In this document: positions 1 through 64,000 of the stretch, piece by piece | How the letters are laid out: each line of letters opens with the position of its first letter | Numbering within the stretch: position 1 is the first letter of the stretch | NCBI GenBank assembly: GCA_019449595.1 | Contig: JAGRPL010000004.1 | Coordinates: 992,001 to 1,056,000 of the forward strand | DNA from: Rhodoferax sp. | GTDB taxonomy: Bacteria > Pseudomonadota > Gammaproteobacteria > Burkholderiales > Burkholderiaceae_C | DNA: 64,000 nt | Direction: 5' to 3' | Notes under the pieces: generated by a model | What the model saw: the letters and a program-made list of their open reading frames with translations, nothing else | Database searches by the model: none | Told to the model about the DNA's origin: nothing | Translations under genes and position numbers: made by a program

Positions 1-59
1 GCTGAGTTAATTACAGAGTTTCGGAAAAATATTAATGCGTTGATTAACACTCAAAACAC

Positions 60-407
60 ATGCAAAGAATGAAGAGTACCGAAGGCACTACGAATCCTCT
101 CGATAAGAGTGAATATCGCATAACCTTGTTAGTGCTGATGGACGCACTCACGGTGGAGTCAAGAATCAACCAACTGAATAAGGTCTTCGGCGCATCCGAG
201 GACGATTTCCTCAAGCGTCAAATTTGGAGTGTCTTGGATATGCTCAGGTATATTGCTTTGAACATGCCTAAGAGAGTCCAACCGAAAGTGTTGGATTTGT
301 CTGACCCCCGTGTCGGAGCTCTGATTCACTATTGTGCCAACGGACTTACTTCTGCAAAGCCACAATGGCAGATCATTGCTGAGTCCAACGGCTGGCGACC
401 GTACTGA
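60..407 (+). CDS. Hypothetical island protein, 115 aa
   Basis: A 115-residue soluble protein with no motif I recognise. It has a mixed charged, helical-looking composition and no signal peptide or membrane segment. The gene has lower GC than the chromosome to its right, in keeping with the island. It points toward the AlpA-like gene, which lies on the opposite strand with a 54-nt gap. The true start could be upstream, because the window begins only 59 nt before it. That it is a real gene rests on length and context only. Confidence 0.45.
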   Translation: MQRMKSTEGTTNPLDKSEYRITLLVLMDALTVESRINQLNKVFGASEDDFLKRQIWSVLDMLRYIALNMPKRVQPKVLDLSDPRVGALIHYCANGLTSAKPQWQIIAESNGWRPY

Positions 408-461
408 CTAGTATTCCTTACCGGCGATCTGTTTGCTCGCTTGAACCGTTTTTTTCCTAGC

Positions 462-1487
462 TCAATCAATGCCCTTGAGTTTCAATTTTTGCCACCGCAT
501 AAATGCGTTCAAACTCCATACCGATGCAGAAGAGTTAGCAGAGATACGGACGTTTTTCGGAAAATCCGGATCGTGGTAAGGCGAATTCACATCCATCATT
601 GAATAGATTTTCGTTTTTCCAAATCCAGTGCGATCCATGATTTCCTTAAGCCGGATGAATCTATCGTCAGAAGCCGATGTTTGGTCATTATTTTCCAGAT
701 TAGACGTTACAGGATCAGCACTGCTGTGATTGGGGGCGTGAAGTGAGTCAACATGGGTAGAGTGACTGTCTGCTGAGATATCAAGGTCGGACGGTGGTAT
801 GGCGTCGGATGTGTTTGAAGAACCTACTTCACTCTGCGCTGCAGTTTCTGTTGCCAACGCGTCCGCAGGCTGAACGGTTTCAAATGAATCTGCTGGGTTT
901 TCTTCCGTTCGCACATCCTCAGATTGAGGGGAGGAAGATTCAGCTTCCGCTGCAATGGGCGCTACTTTCTCACCTAATAGAAGACCGATGCTCGCCAGGT
1001 ACTTGAGTGCCTCTTGGTAGGAGATCATTGCGCCAATGTCAAGAACATGGCAGTGAAAGTTGTCGCGGCTCATGGCAAGAGTCTTACCTTCTGCCACAGA
1101 TCGTTGGAGTTCAAGAAAGTACTTGTGCCGATAAAACGCACGCCTGTCATGTCGGACATATCGGGCATAGTCGTCCACAATGCATGGCTCCCATCTGGCG
1201 TTGGGTAGTAGCGCTTTGAATCGACGCATGAAATGGACAACTTCACTGCCCATCATTCTTCCGTGTAACGGGGGCAGCTGGTCTAGTATTTTGACCAGTT
1301 CATCCTTGTAGTTTTGGGTGAGTGCAAACGGGATCCATTCATTATTGAGATAGACCTTAGCGGACAAGACGCTATCCATTCCACTGGTGTATTCCAAGCA
1401 TGGGAAGTTGGTGTCAATAATGGCTTCGACGAGGTCTTCCGGCGTAACGAGGGGCTCTTTAGGAAGGTGCGTCAATACGGCAGTCAT
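462..1487 (-). CDS. AlpA-like DNA-binding regulator with a long unknown N-terminal region
   Basis: 341 aa. The last ~65 residues look like an AlpA-type winged helix-turn-helix (IMDRTGFGKTKIYSMM, then a PDFPKNVRISANS stretch and a final SVWSLNAFMRW). AlpA proteins regulate excision and integrase genes of P4-like islands. The first ~180 residues form a separate domain I do not recognise, and residues ~180-275 are a Ser/Asp/Glu-rich linker likely to be disordered. Typical AlpA proteins are only about 70 aa, so this is an enlarged variant. It lies 7 nt after the integrase stop on the same strand, so the two are probably co-transcribed. Role in excision control is inference. Confidence 0.6.
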   Translation of the reverse strand: MTAVLTHLPKEPLVTPEDLVEAIIDTNFPCLEYTSGMDSVLSAKVYLNNEWIPFALTQNYKDELVKILDQLPPLHGRMMGSEVVHFMRRFKALLPNARWEPCIVDDYARYVRHDRRAFYRHKYFLELQRSVAEGKTLAMSRDNFHCHVLDIGAMISYQEALKYLASIGLLLGEKVAPIAAEAESSSPQSEDVRTEENPADSFETVQPADALATETAAQSEVGSSNTSDAIPPSDLDISADSHSTHVDSLHAPNHSSADPVTSNLENNDQTSASDDRFIRLKEIMDRTGFGKTKIYSMMDVNSPYHDPDFPKNVRISANSSASVWSLNAFMRWQKLKLKGID

Positions 1488-1494
1488 TTGCGGA

Positions 1495-2694
1495 TCAATT
1501 CATTTCTTGAAAGCAGAATATAGCCCAGTCCTCCATCATCTGCCGTCGCTTTTCCAGGGCATCACCGCGGCGGTATGCGGCCTCAACTTTGCTTTCAATC
1601 GCATGCGCCAACGCTTGCTCCGCAAGGTCCCTAGGGTAGTGTGTGCATTCGCTGCACCAGTCTCTAAATGTGGATCGAAAGCCGTGGGGAACGGCATTCA
1701 CTTGCATTCGCCGCATTACCGCCGTCAATGTCATATCTGACAGTGTTCCTCCTCTAGGCGCCGGGAAAACCAAGGCGCCGCCAGAGCCTTTCGGCTGAGT
1801 TAAAAGAACTTCCATGGCGGCTTCCGATAATGGAACCCGGTGTTCTCGGCCAGCTTTCATCCGGTCTGCGGGTATGGTCCAGATGGCATTGGTTAAATCC
1901 ATTTCTTGCCAAAGTGCGCCTCTTACCTCGCCTGACCGCGCGGCTGTGAGTACGGCAAACTCCAGCGCCTCTGAAGCGATACCGTTTTGAGTACGAAGGG
2001 ATCGCATGAACGCACTGAGTTCATCCAGTGGAAGCGCTTTGTAATGTTCGACCTTTTGAAGCTTTCCTGGCGCCGGCAAGAGCTTGTCCAGGTGCCCTTT
2101 CCATCTGGCGGGGTTTTCTCCACTTCGGTATTTGCGGACTGTGGCCCAGTCCAGAACGCTTTCGATTCGTCCCCTTAGCCGGGTGGCTGTCTCCGTTTTG
2201 ATCTTCCAGATGGGCTCCAAGACGTTGAGTACGTGCTCCTGCGATACATCTCTTACCAACAGCTTGCCCATTGTGGGATAAGCATATGTGGAAAGCGTGC
2301 TTCGCCATTGCGCTCTGTGTTTTGGGTTTTTCCAGACATCGCCGTGGGCTTCAATGTAGGACTCTGCCGCTTGCTCGAAAGTCACTTCCGTGGCCTGTTG
2401 AGCACGCAGGGCACTGGCGGCAAGGGTTCGTTGATGAATCGGATCAGCTCCGGCGGATACATCTCCCCGTGCGTTTCTGGCTTTTTCTCGTGCTTGTGCG
2501 AGTGACACGTCTGGGAAACCCCCAAGCCCCATGTGACGTCTTTTGGCTCCCACCATCACACGCAGCACCCATGAGCGTGCCGACGTGTCGTTCACGTACA
2601 GATACAAGCCAGCCACCCCGCCCACGGCGTGGTGTCCAGGTTTAGTAAGTCGTCCAACTTCGAGGGCTGAGAGTTCTTTGGCTTTGCGAGACAT
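1495..2694 (-). CDS. P4-type tyrosine site-specific integrase
   Basis: 399 aa from the ATG at 2694; the frame stays open upstream, but the protein similarity begins at MSRKAKELSALEVGRL. The N-terminal ~100 residues are the DUF4102-type arm-binding domain (GLYLYV, MGLGGFPDVSLAQAREKA). A core-binding SAM-like domain follows, then the catalytic domain with the expected residues: Arg in LTAARSGEVRGALW, HGFRSTFRDW (H-x-x-R), a His in ALAHAIESK, and the nucleophile Tyr in EAAYRRGD. It looks intact. It catalyses integration and excision of the island at an attachment site that should lie just upstream of its start, between 2695 and about 2850. The next gene on that side is chromosomal amrS. Confidence 0.9.
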   Translation of the reverse strand: MSRKAKELSALEVGRLTKPGHHAVGGVAGLYLYVNDTSARSWVLRVMVGAKRRHMGLGGFPDVSLAQAREKARNARGDVSAGADPIHQRTLAASALRAQQATEVTFEQAAESYIEAHGDVWKNPKHRAQWRSTLSTYAYPTMGKLLVRDVSQEHVLNVLEPIWKIKTETATRLRGRIESVLDWATVRKYRSGENPARWKGHLDKLLPAPGKLQKVEHYKALPLDELSAFMRSLRTQNGIASEALEFAVLTAARSGEVRGALWQEMDLTNAIWTIPADRMKAGREHRVPLSEAAMEVLLTQPKGSGGALVFPAPRGGTLSDMTLTAVMRRMQVNAVPHGFRSTFRDWCSECTHYPRDLAEQALAHAIESKVEAAYRRGDALEKRRQMMEDWAIFCFQEMN

Positions 2695-2849
2695 GGCGGA
2701 GGGAAATTGACTTCTACCATTGTTTCTACCATAGATTGTCGGATTGGGGCGGACGCTGGCGGACGACTGCGAACGGCCTAAGAGGCGGCTTCCTAGCAAT
2801 ATCAATGGGTTACACGTTGGTTCGAACGGTGGCGAACGGTTAGTAGCCC

Positions 2850-2868
2850 AAAAAAGGCAGACGCCTGC
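2850..2868 (-). terminator. Candidate rho-independent terminator after amrS
   Basis: Read on the minus strand, a 4-bp GCAG/CTGC stem with a 4-nt loop is followed by C and six T. It lies ~120 nt beyond the amrS stop. The stem is short, so it may only back up the stronger hairpin at 2883-2917. Confidence 0.45.
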
Positions 2869-2882
2869 TCCGCCAGAAAAAG

Positions 2883-2917
2883 AAAAGCCCCGTAGTGCAT
2901 TGCGCTACGGGGCTTTT
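2883..2917. terminator. Bidirectional rho-independent terminator
   Basis: A 16-nt inverted repeat (AAAAGCCCCGTAGTGC / GCGCTACGGGGCTTTT, one G-T pair) around the loop ATT. GC-rich core with A/T flanks allows termination in both directions. It isolates the amr genes from the island. Confidence 0.85.
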
Positions 2918-2985
2918 CCCATTCCAGGGCCCGTTTCCCTGGGCTGTATGCCAGGTCATCCGGGGCTCGGCCGGATCGACGGTTT

Positions 2986-4068
2986 TTACCTGGCTGTGAT
3001 CGCAATCGGAACCCGTCTGCGCCCGAAATCTCCTGGCAACGGATCAAAGCGGCCCGCCAGGGCCAAGCCACAGTCCGGGCAATGGCCGCTTCCGGTAAGA
3101 CGGTACTGCCCGATTTCATACCAGTCGCGCACGACCAGCGGGGCGTGGCAGCCCGCGCACAAGGTGGTGTCACCTTCGTGGTGGTGCACGTTGCCGGTGT
3201 ACACGTGGTGCAGCCCCTCCCGCAGGGCGATCTGGCGTGCCCGTATGAGAGTCGCCGAAGGCGTGGCGGGAACATCGGGCATTTTGTGGTCCGGATGGAA
3301 GGCCGAAAAATGGATGGGCACATCGGGCCCCAGCTCTTTCATGACCCAGCGGCTCAGGGCGGTGAGTTCGGCGTCGGAGTCGTTGTGGCCCGGAATCAGC
3401 AGTGTGGTGATTTCAAACCAGACGTTGGTTTCATGGCGCAGGTACACCAGCGTGTCGAGCACCGGCTGCAGGTGTGAACCGGTCAACTTGAAATAGAAGT
3501 CGTCGGTGAAGGCCTTGAGATCCACATTGGCGGCGTCCATTTTGGCGTAGAAGTCGCGCCGTGCCTGATCGTGCATGTAACCTGCCGTGACGGCTACGGT
3601 CTGGATGCCGCGTGCATGGCAGGCATCGGCCACGTCCATGGCGTATTCGGCAAAAATGACCGGATCGTTGTAGGTGAAGGCCACGCTCTTGCAGCCGTAT
3701 TTTTCGGCTTCCATGGCAATGGCCTCGGGTGAGGCCTGATCCATCTGGCGATCCATGTCCCGCGATTTGCTGATGTCCCAGTTCTGGCAGAACTTGCAGG
3801 CCAGGTTGCAGCCGGCTGTGCCAAATGAGAGCACGCTGCTGCCCGGGTAGAAGTGGTTCAGCGGTTTTTTTTCGATCGGGTCGATGCAAAAGCCCGACGA
3901 GCGTCCGTAGGTGGTGAGGATCATCTGATCCCCCTGGCGTGCACGCACAAAGCAGGCGCCGCGCTGGCCTTCGTGCAGCCTGCAGTCGCGGGGACACAGG
4001 TCGCACTGGATGCGGCCATCGTCCATCCGATGCCAGTAGCGGCCCGGGTAGGTGGATTCCTGCATCAT
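2986..4068 (-). CDS. amrS: AmmeMemoRadiSam system radical SAM enzyme
   Basis: 360 aa. It carries a radical SAM cluster motif, CNLACKFC (C-x3-C-x2-C), preceded by GTAG, and an N-terminal Cys group (CDLCPRDC, then GACFVRA) typical of the PflA-like AmrS family. The C-terminus has further Cys pairs (CAGCHAP, CPDCG). The start at 4068 gives an ATGA overlap with the upstream amrA stop; a second ATG follows at 4065. AmrS, AmrA and AmrB form a conserved triad across bacteria and archaea whose substrate, as far as I know, is unestablished. It is the last gene of the three-gene operon and is followed by terminators. Confidence 0.92.
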   Translation of the reverse strand: MMQESTYPGRYWHRMDDGRIQCDLCPRDCRLHEGQRGACFVRARQGDQMILTTYGRSSGFCIDPIEKKPLNHFYPGSSVLSFGTAGCNLACKFCQNWDISKSRDMDRQMDQASPEAIAMEAEKYGCKSVAFTYNDPVIFAEYAMDVADACHARGIQTVAVTAGYMHDQARRDFYAKMDAANVDLKAFTDDFYFKLTGSHLQPVLDTLVYLRHETNVWFEITTLLIPGHNDSDAELTALSRWVMKELGPDVPIHFSAFHPDHKMPDVPATPSATLIRARQIALREGLHHVYTGNVHHHEGDTTLCAGCHAPLVVRDWYEIGQYRLTGSGHCPDCGLALAGRFDPLPGDFGRRRVPIAITAR

Positions 4069-4658
4069 GCCCTCCGGATTTTGTTGGCAGCCTCTGCTGC
4101 GAGGGGAAAGTCTGCCTCCTTCCACTTGCTGACGGTGTAGCGTTGCATCCGCACATCGGGGGCCCAGAAGTCCGGTGACAGTCCGGCCTTGCGTTTCAAG
4201 TGGGCCATGAATGCAGAAGCTACCGGCAGCTGCTCCCATACCTGCGGCAGAAAGGTGGCGCGAAAGTGGCCGTATTCGAACAGCACACCGTCGACACCCG
4301 GTCGCAGCTGCGCCAATGCGTCGGCCTGGCTGGAAAAGGCCATGGCTTGCATCGACGACAGCAGGGACACCTCGATTTCCGTGTGCTCCAGTTCCCGTGC
4401 GACCAGGGGTGAAAAGCGCGGGTCCTGAAAAGCGGCTGCCCGGGCGTTGGCCTTGACGTCGGCGAGCAGGGGGCGGCGAGCCTCCAGTGTGCCGATGCAG
4501 CCACGCAGTTCGCCCTGCTGTGTCAGCGTGACGAAGCAGGCACCCGGTTCCTGCAGCCAGGGAGCCTCTTCACTGGCGTCGAGATGCTGTCCCAGGGCGC
4601 CGGCAATCGATGCCCGGGCAATGGGCAGCAGGGTTTGCCCCAGGCTAGTGGAGGTCAT
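4065..4658 (-). CDS. amrA: AMMECR1-family protein (AmrA)
   Basis: 197 aa from the ATG at 4658 (MTSTSLGQTL); an ATG seven codons further upstream is possible. AMMECR1 hallmarks are present: the LRGCIGTLEARRPL loop near residue 60, then FSPLVARELEHTEIEVSLLS and the late FWAPDVRMQRYTV segment. No catalytic mechanism is established for the family. The gene overlaps amrB by 14 nt upstream and amrS by 4 nt downstream, which implies translational coupling and supports one functional unit. Confidence 0.92.
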   Translation of the reverse strand: MTSTSLGQTLLPIARASIAGALGQHLDASEEAPWLQEPGACFVTLTQQGELRGCIGTLEARRPLLADVKANARAAAFQDPRFSPLVARELEHTEIEVSLLSSMQAMAFSSQADALAQLRPGVDGVLFEYGHFRATFLPQVWEQLPVASAFMAHLKRKAGLSPDFWAPDVRMQRYTVSKWKEADFPLAAEAANKIRRA

Positions 4659-5460
4659 GGGGCGGCTCCGTGAAGGCAATGGCGGTGTAGCCCACTACGC
4701 GCTGCTTGTCGCCAGCGGTGTCGCCGGAGTTGCACAACTCCAGCAGCCGGGGGATGAGATGGTGGTGCCGGGCGACGAGGAGTAACCCATTGATGGGGGT
4801 TCCGCCGCAGGCTTGCTCGTGCTGGATCGGTCCGTCCAGGTTCAGGATACGTTGCACGGTGCCTTGGTCGACGCCCTGTGCGGTGCGGTAGGGCAGGAAA
4901 TGGGATAGGTCGGAACTGACCACAACGAGTGTTTCCGGGCCGCCCCAGAGCGTTTCCAGCACTTGTGCCACTTCGGTTGGTGTGGCATTCCCTACGGCCA
5001 GGGGAAGGAGCGTGAAATCCTGCAACACAGTCTGCAGAAAGGGCAATTGCACCTCCAGCGAGTGTTCGGGCGCGTGGGCGGCAGGGCTGGTAACGACCTG
5101 CGGCAGATGTGCCAGTGTCGCTACGGCGTCCAGGTCAATCGGAATCTCTCCCAGCGGAGTGGCAAAGGCGGTGGCTCCGGGCAGGGCCAGGCCGCGGACG
5201 GCGACCCGGTGCACCGGGCCCAACAGCACCACCCGGCGGATGGTGCCGCGGGCGGCGGCCAGCTGCGCGTAGGCGAGGGCGGCGGTGGGGCCCGAATAGA
5301 TGTAGCCGGCGTGGGGCACGATCAGCGCCTTGGGCACCTCCACGCTGCCATTAACCTGTGCCTGGGCGGCGCGCAGCAGGTTGTCGACCGTGCTGGCCAA
5401 CGCTGGCCCCTGCCCCGGGTAAAAGGCACCGGCAACTGCGGGACGGCGGACGTTGGACAT
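4645..5460 (-). CDS. amrB: MEMO1-family protein (AmrB)
   Basis: 271 aa from the ATG at 5460 (MSNVRRPAVAGAFYPG). MEMO-family landmarks are the N-terminal AGAFYPG, the metal-site His in PHAGYIYSGPTAALAY, EHSLEVQLPFL, SSDLSHFLPY and the late ACGGTPINGLL. The fold resembles LigB-type non-heme iron dioxygenases, but bacterial members have no proven reaction. First gene of the amrB-amrA-amrS operon. About 145 nt separate it from the divergent phosphoribosyltransferase gene, so the two promoters probably share this gap. Confidence 0.92.
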   Translation of the reverse strand: MSNVRRPAVAGAFYPGQGPALASTVDNLLRAAQAQVNGSVEVPKALIVPHAGYIYSGPTAALAYAQLAAARGTIRRVVLLGPVHRVAVRGLALPGATAFATPLGEIPIDLDAVATLAHLPQVVTSPAAHAPEHSLEVQLPFLQTVLQDFTLLPLAVGNATPTEVAQVLETLWGGPETLVVVSSDLSHFLPYRTAQGVDQGTVQRILNLDGPIQHEQACGGTPINGLLLVARHHHLIPRLLELCNSGDTAGDKQRVVGYTAIAFTEPPHDLH

Positions 5461-5605
5461 GGCGGCTTCCAGAAAATGGATTGGAGACCTGTGACGTGAG
5501 GATGACTTGTGACTTATCAAGTCTGCCCGGGGTCGCCGATTGAAAATGGATTTCCGTGGTATGGGTTCTGGGTGTGATTTGATGTAAGTCAATTTGGAGG
5601 TCGTG

Positions 5606-6166
5606 ATGACGGTGGAGCAACGCACGACGGTTTACGGCAGCCGGGAGCTTCATGCCGTGCTCGACACCATGGCCGCGGCGCTTGCGGCGAAACTGGCGGG
5701 TATTGAACGGGTGTCGCTGGTCGGGGTGCTGCGTCGCGGGGCGCCGCTGGCGGACCAGCTGTTTGAGCGCCTGAAGCCGCTTTTGCCTGCCACGGATGTG
5801 GAGCGCATCGACCTGTCGATCAAGCGCTATGCCGACGATCTGACCCTGCTGCATCCACAGACGCAGCTGACCGAGCAGCCCGAGCACGCCCACATCGACC
5901 TGTCAGGCCGGGTGGTGGTCGTTGTGGACGACGTCCTTTACTGCGGGTTCTCGATGTTCCGGGCAGTCCAATACCTGCTGACCAAGGGCGTCAAGACCGT
6001 CCATGCCGTGGTGCTGGTGGACCGCGCCTGCGCCACTTTGCCTGTGCATGCAGACGTTTGCGGCCTGACTCTGCAGGTGGCGCCGGGGCACATCGTTGAA
6101 TGCCATGTTCCCCCGTACGAGCCATCCTGGCAGATTGTGCTGGTCCAGCCGGCCACGCCGGACTGA
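5606..6166 (+). CDS. PyrR-like phosphoribosyltransferase family protein
   Basis: 186 aa. The ATG at 5606 is preceded by a clear GGAGG (5596-5600), so I prefer it to the TTG at 5594. The type I PRPP-binding loop is VVVVVDDVLYCGFSM (residues ~108-122). VSLVGVLRRGAPLADQL supplies the pyrophosphate loop and IDLSIKRYADDL resembles the PyrR dimer region. PyrR proteins regulate pyrimidine genes and/or act as uracil phosphoribosyltransferases. The usual T/S-G-R-T in the PRPP loop is here C-G-F-S, so activity is uncertain. No pyrimidine genes are adjacent. Confidence 0.75.
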   Translation: MTVEQRTTVYGSRELHAVLDTMAAALAAKLAGIERVSLVGVLRRGAPLADQLFERLKPLLPATDVERIDLSIKRYADDLTLLHPQTQLTEQPEHAHIDLSGRVVVVVDDVLYCGFSMFRAVQYLLTKGVKTVHAVVLVDRACATLPVHADVCGLTLQVAPGHIVECHVPPYEPSWQIVLVQPATPD

Positions 6167-6173
6167 GCCACGT

Positions 6174-7082
6174 CTACTTCGGGAGCTGGGCCATTTTCAT
6201 GGCAGAACCGATCAGCGCTGCCACTTCGGTCATATTGCTGGGCACGATCAGGGTGGTGGTGGCCTCGGCTGCCACTTTGGAGTAGGCGTCGACCGCCTTT
6301 TCAGCCACTTTCAGTTGCACCGCCTGGTCGCCACCGGGCTGGCGAATGGCGGCGGCCACACGCTCGATGGCCTGGGCGTTGGCCTCGGCCACGGCCAGAA
6401 TGGAGGCCGCTTCACCCTGGGCTTTGTTGATGGCCGCCTGTTTTTCGCCCTCCGAGCGGGCAATGAAAGCCTCGCGCTCACCGGTCGCAATGTTGATCTG
6501 CTCCTGGCGGCGGCCTTCGGACGCGGCAATCAGGGCCCGCTTCTCGCGCTCTGCGGTAATTTGCTGCTGCATGGCATGCAGGATTTCCTTGGGCGGTGTC
6601 AGGTCCTTGATCTCGTAGCGCAGTACCTTCACCCCCCAGTTCAGGGCCGCTTCGTCAATGGCCTGCACCACCTGGGCGTTGATGATGTCCCGTTCCTCAA
6701 AGGTCTTGTCCAGCTCCAGCTTGCCGATGACCGAGCGCAGCGAAGTCTGCGCCAGTTGCGAGATGGCCATGATGTAGTTGCTCGAGCCGTAACTGGCGCG
6801 CATGGCGTCGGTCACCTGGAAGTACAGGATGCCGTCCACTTGCAACTGCGTGTTGTCGCGGGTGATGCAGACCTGGCTGGGGATGTCCAGTGGAATCTCC
6901 TTCAGGACATGTTTGTAGGCCACCCGGTCAATGAAGGGCATCAAGAAACTGAGCCCGGGCGTCAGGGTGCCGTTGTACTTGCCCAGCCGCTCCACCACCC
7001 AGGCGTGCTGCTGGGGTACGACTTTCACTGACTTGACGATGAAAAGCACGGCAATCACCAGTAATACCAATCCGATTTGCAT
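6174..7082 (-). CDS. qmcA: SPFH/stomatin-like membrane-anchored protein (QmcA/paraslipin)
   Basis: 302 aa. One N-terminal membrane segment (MQIGLVLLVIAVLFIVKSV) is followed by an SPFH (band 7) domain (VVERLGKYNGTLTPGLSF, VDGILYFQVTDAMRASYGS) and a long Ala/Glu/Arg-rich coiled coil (ITAEREKRALIAASEGRRQ). Such proteins form membrane-associated oligomers that organise lipid domains and modulate membrane proteases. Its partner NfeD lies just upstream on the same strand (gap 52 nt), the classical pairing. It converges with the phosphoribosyltransferase gene with a 7-nt gap and no visible terminator. Confidence 0.9.
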   Translation of the reverse strand: MQIGLVLLVIAVLFIVKSVKVVPQQHAWVVERLGKYNGTLTPGLSFLMPFIDRVAYKHVLKEIPLDIPSQVCITRDNTQLQVDGILYFQVTDAMRASYGSSNYIMAISQLAQTSLRSVIGKLELDKTFEERDIINAQVVQAIDEAALNWGVKVLRYEIKDLTPPKEILHAMQQQITAEREKRALIAASEGRRQEQINIATGEREAFIARSEGEKQAAINKAQGEAASILAVAEANAQAIERVAAAIRQPGGDQAVQLKVAEKAVDAYSKVAAEATTTLIVPSNMTEVAALIGSAMKMAQLPK

Positions 7083-7134
7083 GGGGTTTCCTTCCTGAAA
7101 ACAAAAAAAAGCCTGGCCCGCGGTCAGCCCGGGT

Positions 7135-7560
7135 TCACAAAGGGGTTACGACCAGCCGGCTGCCCACCACCTCGGTCACACGGTACTTGCCGGTTGGCAG
7201 GGGCCCCGCCGCGGTGCAGGATACCGCCCAGTTGGCCCCCCGGTACTTCACCGTGGCCGTGCCATCCGGGTTCCAGGCGTCCACCTGCACGGTTTCGCCG
7301 ATGTCCAGATTCACGTCGTGGTTGGCGCTGGCAGGCGCCGACGCCGGCTGCGCCTGCCGGTACTGGCGCCAGCCCAGCACCGCCCCCGCACCCACCACGG
7401 CCGCCACCACAATCTGGCTCGCGGGGGACATGCCTCCGTGGGCGGCCAGGGCACCGGCCCCCAAGCCGATGGCCAGCATCAGCAGGTAGAAGGTGCCGGT
7501 CAGCAACTCGATTCCAATGGCGGTGCCGGTCAGCAGCCACCAGAGAGTGGATTCGGCCAT
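7135..7560 (-). CDS. NfeD-family membrane protein
   Basis: 141 aa. Two to three N-terminal hydrophobic segments (residues ~6-70, including LLTGTFYLLMLAIGLGAGAL) are followed by a C-terminal OB-fold NfeD domain (IGETVQVDAWNPDGTATVKY, GKYRVTEVVGSRLVVTPL). This is the short NfeD form without a ClpP-like protease domain. It is the first gene of the nfeD-qmcA pair; NfeD proteins are thought to bind SPFH partners in the membrane. Confidence 0.88.
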   Translation of the reverse strand: MAESTLWWLLTGTAIGIELLTGTFYLLMLAIGLGAGALAAHGGMSPASQIVVAAVVGAGAVLGWRQYRQAQPASAPASANHDVNLDIGETVQVDAWNPDGTATVKYRGANWAVSCTAAGPLPTGKYRVTEVVGSRLVVTPL

Positions 7561-7689
7561 AAGGTCCTTGCGTGTGTTGTGATCGCGACATTTTGAAGCA
7601 AAAGGACCGTACTAAAACCGTCAGGAGTCAATTAGTCCTTACACTTCGCGCCTGTTTTCTCCATTTTTCGCCGTTGGACGGGGCCTGTC

Positions 7690-9957
7690 ATGAAATTTCG
7701 CTTTCCCATTGTCATCATTGACGAAGACTTTCGTTCCGAAAACACCTCGGGGCTGGGTATCCGCGCCCTGGCGCATGCCATCGAAACCGAAGGGTTTGAA
7801 GTGCTGGGCGTGACCAGTTACGGCGATTTGAGCCAATTTGCCCAGCAGCAGAGCCGTGCCAGCGCCTTCATCCTGTCGATTGACGACGAGGAGTTCACGC
7901 CCGGGCCTGACCTGGACCCGGCCGTACTCAACCTGCGCCACTTCATTGAAGAGGTGCGGCGCAAGAACCTGGATGTGCCCATTTACGTCTATGGCGAGAC
8001 CAAGACCTCGCGCCACATCCCCAACGACATCCTGCGCGAACTGCACGGCTTCATCCACATGTTCGAGGACACGCCCGAATTTGTGGCGCGCCACATCATC
8101 CGTGAGGCCAAGAGCTATCTGGAAGGCGTGCAGCCCCCGTTTTTCAAGGCCCTGCTGGACTATGCCGACAACGGCTCTTACTCTTGGCATTGCCCGGGTC
8201 ACTCGGGCGGCGTGGCGTTTCTCAAGAGCCCGGTAGGCCAGATGTACCACCAGTTCTATGGCGAAAACATGCTGCGCGCCGACGTCTGCAACGCGGTGGA
8301 GGAGCTGGGCCAGTTGCTGGACCACAACGGCGCCATTGGCGAGAGCGAACGCAACGCGGCTCGCATCTTCAATGCCGACCACTGTTTCTTCGTGACCAAC
8401 GGCACCAGCACCAGCAACAAGATTGTCTGGCACCACACGGTGGCACCGGGCGATGTGGTGGTGGTGGACCGCAACTGCCACAAGTCCATCCTGCACGCCA
8501 TCATCATGACCGGGGCCATTCCCGTGTTCCTGAAGCCCACGCGCAACCACTTCGGCATCATTGGCCCGATTCCGAAGGAGGAGTTCGAGCCGGCAGCCAT
8601 CCAGCGCAAGATCAGCGCCAACCCGCTGCTCAAGGGCGTGGATGCCAAGGCCGTCAAGCCGCGGGTGATGACCATCACCCAGTCCACCTACGACGGTGTG
8701 CTCTACAACACCGAAACCATCAAGAAGATGCTCGATGGCTACGTGGAAAACCTGCATTTCGACGAAGCCTGGCTGCCGCACGCGGCGTTCCACCCGTTCT
8801 ACGGCACCTACCACGCCATGGGCAAGAACCGCGCCCGGCCCAAGGAAGCCGTGGTGTACGCCACCCAGTCCATCCACAAGCTGCTGGCCGGCATCAGCCA
8901 GGCCAGCCACGTGCTGGTGCAGGATTCGCAGACCACCAAGCTGGATCGCCCGCTGTTCAACGAGGCGTACCTGATGCACACCAGCACCAGCCCGCAGTAC
9001 AGCATCATTGCCAGCTGCGACGTGGCCGCCGCCATGATGGAGCCCCCTGGCGGCACCGCCCTGGTGGAGGAGAGCATTGCCGAAGCCCTGGACTTTCGTC
9101 GCGCCATGCGCAAGGTTGACGAGGAGTACGGCGACGACTGGTGGTTCAAGGTCTGGGGACCGGACAAGCTGGTGGAGGAGGGCATCGGCCGCGCCACCGA
9201 CTGGATCATCAAGGGCGAATCCAAGAATGCCAAGGCCAACTGGCACGGTTTCGGCAAGATGGCCACCGGCTTCAACATGCTGGACCCCATCAAGTCCACC
9301 ATCGTCACCCCGGGCATGGACCTGAACGGCAAGTTCGCCAAGACCGGCATTCCGGCCAGTATCGTGACCAAGTTCCTGACCGAGCACGGCGTGGTGGTGG
9401 AGAAGACCGGCCTGTACAGCTTCTTCATCATGTTCACCATCGGCATCACCAAGGGCCGCTGGAACAGCATGTTGACCGCGCTGCAGCAGTTCAAGGACGA
9501 CTACGCCAAGAACCAGCCCATGTGGCGCATTCTGCCGGAGTTCTGCAAGGCGCACCCCATCTACGAAAAAATGGGCCTGGCCGATCTGTGCCAGCACGTG
9601 CACGCGCTGTATGCCAAGTACGACATTGCCCGGCTGACCACCGACATGTACCTCAGCGATCTGACGCCGGCCATGAAGCCCAGCGACGCCTACGCCCACA
9701 TCGCCTTGCGCAAGACCGAGCGGGTGGAGATTGACAACCTGGAAGGCCGCATCACCGTCGGCTTGGTCACCCCGTACCCGCCCGGCATTCCGCTGTTGAT
9801 TCCGGGCGAGGTGTTCAACAAGAAGATCGTGGACTACCTTAAGTTCTCGCGTGAGTTCAACGCCAAGTGCCCCGGGTTTGAGACCGACATCCACGGCCTG
9901 GTGGAGGAACGCGATGCCGACGGCGTCAAGCGCTACTACGCCGACTGCGTGAAGTAA
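7690..9957 (+). CDS. Biodegradative-type arginine/lysine/ornithine decarboxylase
   Basis: 755 aa, the full length of the AdiA/CadA/SpeF fold III PLP decarboxylases. An N-terminal receiver-like wing domain (residues ~1-130) is followed by the PLP domain with HCPGHSGGVAF, FVTNGTSTSNKIV and the Schiff-base Lys397 in TQSIHKLLAG, then a C-terminal domain. It decarboxylates a basic amino acid to a polyamine and CO2. Overall similarity feels closest to arginine decarboxylase AdiA, but substrate cannot be fixed by eye. It is a single-gene unit: no co-directional neighbour, and strong terminators follow. An acid-stress or polyamine role is inference. Confidence 0.88.
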   Translation: MKFRFPIVIIDEDFRSENTSGLGIRALAHAIETEGFEVLGVTSYGDLSQFAQQQSRASAFILSIDDEEFTPGPDLDPAVLNLRHFIEEVRRKNLDVPIYVYGETKTSRHIPNDILRELHGFIHMFEDTPEFVARHIIREAKSYLEGVQPPFFKALLDYADNGSYSWHCPGHSGGVAFLKSPVGQMYHQFYGENMLRADVCNAVEELGQLLDHNGAIGESERNAARIFNADHCFFVTNGTSTSNKIVWHHTVAPGDVVVVDRNCHKSILHAIIMTGAIPVFLKPTRNHFGIIGPIPKEEFEPAAIQRKISANPLLKGVDAKAVKPRVMTITQSTYDGVLYNTETIKKMLDGYVENLHFDEAWLPHAAFHPFYGTYHAMGKNRARPKEAVVYATQSIHKLLAGISQASHVLVQDSQTTKLDRPLFNEAYLMHTSTSPQYSIIASCDVAAAMMEPPGGTALVEESIAEALDFRRAMRKVDEEYGDDWWFKVWGPDKLVEEGIGRATDWIIKGESKNAKANWHGFGKMATGFNMLDPIKSTIVTPGMDLNGKFAKTGIPASIVTKFLTEHGVVVEKTGLYSFFIMFTIGITKGRWNSMLTALQQFKDDYAKNQPMWRILPEFCKAHPIYEKMGLADLCQHVHALYAKYDIARLTTDMYLSDLTPAMKPSDAYAHIALRKTERVEIDNLEGRITVGLVTPYPPGIPLLIPGEVFNKKIVDYLKFSREFNAKCPGFETDIHGLVEERDADGVKRYYADCVK

Positions 9958-9971
9958 GCCGACCGGCAGAC

Positions 9972-10004
9972 AAAAAAATAGCGCCCTTGAGGCGCTATTT
10001 TTTT
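9972..10004 (+). terminator. Rho-independent terminator after the decarboxylase gene
   Basis: A perfect 14-bp inverted repeat (AAAAAAATAGCGCC / GGCGCTATTTTTTT) around the loop CTTGA, starting 15 nt after the stop codon. Its A/T flanks let it act in both directions, so it can also serve fabI. Its right arm merges with a copy of the dispersed repeat. Confidence 0.92.
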
Positions 10005-10050
10005 GATAGCTGCCAGCGCATGTTCTGCGGGTCTGGCAGCCGTTTTTTTA
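9993..10050 (-). repeat. Dispersed ~60-nt repeat, copy A (intergenic)
   Basis: On the minus strand this reads AAAAACGGCTGCCAG..., then a CGCAGAACATGCG block, then CTGGCAGCTATC and AAAAAAATAGC. The same order of blocks occurs in copies at 15131, 22471, 26322, 46455, 58863 and 63834. Here it fills the gap between the decarboxylase and fabI and supplies part of both terminator hairpins. Confidence 0.75.
10009..10049 (+). terminator. Second tandem terminator
   Basis: GCTGCCAG (10009-10016) pairs with CTGGCAGC (10033-10040), followed by CG and seven T. It stands 5 nt after the first terminator and just before the converging fabI stop, giving tandem insulation between the two genes. Confidence 0.75.
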
Positions 10051-10055
10051 TGCAA

Positions 10056-10859
10056 TCAGATGGGGTTGTTCTCGGCAACACCCATGGTCTTGCTGTGTCC
10101 GCCGTCCACGTAGGTGATTTCGGCCGTCATGCCGCTGGCCAGGTCGCTGAGCAGGAATGCCGCGACATTGCCCACTTCCTCGATCGTCACGTTGCGGCGC
10201 GAGGGTGCAGCTGCCGCCACGTAGCTCAGCAGCTTGCCAAAGTCCTTGATGCCGCTGGCCGCCAGGGTCTTGATGGGGCCGGCGCTGATGCCGTTGACGC
10301 GGATGTTGCGGCCATCTTTGGTGACACCCACCGCTTCGGCCAGGTAGCGGACCGAGGCTTCCAGGGCGGCTTTGGCCAGACCCATGGTGTTGTAGTTCGG
10401 GACAATGCGTTCCGCGCCGAGGTAGCTCAGGGTCAGCAGCGCCGACTTGTCGTTCAGGTACGGCAGCGCGGCCTTGGCCAGGGCAGGGAAACTGTAGGCG
10501 CTGATGTCCTGCGCGACGCGGTAGCTCTCGCGGTTCAGACCGTCCAGGAAATTGCCGGCAATGGCTTCGCGGGGGGCAAAACCAATGCTGTGCACAAAGC
10601 CGTCGAAGGTGGGCCAGGTCTTGGCCAGGTCCCGGAACATCTTGTCAATCTGCTCGTCGCTGCTGACGTCGCAATCGAAAATCAACTTGGAATCAAACTC
10701 GGCCGCAAACTCGGTAATGCGGTCCTTGAAGCGCTCGCCCACGTAGCTGAACGCCAGCTCCGCGCCCTGAGCATGACAGGCCTGGGCAATGCCATACGCG
10801 ATGGAGCGGTTGGACAATACACCCGTGATCAACAATTTCTTGCCTGTTAAAAATCCCAT
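10056..10859 (-). CDS. fabI: NADH-dependent enoyl-ACP reductase FabI
   Basis: 267 aa, normal length. It performs the last step of each fatty acid elongation cycle, reducing trans-2-enoyl-ACP. Landmarks are the N-terminal [20 protein letters not shown] cofactor-binding segment, the [10 protein letters not shown] region, and the catalytic Tyr and Lys in [20 protein letters not shown], followed by [16 protein letters not shown]. The start gives the standard MGFLTGKK terminus. It diverges from the yejA-like gene with only 43 nt between the starts, so promoters overlap. Confidence 0.96.
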
Positions 10860-10902
10860 TTCGTCCTCTTATCAATTGCGTGTCTTGGTGCAGAATTGTC
10901 GC

Positions 10903-12711
10903 ATGCGAACCCCCCTGATTTTTGTGCTGTCACTGATCGCGTCATTGACGGTGCAAACCAGCTGGGCCGCGCACGGCTATTCCTTGTGGGGGGAACTGAA
11001 ATATCCGCCCCACTTTGCGCATTTTGCCTATGTCAATCCCGATGCCCCCAAAGGCGGGGAATTGCGGCTGGTCAGCAACCAGCGGACTTCCACGTTCGAC
11101 AAGTACAACCCGTTCACCATCAAGGGGTCGGCGCCGGCGTATCTGACCAACCTGATGTTCGACTCCCTGCTCGCGGGCTCGCTGGACGAAACGGCTGCCG
11201 GCTACGGTCTGCTGGCACAGGATGTGACAGTGGCCCCCGACGGCCTGAGCGCTACGTTCAGGCTGCGACCCCAGGCCCGCTTCCACAACGGCGATCCGGT
11301 GCTGGCACAGGACGTCAAATACAGTTTTGATACCCTGGTTGGTCCGTATGCCTCGCCGGGTTACCGCACGGTGCTGGAGGATGTGGCGGGTGCCGAGGTG
11401 GTGGATGCACAGACGGTGCGGTTTCGCTTCAAGCGCCCCAACCGCGAACTGCCGCTGACCGTGGGTGGCCTGCCCATCTTCAGCCACCAGTGGGGTGTGG
11501 TGGACGGCAAGGCCAAGCCCTTTGACCAGGTGGTCATGGACATGCCCATCGGCAGTGGCCCCTACCGTATCGGCCCGGTCAACTTTGGCAAGGACATCAC
11601 CTACGTGCGCGATCCGCAGTACTGGGCCAAAGACCTCAATGTGCGCCGCGGCACCGCCAATTTCGACCGCATCACGGTCAAGATCTACAAGGACAACACG
11701 GCCCGCCTGGAGGCGCTCAAGGCCGGCGAATTCGATCTGATGCGCTTTTTCTCCGCTGGCGACTGGGCGCGTCGCGTCAATGGCAAGCGTTTTGATTCGG
11801 GTGAACTGGTCAAGGCCGAGTTTCGCCACCGTCTGCCCACCGGCTTTCAGAGCTATGTGCTCAATACCCGGCGCGACAAGCTCAAGGACGTGCGCGTGCG
11901 CCAGGCCCTGGGGCTGGCGCTGGACTTCGAGTGGATGAATCGCCAGATGTTCTACGGCGCCTACCAGCGGGTGCAGGGCATTTTCGGCAATACCGAGTGC
12001 CAGGCTACCGGTCTGCCCGATGCGCAGGAGCTGGCGTTGCTGGAGCCCTGGCGCCAGCAGCTTCCCGCCGACGTGTTCGGCCCGATGGCACAGGCACCGC
12101 GTACCGATGGACCGCACAGCCTGCGCGAGAACTTGCGCCAGGCGCAGGCCTTGCTCCGGCAGGCGGGTTGGACATACCGCGACGGCGCGCTGCGCAACGC
12201 CAACAACGAGGAGCTGCTGCTGGAATACCTCGACAGCAACGAAGCCGGGGCCCGTGTCGTCAGCCCCTGGGCACGCAACCTGGAGAAGATTGGTGTCAAG
12301 CTGGTGTTCCGCCCCGTGGACTTTGCGCTGTACCAGCAGCGGTTGCAGAAATTCGACTTTGACATCACCTCCCTGGCCTACCAGGGCACCAACAACCCCG
12401 GCCAGGAGTTTGCCGACCTGTTTGGCAGCAAGGCGGCCGACCAGGAGGATTCGGGCAACCACAGCGGCATCAAGAGCCCGGCCGTGGACGCACTCATCAC
12501 GCGCCTGACCGGCGCCAAGCGCAAGGCCGATCTGCTGCCGGCGTGCCGGGCGCTGGACCGCGTCATCAGCCACAGCCACCTGCTGGTGCCGCAATGGTCG
12601 GCACCGACACACCGCATGGCCTACAACGCCTGGCGGCTGGCGTTGCCGGCGCAGGTGCCGCCGTATTCCCAGGGCGAAACCTGGGCCATTGACACCTGGT
12701 GGGCGAAGTAA
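10903..12711 (+). CDS. yejA: Periplasmic peptide-binding protein of a YejABEF-type ABC importer
   Basis: 602 aa. The ATG at 10903 begins a clean signal peptide (MRTPLIFVLSLIASLTV, then SWA cleaved before AHGY). The mature protein is a family 5 solute-binding protein (PHFAHFAYVNPDAPKGGELR, FNTFDKYNPF-like region, MPIGSGPYRIGPV). YejA homologues capture oligopeptides, in enteric bacteria including microcin C-type peptides. It heads a four-gene operon: 3 nt to yejB, then overlapping yejE and yejF. Exact substrate is unknown here. Confidence 0.9.
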   Translation: MRTPLIFVLSLIASLTVQTSWAAHGYSLWGELKYPPHFAHFAYVNPDAPKGGELRLVSNQRTSTFDKYNPFTIKGSAPAYLTNLMFDSLLAGSLDETAAGYGLLAQDVTVAPDGLSATFRLRPQARFHNGDPVLAQDVKYSFDTLVGPYASPGYRTVLEDVAGAEVVDAQTVRFRFKRPNRELPLTVGGLPIFSHQWGVVDGKAKPFDQVVMDMPIGSGPYRIGPVNFGKDITYVRDPQYWAKDLNVRRGTANFDRITVKIYKDNTARLEALKAGEFDLMRFFSAGDWARRVNGKRFDSGELVKAEFRHRLPTGFQSYVLNTRRDKLKDVRVRQALGLALDFEWMNRQMFYGAYQRVQGIFGNTECQATGLPDAQELALLEPWRQQLPADVFGPMAQAPRTDGPHSLRENLRQAQALLRQAGWTYRDGALRNANNEELLLEYLDSNEAGARVVSPWARNLEKIGVKLVFRPVDFALYQQRLQKFDFDITSLAYQGTNNPGQEFADLFGSKAADQEDSGNHSGIKSPAVDALITRLTGAKRKADLLPACRALDRVISHSHLLVPQWSAPTHRMAYNAWRLALPAQVPPYSQGETWAIDTWWAK

Positions 12712-12714
12712 ACC

Positions 12715-13740
12715 ATGCTGCTCTACACCTTGAAACGGCTGCTGCTGATGGTGCCCACGCTGCTGGGCGTCCTCCTGGTCACCTTTGCCGTGGTCCAGTT
12801 CGTGCCCGGCGGTCCGGTGGAGCAGTACCTGGCCGAGGCCAAGGCCGGGGCAGGGACCAGCGCCGAAGGCGGGCTGAGTTATCGTGGAGCCCAGGGGGTG
12901 GACCCCCAACGCATCGCGCAGGCCAAGGCGCTGTATGGCTTTGACAAACCCGCGCCCGAGCGCTTCTGGCAGATGCTGCAGCAGTTTGCCCGCTTCGACC
13001 TGGGCAAGAGTTTTTTCCAGAACCGTGCGGTTTCGGAGCTGATCTGGGAAAAACTGCCGGTGTCCATGAGTCTGGGGTTGTGGACCTTTTTCATCAGCTA
13101 CCTCATTGCCGTGCCGCTGGGGGTTGCCAAGGCCGTGCGGGCCGGCTCCCGGTTCGATCTGGTGAGCACCTTGCTGATCCTGGTGGGCTATGCCATTCCG
13201 GGTTTTGTGCTGGGGGTGGCGCTGCTGGTCATCTTTGGCGGGCAGCTGCAGTGGTTTCCCCTGCGCGGGCTCACGTCCAGCAACTGGGAGCAGATGGCCT
13301 GGGGCGCACGCATCGTCGACTATCTATGGCACATCGCCTTGCCGGTCACGGCCATGGTCATGGGCAGCTTTGCCGTCACCGCCATGCTGACCAAGAATGC
13401 CTTTCTGGAAGAGATTCGCAAGCAGTACGTGGTGACGGCCCGTGCCAAGGGACTCTCAGAGCGCCAGGTGCTGTGGCGCCATGTGATGCGCAACGCGCTC
13501 ATTCCCATCATTACCGGGTTTCCGGCCGCCTTTGTGGGGGCGTTCTTCACCGGTTCGCTGCTGATCGAGACCCTGTTTTCCTTGGACGGACTGGGTCTGC
13601 TGAGCTACGAAAGCGTGATTCGTCGGGACTACCCGGTGGTCATGGGAACCCTGTACCTATTCACCCTCATCGGGTTGGTGACCAAGCTGGTTTCCGACCT
13701 TTGTTACGTCTGGGCGGACCCGCGTGTCAAATTCGACTGA
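12715..13740 (+). CDS. yejB: ABC transporter permease YejB-like
   Basis: 341 aa integral membrane permease of the DppB/OppB class. It starts with the typical MLLYTLKRLLLMVPTLLGVL segment and FVPGGPVEQYL, has about six membrane spans, and carries the cytoplasmic EAA-type loop (TARAKGLSERQVLWRHVMRN, then ALIPIITGFPA) that docks the ATPase. The SYESVIRRDYPVVMGTLY end is also typical. It starts 3 nt after the yejA stop and overlaps yejE by 17 nt. Confidence 0.93.
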   Translation: MLLYTLKRLLLMVPTLLGVLLVTFAVVQFVPGGPVEQYLAEAKAGAGTSAEGGLSYRGAQGVDPQRIAQAKALYGFDKPAPERFWQMLQQFARFDLGKSFFQNRAVSELIWEKLPVSMSLGLWTFFISYLIAVPLGVAKAVRAGSRFDLVSTLLILVGYAIPGFVLGVALLVIFGGQLQWFPLRGLTSSNWEQMAWGARIVDYLWHIALPVTAMVMGSFAVTAMLTKNAFLEEIRKQYVVTARAKGLSERQVLWRHVMRNALIPIITGFPAAFVGAFFTGSLLIETLFSLDGLGLLSYESVIRRDYPVVMGTLYLFTLIGLVTKLVSDLCYVWADPRVKFD

Positions 13741-14782
13741 TACCCCGACCCCCGCGCACTACCCCAGCCCGTCCCGGCGGGCGTGGCTGCGCTTCAAGCG
13801 CAACCGGCTGGGCTACGTGAGCCTGCTGGTGTTCTGTGCCCTGTTGCTGGTCAGCCTGCTGGCCGAACTGGTGTCCAACGACCGGCCGCTGGTGGTGGTC
13901 TACCAGGGGCAGACCTATTTTCCGATGTGGAAGGATTACCCCGAAACCACCTTTGGCGGAGATTTCGCCACTCCCACCGACTACCTGGACCCGTTCATTC
14001 GCCAGCGCCTGCGGGAGCCGGGCAACTGGGCGCTGTTTGCCCCCAATCCCTACGGCCCCAAGACGCTCAATTACTTTGCCGCCGAGCCCAACCCCTCCGG
14101 CCCGAGCCGGGCCAACTGGCTGGGCACGGACGACCGGGGCCGGGACCTGCTGGCGCAGCTGATTTACGGTTTCCGGGTGAGTGTGCTGTTTGCCCTGGCG
14201 CTGACGATCACCGGGGTGGTCCTGGGCGTTGTCACGGGGGCAGTGCAGGGGTTCTTTGGCGGCAAGACCGATCTGGCCTTCCAGCGCTTCATTGAAATCT
14301 GGAGCGCCATGCCGGAGCTGTACCTGCTGATCATTTTCAGTGCGGTCTTTGCCCCCAGCATCGCCCTGTTGCTGGTGCTGCTGAGCCTGTTTGGCTGGAT
14401 GGGCCTTTCCGACTATGTGCGCGCCGAATTCCTGCGCAACCGCCAGCTGGACTACGTACGCGCTGCCCGGGCGCTGGGCGTGTCCAACTGGACCATCATC
14501 GTGCGCCATGTGCTGCCCAACAGCATGACGCCGGTGGTGACCTTCCTGCCATTTCGTATGAGCGGCGCCATTCTGGCGCTGACCTCGCTGGACTTCCTGG
14601 GGCTGGGCGTGCCGCCCGGAACCCCGTCGCTGGGAGAGCTGCTGTCGCAGGGCAAGAACAACATCGATGCGTGGTGGATTTCGCTCTCCACCTTTGCCGT
14701 TCTGGTCGTCACGCTGCTGCTGCTGACACTGATGGGCGATGCCCTGCGGGATGCGCTGGACCCCCGAAAGGCGGAAACATGA
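13724..14782 (+). CDS. yejE: ABC transporter permease YejE-like
   Basis: 352 aa, starting at GTG 13724 inside the end of yejB; no ATG fits the family N-terminus. One N-terminal membrane span is followed by a long periplasmic loop (PMWKDYPETTFGGDFATPTD), characteristic of YejE/OppC, then LGTDDRGRDLLAQLIYGFRVS and the ATPase-docking loop (ARALGVSNWTIIVRHVLPNS). It pairs with YejB to form the channel. Its stop overlaps the yejF start (ATGA). Confidence 0.93.
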   Translation: MSNSTDTPTPAHYPSPSRRAWLRFKRNRLGYVSLLVFCALLLVSLLAELVSNDRPLVVVYQGQTYFPMWKDYPETTFGGDFATPTDYLDPFIRQRLREPGNWALFAPNPYGPKTLNYFAAEPNPSGPSRANWLGTDDRGRDLLAQLIYGFRVSVLFALALTITGVVLGVVTGAVQGFFGGKTDLAFQRFIEIWSAMPELYLLIIFSAVFAPSIALLLVLLSLFGWMGLSDYVRAEFLRNRQLDYVRAARALGVSNWTIIVRHVLPNSMTPVVTFLPFRMSGAILALTSLDFLGLGVPPGTPSLGELLSQGKNNIDAWWISLSTFAVLVVTLLLLTLMGDALRDALDPRKAET

Positions 14783-16371
14783 GTGCGCCCCTGCTGCAAG
14801 TACAGGACTTGAGCGTGTCGTTCGCGGGCCGCGAGGTGGTGCACGGGCTTGAGTTCCAGATCCAGCCCGGAGAGAAACTGGCGCTGGTGGGGGAGTCGGG
14901 CTCCGGCAAGACGGTCACGGCCCTGAGCCTGTTGGGCCTGGCCCAGGGCGCCAGCGTCCGGGGGCAGGCGCTGTTTGCGCAGGCGCAGGGCCGCGTGGAC
15001 CTGCTGCAGTTGCCGCCGCGCCAGCTGCAGGCCCTGCGCGGCCAGGACGTTGCCATGATCTTCCAGGAGCCCATGACGGCCCTGAACCCGGTTTTCACCA
15101 TTGGCGAGCAGATTGCTGAAGTTTTACAGTTGAAAAGAGGTTTTGGGCCCGCAGAATCTGCGCAGGTAGCTATTCAATTGATAGCAGATACCGGCATTGC
15201 AGAGCCGCAGCGGCGCGCCAGGGCCTACCCGCACCAACTGTCGGGCGGCCAGCGCCAGCGGGCCATGATTGCCATGGCGCTGGCGTGCAACCCACAACTG
15301 CTGCTGGCCGATGAGCCCACCACGGCGCTGGACGTCACGGTGCGTCAGCAGATCCTGGACCTGTTGACGCAACTGCAGCAGTCCCGCGGCATGGCGGTGC
15401 TGCTCATCACCCACGACCTGAACCTGGTGCGCCGGTTCGCCGACCGGATGGCCGTGATGGAAGACGGCCATATCGTGGAGCAGGGGACCGTGGAGGCGGT
15501 GTTTGCCGCGCCCCGGCATCCCTACACCCGGCGCCTGCTCGACAGCCGGCCGGTGCGTGACGTGGTACTGCCGCAAGCGAACGCGCCGGCCGCCCTGACG
15601 GCGCGCGGCGTGCAGGTGAGTTACCCGGTGCCGCAACCGGGCCTGCGCGGTTGGTTCCGCAGCGGCGCCTTCGTGGCGGTTGCCGGGGCTGACCTGGATC
15701 TGCCCTGCGGCCAGACGCTGGGGGTGGTGGGGGAGTCCGGTTCCGGCAAGTCGACCCTGGCGCTGGCGGTGCTGGGCCTGTTGCGGTTTACCGGTTCCCT
15801 GGAGGTCATGGGCCAGCGCTGGGGCACGGCAGACGATCGGGCCTTGCGCCAGCGCGTGCAGGTGGTGTTCCAGGACCCGTTTGGCTCGCTGTCTCCCCGC
15901 CTGACCGTGGAGGCTGTGGTGGGTGAGGGCCTGCTGGTGCACGAGCCGGCGCTGGATGCCGGTGCCCGCCGGGCACGTGTTCTGGCCGCACTGGCCGAGG
16001 TCGGGCTCGCTGAGAGCCAGTTCCCCGGCCTCCTGCAACGCTATCCGCACCAGTTTTCGGGGGGGCAGCGCCAGCGCATTGCCATTGCCCGGGCCCTGAT
16101 CGTCCAGCCCCGGCTGCTGGTGCTGGATGAGCCCACCAGCGCGCTGGACGTAAGCATGGGTCAGCAGATTCTGCAACTGCTGCAGCGGCTGCAACGCGAG
16201 CACGGATTGGCGTATCTGCTGATCACCCACGACGTGGCGGTGATCCGTGCCATGGCCCACCAGGTGGTGGTGATGCAGGCGGGGCAGATAGTTGAAAGTG
16301 GGCCGGTGGAGCAGGTGTTTGAGCAGCCGCGGCAGGAATACACTCGGATTTTGCTGGCAGCCGCCGAATAA
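14779..16371 (+). CDS. yejF: Double ATP-binding protein YejF-like
   Basis: 530 aa with two complete ABC domains. First: Walker A GESGSGKT near residue 33, signature LSGGQRQR, Walker [13 protein letters not shown]. Second: Walker [10 protein letters not shown], signature FSGGQRQR, Walker [13 protein letters not shown]. It powers peptide uptake through YejBE. A copy of the dispersed repeat is read through in frame at residues ~118-137, just before the first LSGGQ helix region, without changing the length expected there. Start 14779 is set by the ATGA overlap with yejE. Confidence 0.94.
15131..15190 (+). repeat. Dispersed ~60-nt repeat, copy B (inside yejF)
   Basis: Contains CGCAGAATCTGCG, then GGTAGCTATTCAATTGATAG and CAGATACC. 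It is nearly the same as the reverse complement of copy D and the + strand copy E. It is translated in frame as part of YejF. Confidence 0.8.
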
Positions 16372-16408
16372 TTCCTTACGAATCAAGGCACTTAGGCCTC
16401 TTTTGCAG

Positions 16409-16460
16409 TACAATCCAAGCTCACGACCAAACGGGCGGGTAACTACCGCCCGTTTTTTTT
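16409..16460 (+). promoter_or_regulatory. Possible leader promoter and attenuator/terminator before rimP
   Basis: A -10-like TACAAT (16409-16414) is followed after 14 nt by a strong hairpin: ACGGGCGG (16431-16438) pairs with CCGCCCGT (16446-16453), flanked by AAA/TTT and continuing as eight T. The simplest reading is the terminator of the yej operon. Its position just after a putative promoter and 32 nt before rimP also fits a leader attenuator; predicted rimP-leader RNAs with early terminators have been proposed in proteobacteria. No good -35 is visible, so the promoter part is weak. Confidence 0.6.
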
Positions 16461-16491
16461 GGCCGATTGTTTTTGAACGGACTGAATCGAA

Positions 16492-17097
16492 GTGGCATTG
16501 CAGGACATTGTTGAACAAACCGTGCGCGGTCTGGGATATGACCTGGTGGAGATTGAACGCTCCGCCGGTGGCCTGCTGCGCGTCACCATCGATTTGCCGT
16601 GGGTGAAGCCCGCCGAAGGTGCGGTGGCGCCGGAGCAGTTCATCAATGTGGAAGACTGCGAAAAAGTCAACCGCCAGCTGCAGTTCGCGCTGGAAGTGGA
16701 TGGCATCGAGTACAAGCGGCTGGAGATTTCCTCGCCCGGTATCGACCGCCCCTTGCGCCATGCGCAGGATTTTGAGCGTTTCGTCGGCCATGTGGTCGAC
16801 CTGACGCTGAAGGCGCCCATTGGCGCAGCGGCCAGTGGCACCGTCAACGCCAATCGCAAGAAATTTCGCGGCACGCTGGAGCGTGTGGTTGCGCAGGATG
16901 GTTCGGTGGGCTGGCAAATCGTCTGGAGCGATGCGCCGGAGGCCAAGCCCGGCCAGCGGGTGAGCAAAAAGCGGGTGCCGCCGCCGTTGCAGGCCATGGG
17001 GTTCACCCTGGACGAGCTGCGGGATGCGCGACTGGCCCCTCTTGTGAGCTTCAAGGGCCGCGGTGCGGCGGGCGCAGGCGAGGGCGTCGCCGGATAG
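16492..17097 (+). CDS. rimP: Ribosome maturation factor RimP
   Basis: 201 aa from GTG 16492. RimP assists assembly of the 30S subunit. Family landmarks are GYDLVEIERSAGGLLRVTID, INVEDCEKVNRQL, EYKRLEISSPGIDRPL and RKKFRGTLERV. It has a longer C-terminal tail than E. coli RimP (~150 aa), Lys/Arg/Gly-rich at the end. It starts the conserved rimP-nusA-infB-rbfA-truB order. No tRNA gene precedes it, unlike the metY-led operon of E. coli. Confidence 0.93.
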   Translation: MALQDIVEQTVRGLGYDLVEIERSAGGLLRVTIDLPWVKPAEGAVAPEQFINVEDCEKVNRQLQFALEVDGIEYKRLEISSPGIDRPLRHAQDFERFVGHVVDLTLKAPIGAAASGTVNANRKKFRGTLERVVAQDGSVGWQIVWSDAPEAKPGQRVSKKRVPPPLQAMGFTLDELRDARLAPLVSFKGRGAAGAGEGVAG

Positions 17098-17188
17098 GCA
17101 ATGGCGGGCAACGGGTTCCTGGTGAACCGGGGCCCTGGATTTTTTGGGTTTTGTATTGGTTAAATCGAGTGTTCAGGAGAGTCATGGC

Positions 17189-18685
17189 ATGAATCGCGAA
17201 CTGTTGATGCTGGTAGAAGCAATCTCACGTGAAAAGAACGTAGAGCGTGATGTGGTGTTGGGTGCCGTCGAGGCGGCCCTGGCCCAGGCGACCAAAAAGC
17301 TGTACCCCGGCGATGTGGATATCCGCGTCGCACTGGACCGCGATAGCGGCAACTACGAAACCTTCCGCCGCTGGCACGTGGTCCCCGATGAAGCGGGCCT
17401 GCAGCTGCCGGACCAGGAAATCCTGCTGTTCGAAGCCAAGGAGCAAATTCCGGACATCGAGGTGGATGAGTACATCGAGGAAACCGTGCCGTCCGTGCCC
17501 ATCGGGCGCATTGGTGCCATGGCGGCCAAGCAGGTGATCCTGCAGAAGATCCGCGACGCCGAGCGCGAGATGCTGCTCAACGAGTTCATGTCCCGCGGCG
17601 AGAAAATTTTCGTCGGCACGGTCAAGCGCATGGACAAGGGCGACATCATTGTGGAAAGCGGCCGCGTCGAAGGCCGTCTGCGCCGCAGCGAGATGATCCC
17701 CAAGGAAAACCTGCGCACCGGCGACCGCGTCCGCGCCATGATCATGGAAGTGGACCTGACCCTGCGCGGCGCTCCCATCCTGTTGTCGCGCTCCGCACCG
17801 GAATTCATGGTGGAACTGTTCCGCCAGGAAGTGCCGGAAATCGAGCAGGGCCTGCTGGAGATCAAGTCCTGCGCCCGTGACCCCGGTTCGCGCGCCAAGA
17901 TCGCCGTGCTGTCGCACGACAAGCGGGTGGACCCCATCGGTACCTGCGTCGGTGTGCGTGGCACCCGCGTCAACGGCGTGACCAACGAGCTCGCCGGCGA
18001 GCGCGTGGATATCGTGCTGTGGAGCGAAGACCCGGCCCAGTTCGTGATTGGCGCGCTGGCGCCGGCCAACGTGTCCTCCATCGTGGTGGATGAAGAGCGC
18101 CACGCCATGGACGTGGTGGTGGACGAAGAGAACCTGGCCATTGCGATCGGCCGTGGCGGCCAGAACGTGCGCCTGGCCTCGGACCTCACCGGCTGGCGCA
18201 TCAACATTCTGGATGCCGCCGAGTCGGCCCAGAAGCTGGCCAACGAAACCGATTCCGGCCGCAAGCTGTTCATGGAAAAGCTCGATGTGGACGAGGAAAT
18301 CGCCGACATCCTGATTGCCGAAGGTTTCACCAGCCTGGAAGAAGTGGCCTATGTGCCGCTGCAGGAAATGCTGGAAATCGAAAGCTTCGACGAGGAAACC
18401 GTCAATGAGCTGCGCACCCGCGCCAAGAACGCCTTGCTGACGATGGAAATCGCACACGAGGAGAGCGTGGATGAAGTCTCCCAGAATCTGCGCGACCTCG
18501 AAGGCCTGACTCCCGAACTGATCGGCAAGCTGGCAGACGGCGGCGTGCACACCCGCGACGATCTGGCCGATCTGGCCGTTGACGAACTCACAGAAATCAC
18601 CGGCCAGTCTGCGGACGAAGCCAAGACCCTGATCATGAAGGCGCGCGAGCATTGGTTCACCAATGACGCCGCTTCTCACGAGTAA
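17189..18685 (+). CDS. nusA: Transcription termination/antitermination factor NusA
   Basis: 498 aa from ATG 17189 ([18 protein letters not shown]), preceded by AGGAGA. Domains in order: N-terminal RNA polymerase-binding domain (1-~125), S1 (~135-200, [16 protein letters not shown]), two KH domains (~230-345, including [14 protein letters not shown] and [13 protein letters not shown]), and two C-terminal acidic repeats (~365-490), as in enteric NusA. It controls pausing, termination and antitermination and often regulates its own operon. Confidence 0.97.
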
Positions 18686-18709
18686 TGGTCATGAAAGGTT
18701 ACATAACAA

Positions 18710-21577
18710 ATGTCCAGTACGACAGTCGCCGAGTTTGCAAATGAACTCAAAAAATCTACCGATACGCTGCTTGAGCAACTGAAGTCGGCCGGGGTGGCCA
18801 AAACGGCCGCCTCCGATGTCCTGACCGATGCCGACAAGCACAGCCTCTTGACTTACCTGCAGAGCAGCCACGGTACGGCCAGCCCTGAGCGCAAGAAGAT
18901 CACGTTGGTCAAGAAGCAGACCACAGAAATCAAGCAGGCCGACGCCACCGGCAAGGCACGCACCATCCAGGTCGAAGTGCGCAAGAAGCGTACGTTCGTG
19001 CGCCGTGATGACGATGTCGTGCAACCCGCCGACGCGCCGGAACCGGAAGTCGCCGTGCAGGAACCTGCGGCACCGGTGATTGACCACGCCGAACTCGCAC
19101 GCCGCGAGGAAGAGGCACGCCGGCAGGCCGAGCTGATCCGCCGCCAGGAAGAAGACCTGGTGGAAAAACGGCGCCAACGCGAGGCAGACGAAAAGCGGGA
19201 GCGGGAAGCCGAAGAGCGCGCCGCCAGCTATGCCGCCGCCGAGCAGGAGAAGAAGATCCAGGCGTCTGTCAGCAAGACTGAAGCCAGCGCCGAGGCCGCT
19301 GAAGCGGCTGCGGTGCGTGCCGCCGCTCAGGCGGAAACGCGTGAAAAAGCCGCTGCCGAATCCAAGGCCCGCTCCGATGAAGAGGCAGCCCGCGCCGTGG
19401 ACCTGAACGAGCGCCGCCGCAAGGCCGAAGCCGAGGCGGCTGCCATTCGCTCCATGATGTCGGCGCCCAAGCGCGTGCTGGTGGCGCAGAAGCCCGAAGA
19501 AGCCAAGCCTGCAGCGGCTGGCGTGAAGGGCACGTTGCACAAGCCCGCTGCCGGCACGACCGCCGCCAAGCCGGCCAAGCCCGCCGCAGCCGGTGCGCCG
19601 GGCACAGCTCCCGCCGGTGCCGGCAAGGAAGTGAAGTCCGCCAAGCTCTCCAGCAGCTGGGCCGGTGATCCGGCCAAGAAAAAGGCCATTCCCACCCGGG
19701 GCGACACCGGCGCGGGTGCGGGTCGCTCGACCAACTGGCGTGCGGGTCCCCGCGGCCGCCGTGGCGGCAATGACCGGGGCGACCGTGAAAACCAGCCGAT
19801 GATGGCACCCGTGGAGGCGCGCGTGCTGGAAGTGCACGTGCCTGAAACCATTACCGTGGCCGAACTGGCGCACAAGATGTCCGTCAAGGCTTCCGAGGTC
19901 ATCAAGCATCTGATGAAGCTGGGCCAGATGGTCACCATCAATCAGCCGCTGGACCAGGACACCGCCATGATCGTGGTGGAAGAAATGGGCCACAAGGCCG
20001 TTGTGGCTTCGCTGGACGACCCCGAAGCATTCACGATTGATGAAGTGGCGCAGCAAGACGCGGAGCTGCTGCCCCGCGCTCCCGTGGTCACTGTCATGGG
20101 CCACGTGGACCACGGCAAGACCTCCTTGCTGGACTACATCCGTCGCGCCAAGGTGGCCTCGGGCGAAGCCGGTGGCATTACCCAGCACATTGGTGCCTAC
20201 CACGTGGAAACCCCCCGCGGCATGGTGTCCTTCCTGGATACTCCCGGTCACGAGGCCTTCTCGGCCATGCGTGCCCGGGGCGCCAATGCAACCGACATCG
20301 TGATTCTGGTGGTGGCGGCAGACGACGGCGTCATGCCCCAGACCAAGGAAGCGATCAAGCACGCCAAGGCGGCCGGTGTTCCCATCGTGGTGGCGATCAA
20401 CAAGATTGACAAACCCGATGCCAATCCCGAGCGCGTGAAGAACGAGCTGGTGGTGGAAGAGGTGGTGCCGGAAGAGTTCGGCGGCGAGTCGCCCTTCGTG
20501 CCCGTGTCGGCCAAGACCGGCCAGGGTATCGACGAGCTGCTGGAGCAGGTGCTGCTGCAGGCCGAAGTGTTGGAACTCAAGGCACCTGTCGATGCCATGG
20601 CCAAGGGCCTGGTGATCGAAGCCCGTCTGGACAAGGGACGCGGTCCCGTGGCCACCATCCTGGTGCAGTCCGGTACGCTCAAGACCGGCGACGTGGTGCT
20701 GGCTGGCCAGACCTACGGCCGTGTGCGTGCCATGCTGGACGAGAACGGCAAAACCATCAAGACGGCTGGCCCCTCCATTCCAGTGGAAATCCAGGGTCTG
20801 ACTGAAGTGCCGCAAGCCGGCGACGAGTTCATGATCCTGGCGGACGAGCGCCGTGCCCGTGAGATCGCCACCTACCGTGCCGGCAAGTTCCGCAACACCA
20901 AGCTGGCCAAGCAGCAGGCCGCCAAGCTGGAGAACATGTTCACCGACATGACCGCTGGCGAAGTGAAGCTGGTCCCCATCATCGTCAAGGCCGACGTGCA
21001 GGGTTCGCAGGAAGCGCTGGCGCAGTCGCTGCTCAAGCTCTCCACAGACGAGGTCAAGGTGCAGATGGTGTACACCGCCGTGGGCGCCATCAGCGAGTCC
21101 GATGTCAACCTGGCGATTGCCTCCAAGGCCATCATCATTGGTTTCAACACCCGTGCCGATGCCGGCGCCCGCAAGCTGGCCGAAGGCAACGGTGTGGACA
21201 TTCGCTACTACGACATCATTTACGATGCCGTCGACGACCTCAAGCTGGCCATGTCGGGCATGCTGACGCCGGACAAGAAGGAAGAAGTCATCGGTACGGC
21301 CGAGATTCGCCAGGTGCTCAAGGTATCCAAGATCGGCTCCATCGCGGGTTGTATGGTTACCTCGGGTGTGGTGCGCCGCACCGCCAAGCTGCGCCTGCTG
21401 CGCGGCAACGTGGTCATCTACACCGGCGAGCTCGATTCGCTCAAGCGTTTCAAGGACGATGCCAAGGAAGTCAAGGAAGGTTTCGAGTGCGGCTTGACCG
21501 TCAAGAACTACAACGACATCCAGGAAGGCGATGCGCTGGAGTTCTTCGAAATCCGCGAAATCGCCCGGACCCTGTAA
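18710..21577 (+). CDS. infB: Translation initiation factor IF-2
   Basis: 955 aa. The N-terminal IF2-N module ([20 protein letters not shown]) and a long charged, Ala/Glu-rich linker (to ~residue 370) lead to the second IF2-N motif ([20 protein letters not shown]). The GTPase domain follows: G1 GHVDHGKTS near residue 463, G3 DTPGHEAF, G4 NKIDKP, then the domains ending in the initiator tRNA-binding C2 domain ([18 protein letters not shown]). It brings initiator tRNA to the 30S subunit. A long open frame on the opposite strand is a high-GC shadow. Confidence 0.97.
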
Positions 21578-21590
21578 TCGGTAGCCAACC

Positions 21591-21965
21591 ATGGTGCGCA
21601 AGAAGTCATCCACCCCGAACCGCGGTTTCCGCGTGGCCGATCAGATCCAGCGGGATCTGACGGAGTTGATCGCCCGCGAGTTGAAAGACCCGCGGGTGGG
21701 GATGGTGACGATCCAGTCCGTGGAAGTCACGCCCGATTACGCGCATGCCAAGGTGTTCTTCAGCCTGCTCAAGGGTGATCCGGTGGAAACGGCGGAAGGT
21801 CTGAATCAGGCGGCGGGCTTTTTGCGCGCCGGACTGTTCAAGCGTCTGCACATCCATACCGTTCCCACCCTGCATTTCCTGTTTGACCGGACGACCGAAC
21901 GAGCGGCCGACATGAACGCCCTGATCGCGCAGGCGGTTGCTTCGCGTTCCAAAAACGAGGAGTGA
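21591..21965 (+). CDS. rbfA: 30S ribosome-binding factor RbfA
   Basis: 124 aa, the normal length. RbfA binds the 30S subunit during late 16S rRNA maturation and cold adaptation. The KH-like fold is visible in [40 protein letters not shown] and [19 protein letters not shown]. It sits 13 nt after infB and 4 nt before truB, within the operon. Confidence 0.95.
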
Positions 21966-21969
21966 CGGG

Positions 21970-22947
21970 ATGAATGCGCCGCGTGCACGGGTTGCCAGGC
22001 GCCCCGTGCATGGGGTGCTGTTGCTGGACAAGCCCATCGGGCTGTCGAGCAACCAGGCTCTGCAGAAGGCCAAGTGGCTGTTGCGGGCGGAAAAGGCGGG
22101 CCATACCGGTACGCTGGACCCGCTGGCCACAGGGGTGCTGCCCCTGTGTTTTGGTGCAGCGACCAAGTTCAGCCAGATGCATCTGGACGCCGACAAGACC
22201 TACCAGGCAATGGCCAGGCTGGGTATCAGGACGACGACCGGCGATGCCGAAGGCGAGGTGGTTGAGGAGCGTGCCGTGCAGGTGACGGCGGACCAGTTGA
22301 GGGATGTGGTGCAGCGGTTTACCGGCCCCATCCGCCAGGTCCCCCCCATGTACAGCGCGCTCAAGAAGGATGGAAAGGCCCTGTACGAGTACGCACGGGC
22401 CGGTGTGGAGGTGGAGCGGGCCGCGCGCGATGTCACAATTTATGAACTGGAAGTGACGCGAGACCTTGTGGATACTGCGCAGCCAGCTATTGAATTCATA
22501 GCGCACTGCAGCAAGGGGACCTACATTCGGACCCTGGGTGAAGATATGGGAGCGGCACTGGGTTGCGGTGCGCACCTCACGGCCTTGCGGCGGATCCGCA
22601 CGGGGACGTTCGAGCAGTCGCAGTGCATCACGCTGCAGGCCCTGGAGGCCATGGACGAGGAGCAGCGTCTGGCCTGCCTGTTGCCGGTGGACATTCTGCT
22701 GGCAGGGCATGGGGTTGTCACACTGGACAGCGAGAATGCGGCACGGTTTTTGAGTGGAATGCGCAGACGTGGCCCCTGGCCCGATGCGGACAGGGTGGCG
22801 GTGTACGCCAGCAGCCCCCGGGCGTTGCTGGGAACCGCCCATGTGAAGGCGGGTGAGTTGATTCCGGGGCGGCTACTGAGTCCGCTGGAAATCGGCGAAA
22901 TCCAGGCACAGCAAGAGTTATTCAAGTTAGCAGAAAGTGAAATATGA
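21970..22947 (+). CDS. truB: tRNA pseudouridine55 synthase TruB
   Basis: 325 aa from ATG 21970. It makes pseudouridine 55 in the T-loop of tRNAs. Catalytic motif [16 protein letters not shown] (Asp near residue 47), the [19 protein letters not shown] thumb region and [14 protein letters not shown] are present. A dispersed-repeat copy is translated in frame at residues ~168-181, just before SKGTYIRT. The end overlaps the typA start (ATGA). Confidence 0.95.
22471..22510 (+). repeat. Dispersed repeat, copy C (inside truB)
   Basis: Shorter, more diverged copy: CTGCGCAGCCAGCTATTGAA followed by TTCATAGCGCACTGC. The CTGCGCAG block and the GCTAT...ATAGC hairpin match copy B. Translated as part of TruB. 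Confidence 0.65.
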
Positions 22948-24767
22948 GTACTAAACAGATCCGTAACATCGCCATCATCGCCCACGTTGACCATGGCAAA
23001 ACCACCATGGTGGACCAGCTCCTGCGCCAGTCGGGCACCTTCGCCGAGCACGAAAAAGTGGTCGACACCGTGATGGACAACAACGCCATTGAAAAAGAGC
23101 GCGGCATTACGATTCTGGCCAAGAACTGCGCCGTGAGCTGGGAAGGCACCCACATCAACATCGTCGACACCCCCGGACACGCGGACTTCGGTGGCGAAGT
23201 GGAACGCGCCCTGAGCATGGTGGACGGTGTGGTGCTGTTGATCGACGCGCAGGAAGGCCCCATGCCCCAGACGCGTTTTGTCACCAAGAAGGCCCTGGCG
23301 CTGGGTCTCAAGCCCATCGTGGTGGTCAACAAGGTGGACAAGCCTGGTGCGAATCCGGACAAGGTGGTCAATGCCGCCTTCGACCTGTTCGACAAGCTGG
23401 GTGCAACCGACGAACAGCTGGATTTCCCCGTGGTCTACGCCTCCGGCATCAACGGTTGGTCGTCGATGGAAGAGGGCGCGCCGGGTGAGCAGTGGGGCCC
23501 CGACATGTCGGCCCTGTTCAACACCATTTTGAAACACGTGCCTTCGCAAAAGGGCGATCCCGCTGCACCGCTGCAACTGCAGATTTCCGCGCTGGACTTC
23601 TCCACTTTCGTGGGCCGCATTGGCGTGGGCCGCATCAGCCAGGGCACCATCAAACCCAACATGGACGTGCTGGTGATGGAAGGTCCGGACGGCAAGACCG
23701 TCAAGGGCCGCATCAACCAGGTCCTGACGTTCCAGGGTCTGGACCGCGTGCAGGCCACGGAAGCCGGTCCGGGTGAAATCGTGCTGATCAATGGCATTGC
23801 CGACATCGGCATCGGCGTTACGGTGACGGACCCCACCAACCCCGCTCCCTTGCCCATGCTCAAGGTCGACGAGCCCACGCTGACCATGAACTTCTGCGTG
23901 AACACCAGCCCCCTGGCCGGCCGCGAAGGCAAGTTTGTGACCAGCCGCCAGCTCTGGGACCGCCTGCAAAAGGAACTACAGCACAACGTGGCTCTGCGCG
24001 TCAATGAAACCGACGAAGAAGGCGTTTTCGAAGTTATGGGCCGTGGTGAACTGCACCTGACCATCCTGCTGGAAAACATGCGCCGCGAAGGGTACGAGAT
24101 GGCCGTGTCCAAGCCCCGCGTGATGTTCAAGGAGATCAACGGCGAGAAATGCGAGCCGATCGAGCTGGTCACCGCGGACATCGAAGAGCAACACCAAGGC
24201 GGCGTGATGCAGGCCCTGGGCGAGCGCAAGGGCGAACTGGTGAACATGGAGCCGGACGGCCGCGGTCGCGTGCGTCTGGAATACCGCATTCCGGCCCGTG
24301 GCCTGATTGGCTTCTCCAACGAATTCCTGAACCTGACCCGTGGTTCTGGCCTGATCGCCAATATTTTTGACTGCTACGAGCCGCACAAGGGCGACATTGG
24401 TGGCCGCAAGAACGGCGTGCTGATCTCCATGGACGACGGTGAAATCTTCACCTACGCCCTGGGCAAGCTCGATGACCGCGGCCGCATGTTTGTGAAGGCC
24501 AATGATCCGGTGTACGAAGGCATGATCGTCGGCATCCACAGCCGCGACAACGACCTGGTGGTCAATGCCACCCGCACCAAGCAGCTGACCAACTTCCGGG
24601 TCTCCGGCAAGGAAGACGCGATCAAGATCACGCCTCCGATCGAGCTGACGCTGGAATACGGCGTGGAATTCATCGAAGACGACGAACTGGTTGAAATCAC
24701 GCCCAAGTCGGTGCGTCTGCGCAAGCGCCACTTGAAGGAAAGCGACCGCAAGCGCGCCAGCCGCTAA
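22944..24767 (+). CDS. typA: Translational GTPase TypA/BipA
   Basis: 607 aa, normal length. G1 [15 protein letters not shown], switch [19 protein letters not shown]4 NKVDKPGA, then EF-G-like domains III/V and the TypA-specific C-terminal domain ([35 protein letters not shown]). It acts on ribosomes during stress and subunit assembly. Translationally coupled to truB by a 4-nt overlap. Confidence 0.97.
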
Positions 24768-24792
24768 GCGCAGACCTGCAGGTTGTCGGGTC

Positions 24793-25665
24793 TTGACGCT
24801 CAGCCATAACCGGGCCATTGTGATGATGGTGGCGGTGACCCTGATGTGGTCCACCGCCGGCGTCATCACGCGCCATCTGGAGTTCGCCCGCAGTTTCGAG
24901 GTCACGTTCTGGCGGGCGTTTTTCACGGTGGTCACGCTGCTGGTGATCCTGCCCCTGATGCAGGGCCGGGCTTTCTTTGGCAAGTTCCGCCGCGCTGGCG
25001 CCGCCTTCTGGGCTTCGGCCGTGTGCTGGAGTGTCATGTTCACGGCCTTCATGGTGGCGCTGACCCTCACCACGGTGGGCAATGTGCTGGTGACCATGTC
25101 CATCGGGCCGTTGCTGACGGCGGTCATTGCCCGCATCTTCATTGGCCACCGGGTGGCACCGCGCACCTGGGTCGCCATTGTGGTGGCGGGCCTGGGCATC
25201 GTCTACATGTACGCGTCGCAGCTCAGCGGCGTTACATGGGCTGGAACCCTGGTGGCCCTGTGCGTCCCCATTGCCGGGGCCACCAACTGGACCGTCACGC
25301 AGCACGCGCACGATCAGGGGCATGACGTCGATCTGGTGCCGGCGGTGCTGGCCGGCGCCGTCATTTCCGCCGCGTTGACTTTTCCCCTGGCGGTGCCGTT
25401 CCAGGCCAATGCCCACGACCTGTCGCTGCTGGCGGTATTGGGCGTGGTGCAGCTGGCGCTGCCGTGCGTGCTCTCGGTGTGGTGCGCCAGGGTGCTGAAG
25501 GCGCCCGAAATTTCGCTGCTGCAGTTGCTGGAAGTCGTGTTCGGTATTCTGCTGGCATGGTTGGGAGCCAATGAGGTGCCCTCGTCATCGGTCCTGGCCG
25601 GTGGCACGCTGGTCATTGGGGCCCTGGTGGTCAATGAAGTGATTGGATGGAGACAACGCGCATGA
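24793..25665 (+). CDS. EamA/DMT-family membrane transporter
   Basis: 290 aa with about ten hydrophobic spans arranged as two EamA repeats (NRAIVMMVAVTLMWSTAGVI and GTLVALCVPIAGATNWTVTQ begin the halves; FGILLAWLGANEVPSSSVLA near the end is the DMT signature). It probably exports a metabolite or amino acid; substrate unknown. The start is uncertain: TTG 24793 gives the family length, while GTG/ATG codons 10 residues further in are alternatives; no strong ribosome-binding site separates them. It overlaps the next gene (ATGA), suggesting joint expression. Confidence 0.85.
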   Translation: MTLSHNRAIVMMVAVTLMWSTAGVITRHLEFARSFEVTFWRAFFTVVTLLVILPLMQGRAFFGKFRRAGAAFWASAVCWSVMFTAFMVALTLTTVGNVLVTMSIGPLLTAVIARIFIGHRVAPRTWVAIVVAGLGIVYMYASQLSGVTWAGTLVALCVPIAGATNWTVTQHAHDQGHDVDLVPAVLAGAVISAALTFPLAVPFQANAHDLSLLAVLGVVQLALPCVLSVWCARVLKAPEISLLQLLEVVFGILLAWLGANEVPSSSVLAGGTLVIGALVVNEVIGWRQRA

Positions 25666-26774
25666 AAGACGTTTTGACAGAAGTTCGCGGCCAGGTGGGC
25701 TGCATCACCCTGAACCGTTTCCGGGCCCTCAATGCCCTGTCGCTGGACATGGTGCGCAGCCTGACGGCCACGCTGCTGCAGTGGCAGGCGGACCCGGCCG
25801 TGCAGGCGGTGGCGATTCGGGGCACCAGCAAATCGCACGCCACGGGTGAGTGCGTTCCCTTTGGCGGTTTCTGCGCCGGCGGTGATATCCGCTTCTTTCA
25901 CCAGGCGGCGCTGGTAGGCAACCCGGAGCTGGAAGACTTCTTCACCGAGGAGTACAGCCTCAACCACCTGATCCACAACTACACCAAACCCTACATTGCC
26001 TTCATGGACGGCATCGTCATGGGCGGCGGTATGGGTATCAGCCAGGGTGCGTCGCACCGGCTGGTGACGGCACGCACCAAGATGGCCATGCCAGAGACCA
26101 ATATCGGCCTGTTTCCCGATGTCGGCGGCGGGCACTTCCTGAGCGCCTGTCCCGGGCGGGCGGGGGAGTGGCTGGCGCTCACCGGCGAGGTGATCGACGG
26201 CGCCACGGCGCTGGCCCTGGGTCTGGCCGATGCCTGCCTCGACGTGGCCCGGCTGGACGCCGCCTGGGATGCGCTGGCGCAGGTCGACTTCCGGATGCCA
26301 GACACCATCGCGCCCTGGCTTGCTACATATTCCATAGCTACCCACGCAGGTTCTGCGCCCGATGCAGGCCAGATAGACCATTTTTTTGCCTTGGACTCGG
26401 TGCCCGCCATGGTGCAGGCACTGGAAGCCGACAGCAGTGCGTGGGCGCGCCACACCGCGGCCATTTTGCGCAAGCGCTCGCCGCTGATGCTGCACGTGGT
26501 GCTGGAGCAAGTCCGGCGCGCGCGCAGCATGACGCTGGCAGACGATTTGCGCATGGAGCGCACCATGGTGCGCCACTGCTTCCGGACCCGCCATCTGGAT
26601 CGCTGGGGCGCCAGCAGCGAAACCGTGGAAGGCATCCGCGCGCTGGCGGTGGACAAGGACCACCACCCGGCGTGGAACCCGGCGCGTATCGAGGACGTTA
26701 CCCCGGCGATGGTGGAGCCCTTCTTTGTCAGCCCGTGGCCGGCCCACGCCCATCCGCTGCGGGACCTGGTGTAG
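25662..26774 (+). CDS. Enoyl-CoA hydratase/isomerase family, 3-hydroxyisobutyryl-CoA hydrolase-like
   Basis: 370 aa from ATG 25662, with GGAGA upstream and an ATGA overlap with the DMT gene. The crotonase fold is shown by GFCAGGDIRFF (oxyanion hole) and DGIVMGGGMGISQGASHRLV. The sequence MPETNIGLFPDVGGGHFLS and the long C-terminal domain match the HIBCH (ECH_2) subfamily, which hydrolyses 3-hydroxyisobutyryl-CoA in valine breakdown. No other valine genes are adjacent, so substrate is inference. A dispersed-repeat copy is read through at residues ~221-242, between the two domains. Confidence 0.85.
   Translation: MKDVLTEVRGQVGCITLNRFRALNALSLDMVRSLTATLLQWQADPAVQAVAIRGTSKSHATGECVPFGGFCAGGDIRFFHQAALVGNPELEDFFTEEYSLNHLIHNYTKPYIAFMDGIVMGGGMGISQGASHRLVTARTKMAMPETNIGLFPDVGGGHFLSACPGRAGEWLALTGEVIDGATALALGLADACLDVARLDAAWDALAQVDFRMPDTIAPWLATYSIATHAGSAPDAGQIDHFFALDSVPAMVQALEADSSAWARHTAAILRKRSPLMLHVVLEQVRRARSMTLADDLRMERTMVRHCFRTRHLDRWGASSETVEGIRALAVDKDHHPAWNPARIEDVTPAMVEPFFVSPWPAHAHPLRDLV
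26322..26387 (-). repeat. Dispersed ~60-nt repeat, copy D (inside the HIBCH-like gene)
   Basis: On the minus strand it reads GGGCGCAGAACCTGCG, then TGGGTAGCTATGGAATATG and TAGCAAG, matching copy B block for block. It includes the upstream A-rich part (CAAAAAAATGG). Confidence 0.78.
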
Positions 26775-27593
26775 TCACAGCTGGCGGTAAGTGGCCTGCG
26801 CGAGTTGCAGGAGCGTCTCCTTGGACACCTGGCCCGAGAGGGCATAGCCGAACCCCTGGTCTACCCAATAGAAGCTGGGAGCCGCACCATCCGCACTGAA
26901 GCGGAAGGCGGTTTCCTGGGGGGCACCGCTTCCCGGTGGGGCGGCGTTGACCGTGCCGAGGTACAGGGTGATGCGATTGCCCGCCGCGTTCTGGAACATG
27001 AACTGGGCCCGCGCGCCCGATTCACCGGGCAGCAGCCGCCCACCAACCAAGTCATAGCCGTGCTCGGTCAGATCGGGGACCTTGAGCGGTTTGCCCAGCC
27101 GTTTGGACAGCCACTGCACCAGGTGCGCCTGTTCGTTGGCCGTCACTTCAACCGGGTGTCGCACTTCGGGGGTGTACACCGCGTAGGCCAGGCCAGCCTG
27201 GCGAACAAAGTCCGTCACCACCGGTGCCTTCGCCAAAAGGGCGGCGGGCTGGTGCAACTGCCACTGGCCGTGCAATAGCCAGCCCACGCCGAAGGACAGC
27301 ACCACGCTGGCTGCCATGCCGCTCCAGCGCGTCCACTGCCGGGCGGTTTGTCGGGATGCATCCAGCTCCTGGGCGGCCGTCAGCAGGCTGGCAGCCACAG
27401 GTTCGTCCAGCATGCGCGGGTACAGGCCGCGCAGCTGCTCGCGCTGCTGCTGCCAGCGGGCCACCGTGGCCTGTGCGGCCGGGTCCTGCGCCAGGCGGGC
27501 TTCCAGCGCGGTGCGGTCCGGGGCGTTCACGCGCCCATCCACCAGCACATGGATTTCGTCGTCGGTCAGGGGGAGGGCGTGGGTCCTGTTCAT
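26775..27593 (-). CDS. Transmembrane anti-sigma factor
   Basis: 272 aa. A cytoplasmic N-terminal region (LTDDEIHVLVDGRVNAPDRT, DPAAQATVARWQQQREQLRG) resembles the sigma-binding part of membrane anti-sigma factors. One membrane span (SGMAASVVLSFGVGWLLHG, residues ~90-108) leads to a periplasmic sensor region of ~150 residues. It lacks a zinc H-x3-C-x2-C motif. The start overlaps the upstream sigma stop (ATGA), so the pair is translated together. It should hold the ECF sigma factor inactive until an unknown envelope signal arrives. Confidence 0.85.
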   Translation of the reverse strand: MNRTHALPLTDDEIHVLVDGRVNAPDRTALEARLAQDPAAQATVARWQQQREQLRGLYPRMLDEPVAASLLTAAQELDASRQTARQWTRWSGMAASVVLSFGVGWLLHGQWQLHQPAALLAKAPVVTDFVRQAGLAYAVYTPEVRHPVEVTANEQAHLVQWLSKRLGKPLKVPDLTEHGYDLVGGRLLPGESGARAQFMFQNAAGNRITLYLGTVNAAPPGSGAPQETAFRFSADGAAPSFYWVDQGFGYALSGQVSKETLLQLAQATYRQL

Positions 27594-28135
27594 GGTGTGG
27601 TTCGAGAAGGGCGGTGCAGGGGCGTCACGGTACTTCCGGACGCGTGGGGATGTTCAGCGGGGGCGTCCAGCAAGGCCTGTAGGCGTGCCCGCGCCCGCGA
27701 GAGGCGGGACATCACCGTGCCAATAGGCGTGCCGGTAATGCGGGCTACGTCGGCGTACGCCATGTCTTCCAGTGTCACCAGCAGCAGGACGGTGCGTTGT
27801 TCCTCGGGCAACTGCAGCAGGCAGCGCTGCAGGTCCAGCGCCAGATCCTGCGCGGTATCGGGCGCTGCCAATTCGTGGGCTACCTCGTCCAGGTCCAGCG
27901 TGGTGCCCGAGCGGCGCTGGCGGGTCAGGCGGCGCAGGTCGCTGACAAAGAGGTTGTGCATCAGCGTAAACAGCCAGGCCCGCAGATCGCTGCCTACCAG
28001 CCACAGCCGCCACCGCGAGCAGGCGCGCTCCAGCGTGTCCTGCACCAGGTCGTCGGCGGCCCAGGCGTCTCCGGTCAGGGCGCGGGCGTAGCGGCGCAGC
28101 CCCGGAATCTGCTGGACCAGTTCCGGGCGTTCCAT
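27590..28135 (-). CDS. ECF-type RNA polymerase sigma factor
   Basis: 181 aa. Region 2 (YARALTGDAWAADDLVQDTL, AWLFTLMHNLFVSDLRR) and region 4 (LLQLPEEQRTVLLLVTLEDM, IGTVMSRLSRARARLQALL) are complete. It is encoded just before its membrane anti-sigma partner and 38 nt after a small lipoprotein gene on the same strand. The target regulon is not visible; the lipoprotein is the best candidate. Confidence 0.92.
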   Translation of the reverse strand: MERPELVQQIPGLRRYARALTGDAWAADDLVQDTLERACSRWRLWLVGSDLRAWLFTLMHNLFVSDLRRLTRQRRSGTTLDLDEVAHELAAPDTAQDLALDLQRCLLQLPEEQRTVLLLVTLEDMAYADVARITGTPIGTVMSRLSRARARLQALLDAPAEHPHASGSTVTPLHRPSRTTP

Positions 28136-28173
28136 TGCAGCGTGCCTGGCAGTGTGGCTAGGGGGTGGGCGAC

Positions 28174-28548
28174 TCAGGGCTTTGCGGTATGCCAGACGCC
28201 GAGAAATCCGTCACCCGTCTTGTCGCCGGGCTTGCTGTCCTTGGACCAGTAGTACAGAGGCTTGCCCTTGGCGGCCCATTGTTTCTTTCCGTCGTCACGG
28301 GTGATGACGGTGTAGTCGCCGCTGGCCTTGTCGCTGTCCGCTGCCATCAGCGGCGGCCAGTTGGTGGCGCAGCCGCCGTTGCAGGCCGATTTGCCGCTGC
28401 CCTGCGTGTCTTTGTCAAAGGTGTACAGCGTCATGCCGTTGGGGCCGGTCAGTACGCCATCCGATGTATGGGTGGGCGCCATCTCAGCCATGGCGGCGCA
28501 GCCGCCCAGCAGGGCGAAGGTCAGGGTGGCAATGGAAAGCAGTTTCAT
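28174..28548 (-). CDS. Small lipoprotein of the COG4315 type
   Basis: 124 aa. A signal peptide with lipobox LLGGC (Cys17) predicts a lipid anchor. The rest is the short COG4315 repeat domain: DGVLTGPNGMTLYTFDKD, SACNGGCATNWPPL (two paired Cys) and GKPLYYWSKDSKPGDKTGDG. Function is not established in this family. It lies directly upstream of the sigma/anti-sigma pair on the same strand and is probably co-regulated with it. Confidence 0.85.
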   Translation of the reverse strand: MKLLSIATLTFALLGGCAAMAEMAPTHTSDGVLTGPNGMTLYTFDKDTQGSGKSACNGGCATNWPPLMAADSDKASGDYTVITRDDGKKQWAAKGKPLYYWSKDSKPGDKTGDGFLGVWHTAKP

Positions 28549-28638
28549 GGGATGCTCCGGTAAAAGGTGCGCAGAAATGGCTCTGCAACCGGGTAAACGC
28601 TGCCATGTGCCAGTTTATTCCTGGCGGACAAAAAATGT

Positions 28639-29112
28639 TCAGCGACTGCGGCTTTTCATCACGCGCTCGACCTCGCGCTTGCCTTCGCGGTCCTTGATGG
28701 TGTCACGCTTGTCGTGTTCGGCCTTGCCTTTGGCCAGGGCAATCTCGCACTTCACCTTGCCGTCTTTCCAGTGCAGGTTGATGGGCACCAGGGTGTAGCC
28801 CTTCTGCTCCACCTTGCCGATCAGGCGCTGGATCTGCTCCTTGTGCATGAGTAGCTTCTTGGTACGCACGTTGTCCGGATGGACGTGGCTGGAGGCGGTG
28901 TGCAGCGGATTGATCTGCAGACCGATGATGAATAATTCCCCATTGCGGATGACCACGTACCCGTCTGTCAGCTGCACCTTGCCTTCGCGCAGGGACTTGA
29001 CTTCCCATCCCTCCAGAACCAGCCCAGCCTCAAAGCGCTCTTCAAAGAAGTAGTTGTAGGCAGCCTTCTTGTTATCGGCAATGCGGGAATTGGTAACGGG
29101 TTTTTTGGCCAT
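28639..29112 (-). CDS. smpB: SsrA-binding protein SmpB
   Basis: 157 aa from ATG 29112 ([20 protein letters not shown]); a TTG three codons upstream is the alternative. SmpB partners tmRNA in rescue of stalled ribosomes. [40 protein letters not shown] and the basic tail ([18 protein letters not shown]) are diagnostic. Divergent from ratA with an 80-nt gap. No tmRNA gene was recognised in the window. Confidence 0.96.
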
Positions 29113-29192
29113 GGGACTCAAATGGGGGTGACTGACGGGAAAAGAAGTAGGGCGGTTGGGCTTGTCTACAATCCCGCGCAGACCTCCATTCT

Positions 29193-29636
29193 ATGAAAAC
29201 CGTTCACAAGTCCGTTTTGATCTGGTACAGCCCGCAGGAAATGTATGTGCTGGTGACCAATGTAGACCAATATCCGCAGTTCCTGCCCTGGTGCGACCAC
29301 GCCAAAGTGGTGGAGCAGGACGCCGCCGGCATGGTCGCCGAGGTGGGGCTGTCTTTTGGCGGTGTGCGCCAGACCTTCACGACCCGCAACGCCCACACGC
29401 CGCAAAGCCGGGTGGACATGGCCTTGGTCAAGGGGCCATTTTCGCGTCTGGATGGGCAGTGGAACTTCTATCCGCTGGGCGACGGTTCGCAGCGCGCCTG
29501 CAAGGTGGAGCTGACGTTGAACTACGGTTTTGACAATGCCACTCTGGGCAAACTGGTGGGACCGGTCTTTGACCGGATTGCGGCGAGCCTGGTGGATGCC
29601 TTCGTCAAGCGCGCCCAACAGGTTTACGGAGACTGA
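29193..29636 (+). CDS. ratA: RatA/COQ10-like START-domain protein
   Basis: 147 aa polyketide-cyclase/START-fold protein. YSPQEMYVLVTNVDQYPQFL, PWCDHAKV and the final LVGPVFDRIAASLVDAFVKR are standard for RatA/COQ10. E. coli RatA has been reported to hinder 70S formation; COQ10 relatives bind ubiquinone, so the core role is uncertain. The smpB/ratA/rnfH neighbourhood is conserved in proteobacteria. Confidence 0.92.
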   Translation: MKTVHKSVLIWYSPQEMYVLVTNVDQYPQFLPWCDHAKVVEQDAAGMVAEVGLSFGGVRQTFTTRNAHTPQSRVDMALVKGPFSRLDGQWNFYPLGDGSQRACKVELTLNYGFDNATLGKLVGPVFDRIAASLVDAFVKRAQQVYGD

Positions 29637-29637
29637 C

Positions 29638-29976
29638 GTGGCGCTTGCCATTACGCTGGTGTATTCGCCGCGGCCCCGTGAGGTTCGGGAGATGGCGCTG
29701 ACCGTGGAGGACGGCTGCACCGTCGGGCAGGCCTTGCAGTCCAGCGGTGTGCTGGCCGAGCTGCCGGTGCCGGATCTGCTGGACCTGTCGTGCGGTGTCT
29801 GGGGGCGCAAGGTGCCGCCTGACCACTTGGTGCAAGCCAACGACCGGATCGAGCTGTACCGGCCCCTCACGGTGGACCCGAAAGTGGCGCGCCGCGAGCG
29901 CTTCGCGCGCCAGGGGGCCAAGAAAGCCGCCGGCCTGTTTGCCAAGCGGCGGGCGGGCGCCAAAGCCGGGTATTGA
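29638..29976 (+). CDS. rnfH: RnfH-family ubiquitin-like protein
   Basis: 112 aa from GTG 29638, with GGAG ~7 nt upstream and only 1 nt after the ratA stop. The beta-grasp RnfH pattern is present: ITLVYSPRPREVREMALTVE, GCTVGQALQSSGV, GVWGRKVPPDHLVQANDRIE and LYRPLTVDPKVARRERF. Also called RatB when paired with ratA. Function is unknown in detail. Confidence 0.9.
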   Translation: MALAITLVYSPRPREVREMALTVEDGCTVGQALQSSGVLAELPVPDLLDLSCGVWGRKVPPDHLVQANDRIELYRPLTVDPKVARRERFARQGAKKAAGLFAKRRAGAKAGY

Positions 29977-30003
29977 GGGCCGCCGCGGGGCGGCGCCAGC
30001 GGG

Positions 30004-30522
30004 TTACTTGCAGTCGGTGTCGATGACGCTTTGGATGCGCTTGGCTTCGGCTGCCCGCGCAGCGTCGTCCATGATCTCGCGCTCACCTGCCGCGTTGGTA
30101 CGCGAGATCCGGATGCCGGAATCAAAAGTCGTCTTGGCCTGCTTGGCGCGGGCGCAATTTTCAATCTTGGCCTTGGTGATGCGCTCTTCCTCGGCTTTGC
30201 GCTTGGCGGCCTCGGCGTCGGCGGTTTGTTTCTTCTTGGCTTCCAGGTCCTTGTCAACACCGGTTGACTTGCCGCCATTGCCGGCCAGTGGGGCGGCGGC
30301 GGGACTGGCTGCGTCGGCAGCGGCCCCGGTGTCCAGGGCGGGCGTTACGGCCGGCAGCTTGCCGGCAGGGCGTTTCAGGATGTTTTTATCCAGAATGTCG
30401 GCCGGCGGCGCGCGGTCGCTGAACACCTTGTGACCGTCCTTGTCGATCCATTGCCACTGGGCAGATGCCGCAACACAGGCGCTGGCCAGGGTAAAAGTCA
30501 GAATTTTCTGGAGAATTTTCAT
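30004..30522 (-). CDS. DUF4124 periplasmic protein
   Basis: 172 aa from ATG 30522. Signal peptide (MKILQKILTFTLASACVAAS, cut near SAQ) is followed by the short DUF4124 motif (WQWIDKDGHKVFSDRAPPAD), a Pro/Ala linker and a charged helical region (EAKKKQTADAEAAKRKAEEE). Two Cys near the end (NCARAK, DTDCK) could pair. Unknown function, common in betaproteobacteria. It lies in the opposite orientation between rnfH and guaB. Confidence 0.82.
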   Translation of the reverse strand: MKILQKILTFTLASACVAASAQWQWIDKDGHKVFSDRAPPADILDKNILKRPAGKLPAVTPALDTGAAADAASPAAAPLAGNGGKSTGVDKDLEAKKKQTADAEAAKRKAEEERITKAKIENCARAKQAKTTFDSGIRISRTNAAGEREIMDDAARAAEAKRIQSVIDTDCK

Positions 30523-30616
30523 GGCCGAAGTGTAGCGTTCGAAGACCGGGGTAGCCTGACTGGGGAGCGTTCGGTTGCAATTTTTCGGCCCTTTTATCCC
30601 AACCGATGCATTTTGA

Positions 30617-32128
<1,512 letters not shown>

Positions 32129-32139
32129 TCGTTTTTGAC

Positions 32140-33759
32140 ATGCAGCACCAGAAAATCCTCATTCTCGACTTCGGTTCCCAGGTTACCCAGCTGATTGCGC
32201 GCCGCGTGCGCGAAGCCCATGTGTTCTGTGAGGTGCATCCCTGCGATGTCTCTGATGCCTGGATTCGTGACTATGCCAAGGACGGTCAGCTCAAGGGAGT
32301 GATTCTTTCGGGTAGCCACGCCAGCGTGTACGAAGAGAGCACAGACAAGGCACCGCAGGCCGTGTTTGAGCTGGGGGTTCCGGTGCTGGGCATTTGCTAT
32401 GGCATGCAAACCATGGCGCAGCAGCTGGGCGGCAAGGTGGAAGCCGGGCACACCCGGGAGTTTGGTGCGGCGCAAATCCGCGCGCGCGGCCACACCCGCC
32501 TGTTTGACGGCATTCAGGACAGCGCCACGGCCGAAGGCCATGGCCTGCTCGATGTCTGGATGAGCCATGGCGACAAGGTGACCGAGATGCCACCGGGCTT
32601 CAAGATCATGGCCTCCAATGACGCTTGCCCGATTGCCGGCATGGCTGACGAGACGCGCCGGTTCTACGCCGTTCAGTTCCACCCCGAGGTGACCCACACC
32701 CGGCAGGGGCAGGCGATCCTGAACCGTTTTGTGCTGGATATCTGCGCCACCCGTCCCGACTGGATCATGGGAGACTACATTGCCGAGGCGGTGGAGAAGA
32801 TCCGTGCCCAGGTCGGGGCCGAGGAGGTGATCCTGGGGCTGTCTGGTGGCGTGGATTCGTCGGTGGCGGCGGCCCTGATTCACCGTGCCATTGGCGATCA
32901 ACTCACCTGTGTGTTTGTGGACCACGGCCTGCTGCGCCTGAACGAAGGCGACATGGTGATGGAGATGTTTGCCGGCAAGCTCCACGCCAAGGTCATTCGT
33001 GTGGACGCCAGCGAGCTGTTCCTGGGCAAGCTGGCTGGCGTGAGCGAGCCGGAAGCCAAGCGCAAGATCATTGGCGGGCTTTTTGTTGATGTCTTCAAGT
33101 CGGAAGCGGCCAAACTCAAGGCGGGCGACGGCGGACACAAGGGCGCATCCTTTTTGGCCCAGGGCACCATCTACCCCGACGTGATCGAGTCCGGTGGAGC
33201 CAAGAGCAAGAAAGCGGTCACCATCAAGAGCCACCACAATGTCGGGGGCTTGCCGGAGCAGCTGGGCCTGAAACTTCTAGAGCCGTTGCGCGAACTGTTC
33301 AAGGACGAGGTGCGTGAACTCGGTGTGGCCCTGGGCCTGCCGCATGACATGGTGTACCGCCATCCGTTCCCGGGGCCAGGCCTGGGGGTGCGCATCCTGG
33401 GCGAGGTGAAGAAGGAGTACGCCGACCTGCTGCGCCGCGCCGATGCCATCTTCATTGAAGAACTGCGCAACTTCCGGGATGAGACCACCGGCAAGACCTG
33501 GTACGACCTGACCAGCCAGGCCTTTACCGTGTTCCTGCCGGTCAAGAGCGTGGGCGTGATGGGGGATGGCCGCACCTACGATTACGTAGTTGCCCTGCGC
33601 GCCGTGCAAACCAGCGACTTCATGACAGCGGACTGGGCTGAACTGCCCTATGCGCTCCTGAAGAAGGTGTCGGGACGCATCATCAACGAGGTGCGTGGCA
33701 TCAACCGGGTGACTTACGACGTGTCCAGCAAGCCGCCCGCAACCATTGAGTGGGAGTAA
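32140..33759 (+). CDS. guaA: GMP synthase (glutamine-hydrolysing)
   Basis: 539 aa. The class I glutamine amidotransferase half has the nucleophile Cys in [17 protein letters not shown] and the His/Glu in FHPEVTHT. The ATP-pyrophosphatase half has [17 protein letters not shown], and the C-terminal dimerisation domain ends in [18 protein letters not shown]. It converts XMP to GMP. It forms a two-gene operon with guaB and is followed by a terminator. Confidence 0.97.
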
Positions 33760-33804
33760 GACCCCACGGCGATGTGAGGCGTCTCTGACGCATCGGTGAA
33801 CATG

Positions 33805-33830
33805 AACCCAGGCAAGTCCTGGGTTTTTTT
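33805..33830 (+). terminator. Rho-independent terminator of guaBA
   Basis: AACCCAGG (33805-33812) pairs with CCTGGGTT (33818-33825) around CAAGT, followed by an unbroken T run to 33830. It lies 46 nt after guaA and separates it from the respiratory cluster. Confidence 0.9.
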
Positions 33831-33958
33831 ATGCCATTCGGCGCCGTTAGGAATAACCCTGTAGTAACCGGGAATCAAAGGGTATACAAGTCGGGGTGCG
33901 ATTGGGGGTGGCGTGCGTGGATGGACGTCTTTGACCTGTGTTTAAACATGTAAATTGT

Positions 33959-34000
33959 TTAACACATATCAAACAAACATACATTGCATCTGCCTAAAAT
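33959..34000 (+). promoter_or_regulatory. FNR/Dnr-like box and -10 of the respiratory cluster
   Basis: TTAACACATATCAA (33959-33972) matches the FNR/Dnr consensus TTGAT-N4-ATCAA with a perfect right half and a left half TTAAC. TAAAAT (33995-34000) is a good -10. If transcription starts at ~34007, the box centre is at -41.5, the class II activator position, and no -35 is needed. The cluster encodes its own Dnr-like regulator (44860-45570). Seen directly: the motifs and spacing. Inferred: activator identity. Confidence 0.6.
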
Positions 34001-34055
34001 CGCGGCATTCGCCGGATACCGTTTCGTCGATGGAACTCTACTCAAGGATAACGCC

Positions 34056-34241
34056 ATGTCGCAAACCGATCACTCCCATGCTTCGCAGCACGCAACTGAC
34101 AATCCCAATGAGCCCGTGCCGCTGATGCAGCAATTGCTCGACAACCCCTTCCTGTTGCTGTTCCTCGGCGTTCTGATTCCCATGGTCGTTTACTCCCTGT
34201 GGGGCGTAATCGATATCTTGACTGTGCCGCTCGCCAAGTAA
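34056..34241 (+). CDS. Small single-span membrane protein, first gene of the respiratory cluster
   Basis: 61 aa from ATG 34056; an upstream in-frame ATG at 33984 lies before the predicted transcript start, so I reject it. A His/Asn-rich hydrophilic N-terminus (~25 residues) precedes one membrane span (NPFLLLFLGVLIPMVVYSLW). Its position directly ahead of the CuA subunit suggests a small accessory subunit, comparable in size and place to subunit IIa-like peptides of ba3-type oxidases. I do not recognise the family; role is inference. Confidence 0.7.
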   Translation: MSQTDHSHASQHATDNPNEPVPLMQQLLDNPFLLLFLGVLIPMVVYSLWGVIDILTVPLAK

Positions 34242-34291
34242 TTCACGGTCCATTCTTCGTAAACACCTAACAAAAACCTAGGAGAAAGCAT

Positions 34292-34831
34292 ATGAGCGCA
34301 ATATTGCCGCCGGCAGAACGGCTGTGGTGGAAGCACCCACTGGATCGCGTGGAGGGAACCTGGATCGTTATTGCCTTGGTCTGGTGCCTGAGCATGTTCG
34401 CCATGATGGTGGGCTGGCACATATACGGCAAGCAGAACCTGTCGACCGAAACCTACCGCACTACGCCGGAGCAGTTCTCTGTCAAGGCGCAGGCCATGGT
34501 GGACAAATACACGGTTCGCACTGAAACAGAAGGCAACATTCCCGTGGTGGCTCCGCCCCCGGGCAGTGATGTGTACCTCACAGCCCGCCTGTGGAACTTC
34601 TGGCCCATCATTGAGCTGGAAAAAGACAAGACCTACCGCTTGCATCTCACGTCGATGGATTACAACCACGGCTTTTCGCTGCAACCCGCCAATATCAACA
34701 TCCAGATCGTGCCAGGGTATGAGCACGTGGTGAAGGTTACGCCGAACAAGGCTGGTACTTATTCGGTCGTTTGTAACGAATTTTGTGGAATCAACCATCA
34801 CACGATGGTGAGTCGCATTTACGTGAAATAA
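34292..34831 (+). CDS. CuA-containing heme-copper oxidoreductase subunit II (NorS-like)
   Basis: 179 aa, preceded by AGGAG. One N-terminal span (residues ~24-43) anchors a periplasmic cupredoxin domain. The CuA ligands are complete: His126 (MDYNHGFSLQP) and Cys161, Cys165, His169, Met172 in CNEFCGINHHTM. It accepts electrons from cytochrome c or a cupredoxin and passes them to subunit I, 1 nt downstream. The one-span form is like ba3-type subunit II and the NorS subunit of sNOR enzymes. Confidence 0.88.
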   Translation: MSAILPPAERLWWKHPLDRVEGTWIVIALVWCLSMFAMMVGWHIYGKQNLSTETYRTTPEQFSVKAQAMVDKYTVRTETEGNIPVVAPPPGSDVYLTARLWNFWPIIELEKDKTYRLHLTSMDYNHGFSLQPANINIQIVPGYEHVVKVTPNKAGTYSVVCNEFCGINHHTMVSRIYVK

Positions 34832-34832
34832 G

Positions 34833-36539
34833 GTGACGCAGATGACAACGACTACTTACCGTACCTGCCCGCGTTCCGGGCTTCAATTTGAATCGCAGGC
34901 CGAGAAGCTGATGATTGCGAACGCCGTCACGGCGGTCGTGGCGCTGCTGGTTGGCGGCATTCTCGCCATTGGCGTGGTGTTGACACGCTGGCCCACCGTG
35001 CACTGGCTGGCTGCAGACACCTTCTACATGGTGCTGACCGCACACGGCATTGACATGCTGATTTACTGGATCATCTTTTTCGAGATGGCCGTGCTCTATT
35101 TCTGCTCATCTACCTTGCTGCGGTGTCGCATTGCGACGCCAAAGGTCGCTTGGGCAGCTTTTGCGCTGATGCTGGTCGGTGCCATCACGAACAATGTGGC
35201 GGTCTTCCAGGGTAGCTCCAGCGTCATGATGACGTCCTATGTGCCCATGATGGCTGCGCCGTCGTTTTATTTGGGCCTGATCCTGTTCGCAGTGGGCGCC
35301 CTGATTGGCTGCTTTGTGTTCTTCGGCACATTGGTGATCGCCAAGCGCGACAAGACTTACCAAGGCTCCGTACCGTTGGTGACCTTTGGTGCCATCGTTG
35401 CAGCCATCATTGCCGTGTTCACCATCACATCGGGTGCCATCATTCTGATTCCAACGTTCCTGTTGTCCATCGGCTTGATCAGCGCAGTTGACCCCCTGAT
35501 TTACCGCACCATCTGGTGGGCCTTCGGTCACTCGTCCCAGCAGATCAACGTGGCTGCGCACATCTCCATCTGGTATGCCGTGGCAGCGATTGCCTTCGGT
35601 GCCAAGCCCATGTCCGAGCGTGTGAGTCGCGGCGCTTTCCTGCTGTACATCCTGTTCCTGCAACTGGCCAGCGCGCACCACTTGCTGGCCGACCCCGGCG
35701 TCAGCACCGCCTGGAAAGTGGTCAACACCAGCTACTTCATGTATTTCGCCGTGCTGGCGTCCATGATCCACGGCTTGACCATTCCCGGCGCCATTGAAGT
35801 GGCTCAACGTGCCAAGGGTTTCAACAACGGTCTTTTCGAGTGGTTGCGCAAGGCGCCCTGGGGTAACCCGGTGTTCTCGGGGGTGTTCATTTCCCTGATC
35901 GGCTTCGGTTTCCTCGGCGGCATCTCCGGCGTGATGATGGGTACCGAGCAGCTCAACATGATCATCCACAACACGATTTACGTGCCGGGCCACTTCCACG
36001 CCACCGTGGTCGTGGGTACCACCCTGTCCTTCATGGCTTTGACGTATTTCCTGATTCCCGTGCTGTTCCGCCGGGAGATGATCAACCCTGGCCTGGCGAA
36101 GGTGCAGCCATACCTGTTCGGCCTGTCGATGTACTTCTTCTGTCTGGTCATGATGGGCGCCGGTACGCTGGGCGTTTCCCGCCGTCACTGGGACATGGCC
36201 TTCAATGGCTCCCCCATGGCTTACGAATGGCCGGGTGCTGCCTACCTGCTGATGGGTCTGGTCGGTATCGCCGGTATCTCTGCTATCGTTGGTGGTGCCA
36301 TCTACATCTACATCACGGTGGGTTCACTGCTGTGGGGCAAGAAGCTGAGCGCGGGTAACACCAGTGCCAATTTCACTCCCATTCCTCCCACAGCACCGAC
36401 CGCCGTTGCGCAGTCGTACGGTTCTGCCGGCTTTGCGGCACCGGGCACCTTTGTCCTGGCCATGGTGTTCTTGGTGTCGTTTGTTCTGTACTACTTCATC
36501 AACTGGAAATACCTGTCCCAGGTATGGGGATTGAGCTAA
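34833..36539 (+). CDS. Heme-copper subunit I lacking the active-site Tyr (NorY/sNOR-like)
   Basis: 568 aa, ~13 spans. Ligands are complete: His71 (low-spin heme, LTAHGIDMLIYW), His233, His282 and His283 (CuB), His387 and His389 (VPGHFHATVV). HHLLADPGVSTAWK resembles B-family (ba3) oxidases. However, the H-x3-Y that supplies the cross-linked Tyr in A/B oxidases is HSSQQ (233-237): Tyr is replaced by Gln237. Loss of this Tyr is expected of NO reductases, and the order subunit II, subunit I, then a SCO/SenC protein resembles the norSY-senC cluster of ammonia oxidisers. I therefore favour a cytochrome c-dependent NO reductase over an O2 reductase. Confidence 0.75.
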   Translation: MTQMTTTTYRTCPRSGLQFESQAEKLMIANAVTAVVALLVGGILAIGVVLTRWPTVHWLAADTFYMVLTAHGIDMLIYWIIFFEMAVLYFCSSTLLRCRIATPKVAWAAFALMLVGAITNNVAVFQGSSSVMMTSYVPMMAAPSFYLGLILFAVGALIGCFVFFGTLVIAKRDKTYQGSVPLVTFGAIVAAIIAVFTITSGAIILIPTFLLSIGLISAVDPLIYRTIWWAFGHSSQQINVAAHISIWYAVAAIAFGAKPMSERVSRGAFLLYILFLQLASAHHLLADPGVSTAWKVVNTSYFMYFAVLASMIHGLTIPGAIEVAQRAKGFNNGLFEWLRKAPWGNPVFSGVFISLIGFGFLGGISGVMMGTEQLNMIIHNTIYVPGHFHATVVVGTTLSFMALTYFLIPVLFRREMINPGLAKVQPYLFGLSMYFFCLVMMGAGTLGVSRRHWDMAFNGSPMAYEWPGAAYLLMGLVGIAGISAIVGGAIYIYITVGSLLWGKKLSAGNTSANFTPIPPTAPTAVAQSYGSAGFAAPGTFVLAMVFLVSFVLYYFINWKYLSQVWGLS

Positions 36540-36550
36540 TCCGGTAAAAC

Positions 36551-36574
36551 GTACGCGGGCCTCGGCCCGCGTAC
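36551..36574 (+). other. Strong intercistronic hairpin
   Basis: Perfect inverted repeat GTACGCGGGCC / GGCCCGCGTAC with a minimal TC centre, between the subunit I and heme synthase genes. No T run follows, so it is not a typical terminator. It may stabilise the upstream mRNA segment or limit read-through, giving more catalytic subunit than assembly factor. Confidence 0.7.
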
Positions 36575-36623
36575 TGCCTTACTGCCTCTCGCACCGCAAG
36601 GAAAAACTAGGACGAAGAACGAG

Positions 36624-37520
36624 ATGCTGAATACCAAGCCATCCGGCACAACAGCCTCCATGCGCATGACCCGCAATGTTCTGGGTTTATTCAAGCTTCG
36701 CATTGGCTTCATGATCATGATCACCGCACTGGTCGGCTTGGCGGTTACGCCGGGACCGTCCCTGGGCTGGCCCAAATTGCTGGTGCTGGCGGTGGCAGTG
36801 CTTCTGTCTTCGGCCAGTGCCGGGGCGTTCAACCAGTATTACGAGCATGACAGCGACCGCCTGATGGCGCGCACCAGAGGCCGCGCGTTTGCCACCGGGG
36901 CCTTGCCTCATACACCCGCGTGGCTGTGGCTCATGGCGGCCGTGCTGGCTGCATCCGTCTTGTGCGCCGGTTGGGTGCTCAATCCGGTGTCGGCGGTGTT
37001 TGTGTTCTTGGGTGCGTTTTTCTACGCCATTGTGTATACCGTCTGGCTCAAACGCCGGAGCTGGCTCAACATTGTGGTGGGAGGACTGGCGGGAAGTTTT
37101 GCGGTTCTGGCGGGGGCGGCAGCGGTCGACCCCCAAATAGGCCCGTTGCCGTTCCTGCTGGCTACCGTGCTGTTTTTGTGGACACCACCGCATTTCTGGA
37201 GCCTGGCCATTGCCAATGAGGCCGAGTACGCAGCCGCTGGCATCCCCATGTTGCCGGTCGTGGTGGGCGTTCCGCGGGCTGCACGCGTTGTGCTGTGGAG
37301 TACCGTGGCACTGGCCCTGACCGCATTGTTGCCCGTTTTCTTTGGCGCCGGTGTCATCTATTTGCTGGGTGCCCTGGCGGGCGGTGGTTACTTTGTCTAC
37401 AAGGCATCGCAGCTGGCCCGCACCCCGACGCGCAAGACAGCCATGGGGGCATTCTTCGCCTCGCTGGTTCAGCTCAGCCTGCTCCTGGTGACGGCAACCC
37501 TCGACAGGCTGGCGTATTGA
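36624..37520 (+). CDS. Protoheme IX farnesyltransferase homologue (heme O synthase, CyoE/CtaB type)
   Basis: 298 aa UbiA-superfamily prenyltransferase with ~8 spans. The prenyl-diphosphate motif is NQYYEHDSDRLMARTRGRA, and the second-loop YTVWLKRRSWLNIVVGG and WTPPHFWSLAI are CyoE-type. It would add the farnesyl group to heme B. Its place inside the cluster implies that at least one of the two heme-copper subunits uses heme O or a heme derived from it. Standard CyoE has D-x3-D where this has E/H-D-x-D, but the pattern is conserved enough to expect activity. Confidence 0.85.
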   Translation: MLNTKPSGTTASMRMTRNVLGLFKLRIGFMIMITALVGLAVTPGPSLGWPKLLVLAVAVLLSSASAGAFNQYYEHDSDRLMARTRGRAFATGALPHTPAWLWLMAAVLAASVLCAGWVLNPVSAVFVFLGAFFYAIVYTVWLKRRSWLNIVVGGLAGSFAVLAGAAAVDPQIGPLPFLLATVLFLWTPPHFWSLAIANEAEYAAAGIPMLPVVVGVPRAARVVLWSTVALALTALLPVFFGAGVIYLLGALAGGGYFVYKASQLARTPTRKTAMGAFFASLVQLSLLLVTATLDRLAY

Positions 37521-37543
37521 AACAGGATTCCGGGTTCGGCGCC

Positions 37544-38500
37544 ATGTCTGCTCCGCTTGCCATGTTTGTGCACACCGCCCGGTACGTGGCGGTGCGCCTG
37601 ATGGCCATCATGGCGCTCATGGCCTACCCGTGCTTCGCCAGTGCCAGCGCCGAGCCATTTCAGGGCACTCCCTCCGTTGGTCTTGATCAAAAGGCGGCAC
37701 TCAGCCTGAGCCAAGCGGTCGTGGGCAAGACCGTCAGCGACTACACGCTGCTCGATCGCGAAGGGCGGCCGGTGCGCCTCTCCCGTTTCCGCGGCAAGCC
37801 ATTGTTGGTCAGTTTTATCTACACGGGGTGTTTTCAGGTCTGCCCGCTGACGACCCGTTCCCTGCAAAAAGCCGTTGAGTCGGGGCGGGACATGTTTGGT
37901 ACCAACCAGTTCAATGTCGTTAGCATTGGATTCAACCAGCCGGCCGATTCGCCGCAATCCCTGAAGGCTTTTGCCAAGCAGCACCGCATCGATGTGCCCA
38001 ACTGGGAGTTCCTGAGCCCGCACGCATCGATTGTTGAGCCATTGACGCGGGAGTTTGGCTTCAGTTACATGGCCACACCCGCCGGTTTCGATCACATACT
38101 GCAGGTGACGCTGCTAGATGCGGACGGGCGCATTTACCGGCAGATTTATGGCGAGGACCTCTCCGCCAATGCCATTGGCGAACCCCTGAAGCAGCTCATT
38201 AGCAACGCCCCGATCCCGCAGCAACTGCGCCTGGACGATCTCATCGATCGCGTGCGCATTCTTTGCACGGTGTACGACCCCAAAACCGGCCAATACCGGG
38301 TGGAATACGGGCTGCTGCTTGAGGTGGCCGGTGGCATTACTTTTGCACTGACCATGGCCTGGTTCTTCTTTTCGGAATGGCTGGCCCGTCGTCGGGCACG
38401 TCGCGCCCTGCAGTCGTCTCTTTCAGTTCCATCCGGTGGCGAGGGGAGTGCACGAGTCCATCTGGATGTGAAACGCAAGGTCGACGTGCAGACGCTGTAG
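37544..38500 (+). CDS. SCO1/SenC-family copper chaperone
   Basis: 318 aa from ATG 37544. An N-terminal signal or anchor (RLMAIMALMAYPCFASASA) precedes a thioredoxin-like domain with the copper-binding Cys96 and Cys100 (TGCFQVCPLTT) and His184 (FDHILQVTLL). Residues ~265-285 form a C-terminal membrane span followed by a basic tail, longer than usual SCO proteins (~200 aa). SCO proteins load or reduce the CuA site of subunit II, which this cluster encodes. Confidence 0.9.
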   Translation: MSAPLAMFVHTARYVAVRLMAIMALMAYPCFASASAEPFQGTPSVGLDQKAALSLSQAVVGKTVSDYTLLDREGRPVRLSRFRGKPLLVSFIYTGCFQVCPLTTRSLQKAVESGRDMFGTNQFNVVSIGFNQPADSPQSLKAFAKQHRIDVPNWEFLSPHASIVEPLTREFGFSYMATPAGFDHILQVTLLDADGRIYRQIYGEDLSANAIGEPLKQLISNAPIPQQLRLDDLIDRVRILCTVYDPKTGQYRVEYGLLLEVAGGITFALTMAWFFFSEWLARRRARRALQSSLSVPSGGEGSARVHLDVKRKVDVQTL

Positions 38501-38510
38501 AGCGTCAGCA

Positions 38511-40493
38511 GTGCTGCCATCAACGTCCCTATTGAAACGAGTTCCTGTGTTTAATTTCCTACAAACCCTTGTGCAGCGGGCATTCCTCGCAGTGGAGAAA
38601 CCTCTCAGCGCCATTTTTGGCGACCGTCTGAATCCACTGTATTACCTCGGTGCCATTACCTATTTCCTGCTGTGGGTGGTCATTGGCACGGGCCTGTATC
38701 TGTATGCATTCTTCGAGACCGGTGTCGCGGGTGCCTTTGATTCGGTGGAGGCCCTGACGCACGGTCAGTGGTTTTTCGGCGGTATTGTGCGCAGCGTGCA
38801 CCGTTACGCGTCCGATGGCCTGATGCTCAGCATGGTGCTGCATCTGGTACGGCATGCCACGTTTGACCACCACCGCGGGCTGCGCTGGTTTTCTTGGGTT
38901 TCGGGCGTGCTGCTGATGTGGCTGACCTATGCCTCGGGCGTCAACGGCTACATGCTCCCCTGGGACCGGCTGTCGCAATTCGTAGTCACGGCAACCACCG
39001 AGTGGTTCGACGTGCTCCCGCTCATTGGCGGGTCCATGACGAGAAATTTCATTTCCAACGCCAACGTCAGCGACCGGCTGTTTTCCCTGCTCGCTTTCAT
39101 GCACATCGGCCTGCCGCTGAGTGTGCTGGCAGTACTGTGGATCCATACCCAGCGCACGCCCAGTGCCAAAACCAATCCGCCGCGACCACTGATGATCGGC
39201 ATCATGGTGAGCCTGGTTGTTCTGTCGTTGATCAAGCCGGCGCTGAGCCAGGGGCGGGTGGATATGGCCACCTGGCCCGCGACGGTTCATTTCGACTGGT
39301 TCTATCTGCCCGCTTACCCACTGATTCAAGGCTGGGGACCTACCAAGACCTGGCTGTTTTCTATTGGGGCAACCGTGCTGCTGGTTCTGATGCCCTGGCT
39401 GCCACCGCAACGCCGGGGCAAGCAGAAGTCGTGGAGCATGGCCGTTCATCCGGACGAGCGCATCATTTCGGCTCGCAGCGGCGAAACGTTGCTGGACGCG
39501 GGCTTGCGCGAAGATCTGCCCATGCCCTTTGAATGCCGCAACGGTGGCTGCGGCGTTTGCAAGGCCACGCTGCTGCACGGAAAAGTGCACCTGCAACCCT
39601 ACCAGGAGTCTGCGCTGACCGCTGCGGAACGTGCAGCCGGAAAGACCCTGCTGTGCTGCGCGGAGCCCTTGTCGGATGTCGAAATCGAATACGTTCCCCA
39701 GCACAACCCCAAAGCGCTGCCGCTGAAACAGTACGTGGCACGCGTGACCCGGCTCGAGCCGCTGTCCTATGACGTCATGCGCCTGTGCCTGCAGACCGAG
39801 GGCGGGTCTGCGCTGCAGTTTTATGCGGGCCAGTACATCAACATCGTCCTGGGAGACGGCGCCAAGCGCAGTTTCTCCTTTGCTGCCGCTCCGCATACGG
39901 CGGAAGAAATCGAGTTGCACGTCCGGTTGGTTCCGGGGGGCCGGTTCACCACCGAGGTGTTCACCCACATGAAGGTTGGCGATACCTTGAGGTTTGAAGG
40001 CCCGTTGGGCGCCTTCACATTGCGGGAAGACAGCGAGAAGCCAATTATCTTTGTGGCTGGTTCAACCGGCTTTGCCCCAGTCAAAAGCATGCTGGAACAC
40101 GCGTTCCACCACGGGTTGAACCGCCGCATGATCCTGTATTGGGGGGTGCGCAGTCGGCGCGATCTCTACCTGGGGTCTCTGGCAGAACAATGGGCTCAAG
40201 AGCATGCCAATTTCACCTTCATCCCCGTGCTGTCGGATGCGCGTCCCGAAGACGACTGGAGCGGGAGAACCGGGTTGGTGCATGAAGCCATTCTGGCGGA
40301 TTTCCCGGACCTTTCCCAGCACCAGGTGTACGCCTGTGGTTCGGTGCAGATGGTCGCGGCGGCACAGCCTGCGTTCGTCAAGCACGGGATTTCCACCGAT
40401 GACTGTTTCTCGGACGCGTTCCACCTGGCGCCACAGAAACCGCTGGATGGCCAGCACGCCGATATGGTGAAACTTGGAGGTTCGAATGTCTGA
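38511..40493 (+). CDS. Cytochrome b fused to a 2Fe-2S ferredoxin and FAD/NAD(P)H reductase
   Basis: 660 aa from GTG 38511; GTG 38547 is an alternative. Residues ~40-220 are a cytochrome b N-terminal domain with two heme pairs: His97/His111 and His198/His212, each 14 apart. After another span (~280-297) comes a plant-type 2Fe-2S domain (Cys342, 347, 350 in ECRNGGCGVCK, and Cys382 or 383). A ferredoxin-NADP reductase-type module follows: FAD motif RSFSF (453-457), nucleotide motif AGSTGFAPVKSML and VYACGSVQM. It would pass electrons from NAD(P)H through FAD and 2Fe-2S to membrane hemes. I know no characterised protein with this exact fusion. Confidence 0.85.
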   Translation: MLPSTSLLKRVPVFNFLQTLVQRAFLAVEKPLSAIFGDRLNPLYYLGAITYFLLWVVIGTGLYLYAFFETGVAGAFDSVEALTHGQWFFGGIVRSVHRYASDGLMLSMVLHLVRHATFDHHRGLRWFSWVSGVLLMWLTYASGVNGYMLPWDRLSQFVVTATTEWFDVLPLIGGSMTRNFISNANVSDRLFSLLAFMHIGLPLSVLAVLWIHTQRTPSAKTNPPRPLMIGIMVSLVVLSLIKPALSQGRVDMATWPATVHFDWFYLPAYPLIQGWGPTKTWLFSIGATVLLVLMPWLPPQRRGKQKSWSMAVHPDERIISARSGETLLDAGLREDLPMPFECRNGGCGVCKATLLHGKVHLQPYQESALTAAERAAGKTLLCCAEPLSDVEIEYVPQHNPKALPLKQYVARVTRLEPLSYDVMRLCLQTEGGSALQFYAGQYINIVLGDGAKRSFSFAAAPHTAEEIELHVRLVPGGRFTTEVFTHMKVGDTLRFEGPLGAFTLREDSEKPIIFVAGSTGFAPVKSMLEHAFHHGLNRRMILYWGVRSRRDLYLGSLAEQWAQEHANFTFIPVLSDARPEDDWSGRTGLVHEAILADFPDLSQHQVYACGSVQMVAAAQPAFVKHGISTDDCFSDAFHLAPQKPLDGQHADMVKLGGSNV

Positions 40494-41019
40494 TATACCG
40501 GTATCTGCGGGGTTGCCTGCACCCATGCGTTATGCCTTGCAGGCGCTTATCTACGGCCTTTTCGCTGCCTTTCTGGGCTACTTCTCTACCGCGCCGGCTT
40601 ACCGCTTGCGCGGGGACAATGAAGCCGTGGTCAAACTCTCGTTCAGCCATTCAGCCCAGTTGATGCAGACCTGTCGGGAACGCAGTGAAGCGGAGCTGGC
40701 CAAGCTCGCGCCGAATATGCGCACCAAAATGGATTGCCCCCGTGAGCGCGCAACGGTTGCCGTTGAACTCGACATGGACGGCAAGCCGCTGTACCGCATC
40801 CAGATTCCTCCAACCGGTTTGCGCAAGGACGGCGCGGCCACCGTGTACCGTCGCCTGGACATTCCGGCCGGGCAACACCAGTTCCGCGCTCGCCTTGCGG
40901 ACGGACCGGATGGTGCATTCACCTTTGTGCACGAAGCGGGCGTAGATCTGGCGCCGGGCGAAGTTCTGATTGTCGATTTCTCTGCCAGTGGTAGCGGCTT
41001 CATTTTCACGCGCGGATAA
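40486..41019 (+). CDS. Conserved-looking membrane-anchored protein, unknown
   Basis: 177 aa from ATG 40486, with GGAGG upstream and overlapping the previous gene by 8 nt. One N-terminal span (YALQALIYGLFAAFLGYFS) is followed by a soluble, beta-rich periplasmic region (VAVELDMDGKPLYRIQIPPT, DIPAGQHQFRARLADGPDG). Two Cys (MQTCRERS, KMDCPRER) may form a disulfide. No heme or metal motif is visible. It lies between the two cytochrome b fusion genes, so it is probably a scaffold or assembly subunit of their complex; this is inference. Confidence 0.7.
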   Translation: MSDIPVSAGLPAPMRYALQALIYGLFAAFLGYFSTAPAYRLRGDNEAVVKLSFSHSAQLMQTCRERSEAELAKLAPNMRTKMDCPRERATVAVELDMDGKPLYRIQIPPTGLRKDGAATVYRRLDIPAGQHQFRARLADGPDGAFTFVHEAGVDLAPGEVLIVDFSASGSGFIFTRG

Positions 41020-41028
41020 TGGCCTGGC

Positions 41029-42600
41029 ATGTCCACCCTGATTCGCATTCTGCGTGACGGTGATGAACACCTGAGCGGCACGTTCGACCACGCGTTCGCC
41101 CCAGCCCACAATCCCTGGCGCCATCTCGGCGCGCTGTCCTTTCTGTGTCTGGTCATCGCCGTTGTCAGCGGCATCGTGGCCTATGCGCTTTACGACACCA
41201 GCGTCAGCGGCGCCTACGAATCCGGCCGACGGCTGCAGTTGGATCCGTGGCTGCTGGGGCGCCTGTTGCGTGGCATGCACCGCTATTCCTCTGACGGCTT
41301 CATGCTGCTGACCGTGCTGCACCTGTTGCGTGAAGCCGTGCGGGGGCACTTTCTGGGTTTTCGCTGGTATTCCTGGATTACCGGAGTTCCATTGCTCTGG
41401 ATACTCTGGGTTGCAGGCATTACCGGGTTTTGGTTGCTGTGGGACGAGCGTGCCCTGTTCAGTGTGACGGCGACCGCCGAGTGGCTCCAGTCCCTGCCGC
41501 TGTTCTCTGACCAGCTGGTGCGCAATTTCCTGACCGCCGATGCGCTGAATGATCGGTTCTTTTCCTTGGTTATTTTCATCCACATCGGCTTGCCGCTGCT
41601 GTTGCTGGCGGGGGTGTGGATCCATGTGCAACGGGTGTCGCATGCCCGTGTCTGGCCGCCCCGTGTCCTGACCGTCGGCAGCCTGGTCACGCTCGGGCTG
41701 CTTTCGCTGGTCGTACCCGCCGAGAGCCTGGGGCCTGCCGATACCGGCAACCTTCCCGCGGCATTGTCTCTGGACTGGTTCTATCTGTTCGTCCACCCTC
41801 TGGTGGATTACTTGTCTGCCAACGGGGTATGGCTGCTCGCGGCGCTGCTGACGGGGGTACTCCTGGCCATGCCCTTGCTGCCCATGCGGATGCGGCCTGG
41901 CAAGGCGAGGGCGGTTGCCCACGTGGATCTGGCCAATTGCAACGGTTGCGCGCGTTGCGCTGCCGATTGCCCTTTTGGGGCCGTCATCATGGTTGCGCGC
42001 AACGACCAGCGCCACCACCTGCAGCAGGCGGCGGTCATCGCGGACATGTGTGCGGCATGCGGGATCTGTGTGGGTTCCTGTCCATCCTCCACACCCTTTC
42101 GCCGCATGGAAGACATCGTGTCGGGCATAGAGCTGCCCGATACCCCGGTGGTGGCACTGCGCAAGCAATTGCAGGAGCGATTGGCTGCCTTGACCGGGTC
42201 GCCCAAAATCATGCTGTTTACCTGCAGCCAGGCTACCGACGGGCAGGTATTGGGAGATGCCGCAACAGCCGTCTTGCCCCTGGAGTGCGCCGGCATGCTG
42301 CCGCCCTCGTTCATCGAATACGCGCTGCGCCTGGGGGCGGATGGGGTTGTGGTTTCCGGTTGCCGCGAAGGGGACTGCGAGTTTCGCCTGGGCGACCGTT
42401 GGGTGCAGGACCGGTTTGCCGGAGTCCGTGCGCCATCGCTGCGGGCCTCGGTTGCCCGCGATCACATGGCCGTGGTCTGGGCCGGCAACAGCCCGGAGCG
42501 CATTCGCCTCGCTGTGGAGACGCTTCGGGCCAGCCTAAAATCCACGGACCAGCCGCCCGCTGTTTCCCCCGCACTTGTGCACGAAGAACACCATGACTGA
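41029..42600 (+). CDS. Cytochrome b fused to two 4Fe-4S clusters and an MvhD-like domain
   Basis: 523 aa. Residues ~30-205 repeat the bis-heme cytochrome b design (His84/His98, His185/His199). Two spans near 210-285 lead to a 2x[4Fe-4S] domain (Cys304, 307, 310, 314; Cys341, 344, 347, 351). The C-terminal ~130 residues resemble MvhD, the 2Fe-2S 'hydrogenase delta' adaptor of heterodisulfide reductase/hydrogenase complexes, with Cys399, Cys420, Cys445 and Cys450 (SGCREGDCEF). It appears to link soluble low-potential carriers to membrane hemes. No hydrogenase or Hdr genes are nearby, so partners are unknown. Confidence 0.85.
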   Translation: MSTLIRILRDGDEHLSGTFDHAFAPAHNPWRHLGALSFLCLVIAVVSGIVAYALYDTSVSGAYESGRRLQLDPWLLGRLLRGMHRYSSDGFMLLTVLHLLREAVRGHFLGFRWYSWITGVPLLWILWVAGITGFWLLWDERALFSVTATAEWLQSLPLFSDQLVRNFLTADALNDRFFSLVIFIHIGLPLLLLAGVWIHVQRVSHARVWPPRVLTVGSLVTLGLLSLVVPAESLGPADTGNLPAALSLDWFYLFVHPLVDYLSANGVWLLAALLTGVLLAMPLLPMRMRPGKARAVAHVDLANCNGCARCAADCPFGAVIMVARNDQRHHLQQAAVIADMCAACGICVGSCPSSTPFRRMEDIVSGIELPDTPVVALRKQLQERLAALTGSPKIMLFTCSQATDGQVLGDAATAVLPLECAGMLPPSFIEYALRLGADGVVVSGCREGDCEFRLGDRWVQDRFAGVRAPSLRASVARDHMAVVWAGNSPERIRLAVETLRASLKSTDQPPAVSPALVHEEHHD

Positions 42601-44011
42601 CACCAATCTGCAGGCTCCCCCGATGCCTTTGGGCCAACCGGGCGCCGCCATGACCCATTTCGACTTTGATCTTGCAGTGCCACAGGACACGCGCCGGCCA
42701 CTTGCGGTGGCCTGGTTCGCGCTGGGAATGATGGCACTGCTGGCTTCCGGACTGTTCTCGATCTTGCTGGTGCTCTCGCGCACGCCCCAGTTGCAGACGC
42801 TGTTTCCGGTGGCGGACTTCTTTCGCGTGGCATTGGTGGTGCACGTGGACCTTTCGGTGCTGGTGTGGTTTCTGGCCTTTGGCGGCGCCTTGTGGACCCT
42901 GAGCGGGACACAGCGGTATCGCCCCATGGCCTGGTTCGCCTTCGCTGTAGCGGCCCTGGGTACAGCGGCCATGTGCATATCTCCCTTTGTGGAGCGTGCC
43001 ACCCCGGTCATGGCCAACTACGTTCCCGTGCTGGACGGCCCGGTATTTTTGACCGGATTGGTGCTGTTTGGCGTCGGCATTGCTACGCTGTGCCTGCGGT
43101 CCATGCTGGCGGTAGCTCCTGTGGGCTCCCATATTTCCGGCGCCGGGGCACTGCGTTTCGGGCTGCGTGCGGCCCTGGTGGCCAACGCCGTGGCCGTGTT
43201 TGCGTTTGCCTGGTCCTGGGTCTCGGTGCCACGGGAACTGGACTCGCGTATTTACTATGAACTGCTGTTCTGGGGCGGCGGGCATGTGCTGCAATTTGCT
43301 TACACCCTGCTGATGCTCGTCAACTGGATCTGGCTGGCCTCCGTGGTGGGGGTGCGTTTTCCGCTGTCTCCCCGGGTAGTGACCCTGTTGTTCGCCATCG
43401 CCCTGGTAAGCGTCTTTCTGACGCCCATCACTTACCTGGCCTACGACGTCACTTCGGTTGAGCACCACAGCATGCAAACCCTGCTGATGCGGTTTGGCGG
43501 CGGCCTGGTCATTCCACCGATCGCGATGGCGATTTTGTGGGCACTGTGGCCGGCGCGCGCGATAACGGCAGAGCAGCGCCCGCTGCGTGCCAGCCTGATT
43601 GCCTCCTTGGTGCTGTTCTCCGCCGGGGGCATCATCGGCTTCTTGATCAGCGGGAGCAATGTCCGCATACCGGCCCACTACCACGGTTGCATCGTGGGCG
43701 TGACGCTGGCCATGATGGGGGTCGTGTACCTGCTGCTGCCGCGGTTGGGCTTTTTCGCTCCCCGTTCCAGGGCTGCGGCATGGCAGCCCTACGTGTACGG
43801 GGTTGGCCAGCTGATGCACATCATCGGGCTGGTCTGGTCCGGCGGCTACGGTGTGCAGCGCAAGGTGGCTGGGGCCGAGCAGGTGCTGCGTTCGACCCAG
43901 GAGACGATGGGCATGGGGTTGATGGGACTCGGCGGTCTGATCGCTATTGTGGGGGGCGTCATGTTTGTGGTCATCGTGCTGCGAGCATTGCGGCGACCTC
44001 GCGCACAATAG
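42593..44011 (+). CDS. Second, divergent heme-copper subunit I-like protein
   Basis: 472 aa, ~12 spans, overlapping the previous gene by 8 nt. Ligand set present: His84 (LVVHVDLSVLVW), His231 (WGGGHVLQF), His291 and His292 (SVEHHSMQ), His362 and His364 (PAHYHGCIVG). The H+4 position that is Tyr in A/B oxidases is Phe235, and neither the NorB Glu nor a cytochrome c domain is seen. No second CuA gene follows, so electrons probably come from the cytochrome b fusion beside it. Automatic pipelines would likely call it cbb3-type subunit I. A role as NO or O2 reductase is open; I lean to NO. Confidence 0.75.
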   Translation: MTDTNLQAPPMPLGQPGAAMTHFDFDLAVPQDTRRPLAVAWFALGMMALLASGLFSILLVLSRTPQLQTLFPVADFFRVALVVHVDLSVLVWFLAFGGALWTLSGTQRYRPMAWFAFAVAALGTAAMCISPFVERATPVMANYVPVLDGPVFLTGLVLFGVGIATLCLRSMLAVAPVGSHISGAGALRFGLRAALVANAVAVFAFAWSWVSVPRELDSRIYYELLFWGGGHVLQFAYTLLMLVNWIWLASVVGVRFPLSPRVVTLLFAIALVSVFLTPITYLAYDVTSVEHHSMQTLLMRFGGGLVIPPIAMAILWALWPARAITAEQRPLRASLIASLVLFSAGGIIGFLISGSNVRIPAHYHGCIVGVTLAMMGVVYLLLPRLGFFAPRSRAAAWQPYVYGVGQLMHIIGLVWSGGYGVQRKVAGAEQVLRSTQETMGMGLMGLGGLIAIVGGVMFVVIVLRALRRPRAQ

Positions 44012-44014
44012 GGC

Positions 44015-44863
44015 ATGGACGCAACCATTCCTTCACCATCTTCCTCCCCGAAACCTGCAAGGGTTTTGCAGGCCATTGGTGCCATGGGCTCGGTATTGGC
44101 ACTGGCCATTTTGGGCACCAGCATTTTTCTGCGCCTGACCACGGCCGTGGGGGAGGGCGGCGTCCTGGCGTCCACCTTGCCACCGACGGTGGAAGGTGTC
44201 GCCCGCATGGTGCATCGCCTGTCGGCCTCGGGTGTCGGGCTGCTGGCGCTGTTGGCCACCGTTCTGTGCTGGCGGCGGCCCGCCGTGGCGCTGGCAATCC
44301 GGCCGACGGTGGGAGTCGTTGCGGCGACCGTGGTGCTGGCGGTGATCGGTCCGCTGACGCCCGGCTACCGGTTTGCGGCTGTCACGGTTGCCAATGTGGT
44401 GGGGGGAACCGTCCTGCTGGCGTCCTTCTGGTGGTTGCGCGAATCGCTGGCCACTGCGCACACGCGTCGTCCGCCCGGCCATCCCATGTTGTTCGTGACG
44501 CTTCTGGTGTTCTTCCTGCACGTGGGCTTGGGCGCTGCCGCCAGCGCCCTGGAGATGCGCGCCATCCACTGGGTGGCCTTTCTCCACGTGGGCACGGCGA
44601 TGCTGACCAGCATGCTCGTTGGCTCCATCCTGTGGGATCGACGTGAACACCAGCCTCTGGCAAAGCTGGTCGGGGCCCTGGCAGCGTTGCTGGCTGCTCA
44701 ACTGGCTCTGGGCTTGCTTCTCCTCTGGGTCGGCGGACGGCCGCCCGGACTGGGACTGGTGCATGCCATGCTGTCGCCGCTATTGCTCGCCGGTCTGATT
44801 TCCATGGCGCAACGCGACACCATTGAAAGACCGGCCACCCCCTCGCAGGAGCCCTGCAAATGA
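44015..44863 (+). CDS. CtaA/COX15-like membrane protein
   Basis: 282 aa with ~8 spans in two similar halves. His67 in ARMVHRLSASG matches the CtaA HR motif; His191 and His250 fit the second-half heme pair. The place of the first-half partner His appears to be Asn127 (VTVANVVGG). CtaA proteins oxidise heme O to heme A and use b-type heme; this distant homologue may instead be a heme-handling or electron-transfer subunit. It lies 3 nt after the heme-copper gene and overlaps the regulator gene (ATGA). Confidence 0.65.
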   Translation: MDATIPSPSSSPKPARVLQAIGAMGSVLALAILGTSIFLRLTTAVGEGGVLASTLPPTVEGVARMVHRLSASGVGLLALLATVLCWRRPAVALAIRPTVGVVAATVVLAVIGPLTPGYRFAAVTVANVVGGTVLLASFWWLRESLATAHTRRPPGHPMLFVTLLVFFLHVGLGAAASALEMRAIHWVAFLHVGTAMLTSMLVGSILWDRREHQPLAKLVGALAALLAAQLALGLLLLWVGGRPPGLGLVHAMLSPLLLAGLISMAQRDTIERPATPSQEPCK

Positions 44864-45570
44864 ATGGATCTACCTTGCCGCCCGCCAGCGCACCCGTCCA
44901 GCATTTCCTGCTCAATATCCCGCTGCTGCGCGACGCGACCGCCGATGAGGTGGAGCGCATGGCCGTTGGCACCCGGCGCCTGAAGGTGGCAAAGGGCGAG
45001 ATGCTGTTTCACCGCGGAGACCCGTGCGACGGATTCTGGGTGGTTCTCTCCGGCCAGATCAAACTGTCGGTGGGCTCCGAGCAGGGGATGGAAAAAGTCA
45101 TTGAAATACTCGGGCCGGGCCGGACTTTTGGCGAGGCAGTCATGTTCATGGACATGAACTACGTGGTGTCGTCGCAGGCCCTGGCCGATTCGGTGGTGTT
45201 GCATGTGCTCAAGAGCACCGTGTTCTCGGAGCTGGAGCACAACCCGACCTTCGCCCGCAAGATGCTGTCCGGCCTGAGTCGCCGTCTGCATGGTTTGATT
45301 CGCGACGTGGAGTCCTACTCCATGCGTTCAGGAACCGAGCGCGTGATCGGCTTCCTGACACGCATTGACGGCAGCGAAAACGACAGCGACAGCAACGCCT
45401 CGACTATTACCCTGCCGGCGAGCAAAGTGACCATTGCCTCGCGCCTGAACCTCACACCCGAGTATTTTTCGCGCATTCTTCACGACCTTGCCGCAGCCGG
45501 GCTGATTGAAGTCAGCGGCAAGACGATTCGCGTACCGGACCTGCAGCGCCTGCGGGATTTCCGAGCCTAG
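44860..45570 (+). CDS. Crp/Fnr-family regulator, Dnr-like
   Basis: 236 aa. The cyclic-nucleotide-binding fold (KVAKGEMLFHRGDPCDGFWV, GPGRTFGEAVMFM) and dimer helix lead to a winged helix (SKVTIASRLNLTPEYFSRIL). The recognition helix E-x-F-S-R resembles Dnr/NnrR, which bind FNR-like boxes. There is no N-terminal Cys cluster, so it is not an O2-sensing Fnr. Dnr-type regulators sense NO through heme. It is co-transcribed with the cluster and could activate it through the box at 33959. The NO signal is inferred. Confidence 0.82.
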   Translation: MNGSTLPPASAPVQHFLLNIPLLRDATADEVERMAVGTRRLKVAKGEMLFHRGDPCDGFWVVLSGQIKLSVGSEQGMEKVIEILGPGRTFGEAVMFMDMNYVVSSQALADSVVLHVLKSTVFSELEHNPTFARKMLSGLSRRLHGLIRDVESYSMRSGTERVIGFLTRIDGSENDSDSNASTITLPASKVTIASRLNLTPEYFSRILHDLAAAGLIEVSGKTIRVPDLQRLRDFRA

Positions 45571-45580
45571 AGGGCCTGCC

Positions 45581-46240
45581 ATGTACCTGCCACCCCAGTT
45601 TCAGGCCAAAGACCACGCGATCGCGCAGGACCTGATGCGGGCCTACCCGTTTGCCAGCCTGATCAGCACCGATGATGCAGGCCTGCCGTTTGTCACGCAC
45701 CTGCCATTGCATCTGGAAACACGTCCGGCCTGCGGCGAGCAGCCAGCCCGAGACGTGCTGCTGGGTCACGTCGCCAAACCCAACCCGCATTGGCGTTACC
45801 TGCAGGCCCGTTCCACCGCTGTCGTCACCTTTGTGGGGCCACATGCCTACCTGTCCCCCAAGGTCTACCCCGACCTGGCACGGGTGCCAACCTGGAATTA
45901 CCTCGCGGTGCACGGCACAGTCCAGGCCACGCTGATTGAAGATCCCTTGGCCAAAGACCGGCTGCTGAAGAAGCTCATTGGCGACCACGAACCACCGTAT
46001 GCCCGACAGTGGCAGGAGCAGGACGAAGGATTTGCCCACAAAATGCTGGCCGGTATCGTGGCGTTTGAGCTGGTCATCACCGATCTGCAGTGCAAAGTCA
46101 AAATCAACCAGCACCGACCGGAATCCCACGCTGCCATGCACGCAGGGTATGCCCAGGGCAATGAAAACGAGCAGGACTTGGCACGCTGGATGCGCCGCCT
46201 GGGGCTCAATACCGGCTCAGACAATCACGGAGAAAGCTGA
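45581..46240 (+). CDS. FMN-binding PaiB-family protein
   Basis: 219 aa from ATG 45581. The split-barrel PaiB pattern is clear: MYLPPQFQAKDHAIAQDLM, YPFASLISTDDAGLPFVTHL, GHVAKPNPHWRYLQ, AYLSPKVYPDLARVPTWNYL and CKVKINQHRPESHAAM. Family members bind FMN, and some affect sporulation or protease genes in Bacillus; others are heme-binding. Only 10 nt after the Crp/Fnr gene, so probably in the same transcript. A redox or heme-related role fits the neighbours but is unproven. Confidence 0.8.
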   Translation: MYLPPQFQAKDHAIAQDLMRAYPFASLISTDDAGLPFVTHLPLHLETRPACGEQPARDVLLGHVAKPNPHWRYLQARSTAVVTFVGPHAYLSPKVYPDLARVPTWNYLAVHGTVQATLIEDPLAKDRLLKKLIGDHEPPYARQWQEQDEGFAHKMLAGIVAFELVITDLQCKVKINQHRPESHAAMHAGYAQGNENEQDLARWMRRLGLNTGSDNHGES

Positions 46241-46241
46241 A

Positions 46242-46451
46242 ATGCGCGTCATTCTTGGTGTATTGAGCCTGTTGCTGGTGCTGGCAACCGTTGGGGTGCT
46301 GGTCAAGAAACAGATGGGAGCCCTGGCAGTTGCACCCACGCTGGCTCCGGCCGCCACACCGCAACAGCAGAGTCAGCAATTGCAGCAGCAAGTGCGGCAG
46401 TCGGTGGAGGGAAGTCTGCAGCAGGCCCGCCCCATGCCCGAAGACAAATGA
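46242..46451 (+). CDS. Small membrane protein, 69 aa
   Basis: From ATG 46242, with GGAGAAAG upstream and 1 nt after the previous stop. One N-terminal span (VILGVLSLLLVLATVGVLV) is followed by an Ala/Pro then Gln-rich tail (PQQQSQQLQQQVRQSVEGSL). No family recognised. It is the last gene before a repeat copy and the tadA fusion. Confidence 0.7.
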   Translation: MRVILGVLSLLLVLATVGVLVKKQMGALAVAPTLAPAATPQQQSQQLQQQVRQSVEGSLQQARPMPEDK

Positions 46452-46454
46452 AGT

Positions 46455-46512
46455 GTAAAAACCACTTCTGAACCCCGTGAAATCTGCGTAAGCAGCTACA
46501 AAATACATAGCA
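46455..46512 (+). repeat. Dispersed ~60-nt repeat, copy E (intergenic)
   Basis: Reads GTAAAAACC..., then AATCTGCGTAAGCAGCTACA and AAATACATAGCAA; matches copy B across the CTGCG block and the hairpin. It fills the gap between the small membrane protein and tadA and ends 3 nt before the tadA start codon, so its hairpin could affect translation initiation. Confidence 0.72.
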
Positions 46513-46515
46513 AAC

Positions 46516-47937
46516 ATGCGTGATACCGTCTTCATGCAGATCGCACTGGCCCAGGCGCGCGCGTCTGCGGACGCGGGTGAGGTTCCGGTGGGCGCGGTGG
46601 TCGTGAAGGATGGCCAGGTGATTGCCACTGGCCGCAATGCGCCCGTTGGCGGAAATGACCCCACGGCGCATGCCGAAATTGTGGCCTTGCGGGCTGCGGC
46701 CCAGGTGCTGGGCAACTACCGGCTGGAAGGTTGCGAGCTGTATGTCACGCTGGAGCCCTGTGCCATGTGCAGCGGAGCCATGCTGCACGCCCGACTGGCC
46801 CGCGTGGTGTACGGTGCGGCCGACCCCAAGACGGGCGTGGCCGGTTCGGTGCTGAACCTGTTTTCCAGCGTCCAGCTTAACCACCAGACCGTGGTGCAAG
46901 GCGGGGTGCTGGCCGATGAGTGCTCGGCAGTGCTGCAGGCTTTTTTCCAGCGCAAGCGTGAAGAGAAGACCCGGCAGAAGAGTGCGCTGTATCCGCTGCG
47001 CGAGGATGCCCTGCGAACCCCCGAACAGCGGTTTGCGGACCTGGACGGCTATCCCTGGGCACCGCACTATCTGGCCGATCTGCCGTCGTTGGCCGGTCTG
47101 CGGATGCACTACCTGGATGAAGGCCCCCGGGATGCACCGCTGACCTATCTGTGCCTGCATGGTAACCCGGCCTGGAGCTATCTGTACCGCAAGATGATTC
47201 CGGTGTTCCTGGCCGCCGGGCACCGCGTGGTGGCGCCGGACCTGATCGGTTTTGGCAAAAGTGACAAGCCCAAGAAGGAATCCGCCCACCGTTTTACCTG
47301 GCACCGCCAGACCTTGCTGGAACTGGTCACGCGCCTGGATTTGCGCAACATTGTCCTGGTGGTGCAGGACTGGGGTGGGCGGTTGGGCCTTACGCTGCCC
47401 CAGGCTGCGCCTGGGCGCTATGCAGGCCTGCTGGTGATGAACACCACCCTGGGAACGGGCGACACGACCTTGTCGCCGGGTTTCGTGGCCTGGCGGGAAA
47501 TGTGCGCTAAGAACCCTGAATTTGATATTGCCAGGCTGCTGGCCCGCGGCAACCCCCAACTCACCAGCCGCGAGGCCGCGGCCTACATGGCGCCTTTCCC
47601 CGACCGGGGTTACCGTGCCGCCACCCGCGCCTTTCCGGCCATGGTGCCAGAGCAAGCGGATGCCGATGGCGCTGCCATTTCGCGCGAGGCCCGCCTGTTC
47701 TGGCAGGAGCACTGGTCGGGACAAACCCTGATGGCGATCGGCGTACAGGATCCGGTCCTGGGTCCGCCGGTGATGGAGGTGTTGCATCGCAGCATCCGGA
47801 ACTGCCCTGAACCGCTGCGCCTGGAAGGGGCAGGGCATTTTGTGCAGGAATTGGGCGAACCGGTGGCCCGCGCTGCGATTGCCTACTTTTTGCCTTCTTT
47901 GACGCCCACGATTGGTGCACAATGTTCCAATGAATAA
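46516..47937 (+). CDS. tadA: Fusion of tRNA adenosine deaminase TadA and a haloalkane dehalogenase-like hydrolase
   Basis: 473 aa. Residues 1-~155 are TadA: zinc/catalytic His52-x-Glu54 (TAHAEIVAL) and Cys82/Cys85 (EPCAMCSG), which convert A34 to inosine in tRNA-Arg. Residues ~165-470 are an alpha/beta hydrolase with haloalkane-dehalogenase marks: LHGNPAWSYLYRK, nucleophile Asp285 with adjacent Trp (VVQDWGG) and a late His (GAGHFVQE). There is no stop or frameshift between them. Whether the second half dehalogenates anything is unknown. The usual strong ribosome-binding site is missing because a repeat copy precedes the start. Confidence 0.9.
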   Translation: MRDTVFMQIALAQARASADAGEVPVGAVVVKDGQVIATGRNAPVGGNDPTAHAEIVALRAAAQVLGNYRLEGCELYVTLEPCAMCSGAMLHARLARVVYGAADPKTGVAGSVLNLFSSVQLNHQTVVQGGVLADECSAVLQAFFQRKREEKTRQKSALYPLREDALRTPEQRFADLDGYPWAPHYLADLPSLAGLRMHYLDEGPRDAPLTYLCLHGNPAWSYLYRKMIPVFLAAGHRVVAPDLIGFGKSDKPKKESAHRFTWHRQTLLELVTRLDLRNIVLVVQDWGGRLGLTLPQAAPGRYAGLLVMNTTLGTGDTTLSPGFVAWREMCAKNPEFDIARLLARGNPQLTSREAAAYMAPFPDRGYRAATRAFPAMVPEQADADGAAISREARLFWQEHWSGQTLMAIGVQDPVLGPPVMEVLHRSIRNCPEPLRLEGAGHFVQELGEPVARAAIAYFLPSLTPTIGAQCSNE

Positions 47938-49711
47938 CGCGCCGCTGCCCGCCACACTGGGGGACCCTGACACGCTGCATTTTCTGGATGACGAAAGTGT
48001 GGACGGTGGTGCGCGGGAGGCGGTGTGGCGCCTGTTGGTGGTCGATGACGAGCCGGATGTCCACCGCGCAACGGCATTTGCGCTGGCCGGCGTCAAGATC
48101 CTGGGGCGTGCCCTGGAGTTCCTGCATGCGTATTCGGCTGCCGAGGCCGCCGAGCTGCTGCGTACAGAGGTGGACGTGGCGGTTGTACTGCTCGACGTGG
48201 TGATGGAGCGCGAGGATGCCGGGCTGGCACTGATCAAGACCATCCGACAGGACCTGAAATTGACCGAAGTGCGCATCATCCTGCGCACCGGGCAGCCCGG
48301 TTACGCGCCCGAGATCGAAACCATCCATGATTTCGACATCAACGACTACAAGACCAAATCGGAACTGACACGCACCAAGCTGTACGCCACGGTGACGGCG
48401 GCCTTGCGCGCCTACGAGCAGATACGCAAGCTCGACGAACTGGCGTTTTATGACGGCTTGTGCAAATTGCCCAACCGCAACAAATTCATTCATCTGCGCG
48501 ATGAGCGGCTGGCCAGCGGCTTGTTCCCGGATGACGTGCTCGCTATCGTCGATATCGATGATTTCTCGGAAATCAACGATGCACTGGGACATCAGCAGGG
48601 AGACCGTTTGTTGCAGGCGGTGGCCGAGCGGTTGAAGCGGGAGTTGGGCGACGACGTCGTGCTGGCACGCATCGGCAGCGACACCTTTGGGCTGATGGGG
48701 GCTCGCAGCCTGATCACCCCCCAAAAGGTGTTGACCCTGTTCAGTGAGCCCTTCGTAGTGCAGGATGACGCCATGCTCGTGACAGCCACCGTTGGGCTGA
48801 ATCCTCTGCAGGGTGCGGCGGTCACGGGCCGTGATGCCTTGAAAGATGCCAACACCGCACTCAAGCTGGCCAAGAAGAAGTGGCGCGGGAGTTTTGTGAC
48901 CTTTTCTGCCGCCATGGGCACGGACACCCGTGAGCGTGTCCAGCTCATGCAAAATTTGCGCAATGCCGTGGAGCGGGAAGAACTCTTCATCGTGTACCAG
49001 CCGCAGGTGAACCTTGCCAGCGGCAAGGTGGTGGGGGTGGAAGCCCTGCTGCGGTGGCAGATGGACGATGGAACCTTTGTGCCGCCGGACCGCTTCATTC
49101 CGCTGGCCGAAGCTTCGGGTCTTATCGTGTCCCTGGGTGACTGGGTGTTGCGCATGTCTTGCCGTGAACTGGTGCGGCTGCAGGCCCTGGGCTTCCCGGA
49201 TTTGCGCATGTCAGTCAACGTGTCGCAGATCCAGTTCCGGCACCCAGAATTTCTGGACCAGCTCCATGCCACCTTGGTCGACACCGGCATCCGCCCACAT
49301 TGCCTGGAGCTGGAAATCACCGAATCGGTGGCCATGGAAGACGCCGATTTCATGCTGGAAATCCTGCACAAGGTGCGGGAGTTGGGCATTTCCATCGCCA
49401 TTGACGACTTTGGAACCGGCTACTCGTCGTTGAACCACCTGCGGCAGTTGCCCATTGACCGGCTCAAGATCGACCGTGCCTTTGTGTCGGAACTCAATGA
49501 GCAGGTCATGGGGGGACATATTGCTTCCATGGTGGTCGAGTTGGGGCGCAACCTCAACCTCACCGTCATTGCCGAAGGCATTGAGGACGAGGCGCAGGCA
49601 CAGACCCTGTTGCGCTTGGGTTGCCACGAAGGTCAGGGGTATCTGTACGCCCGGCCCATGACCGCTGCGCACCTGACGCAGTGGCTGCAAAACCGGCGGT
49701 GCGCTCACTAG
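47930..49711 (+). CDS. Response regulator with degenerate GGDEF and intact EAL domain
   Basis: 593 aa from ATG 47930, overlapping tadA by 8 nt. A receiver domain (LLVVDDEPDVHRATAFALAG, LLDVVMERE, LRTGQPGYAPE) is followed by GGDEF with signature RIGSDTFG, so probably not a cyclase, and an EAL domain with GVEALLRW, LELEITESVAMED, IDDFGTGYSSLNHL, KIDRAF and EGIEDE. It is predicted to hydrolyse c-di-GMP when phosphorylated by an unknown kinase. The receiver core resembles the DUF3369-linked type of c-di-GMP regulators. Confidence 0.88.
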   Translation: MNNAPLPATLGDPDTLHFLDDESVDGGAREAVWRLLVVDDEPDVHRATAFALAGVKILGRALEFLHAYSAAEAAELLRTEVDVAVVLLDVVMEREDAGLALIKTIRQDLKLTEVRIILRTGQPGYAPEIETIHDFDINDYKTKSELTRTKLYATVTAALRAYEQIRKLDELAFYDGLCKLPNRNKFIHLRDERLASGLFPDDVLAIVDIDDFSEINDALGHQQGDRLLQAVAERLKRELGDDVVLARIGSDTFGLMGARSLITPQKVLTLFSEPFVVQDDAMLVTATVGLNPLQGAAVTGRDALKDANTALKLAKKKWRGSFVTFSAAMGTDTRERVQLMQNLRNAVEREELFIVYQPQVNLASGKVVGVEALLRWQMDDGTFVPPDRFIPLAEASGLIVSLGDWVLRMSCRELVRLQALGFPDLRMSVNVSQIQFRHPEFLDQLHATLVDTGIRPHCLELEITESVAMEDADFMLEILHKVRELGISIAIDDFGTGYSSLNHLRQLPIDRLKIDRAFVSELNEQVMGGHIASMVVELGRNLNLTVIAEGIEDEAQAQTLLRLGCHEGQGYLYARPMTAAHLTQWLQNRRCAH

Positions 49712-49769
49712 GCAAGCGCACCCGGCAGGGACACGCTGGGTTCGCGTTTGGCTGCCGGATAATGATGCC

Positions 49770-50726
49770 GTGAAAAAACATATTTATATCTATTCCCCCT
49801 CCGGGGCCGTGCGGGACAAGGCCGCTTTCAAGCGGGGCATACGCCGTCTTCAATGGCTGGGGCACGAGGTTGAGGTCGATCCAGACGCGCTGGCAAGTCA
49901 CATGCGCTTTGCCGGGGATGACGCGACCCGATTGGCCGCCATTCACCGCGCTGCGGCCAGCGGCGCCGATGTGGCGTTGATCTCACGGGGCGGTTACGGC
50001 TTGACCCGCATTCTGGGCGGCATCCGTTACAAGGCACTGGCCAAGGCCATTGAACGGGGCACCCAGTTCGTCGGCATCAGCGACTTCACCGCCCTGCAAC
50101 TGGCCCTGTTGGCCCAGACGGGCAGCCTCACCTGGGCAGGGCCGGCGCTGTGTGAAGGTTTTGGCGTGGGGGGCAAGCCAGGCCAAAGCGACGGAAATGG
50201 CCATGGCGAAGAGGCCGTTCCGGACGACATCATGGAAGACTGCTTCAATGACCTGCTGACAGGGCAGGGGGAGGGGACCGGCTGGCGGCAGCACCGTGAC
50301 CCCGCTCCCGAAGCGTTGCGTGTCCTGAACGCCACCGTTTGGGGCGGCAACTTGTCAATGCTGGTGTCCCTGCTGGGAACTCCTTATTTTCCCGAGATCA
50401 AGGGCGGAATCCTGTTCCTCGAGGATGTTGCAGAGCACCCTTACCGTATCGAGCGCATGCTCACCCAACTGCTGCACGCCGGCGTGTTGGCGCGACAAAA
50501 AGCCATTTTGATGGGCCAGTTCACCGAATTCAGACTGACGCCCCATGACAAAGGCTTCAAGCTGCAAAGCGTGATTGAGTGGTTGCGCAGCCAGACCAAG
50601 ACGCCGGTTCTGACCAATCTGCCGTACGGCCATGTCGCCACCAAGGTCCTGCTGCCCGTGGGTGCCAAGACCGACTTGGTGGTGGAAGGGCGGGACGCCC
50701 TGATGGTGTGGGGCCACGCAACCTAG
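49770..50726 (+). CDS. ldcA: LD-carboxypeptidase (peptidase S66)
   Basis: 318 aa from GTG 49770. LdcA removes the terminal D-Ala from tetrapeptides in murein recycling. Nucleophile Ser104 lies in FVGISDFTALQ; the catalytic Glu and His fit GGILFLEDVAEHPYRIERML and NLPYGHVATK. A Gly/Asp-rich insert near residue 140 is not typical of the E. coli protein. Cytoplasmic; no signal peptide. Start is the only reasonable one in frame, with a weak ribosome-binding site. Confidence 0.9.
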   Translation: MKKHIYIYSPSGAVRDKAAFKRGIRRLQWLGHEVEVDPDALASHMRFAGDDATRLAAIHRAAASGADVALISRGGYGLTRILGGIRYKALAKAIERGTQFVGISDFTALQLALLAQTGSLTWAGPALCEGFGVGGKPGQSDGNGHGEEAVPDDIMEDCFNDLLTGQGEGTGWRQHRDPAPEALRVLNATVWGGNLSMLVSLLGTPYFPEIKGGILFLEDVAEHPYRIERMLTQLLHAGVLARQKAILMGQFTEFRLTPHDKGFKLQSVIEWLRSQTKTPVLTNLPYGHVATKVLLPVGAKTDLVVEGRDALMVWGHAT

Positions 50727-50744
50727 GTCGCGGCGGCTCCTTTC

Positions 50745-51143
50745 TCAGTCGCCCAGCGGGCTGGGACGCGTGGCCAGTCCTTTGGGCAGATGGCCCTTGA
50801 ACAGGTCGCTGACGCGTGCCAGTTTGCGCCGTGCCGTCGCTTCGCCGTCCGTGGCGGAAAGCACGGCCATGACGTCCCCCCGCAGATACCAGAGCTCCTG
50901 GATGTCGCTGGCGTAGGTCACCCGGAATTGAATCTGGGGGTACGCCGCGGCACCCGATGCACCCAGGCAATCCAGCATGGCCTGGCGAATGTCGTCCAGC
51001 GCCGCCCGTTCCCGGCTGCCGTCATCTTCGGCAGAGCTCTTGAACAGACCTTGCAAACCGGACATCAGATTAGATGGGGTCCAACGCATTTTGGTATTCA
51101 GGGCAATTTGTCGCAGCATCCTGCCAGTGTATTTTTTGGACAA
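50745..51143 (-). CDS. Hypothetical protein, 132 aa
   Basis: A soluble protein with a basic N-terminus (SKKYTGRMLRQIALNTKMRW) and a compact alpha/beta region (YPQIQFRVTYASDIQELWYL, RGDVMAVLSATDGEATARRK). I do not recognise the family. It converges on ldcA (18 nt apart). The first Met may be followed by an internal start at residue 9. The 288 nt upstream, to the cyclase gene, hold no gene I can see, only AT-rich patches that could carry promoters. Confidence 0.65.
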   Translation of the reverse strand: MSKKYTGRMLRQIALNTKMRWTPSNLMSGLQGLFKSSAEDDGSRERAALDDIRQAMLDCLGASGAAAYPQIQFRVTYASDIQELWYLRGDVMAVLSATDGEATARRKLARVSDLFKGHLPKGLATRPSPLGD

Positions 51144-51431
51144 TAGGTGAAACGGGGCAAATAGTAAAGAAACAACCCTGTTTTCAAAGACTTGCGGTTG
51201 TAAATCAATGTAAAGCTTGCGCTTGTGCCGTTGCGTTCACCGCCCGGCTTGTGCCCGGGGCAGGTCGCCGGGTGGCAAGTATGCGACCAGTGTTTGCGCC
51301 CTTATGCCTGAAAATATGCGGTGCTTGCGGGCTAAATCAGTGAATGGGGTCCTTGTCCCGGCCCCGTTGGTTTTCAAGAGCTGCGCAATGCCCTAAACTC
51401 TGCGGATACACAAGAATCGGAACTATTGGGA

Positions 51432-52349
51432 ATGGGTGTTCAAACGACCGTTGTTTTCACGGATTTACATGGCAGCACGGCGGTGTTTGAAGCGTTGGGC
51501 AATGCCCGGGCAACGGAAACGGTTACCCAAATCACAACCTGGATCGCACGGCAGTGCGAACTCAGCGGCGGACGCGTGGTCAAGACGCTGGGCGATGGCG
51601 TGCTGGCAATGTTTCCGGATGGCCAGAGTGCGGTCAACGCCGTAGTTGAGCTGCAACGCCTGCATTACAAGCGCATCATGCGCACCCCGGTCGATCTGCG
51701 CATGCCGATGCGCATTGGCGTGGCCAGCGGTGAAGTGGAAATCGTCGCGGGCGACTGTTACGGCGACGCCGTCAACGTCGCCGCCCGCCTGTGTGACCTG
51801 TGCGGGCCGCACCAGATCTGGGCCAACGCCGCCGCCCTGAGCGCTGTGGACGAAGCCCGTGGCATGACCTTCCGCATCCTGGGGCCCATTAGCATACGCG
51901 GCCGTGCGGAACCGTGCACGGTGTACCAAATCGAGTGGCGCGAAGAGGAAGCCTCTGATTTCCTGACCATGCAGGGCCAACTCGACCCCATCTATGCGTC
52001 CGGCGAAGTCGACGCGTTGGGCCGCGAGATTGAACTGACCTGGATGGGGTACGCCAAGCGATTCCGTTCCTTTGACTTGCCTGTTCACATAGGCCGTGTG
52101 CGCAACATGGAGTTCGTGGTCAACGATCCCCGGGTTTCCCGTACCCATGCGCGGCTGGAGTGGCGCAACGGCAGCGTGGTGCTGGTAGATGTCAGCAGCT
52201 ACGGAACCTGGGTCCGTTTCTCCGGCGGCGGTGGCTCCGATGTGCTGTTGCGCCGCGAAGAGTGCGTGCTGCACGGCCACGGTGAACTGGCACTGGGCGC
52301 TTCGTTTGCCGACGCCACGGTGCCAACAGTCGCATTTTCCATTCTGTAG
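51432..52349 (+). CDS. Class III nucleotide cyclase domain fused to an FHA domain
   Basis: 305 aa from ATG 51432 (a TTG two codons earlier is possible). The cyclase half has both metal-binding Asp (VVFTDLHGST and KTLGDGVLAM) and the CYGDAVNVAARL helix, so it looks active; the substrate (ATP or GTP) is not certain. The C-terminal FHA half (~residues 210-300) shows VHIGRVRNMEFVVND, VSRTHARLEW and VLVDVSSYGTW, a phosphothreonine-binding fold. It could couple Ser/Thr phosphorylation to cyclic nucleotide signalling. No kinase is adjacent. It is the last gene before dif. Confidence 0.87.
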   Translation: MGVQTTVVFTDLHGSTAVFEALGNARATETVTQITTWIARQCELSGGRVVKTLGDGVLAMFPDGQSAVNAVVELQRLHYKRIMRTPVDLRMPMRIGVASGEVEIVAGDCYGDAVNVAARLCDLCGPHQIWANAAALSAVDEARGMTFRILGPISIRGRAEPCTVYQIEWREEEASDFLTMQGQLDPIYASGEVDALGREIELTWMGYAKRFRSFDLPVHIGRVRNMEFVVNDPRVSRTHARLEWRNGSVVLVDVSSYGTWVRFSGGGGSDVLLRREECVLHGHGELALGASFADATVPTVAFSIL

Positions 52350-52384
52350 GCGGCATTACGCAGGTAGTCTGATGTGCTTTATTT

Positions 52385-52412
52385 ACTTAACATAATATAC
52401 ATCGTATAAAGT
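52385..52412. other. Candidate chromosome dimer resolution site dif
   Basis: 28 bp: XerD arm ACTTAACATAA (52385-52395), central TATACA, XerC arm TCGTATAAAGT (52402-52412). The XerD arm and centre match the reverse complement of proteobacterial dif (TGTATA-TTATGTTAAAT) at all but one position. The XerC arm is less standard, but it is repeated exactly at 53842-53852. Location at the point where gene strand bias switches supports this being the terminus. Confidence 0.85.
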
Positions 52413-52459
52413 ACACTCATCACAGAGGAAAGTACAACAAAGACCGGGAAACCCGCGCC

Positions 52460-53026
52460 ATGCTTAGCGATCGCTTCAAAACGATGTACCTCCAGATGGG
52501 CCTTGACCGCCCTGCGGCCGCGAAGCTTCTGCACGTCTCCGAGCGCACCGTGCGTAACTGGGAAACCGGTGTGCATGAGATCCCATACACGGCCTACAAA
52601 CTCCTGAGGCTTCTGAGCTACTCCGAGCTACCCGGAGCTGCTTGGAGTGGCTGGCACATCGCCGTGGGCCGTCTATGGTCCCCTGAGGGCTACAGCTTCG
52701 CGCCACAGGATGCCGCATGGTGGTCCAACCTGTGCCGCCGTGCACAGCTGTTCCACGTGCTTTACGACGAAAACAACCGGCTGCGCGCAGCGCTGGCGGA
52801 TCGGTCGGCAGCGGGTCGGGCAAGCGATGCGCTGCCCGTGCCCACTGATGGCCGAATAGCCGGGTTTTGGGGTGAGAGTCGTGTAACACCTCACCTTAGT
52901 CTCAAAAATGAGACTTTTGCGGGAAAGAGGCCCACTGCCCCTACCCCGACCACATGCCCTGCCCGGGTTCGCTACAACCTCCCCAAAGCACTGTTGGCAA
53001 CCACAGTGAAAGGGGGCCGCGCATGA
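52460..53026 (+). CDS. XafT/VC1465-like Xer recombination activation factor
   Basis: 188 aa, starting 48 nt from the XerC arm with GAGGAAAG upstream. An N-terminal HTH (AAAKLLHVSERTVRNWETG) is followed by a WSGWHIAVGRLWSPEGYSFA segment and a helical stretch (LFHVLYDENNRLRAALADRS). This is the pattern I associate with the DUF3653/VC1465 family. Its TLC-phi member XafT activates XerD-first recombination at dif so that satellite phages can integrate and excise. The Pro/Thr-rich C-terminal ~60 residues are extra. Family call is by eye; its position beside dif strongly supports it. Confidence 0.75.
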   Translation: MLSDRFKTMYLQMGLDRPAAAKLLHVSERTVRNWETGVHEIPYTAYKLLRLLSYSELPGAAWSGWHIAVGRLWSPEGYSFAPQDAAWWSNLCRRAQLFHVLYDENNRLRAALADRSAAGRASDALPVPTDGRIAGFWGESRVTPHLSLKNETFAGKRPTAPTPTTCPARVRYNLPKALLATTVKGGRA

Positions 53027-53481
53027 GGACCAATCCGAAGCACGATCGGGCCTACGTGGCACGCAAGCGGGACGGTATCCAGACTGTTCCGCAGTCATGG
53101 CACTGGTTGACCGGTGCCAGACTCCGCGAGCTGGCTCAGGCTGCCTATCACTCGGCGACCTACTCCAACCGTCTGGATGTGTTCGAGGGCGAGGAGTTCA
53201 CCGATCAGCAGCTGCGCGAGTTCTTCGCGGAGGCGCTGATCGAGGAGTTCACGACCTACGTGACGGCGGAGGCGCACAAAGTGGCTGGCTGCTGGCCTAC
53301 TGGGTGGGCAGCGCAGGGGGCGGTGGAGCGTGTGGGGCGCCTTGCAAGCGAGATCCCGCAGGACTGGCGGCCACAGTACCCCGCCTACAAAAAGTTGGCC
53401 CCTGCCGAGCGTTCCCGCGCTCCAGGGGCCGTGACTAGCGCCGATGAAGGCAGCGCCAATGGCCGAGATTCTACGCACTGA
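53023..53481 (+). CDS. Unknown protein of the dif-associated element
   Basis: 152 aa, coupled to the XafT-like gene by an ATGA overlap. A basic N-terminus (RTNPKHDRAYVARKRDGIQT) and a mainly helical, acidic middle (FTDQQLREFFAEALIEEFTT) are visible. There is no membrane segment, metal motif or recognised replication or coat signature. As the only other gene of the element, it may have a replication, packaging or regulatory role; nothing in the sequence decides this. Confidence 0.65.
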   Translation: MRTNPKHDRAYVARKRDGIQTVPQSWHWLTGARLRELAQAAYHSATYSNRLDVFEGEEFTDQQLREFFAEALIEEFTTYVTAEAHKVAGCWPTGWAAQGAVERVGRLASEIPQDWRPQYPAYKKLAPAERSRAPGAVTSADEGSANGRDSTH

Positions 53482-53773
53482 CGCGGCCCAGGGCCAGCAA
53501 GCGATGCGGCTGTGCGCGGGCTGGGCGGAGGCGTGCAGCGCTGCTGCTCGCGGGCCAGTGCCATCCCTCGCCCCGGCAGGCTTGGGCGGCTTGGTGGCCC
53601 CTGCGGGGAGTGGTGCGCTGCCTTCCAGCTCGCGGGCGAGGTCTTGCCCTGCGGACCGGCTGGTTTCGCGCCCTGTAAAGCGGTATTGGGGTTCTAGGGC
53701 GTCGCGTAAGGGGCGCGGCGGGCTCTTCTCCACTCCTGTTACGTCCACCTGGCTACGGGCTTCCCAGCTCGCC

Positions 53774-53796
53774 GCCGCTACTTTTTTTATAGCAAG
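53774..53796 (+). repeat. Possible degenerate copy of the dispersed repeat
   Basis: GCCGCTACTTTTTTTATAGC followed by AAG: the hairpin core resembles copies A and E, but the CTGCG block upstream is not conserved. It lies inside the Xer-flanked element, near its right end. Confidence 0.35.
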
Positions 53797-53835
53797 AAAT
53801 GAAGGTTCTTCAATGGTTCCAGACGACTATGCTTG

Positions 53836-53855
53836 TATACATCGTATAAAGTACA
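53836..53855. repeat. Right-hand Xer half-site of the element (attachment repeat)
   Basis: Exact copy of the dif centre and XerC arm plus ACA (20 bp). The 11 bp on the XerD side (GACTATGCTTG) do not match a XerD arm. This asymmetry is typical of attP sites of Xer-dependent elements. Confidence 0.8.
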
Positions 53856-53898
53856 TAATGCAAGAAACACCGGGTTTCTTCACTCCCGGATCCCTGGA

Positions 53899-54558
53899 TT
53901 ACCAGCTCCCCTTGGGGCGCTGGGCCCGAATGAATTCGGCAATGATGGCCACGGAATCGGTCTTCTGGACCTTGGCGGCAAAATCAATGGCGGTCAGCCC
54001 GAGGTCGTTTTTCAGCGACGGATCGGCGCCGGCTTCCAGGAGCAACCGAACGGCAGCCGCCGTGCCATACATGGCCGCCATCATCAAGGGCGTGCTGCCG
54101 TTGGGCGATGCGGCGTCCACATAGGCGTTGTTGTCCAGCAGGAGCTGCATGATGTCTTCGTGCCCCCCGGTGGCGGCGTAATGCAACGGCGTCCAGCCGG
54201 GCTTGTTGACATCGGCGTCGCGTTCGATCAACTGTTGGCAGACCGCCGCGTAGCCGCGTATGGCCGCCAGCATCAACGGACTCTCATCTTCGGCGGTGCG
54301 TACCTCGACACGGGTGGCCGGATTGGCGATCAGGACCTCCGCCACATGGAGCGACCGTTCACGCAAGGCCAGGATCAGACCGTATTCGCCCTCGGGGTTC
54401 AGGGTATTGGGGTCAAAACCGCGATCCAGCAAGGCGCTGACCATGGCGGCGCTGTCGCGCTTAATGGCCACAAAAAAGTCGTCATAGGAGCCAGCATGAA
54501 CAGCAGAAAATCCAATCAATACAATTAGATAAACTGCATATTTAATGTAATTTCTCAC
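53899..54558 (-). CDS. Secreted ankyrin-repeat protein
   Basis: 219 aa. An N-terminal signal peptide (YAVYLIVLIGFSAVHA) precedes about five ankyrin repeats (ESPLMLAAIRGYAAVCQQLI, GWTPLHYAATGGHEDIMQLL, GSTPLMMAAMYGTAAAVRLL). It probably acts in the periplasm in protein-protein contacts, as small periplasmic ankyrin proteins such as AnkB do. Its start overlaps the tatD stop (ATGA), so they are expressed together. The first 60 nt are more AT-rich than the rest. Confidence 0.88.
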   Translation of the reverse strand: MRNYIKYAVYLIVLIGFSAVHAGSYDDFFVAIKRDSAAMVSALLDRGFDPNTLNPEGEYGLILALRERSLHVAEVLIANPATRVEVRTAEDESPLMLAAIRGYAAVCQQLIERDADVNKPGWTPLHYAATGGHEDIMQLLLDNNAYVDAASPNGSTPLMMAAMYGTAAAVRLLLEAGADPSLKNDLGLTAIDFAAKVQKTDSVAIIAEFIRAQRPKGSW

Positions 54559-55349
54559 AATGAAACGCCGGAAAAAAGGCGGGTGAAATTCTGGCTGGTG
54601 GCCTCGCCCACGGCCTCTACGCTGATGCCGCGCAGGTTGGCGAGCTGCTGGGCCACATAGGGTACGTACGATGGATTATTGGTCTTGCCGCGAAACGGAA
54701 CCGGGGCCAGGTAGGGGCTGTCGGTTTCGATCAGCAGGCGATCCAGGGGGACCCATGCCGCAACATCCCGCAGGTCCTGCGCGGTCTTGAACGTCAAAAT
54801 GCCGGAAAACGAGATGTAGAAACCCAAGTCCAGCGCTTGCCGGGCCACGGCATGGCTTTCGGTAAAGCAGTGGAACACCCCGCCAGCGCACCCGGGCGAG
54901 CCGTCTTCGCCCTCCTCCCGCAAAATGGATAAGGTGTCGTCCGAGGCGCTGCGCGTATGGATTACCAGCGGTTTTTGCAGTTGGCGTGCCGCCCGGATGT
55001 GGACCCGGAAGCGTTCACGCTGCCATTCCATGTCGGCCAGCGTGCGCTCGCCCAAGCGGTAGTAGTCCAGCCCGGTTTCCCCCACGGCGACCACCCGCGG
55101 CAGGGCGCCGCGCTGCAGCAGGTCGTCCAGCGTGGGTTCGGCAACGTCTTCGTTGTCCGGGTGCACGCCCACACTGGCCCAGAAATTGTCGTATTGCGTT
55201 GCCAGCTGGTGTACGCCAGGAAACTCTTCCAGCGTCGTGCAGATGCACAAGGCGCGGGTCACCTGCGCTTGCGCCATGGACTGGCGAATGTCCGGCAGCG
55301 AGGCCGCCAGCTCGGGATAGGTCAAATGGCAATGGGAGTCGGTAAACAT
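54555..55349 (-). CDS. tatD: TatD-family metal-dependent hydrolase/DNase
   Basis: 264 aa from ATG 55349 (MFTDSHCHLTYPE). Metal ligands are in DSHCH, GETGLDYY, PLVIHTRSASDD, GVFHCFTES and IETDSPYLAPVPFRGKTNNP, the standard TatD set. TatD proteins are 3'-5' exonucleases; the YcfH/TatD subtype next to holB-tmk is conserved in proteobacteria. It lies downstream of pilZ with a 47-nt gap. Confidence 0.94.
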   Translation of the reverse strand: MFTDSHCHLTYPELAASLPDIRQSMAQAQVTRALCICTTLEEFPGVHQLATQYDNFWASVGVHPDNEDVAEPTLDDLLQRGALPRVVAVGETGLDYYRLGERTLADMEWQRERFRVHIRAARQLQKPLVIHTRSASDDTLSILREEGEDGSPGCAGGVFHCFTESHAVARQALDLGFYISFSGILTFKTAQDLRDVAAWVPLDRLLIETDSPYLAPVPFRGKTNNPSYVPYVAQQLANLRGISVEAVGEATSQNFTRLFSGVSL

Positions 55350-55396
55350 GGTTCGCGCCTGCAGTCGCACCGGGTCCGCGCCGGGGCGGACGATGC

Positions 55397-55780
55397 TCAG
55401 ATGGTTTGCGTGGAACGGTCGGAAGCGATGTGGGCGCCCAGAATCTCTTCGATCTTGAGTTTGAGTGCGCGCGACTTCTCGTCCTTCGGGAACTGGATGC
55501 CCACGCCCTGCGTGCGCCCGCCGGCCGCCCGGGCGGGGGTGATCCAGGCCACCTTGCCGGCCACCGGATAGCGTTGAATGTCATCGGGCAGCGTGAGCAA
55601 GACGTACACATCGTCACCCAACTGGTACTCGCGCGCGGTGGGAATGAACACGCCCCCCTCGGTGAACGCCCGAATGTAGGCCGCGTACAGCGCCGACTTC
55701 TCCTTGATGGACAGCTGGATGACGCTGGGGCGTGGTGTGGATGCGGGCTGCGGAGTGGTCGTCATGTCGGGGGTACTCAA
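55397..55780 (-). CDS. pilZ: PilZ-domain protein, type IV pilus-associated type
   Basis: 127 aa. SVIQLSIKEKSALYAAYIRA, EGGVFIPTAREYQLGDDVYV, VAGKVAWITPARAAGGRTQG and VGIQFP match the PilZ protein needed for type IV pilus assembly. This class lacks the RxxxR c-di-GMP motif, as here. The TTG at 55780 gives a TTGA overlap with holB; the ATG at 55765 is the alternative. The tmk-holB-pilZ-tatD order is common in betaproteobacteria. Confidence 0.9.
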   Translation of the reverse strand: MSTPDMTTTPQPASTPRPSVIQLSIKEKSALYAAYIRAFTEGGVFIPTAREYQLGDDVYVLLTLPDDIQRYPVAGKVAWITPARAAGGRTQGVGIQFPKDEKSRALKLKIEEILGAHIASDRSTQTI

Positions 55781-56790
55781 TGGCGGGAGTTTAGGGCGGA
55801 TTGGGCCTGCGCCACAAGCGCTTCCTGCATGAGCCCGGCGTTGAAGGGGTGCTCCATGGTCTGGCGGGCGCGGGATAAGGCCTTGCTCCAGTCACTCAGG
55901 GCGGCCACGGATGCCGACATGCCCAGGTCACTGGCATGAAAAAACCGCGGCGCCGCGCCCGCCTGGCGTGCCATCAGGTCATGGCAGATTTTCTGCAGCG
56001 CGTCGATCGTCTGCGCAGCGGTCCAGTCCTTGACAAACCCCACATCGCCGCGGGCCATGGCCTTGGGCAGGGACGCCCAGCTCTCTGGATTCTGGCCGGA
56101 ACGGGCAAAGGCCAAGGCATCGTTGGGGCGCCCGCCGGTGGCCTGCAGCAGCAAAGACGCCTGCGCGGCGTCCACTCCCTGGGACTGCAACCAGTCCAGG
56201 CTGGACGGCACATCGGGCCAGCGCATGGTGTGCCCCAGGCAGCGGCTGCGGATGGTGGGCAGCAGTTGGTGGGCCGATTCGCTGGCCAGCACAAATTTCA
56301 CGTCCCCGGGCGGCTCCTCCAGCGTCTTCAGCAGGGCGTTGGCGGTGATGGCGTTCATCTGCTCAGCGGGAAAGACCAGGATGACCTTGCCGCGACCCCG
56401 TGCGCTGGTGCGCTGGGAAAATTCCACGGCGTCGCGCATGGCATCTACCCGGATTTCCTTGCTGGGTTTGCGTTTTTTGTCGTCAATGTCGGCCTGCGCC
56501 TTTTCACCCAGTGGCCAGCCCAGCTCCAACATGGTGGTTTCGGGCATCAGCACACACAGGTCGGCGTGGGTGCGTACGTAGATGGCATGGCAGCTGCCGC
56601 AGGTGCCACAGGCACCTTGGCTGCCAGGCTGTTCGCACAGCCAGGCGCGGGCCAGTTCCATGGCCAGACTGTACTGGCCCAGGCCGGACGGCCCATGCAG
56701 CAGCCACGCATGTCCGCGCTGGGCCAACAGTTGGCGGGTTTGCTCCGCAATCCAGGGCGAAGGGCTCGTGGAGCCAGTGGCGTTCAGCAT
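55777..56790 (-). CDS. holB: DNA polymerase III delta-prime subunit
   Basis: 337 aa from ATG 56790. Part of the clamp loader. It has the zinc-binding Cys group (CGTCGSCH) and sensor-1-like [18 protein letters not shown]. The Walker A is degraded (GPSGLGQYS, Gln for Lys), as expected for delta-prime, which does not hydrolyse ATP. It overlaps tmk by 7 nt. Confidence 0.94.
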
Positions 56791-57440
56791 GGCAGCAAGC
56801 CCCTGGCGCGCACGGCGCGGTCTACATCGGCCCACACGGCCGCGGGCGTCTGGTCGGCATCAATGCGGGCAAAACGCCCCGGGTCGGCGGCCTGCCGCTG
56901 GGCATAGCCGTCGGCGACCTTTTCAAAGAATGCCAGTGGCTGGGATTCGAACTTGTCCGGCACGCGGGCACCGGCCAGTCGCCGGGCGGCGATGGTGGGG
57001 GCAAGATCGAACCAGATGGTCAGGTCGGGCTGGACCAGACGCAGCGGTTCAGCCGTTTCCCCTGCCAGTGGCGTTCCCTGCACCCACTGCTCCAGTGTCG
57101 ACAGGATCTGCCAGTCAAAGCCGCGCCCGCCGCCCTGGTAGGCAAAGGTGGCATCGGTGAAGCGGTCGCAGAGCAGCACGTCGCCCCGGGCCAGGGCTGG
57201 GGCAATGACGTGCTGCAGGTGGTCGCGCCGGGCGGCAAACACCAGCAGGGCCTCAGTCATGGCGTCCATGGGGTCGTTCAACACCATCTGGCGCAGGCGC
57301 TCGGCCAGCGGCGTGCCGCCGGGCTCGCGGGTGAGCGTGACCGCCCGCCCCTGGGCCCGGAACGCCTGGGCCAGGGCGTCGATGTGGGTGGACTTGCCGG
57401 CGCCGTCTATGCCTTCAAAACTGATAAAGAGTCCGCTCAT
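56784..57440 (-). CDS. tmk: Thymidylate kinase
   Basis: 218 aa. dTMP to dTDP kinase. P-loop [14 protein letters not shown], the DRF motif ([19 protein letters not shown]) and the thymidine pocket [15 protein letters not shown] are complete. It lies 18 nt after mltG in the same orientation. Confidence 0.97.
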
Positions 57441-57458
57441 GGCTGGGTTTCGTGGGTC

Positions 57459-58442
57459 TTATTGACCGCGCTGGTATTTGTTGACGGCCCTATTGTGCTC
57501 GTCCAGCGTGGCGCTGAAGTGGCTGCTGCCATCGCCCTTGGCGACAAAGTACAGGGCTTTGGAAGGGGCCGGTTGCACGGCAGCGAGCAAGGAGGCTTTG
57601 CCGGGCATGGCAATGGGCGTGGGCGGCAGGCCGGTGCGGGTGTAGGTGTTCCACGGGGTGTCGGTCAGCAGATCCGCCTTGCGCAGGTTGCCGTCAAACG
57701 CCTCGCCCATGCCGTAGATCACCGTGGGGTCGGTCTGCAGGCGCATGCCGATGCGCAGCCGGTTGCTGAAGACGGCGGCAATCTGGGCCCGGTCGCCGGC
57801 GGCGCCGGTTTCCTTTTCCACAATGCTGGCCAATATCAGGGCCTGCTCCGGTGTTTCCAGAGGCGAGCCCGGGTCACGCTGCGCCCAGGCCGACTCCAGC
57901 TTGTGGTCCATGGCCCGCAGGGCGCGCTGCAATACCGCCAGATCGCTGGAGCCCTTGCTGTAGGTGTAGGTGTCCGGGAAAAACCGCCCTTCCGGGGCCA
58001 CGCCGGGCCTGCCCAGTTGCGCCATCAGGTCCTCGGCGCTGAGGCCCTGCGAAACGGGCTTGAGCTGCTCGGCCTTGCGCAAGGCTTCGCGTACCTGCCT
58101 GAAGGTCCAGCCCTCCACCAGCGTGATGCTGCGCAGGGACTCTTCTCCCCGCACCAGTTTGCGCAACAGGCTGCGGGGCGTGGTGGCGCCGTCGAGCTCG
58201 TAGCTGCCGGCCTTGATCTGGCGCGACTGCCCTGACAGCCGGAACCACCAGTACAGCAGTGCCGGGCGCACGGGCACGCCGGCATCGGCGACGGCCATGG
58301 CAACGTCGCGCGCGCTGGTACCGGGCTCAATGGACAGGTCCACGGTGGGCGTGGGCAGGTCAAACGGCTGGTTCAACCAGCGGTAGCCGGCGCCGGCCGT
58401 CCCCAGAACGACGGCCACCATGACAAAAATGAATAAGCGCAC
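57459..58442 (-). CDS. mltG: Endolytic murein transglycosylase MltG
   Basis: 327 aa. An N-terminal membrane anchor (RLFIFVMVAVVLGTAGAGYR), a LysM-like region (LSIEPGTSARDVAMAVADAG) and the catalytic domain with Glu in LILASIVEKETG, then GMRLQTDPTVIYGMG and WNTYTRTGLPPTPIAMPG. It cuts nascent glycan strands to set their length. Diverges from ygfZ with 32 nt between starts. Confidence 0.95.
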   Translation of the reverse strand: MRLFIFVMVAVVLGTAGAGYRWLNQPFDLPTPTVDLSIEPGTSARDVAMAVADAGVPVRPALLYWWFRLSGQSRQIKAGSYELDGATTPRSLLRKLVRGEESLRSITLVEGWTFRQVREALRKAEQLKPVSQGLSAEDLMAQLGRPGVAPEGRFFPDTYTYSKGSSDLAVLQRALRAMDHKLESAWAQRDPGSPLETPEQALILASIVEKETGAAGDRAQIAAVFSNRLRIGMRLQTDPTVIYGMGEAFDGNLRKADLLTDTPWNTYTRTGLPPTPIAMPGKASLLAAVQPAPSKALYFVAKGDGSSHFSATLDEHNRAVNKYQRGQ

Positions 58443-58474
58443 AGCCCTACAACCCTTGTGAATTCAAGAGAGGA

Positions 58475-59446
58475 ATGATAATTCAGCGCATGAATACCGT
58501 AACGACTCCTTCTGTAACCGAGCGCCCCACCGTATCGCCCTTGAACGGGGTGGCCACCCTGACACATCTGGGCGTCATCCAGGTCGTGGGCGAAGACGCT
58601 GCCAAGTTCATCCACGGGCAGCTGACCCAGGATTTCTCGCTGTTGGGCCAGGACACGGCACGTCTGGCGGCTTTTTGTTCGGCCAAGGGCCGCATGCAGG
58701 CCAGTTTCATTGGTTTCAAGCGCGGGACGGACGAGATTTTGCTGGTGTGCAGCCGTGACATCCTGGCCCCCACGCTCAAGCGCCTGTCCATGTTCGTGTT
58801 GCGCGCCAAGGTCCGCCTGAGCGATGCCACCGATGCCTTCGTCCTGTACGGCCTGGCCGGAGATGCTATCAAAACCATAGCTGGTGACGCACATTCCGCC
58901 TGGTCCAGAGCCGATTTTGATGCCGCAACCGTGATCAACCTCTACCCGGCAGACGCCACCTTGCGCCAGCTGTATGTCGCCCCCGCAGGTTCGCCAGCGC
59001 CCGCTGGCGCCCCGCTGAGCGCAGACGCCTGGGCCTGGGGCGACGTGCGCAGCGGCGTGGCCACCGTGACCGCCCCCGTGGTGGAAGCCTTTGTGCCCCA
59101 GATGCTCAACTACGAGTCCGTCGGTGGCGTCAATTTCAAGAAGGGCTGCTACCCCGGGCAAGAGGTGGTGGCGCGCAGCCAGTACCGCGGAACGCTCAAG
59201 CGCCGGGCATTTGTGGTGCACGCCGATGCGGCCCTGGCCGCGGGCGACGAAGTGTTTGCTGCTGATGACGACAGCCAGCCGGTGGCCACGGTGGTGCAGG
59301 CGGCGCCCGCGCCGCAGGGCGGGTTTGATGCCATCATCTCCGCGCAGCTCTCGGCTGTCGAGGCCGGCACCTTGCACCTGGGCGCGGTCGGTGGCCCGAC
59401 CCTGCAGGTTTTGCCCCTGCCCTACGCCCTGCTCGCCGACGTGTAA
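58475..59446 (+). CDS. ygfZ: Folate-binding YgfZ/GcvT-like Fe-S repair protein
   Basis: 323 aa from ATG 58475; ATG 58490 is also possible. The diagnostic K-G-C-Y-x-G-Q-E motif is present (FKKGCYPGQEVVARSQYRG), and GQLTQDFSLLG with CSAKGRMQASFIGF is typical of the GcvT fold. YgfZ uses folate to help maintain certain Fe-S enzymes such as MiaB. A dispersed-repeat copy is read through in frame at residues ~130-148. Confidence 0.93.
   Translation: MIIQRMNTVTTPSVTERPTVSPLNGVATLTHLGVIQVVGEDAAKFIHGQLTQDFSLLGQDTARLAAFCSAKGRMQASFIGFKRGTDEILLVCSRDILAPTLKRLSMFVLRAKVRLSDATDAFVLYGLAGDAIKTIAGDAHSAWSRADFDAATVINLYPADATLRQLYVAPAGSPAPAGAPLSADAWAWGDVRSGVATVTAPVVEAFVPQMLNYESVGGVNFKKGCYPGQEVVARSQYRGTLKRRAFVVHADAALAAGDEVFAADDDSQPVATVVQAAPAPQGGFDAIISAQLSAVEAGTLHLGAVGGPTLQVLPLPYALLADV
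58863..58919 (-). repeat. Dispersed ~60-nt repeat, copy F (inside ygfZ)
   Basis: Minus strand: CAAAATCGGCTCTGGACCAG, then GCGGAATGTGCG, then ACCAGCTATGGTTTTGATAG. It shows the full-length block order, including the CAAAAT start shared with copies D and A. Confidence 0.75.
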
Positions 59447-59476
59447 GGCGCGGCGGGCCGCCGGGTCTTCCCGGCG

Positions 59477-60340
59477 CTACAGGGCCAGCACCATTTCCTG
59501 GTGGGCAATGCCGGCTTCCATGAAAACCTCGCCGCGCGGCACAAAACCGTGGCGGCTGTAAAAGCCCACGGCGCTGTGCTGGGCGTGCAACACCACCAGC
59601 TGGTCGCCCTGCTCCCGCGCCGCTTCCACCAACGCCTGCAATACCGTAGTCCCCAGCCGGCCGCCGCGCAATACGCGGTTGACGGCCATGCGGCCGATGC
59701 GGCCAACCCCTGGCGCCTGCTGCAGCAGGCGTCCGCCCGCAATGGGCTGACCCAGCAGGTTGCAGGCCAGGACATGGACGGCCCCAGCGTCGGCGGCATC
59801 CCACACCAGTTGCGGGTCGATGCCCTGCTCCTGCACAAAGACCGCGGTGCGCAGCGCTGAGCTGGCCGCGCCCAGCGCCTGCCAGTCACCCGCCTGCAGA
59901 TCGATCAGGGGCGCACCCGCCTCATAGCCTTCCAGGATGCCGCGCAGGACGTCCGGCACCGGCTGGGACATCTGGGTGGCGGGGTTGGCAAACACGTAGA
60001 TCAGCTCGCAGGTCACCAGCAGCGCATCGGCGCAGAAGATGGCGCCTTCAAACACCAGGGACGAGGTGCCGATGCGCGCGCAGCGCAGGCACACCTCCAG
60101 CTGGTCGTCGTAGCGGGCCGATGCGTGGTATTCCACACTCGCCTTCTTCACGTACATGTCGCCACCGAGCTGCTCCATGGCGGCCTCGTACGGCAGGGCC
60201 AGTGCCCGCCAGTAGTCGCCCATGGCGGTGTCGAAGTACATCAGGTAATGGGCGTTGAACACGATTTTCTGCATGTCCACCTCGACCCAGCGCACCCGCA
60301 GGCGATGGGAAAAACGGAAGTTTGAACGGGGCAGACTCAT
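59477..60340 (-). CDS. Fusion of a YbgC-like thioesterase and a GNAT acetyltransferase
   Basis: 287 aa from ATG 60340. Residues ~1-135 are a 4HBT hotdog thioesterase (RVRWVEVDMQKIVFNAHYLM with the catalytic Asp, KASVEYHASARYDDQLEV). Residues ~140-287 are a GNAT domain of the ElaA-like type (RTAVFVQEQGIDPQLVWDAA, IGRMAVNRVLRGGRLGTTVL, HAQHSAVGFYSRHGFVPRGE). One frame joins both domains. Substrates are unknown. Its start overlaps the upstream esterase stop (ATGA). Confidence 0.88.
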   Translation of the reverse strand: MSLPRSNFRFSHRLRVRWVEVDMQKIVFNAHYLMYFDTAMGDYWRALALPYEAAMEQLGGDMYVKKASVEYHASARYDDQLEVCLRCARIGTSSLVFEGAIFCADALLVTCELIYVFANPATQMSQPVPDVLRGILEGYEAGAPLIDLQAGDWQALGAASSALRTAVFVQEQGIDPQLVWDAADAGAVHVLACNLLGQPIAGGRLLQQAPGVGRIGRMAVNRVLRGGRLGTTVLQALVEAAREQGDQLVVLHAQHSAVGFYSRHGFVPRGEVFMEAGIAHQEMVLAL

Positions 60341-61314
60341 GGTGCAAAGGCTTTCTGCAGCGCCCGCGCTGCGTCGGTATGGGCCTGTGTGGCCTGGGGC
60401 AGGGCGCGCCCCATCTTGATGAATTCGTGCACCACGCCCCGGTAGATTTCCAGGTCCACCGGCACGCCGGCCATGCGCAGGCGGTCGGCGTACTGCACGC
60501 CCTCGTCCACCAGCGGGTCGCATTCGGCCAGGCCCAGCCAGGCGGGGGCCACCCCTTCCAGCTCGGCCAGTTGCCCGGAATCGGTGCGCCCGTCCAGCGG
60601 TGCAAAGCGCCAGTCGTCGCGGTCGGCGGGCGTGCGGATGTAGTGGTTGAAGAAATAGGTGATGTGGGGCTCTTCCAGCACGAAGCCATGGGCGAACGTG
60701 CGGTGCGATTCGGTGTCCTGATGTGCGGCCGTACCCGGGTAGAACAGCAGCTGCAGGGCCAGGGGCAAGCCCGCATCGCGGGCCCAGATGGCGCACACCG
60801 CCGACAGCGTGCCGCCGGCGCTGTCGCCACCCACGGCTACCCGCGTGCCATCCAGCGCCCGCGTGGCGCCCTGCTGGGCCACCCACTGCACCGCGTCCCA
60901 GGCATCGTGGGCGGCGGTGGGAAATTTGTGTTCGGGCGCCAGCCGGTAGTCCACCGACAACACGGCGCACCCCGCGTGGTGGCTGAGCCGGCGACACAGG
61001 CCGTCGTGCGTGGCAACGCTGCCGATGGTGAAGCCGCCACCGTGGAAGTACACCAGCACCGGCAATACCGCGTGCGACGGTGCATACAGCCGCACCGGCA
61101 CGGCAAAACCGTCACGGGCGGTGATGGTGAAGTCCTCCACCCGCGCCAGCGGGTGCGTCGGCAGCTCCAACACGTCGGCGCCCGCCGCGTACGCGGCGCG
61201 GGCCTGCTGGGGCGTCAGGGCATGCAGCGGCATGTGGCCGGCACGGGCCATGCGCTCCAGCACGCCGTGCATGACCGGGGTCAGCAGGGTTTTGGGGTTA
61301 CGGTGGTGACTCAT
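60337..61314 (-). CDS. Alpha/beta hydrolase, hormone-sensitive lipase family esterase
   Basis: 325 aa. The HSL oxyanion motif is YFHGGGFTIGS, nucleophile Ser in GGDSAGGTLSA, Asp in AECDPLVDEG and His in GVVHEFIKMG. It should hydrolyse short acyl esters; no signal peptide, so probably cytoplasmic. Coupled to the thioesterase-GNAT gene downstream; divergent from the alcohol dehydrogenase (55 nt between starts). Confidence 0.9.
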   Translation of the reverse strand: MSHHRNPKTLLTPVMHGVLERMARAGHMPLHALTPQQARAAYAAGADVLELPTHPLARVEDFTITARDGFAVPVRLYAPSHAVLPVLVYFHGGGFTIGSVATHDGLCRRLSHHAGCAVLSVDYRLAPEHKFPTAAHDAWDAVQWVAQQGATRALDGTRVAVGGDSAGGTLSAVCAIWARDAGLPLALQLLFYPGTAAHQDTESHRTFAHGFVLEEPHITYFFNHYIRTPADRDDWRFAPLDGRTDSGQLAELEGVAPAWLGLAECDPLVDEGVQYADRLRMAGVPVDLEIYRGVVHEFIKMGRALPQATQAHTDAARALQKAFAP

Positions 61315-61369
61315 GGAACGGGGTTTTCTTGTTAGAGTGCATTTTTTTCATCCTACACCGCAGAACGCC

Positions 61370-62506
61370 ATGGCTTTAATCTACTACGTGACACAGGTTC
61401 AGTTCGAGTTGGGTGCCGTCAAGCTGCTCCAGCAGGAGTGTGAGCGGGTGGGCATCCGCCGCCCCCTGATCGTGACCGATGCCGGCGTCAAGGCTGCAGG
61501 CGTGCTGCAAATAGCGCTGGACGCCCTGCCCGGCCTGCCCGTGGCCGTGTTTGACCAGACGCCCTCTAACCCCACGGAAGCCGCCGTGCGCGACGCCGTG
61601 GCCGTGTATGCCGCCCACCAGTGCGACGGGCTGATTGCCGTGGGCGGTGGTTCGGCCATCGATTGCGCCAAGGGCGTGGCCATTGCCGCCACGCACGAGG
61701 GGCCGCTCACGCACTACGCCACCATTCTGGGTGGCTCGCCCCGCATTACCGAGCGGGTGGCGCCCATCATTGCCGTGCCCACCACCAGCGGCACGGGCAG
61801 CGAGGTGGCGCGCGGCGCCATCATCATCGTGGACGACCACCGCAAGCTGGGTTTCCACTCCTGGCACCTGGTGCCCAAGACTGCCATCTGCGACCCCGAG
61901 CTGACCTTTGGCCTGCCTCCCCGGCTCACCGCAGCTACTGGCATGGACGCCATTGCCCACTGCATGGAGACCTTCATGGCGCCGGCCTTCAACCCCCCGG
62001 CCGACGGCATTGCGCTGGATGGCCTGATGCGCGGCTGGGCTCACATTGAAAAAGCGACCAAGAACGGGCTCGACAGCGAAGCCCGCCTGAACATGATGAG
62101 CGCGTCCATGCAGGGCGCCATGGCCTTCCAGAAGGGCCTGGGCTGCGTGCACAGCCTGAGCCACAGCCTGGGCGGCGTGGACCCGCGCCTGCACCACGGC
62201 ACCCTCAACGCCATGTTTCTGCCCGCGGTCATTGCCTTCAACGCCAGCGCCGAATCCATGGTCAAAGACCAGCGCCTGCAGCGCATGGCCCACGCCATGG
62301 GCCTGGCATCGGCCGACGACATCGGCCCGGCCATCAAGGCCATGAACGCCCGCCTGGGCCTGCCCAGCGGGCTGGCCGAAATGGGCGTGCAGGCGTCGCA
62401 GTTCGACGCCATCATCACCGGTGCCCTGGCCGATCATTGCCACAAGACCGGTCCACGTCTGGCCACGGCGGACGATTACCGCGCCATGCTGGTGCAGTCG
62501 ATGTAA
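61370..62506 (+). CDS. Iron-type (group III) alcohol dehydrogenase
   Basis: 378 aa from ATG 61370. The NAD-binding GGGSAIDCAKGVAI and VPTTSGTGSEV motifs and the metal-binding Asp/His residues (TGMDAIAHCMETF, HSLSHSLGG, HHGTLNAMFLP) are intact. It oxidises a primary alcohol or hydroxyacid to the aldehyde or reverses this; substrate unknown. Single gene flanked by opposite-strand genes. The 55 nt before it contain a T-rich run compatible with a promoter. Confidence 0.93.
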   Translation: MALIYYVTQVQFELGAVKLLQQECERVGIRRPLIVTDAGVKAAGVLQIALDALPGLPVAVFDQTPSNPTEAAVRDAVAVYAAHQCDGLIAVGGGSAIDCAKGVAIAATHEGPLTHYATILGGSPRITERVAPIIAVPTTSGTGSEVARGAIIIVDDHRKLGFHSWHLVPKTAICDPELTFGLPPRLTAATGMDAIAHCMETFMAPAFNPPADGIALDGLMRGWAHIEKATKNGLDSEARLNMMSASMQGAMAFQKGLGCVHSLSHSLGGVDPRLHHGTLNAMFLPAVIAFNASAESMVKDQRLQRMAHAMGLASADDIGPAIKAMNARLGLPSGLAEMGVQASQFDAIITGALADHCHKTGPRLATADDYRAMLVQSM

Positions 62507-62518
62507 TAAGGCCCGCGC

Positions 62519-63514
62519 CTAGCGCGGCGCCAGGCGCCGTGCCACCGCCGGGTCCAGCGTGGCCATGAAGGCTTCCACCGCCTGCGTGTAGGCGCCCGGC
62601 TGGCCCAGTGTCTGGTTGATATCGCGGTGTGACAGGTCCTGACGCAGCACCTGGGCGTGCACGCCCAGCGTGGCGGCGCGCGCGGCGAAGCCATCGGCCT
62701 GCGCACAGGAATCGTCCCGCCGGGACGAGCACACCAGCAGCACGGGCCGGGCCGTGGCTTCCAGCTGCTGCAGTGGCGAGACGGCGCGCCAGTACGCCGG
62801 ATCGGTGCCGAACGCCGGGTCGTACAGGCGGTAGTGCCGGGCCTGCATGATGGGCGCCACGTCCAGGGCCGCACTGTCCAGCGCTACGGTGCCCAGCCAC
62901 GCCGAGGCGCCTGCCGCAGCCGCCAAGCTGGGCGCGGCGTTCAGCAGAGCCACCAGGTGCGCTCCGGCGGAGTGGCCCATCAGGATGAAGCGGGTGGGTT
63001 CGGCGCCCCAGCTGGCCGCCCTGCCCTGTGCCGTGGCCAGCGCCCGTGCCACATCGCGGGCCTGTTCCAGCGGGTCGGCGTCGGGCAGCAGCCGGTTGTT
63101 GACAGAGATGAAGACAAAGCCCTGCGCCACCCAGCGGGCCACCTTGTTGTTGACCACGGCGCCCGCGCCTTTGTCGCCGTGGCGCCAGCCGCCGCCGTGC
63201 ACCATGACGATCACCGGTGCGCGTTCGCTCGCCTTGCCATCTTGCGGCGCACGGGAGCGCTGGGGTGGCAGGTACACGTCCATGCGCTGGCGCGGGTCGC
63301 TGCCGTAGGCCACATCCCGCAGCACTCGTGCCGCAGCGGGCGTGCGGGCTTTTTCAGTGTCACCGGATTCCAGCAGCGCCTGTTCGTCGCTGGATTCCAA
63401 GCGGCGCTCCTGCAGGCGTTCCAGGATGCGCTCGCGCAGCGGGCCGGCCCACGCCGGCAGGAGACCCGCGTATAGGCTGGCCGTCAGCAAGCCGAGCATC
63501 AGACGCCGTTTCAT
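62519..63514 (-). CDS. Secreted alpha/beta hydrolase (BD-FAE/carboxylesterase-like)
   Basis: 331 aa from ATG 63514, with a signal peptide (RRLMLGLLTASLYAGLLPAW). The BD-FAE-type core has VMVHGGGWRHGDKGAG, nucleophile Ser in LMGHSAGAHLVALL, and a late Asp/His (LSHRDINQTLG). It should act on esters in the periplasm or outside the cell. It converges on the alcohol dehydrogenase gene with a 12-nt gap and follows the patatin-like gene by 16 nt. Confidence 0.88.
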   Translation of the reverse strand: MKRRLMLGLLTASLYAGLLPAWAGPLRERILERLQERRLESSDEQALLESGDTEKARTPAAARVLRDVAYGSDPRQRMDVYLPPQRSRAPQDGKASERAPVIVMVHGGGWRHGDKGAGAVVNNKVARWVAQGFVFISVNNRLLPDADPLEQARDVARALATAQGRAASWGAEPTRFILMGHSAGAHLVALLNAAPSLAAAAGASAWLGTVALDSAALDVAPIMQARHYRLYDPAFGTDPAYWRAVSPLQQLEATARPVLLVCSSRRDDSCAQADGFAARAATLGVHAQVLRQDLSHRDINQTLGQPGAYTQAVEAFMATLDPAVARRLAPR

Positions 63515-63530
63515 GCGTGCCTCCCTGGCC

Positions 63531-64000
63531 TCACAGCGGTTGCACGCGCCCCATGTCCGGGCGTTCCAGCCAGGCGGCAAACTCGTCGGCCAGTTGGGTG
63601 CTGGCGCTGCAGGCCGCTGTCCAGGCCTTGACGCGGCCTGCCAGATCGTTGCCGTAGTGGGTAAAGTCGGTACGGTCGGGCAGCTTGCCGTTGGGCAGGG
63701 TCTTGACCCACTCGGGGTTGGGCGCCAGCAGCACCATGGTGTCCAGGTGGTGGGTGGCGCGGTGGCGCCAGGCGAGGTGCTTGTCCAGCCAGCCGGGCAC
63801 CACCGCTTTCTGGAAGTGGGGGTATAAAACCAGGCGTTTTTGGTCTGAAGACACCGTATTTTCTGCGTCGACAGCTATTGATTTGATAGCAGTCGCGGGA
63901 CGCTTCTGGTAGTTCAGGTGCAGGTGGTAGTCGGTGATGCCGCCATCCCAGTAGGCGCCGCGCGGGGCGCCGGGGATGTGGTGGACGGCCTGCAGCACAA
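63531..64000 (-). CDS. Patatin-like phospholipase, C-terminal part (cut by window end)
   Basis: The visible 155+ residues contain PRGAYWDGGITDYHLHL, the patatin D-G-G motif carrying the catalytic Asp. They end in VKAWTAACSASTQLADEFAA and the ERPDMGRVQPL tail. The N-terminal part with GxSxG lies beyond position 64000. A dispersed-repeat copy is read through just after the DGG motif. The call rests on the DGG context and is therefore moderate. Confidence 0.65.
   Translation of the reverse strand, partial: VLQAVHHIPGAPRGAYWDGGITDYHLHLNYQKRPATAIKSIAVDAENTVSSDQKRLVLYPHFQKAVVPGWLDKHLAWRHRATHHLDTMVLLAPNPEWVKTLPNGKLPDRTDFTHYGNDLAGRVKAWTAACSASTQLADEFAAWLERPDMGRVQPL
63834..63892 (+). repeat. Dispersed ~60-nt repeat, copy G (inside the patatin-like gene)
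   Basis: GCGTTTTTGGTCTGAAGACA, then TATTTTCTGCGTCGACAGCT, then ATTGATTTGATAGCAG. It is antisense to the gene and open in its reading frame. Confidence 0.75.

Follow-up and report, generated by a model that had tools for sequence, protein, structure and literature searches.

Nitric oxide reductases and related electron-transfer systems

Two described NO reductases, eNOR and sNOR, resemble the system encoded at the locus analysed here. PMC8756737, citing Hemp and Gennis 2008, places eNOR among the B-family NO reductases and gives as its signature a Gln replacing the active-site Tyr (Table A4). The HCO1 system of the present locus shares with it the B-family fold, the CuA subunit, the Gln at the Tyr site and the three CuB His, but is linked here to the cytochrome b fusions g6 and g8, to the anchored beta-domain protein g7 and to a paralogue lacking CuB. 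The eNOR of Rhodothermus marinus was reportedly studied by Murali et al. in 2024. The sNOR system (norSY-senC) also features a CuA subunit, a B-type catalytic subunit and a SCO/SenC neighbour, but has Asn at the Tyr site where HCO1, which belongs to a separate clade, has Gln.

The accompanying proteins have counterparts in other systems. As in the cytochrome b of bc1 and b6f complexes, g6 and g8 display two His pairs 14 residues apart, and the alignment extends through the ef loop (hhalign 98.7%); unlike it, they are shorter, carry DWF in place of PEWY/PVWY and are fused to cytoplasmic redox domains, and no Rieske or cytochrome c1 gene is found among the thirteen genes of the locus. The FlpD domain behind two 4Fe-4S clusters in g8 is reminiscent of MvhD/FlpD in Hdr-Mvh and HdrA2/Qmo-type systems, but here it is fused to a cytochrome b and the HdrA flavin part is absent. 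Titles and abstract openings of the papers surveyed revealed neither an eNOR joined to such cytochrome b fusions nor a CuB-less paralogue; such a gene neighbourhood could already be on record in Murali et al. 2024 or its supplementary data. The comparisons below make it likely that g1–g9 code for one NO-respiring membrane system of denitrifiers, composed of an eNOR-type reductase and a dedicated cytochrome-b electron module.

Organization of the locus

Thirteen same-strand ORFs span positions 34056–46451 of the window (the whole 64-kb stretch of DNA analysed). Their spacing of -8 to +84 nt, with three overlaps, confirms the close packing given in the preliminary description and is compatible with a single transcript. 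A terminator-like site at 33804 lies behind guaA and ahead of the cluster, whose features are the following:

33959..33972, + strand: candidate FNR/Dnr box TTAACACATATCAA, one mismatch, 97 nt before g1
34056..34241, + strand: g1, 61-aa small subunit with one helix by reading; adjoins g2 in relatives
34292..34831, + strand: g2, putative CuA subunit II of NO reductase (PF00116)
34842..36539, + strand: g3 (HCO1), putative eNOR-type catalytic subunit (PF00115); Gln234 at the Tyr site, six His
36624..37520, + strand: g4, heme O synthase CtaB (UbiA in Pfam; TIGR01473, 261.7 bits against a cut-off of 210.3)
37544..38500, + strand: g5, SCO1/SenC copper chaperone (PF02630)
38511..40493, + strand: g6, fusion of bc-type cytochrome b, 2Fe-2S ferredoxin and FAD/NAD(P) reductase (Pfam)
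40486..41019, + strand: g7, anchored protein with N-terminal TM segment and beta-sandwich (AF2 model)
41029..42600, + strand: g8, fusion of bc-type cytochrome b, 2x[4Fe-4S] and MvhD/FlpD (Pfam)
42593..44011, + strand: g9 (HCO2), protein of heme-copper fold; both heme sites present, CuB His-His pair absent (COX1 in Pfam, alignments)
44015..44863, + strand: g10, CtaA-like membrane protein, peripheral (PF02628, 22.1 bits, below the cut-off of 29.9)
44860..45570, + strand: g11, Crp/FNR-type regulator, Dnr-like by reading (PF00027, PF13545)
45581..46240, + strand: g12, PaiB-like FMN-binding protein (PF04299, FMN_bind_2/PaiB)
46242..46451, + strand: g13, small protein of 69 aa, read as a membrane anchor

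Most gene identities proposed earlier from the sequence were upheld by Pfam and NCBIfam (CuA, the two COX1 proteins, UbiA, SCO1, the cytochrome b fusions, Crp/FNR and PaiB), the exception being g10, whose CtaA match remains below cut-off. The score of g11 against the FtrB model is also below cut-off, and g1 matched no family in either database. A box with at most one mismatch to the FNR/Dnr site precedes g1 in 43 of 82 distinct upstream regions, 20 of which have a perfect box; mononucleotide shuffles of these regions gave 1.44 and 0.02 such boxes, respectively.

Conservation of the core module

Genes g1–g9 form a portable core module to which g10–g13 are peripheral. The best 80 of 566 confirmed HCO2 relatives include 54 well-covered loci: 45 have all nine core genes and 52 have g1, g2, g3, g5, g7, g8 and g9. 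Note that these tallies cannot reveal modules devoid of HCO2 because the scan begins from HCO2 matches. HCO1 (E≤1e-60) is present in 25 of 250 genomes of one family, and synteny assigns the module to exactly these 25; in all of them it is linked to HCO2 with conserved gene order. The module was read from split contigs in two of these genomes (G090 and G186); g6 was not seen in G186 and g4 was not seen in G027. The recurrence of the same genes across 19 genera of this family and in other classes (core set at L101, L103, L105, L106 and L110, with the fused domains of both L101 copies identified by Pfam) implies that their grouping is not due to chance, and the genes are unscattered in the relatives examined. 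Carriers of the module include the environmental isolates Comamonas granuli NBRC 101663, Simplicispira hankyongi and Curvibacter sp. PAE-UM.

The downstream genes behave differently among the best 80 of 566 HCO2-relative loci. A g10 match is found in 35 of them (27 on the strand of g9) and a g11 match in 28, at a place that varies among loci. Since g12 has no match in these loci, nor in the module genomes of the family, and g13 has three, both are considered to lie outside the conserved unit.

Probable identity of the reductase

HCO1 and its CuA subunit are best read as an eNOR-type NO reductase. In the alignment of HCO1, in which some genomes are counted twice, the active-site Tyr is replaced by Gln in 93 of 93 rows; five of the six heme and CuB His are found in all 93 and the helix II His in 91 (two gaps). 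The CuA ligands of g2 (H126, C161, C165, H169, M172) are complete in 96 of 96 rows, again with some genomes counted twice. The PDB proteins closest to HCO1 are the ba3 enzymes of Aquifex and Thermus, in line with the B-family affiliation of eNOR. With respect to the single proton channel of eNOR, alignment to ba3 shows that the counterparts of Thermus Y248, S309 and T315 are kept and those of Y244 and T312 are changed. HCO1 forms its own clade in a tree without any authentic eNOR sequence, and its membership in eNOR thus rests on the Gln signature.

The preliminary description had assigned the cluster to sNOR, a label that has to be dropped: the site residue is Gln, not Asn, and four sNOR-type sequences taken as references from four module genomes (L214, L215, L216, L218) group in a branch of their own (SH-aLRT 100) apart from HCO1. 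Ammonia oxidisers had first been consulted for a Nitrosomonas-type norSY reference, but seven of ten amoA/pmoA-bearing genomes of one family yielded no close HCO1 relative. The same description was right in seeing no active-site Tyr in either COX1 protein, the residue being Gln in HCO1 and Phe in HCO2.

Association with denitrification

The gene nirS is found in 23 of the 25 module genomes and in 47 of the 225 others (Fisher p=1.8e-12, a value that ignores shared ancestry among the 25 genomes, which belong to 19 genera). In ten of the 25 it lies within 10 kb of g1–g9. One module genome, G186, has neither nirS nor nirK, and G100 has only nirK. The nirS association, the FNR/Dnr boxes and the obligate co-occurrence in the sampled family support the earlier view of a co-inherited, denitrification-linked module.

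A search for cNOR, qNOR and sNOR gave none in ten of the 25 module genomes, including G225, which is 100% complete in 3 contigs; two of the ten (G027 and G098) each possess an atypical, unclassified COX1 protein (L219, L220). A qNOR is apparently present in nine of the 25 (three sequences read, six assigned by score), cNOR in four and sNOR in four, and a qNOR is found in the window's own genome, so that the module is not the sole NOR where these enzymes also occur. The module probably makes the greenhouse gas N2O, a step that some of its bacterial carriers had been believed to lack.

A first alternative, which we regard as unlikely, is that the module provides a high-affinity O2 reductase operating at low O2 in denitrifiers, NO reduction being at most a side reaction. 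The FNR boxes suit low O2 as well as NO, and CtaB and the CtaA-like protein are encoded by oxidase biogenesis genes. Furthermore sNOR, another Tyr-altered B-type enzyme, is argued in the consulted parts of PMC6967387 to be a possible high-affinity oxidase. This reading is difficult to conciliate, however, with the lack of the active-site Tyr throughout the HCO1 alignment, with the nirS linkage and with the ten module genomes that show none of the three known reductases.

The cytochrome b fusions and g7

The proposal that the cytochrome b proteins are fused to NAD(P)H/flavin/2Fe-2S and 4Fe-4S/MvhD electron-transfer parts is supported by their Pfam domains: Cytochrome_B, Fer2, FAD_binding_6 and NAD_binding_1 in g6; Cytochrome_B, 4Fe4S and FlpD (MvhD) in g8. 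The four heme-ligating His are kept in 99–100% of 176 and 182 rows, in which g6 and g8 are pooled because their cytochrome b parts retrieve each other. Their DWF motif aligns to the PVWY Qo motif of the bc1 encoded in the same genome, and the 2Fe-2S Cys of g6 were read in the window protein. The 4Fe4S-FlpD part of g8 has HdrA2 as best NCBIfam match, below cut-off. Among 215 family genomes, only 25 have a FlpD domain, and 23 of those are module genomes; in 20 of these 23 no protein other than g8 carries it.

The AF2 model of g7 (pLDDT 92) features an N-terminal TM segment followed by a beta-sandwich. No known family was matched, and Foldseek gave weak matches only. Residues H55 and H131 are more than 90% conserved. 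A Rieske-like or copper protein was considered and rejected: both of its Cys are missing from L101, and there is no clear metal motif.

HCO2, a heme-copper fold without the CuB pair

The heme ligands of HCO2 are preserved in an alignment of 124 rows, some genomes being counted twice: H84 in 123 (one gap), H362 and H364 in all 124. Of the CuB His only H231 of helix VI is kept, and the helix VII His-His pair, whose position is 277–278 by profile and 280–281 by MAFFT, is missing in the 124 rows. This region has P278 in 120 of 124 rows and a single His at 281 in seven; two rows have HH at 284–285, just beyond the end of helix VII. The pair in EHHSMQ of the window protein belongs to a later, variable site occupied by HR, QQ or FQ in relatives. 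Of the 23 rows of a second alignment, 22 have lost the CuB pair; the exception, L117 (25% identical), has an HH that its T-x-L-M context places at the later variable site. HCO2 thus lacks two of the three CuB His, and the description of both COX1 proteins as heme-copper subunits fails for HCO2. The absence of the helix VII pair makes a second NO or O2 reductase unlikely, and this function, attributed earlier to HCO2, was rejected as the main reading. HCO2 is best seen as a degenerate heme-copper paralogue, most likely a subunit that carries heme and works in electron transfer or assembly. No HCO2 match was found on plasmids.

A second alternative, which we hold to be improbable, separates g6–g9 from the reductase as an NO/O2-stress or heme-assembly unit co-regulated with eNOR, HCO2 being a CtaA-pathway heme chaperone fed electrons by the cytochrome b fusions. 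Of 35 genomes examined for HCO2 relatives outside the module, 12 have a COX15/CtaA relative next to them and two have DUF420 there (neighbourhoods Pfam-checked for L109, L112 and L116), and the position of g10 on the strand of g9 in 27 of the 80 loci is in agreement with such a pathway. Yet HCO1 and HCO2 are linked in conserved order in every module genome of the family, g6 or g8 directly follows g5 without interruption in many loci and, in our judgement, two full cytochrome b fusions are much machinery for assembly. That HCO2 is a second catalytic subunit, reducing NO or another substrate at a reconstructed metal site with H231 and Q234 among its residues, is highly improbable: all 124 rows retain these two residues and the relatives L102, L104, L107 and L112 from other classes have a CuA protein with the full CxxxC..H..M motif nearby, but the helix VII pair is lost as described and no conserved acidic or His substitute was seen at its position.

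Proposed function and significance

In the favoured reading of g1–g9 as one NO-respiring system, based on the observed domains, residues, synteny, boxes and nirS link, NO made by NirS would be reduced to N2O by HCO1 and the CuA subunit (g1–g3), whose heme and copper would be matured by CtaB (g4) and SCO (g5). The short bc-type cytochrome b of g6 may exchange electrons between the quinone pool and cytoplasmic NAD(P)H, and that of g8 between the quinone pool and an iron-sulfur/MvhD donor or acceptor, with g7 holding both proteins together in a putative physical complex. HCO2, with both heme sites and no CuB, would act in electron transfer or assembly, and the unit would be switched on by an FNR/Dnr-type regulator. 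Electrons could flow from NAD(P)H or ferredoxin to NO; alternatively, quinol could deliver them outward, with a low-potential branch returning to the cytoplasm. A more speculative and improbable version is a quinol-bifurcating NO respirasome, in which the Qo-like DWF site would split quinol electrons, one going to CuA/eNOR and the other via bL and bH to 2Fe2S/FAD and 4Fe4S/MvhD, so that the energy of NO reduction would drive the formation of NAD(P)H or reduced ferredoxin; HCO2, lacking CuB, would be the heme wire in between, a heme-copper protein turned electron-transfer subunit.

The module also bears on energy conservation in denitrification: cNOR is not known to conserve energy when it reduces NO, but this might be different for an eNOR coupled to cytochrome b proteins that act on NAD(P)H and quinone. 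The HCO2 clade of CuB-less heme-copper-fold proteins separates what the fold requires for heme binding from what it requires for catalysis. Surveys based on norB only would miss NO reduction in module-bearing denitrifiers, of which Ca. Desulfobacillus denitrificans is a direct case. The consulted parts of PMC8402940 report nirS, nosZ and other denitrification genes and no norBC in this bacterium, which they describe as an imperfect denitrifier and a possible source of NO for anammox bacteria. Its complete genome (AP021857.1) carries the module, with GHSSQQ.

Gene organization and protein domains

The cluster occupies 34056-46451 and comprises 13 genes (g1 to g13) on the plus strand, separated by gaps of -8 to +84 nt, with neighbors overlapping in three places. 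Assignments by Pfam and NCBIfam are the following:

g2, plus strand: CuA domain
g3 (HCO1) and g9 (HCO2), plus strand: COX1
g4, plus strand: heme O synthase
g5, plus strand: SCO1
g6, plus strand: cytochrome b, Fer2, FAD and NAD domains
g8, plus strand: cytochrome b, 4Fe4S and FlpD/MvhD
g10, plus strand: COX15/CtaA-like (score under the family cut-off)
g11, plus strand: Crp/FNR regulator
g12, plus strand: PaiB-like FMN protein

The products of g1, g7 and g13 have no match above noise in these databases, and none of the 13 is a Rieske or cytochrome c1 gene. The predicted structure of g7 is a beta-sandwich on a one-helix anchor with no clear metal motif. As judged from sequence, the core module (g1-g9) joins a putative eNOR-type NO reductase with a cytochrome b electron module and a CuB-less paralogue.

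The catalytic subunit HCO1

The closest solved relatives of HCO1 are ba3 oxidases. The CuB and heme His are present in the HCO1 alignment, and its helix VI motif GHSSQQ carries a Gln at the place of the cross-linked Tyr of oxygen reductases in 93 of 93 rows (some genomes being counted twice, as unnamed and named copy). Table A4 of PMC8756737 gives for this site Asn in sNOR, Gln in eNOR and Asp in gNOR. The cluster had been labeled sNOR in the preliminary description, an identity that does not hold for HCO1 given the Gln and the phylogeny: sNOR-type sequences with GH-x3-N from four module genomes (L214, L215, L216, L218) cluster apart (SH-aLRT 100), and the eight HCO1 rows make up a clade of their own (98). 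In this COX1-family tree the branches are long, the rows were picked by hand and the support values come from a short search; it is used for these groupings only. HCO1 is a predicted eNOR-like enzyme, placed in that family by the Gln signature. eNOR is reported in Zetaproteobacteria and Gallionellaceae (PMC8114936, PMC10734462); the passages on it in these papers do not name the module companions beside it.

The paralogue HCO2

AlphaFold2 gives HCO2 a confident heme-copper fold (pLDDT 90.2), with ba3 as best Foldseek match (TM 0.69/0.61). Profile alignment to Thermus ba3 and the site table show that it keeps the heme ligands H84, H362 and H364 as well as H231 of helix VI, carries a Phe at the Tyr place, and has no His pair in helix VII, expected at 277-278 or 280-281 (the two alignments lie three residues apart). 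H231, Q234, H362 and H364 are found in all 124 HCO2 rows. The helix VII pair is absent from these rows, of which seven have a lone His at 281 and two (L121, L125) an HH at 284-285, just beyond the helix end. In the tree, 23 HCO2-type rows form one clade (100), 22 of them without the pair. The exception, L117 (25% identical, long branch), has HH in aligned columns beside a gap, which by its T-x-L-M context corresponds to the variable site farther along the sequence. The earlier proposal of a second reductase is not sustained, HCO2 being by its ligands a protein predicted not to be a heme-copper reductase.

Outside the module, 35 genomes with HCO2 relatives were examined, many of them offering only short flanks, and in 12 the relative lies beside a COX15/CtaA relative (L076, L077, L079, L090, L093, L097, L100, L102, L104, L107, L112, L113). 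A CuA protein is also near in L102, L104, L107 and L112, which belong to small genomes, and CtaA is confirmed by Pfam in L109 and L112. This neighborhood ties the HCO2 clade to heme A/O enzymes and fits an electron carrier or an assembly factor alike. In L112 the HCO2-like gene and the COX15/CtaA relative overlap by 4 nt, with the CuA gene nearby.

The cytochrome b fusions

The four heme-b His are kept in g6 and g8 (rows of both pooled). The Cys of the 2Fe2S and 4Fe4S clusters, identified by reading the window proteins, are also what the Pfam matches imply. The alignment of the membrane part of the fusions to the bc1 cytochrome b of the same genome spans 239 columns (98.7%) and runs through the Qo loop, in which the fusions have DWF where bc1 has PVWY. 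FlpD/MvhD occurs in 25 of 215 family genomes, namely all 23 module genomes sampled and two others. It is the sole copy in 20 of the 23; MvhD is therefore present there without a second MvhD system beside it.

Conservation and spread

HCO2 has a match in 26 of 250 genomes of the family, and in 25 of them the neighborhood is the module (read from split contigs in G090 and G186), G248 having a different locus. HCO1 at E<=1e-60 likewise occurs in 25 of the 250, and these are the very same genomes, from 19 genera. Two further species of the window's genus were sampled; the module is absent from both, which suggests transfer or loss.

A scan of named GTDB genomes gave at least 590 pattern matches, at least 566 of them g9 relatives, of which the best 80 were analyzed. 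Among their 54 well-covered loci (flanks of 9 kb or more in front and 4 kb or more behind), g1, g2, g3, g5, g7, g8 and g9 are all present in 52, and the full set including g4 and g6 in 45. The two exceptions are L158, without g1-g3 and g5, and L197, in which no g8 was detected. The usual order is g5-g6-g7-g8-g9 or g5-g8-g7-g9-g6, with g6 divergent in seven. Peripheral genes g10, g11 and g13 have 35, 28 and 3 matches in the best 80 loci, and g12 has none.

The core is carried by Comamonas granuli, Simplicispira hankyongi, Quisquiliibacterium, Herbaspirillum sp. ST 5-3, Curvibacter sp. PAE-UM and some Gammaproteobacteria, and reappears in other classes of the phylum. L110 (35-64% identity) has the HCO2 relative upstream of g1, its fetched stretch stopping after g7. 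L101, L103, L105 and L106 (38-50%; contig fragments in part) have two tandem g8 copies and no match to g4 or g6. Both copies of L101 (7698-10946) are cytochrome b-4Fe4S-FlpD by Pfam. The tandem arrangement of L101, L103 and L105 looks as if one copy had replaced the NAD(P)H-type fusion. G166 has, besides the full module, an extra g9-g10-g11 copy on a short contig (L067, G166:C141).

Association with denitrification

NirS (cytochrome d1, scoring 258 bits or more) is found in 23 of 25 module genomes, with G211 counted on two partial hits, versus 47 of 225 others, with G160 counted on one (p=1.8e-12, the genomes not being independent samples). The module and the link to NO put forward in the preliminary description hold up. 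G100 has NirK over the cut-off instead, and neither protein was found in G186. nirS lies within 10 kb of g1-g9 on the same contig in 10 of the 25 (a partial hit in G027) and ~520 kb away in the window's genome.

Judged by scores and 18 places read, the COX1-family repertoires of ten of the 25 module genomes show no cNOR, qNOR or sNOR (G027, G061, G090, G098, G100, G101, G118, G123, G173, G225; G123 partly on fragments). G027 and G098 each have an unclassified odd COX1 protein. Another NOR is present in 14, some with two: nine qNOR (six by score only), four cNOR and four sNOR; the window's genome has a qNOR. G211, with only fragments besides the module, was left unclassed.

Ca. Desulfobacillus denitrificans is described in PMC8402940 as having all denitrification genes except norBC, an unexpected gap; cbb3 oxidases and norVW were considered there as substitutes, with no success. 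The complete genome of this organism codes for g1, g2, g3, g5, g8, g7, g9 and g6 on one strand within 10.6 kb, HCO1 bearing GHSSQQ. This published case fits an NO role of the module.

Regulatory sites and other COX1-family proteins

A terminator-like site lies behind guaA at 33804. At 33959, the start of the cluster in the preliminary description, lies a one-mismatch FNR/Dnr-type box; the window has seven such boxes versus 4.2 expected, a single one being unremarkable. Among 82 distinct g1 upstream regions, 20 have a perfect box and 43 have a box when up to one mismatch is allowed, versus 0.02 and 1.44 in mononucleotide shuffles. The g11-type regulator follows g10 in the window type and is divergent, upstream of g1, in L046, L049, L051, L055-L057, L060, L062 and L065. 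The window contains just one perfect FNR-type box (TTGATGTAAGTCAA, 5579-5592), which lies where two genes, labeled by reading only, meet:

4645-5625, minus strand: MEMO1-like gene
5594-6166, plus strand: phosphoribosyltransferase-like gene

The window's own genome codes for one more member of the COX1 family whose ligands are altered (L221, G000:C13:49600-52300; also L219), with VPGYFHF in helix X (Tyr for the catalytic-heme His), SLYHMF in helix VII and FHNMHY in helix VI. It is likewise a degenerate heme-copper paralogue and in the tree branches by itself, separate from the HCO2 clade. The unclassified L220 (G098:C12:816700-819200) has a Glu four residues past the helix VI His, retains HH in helix VII and keeps one His of two in helix X (SGHTMTV).
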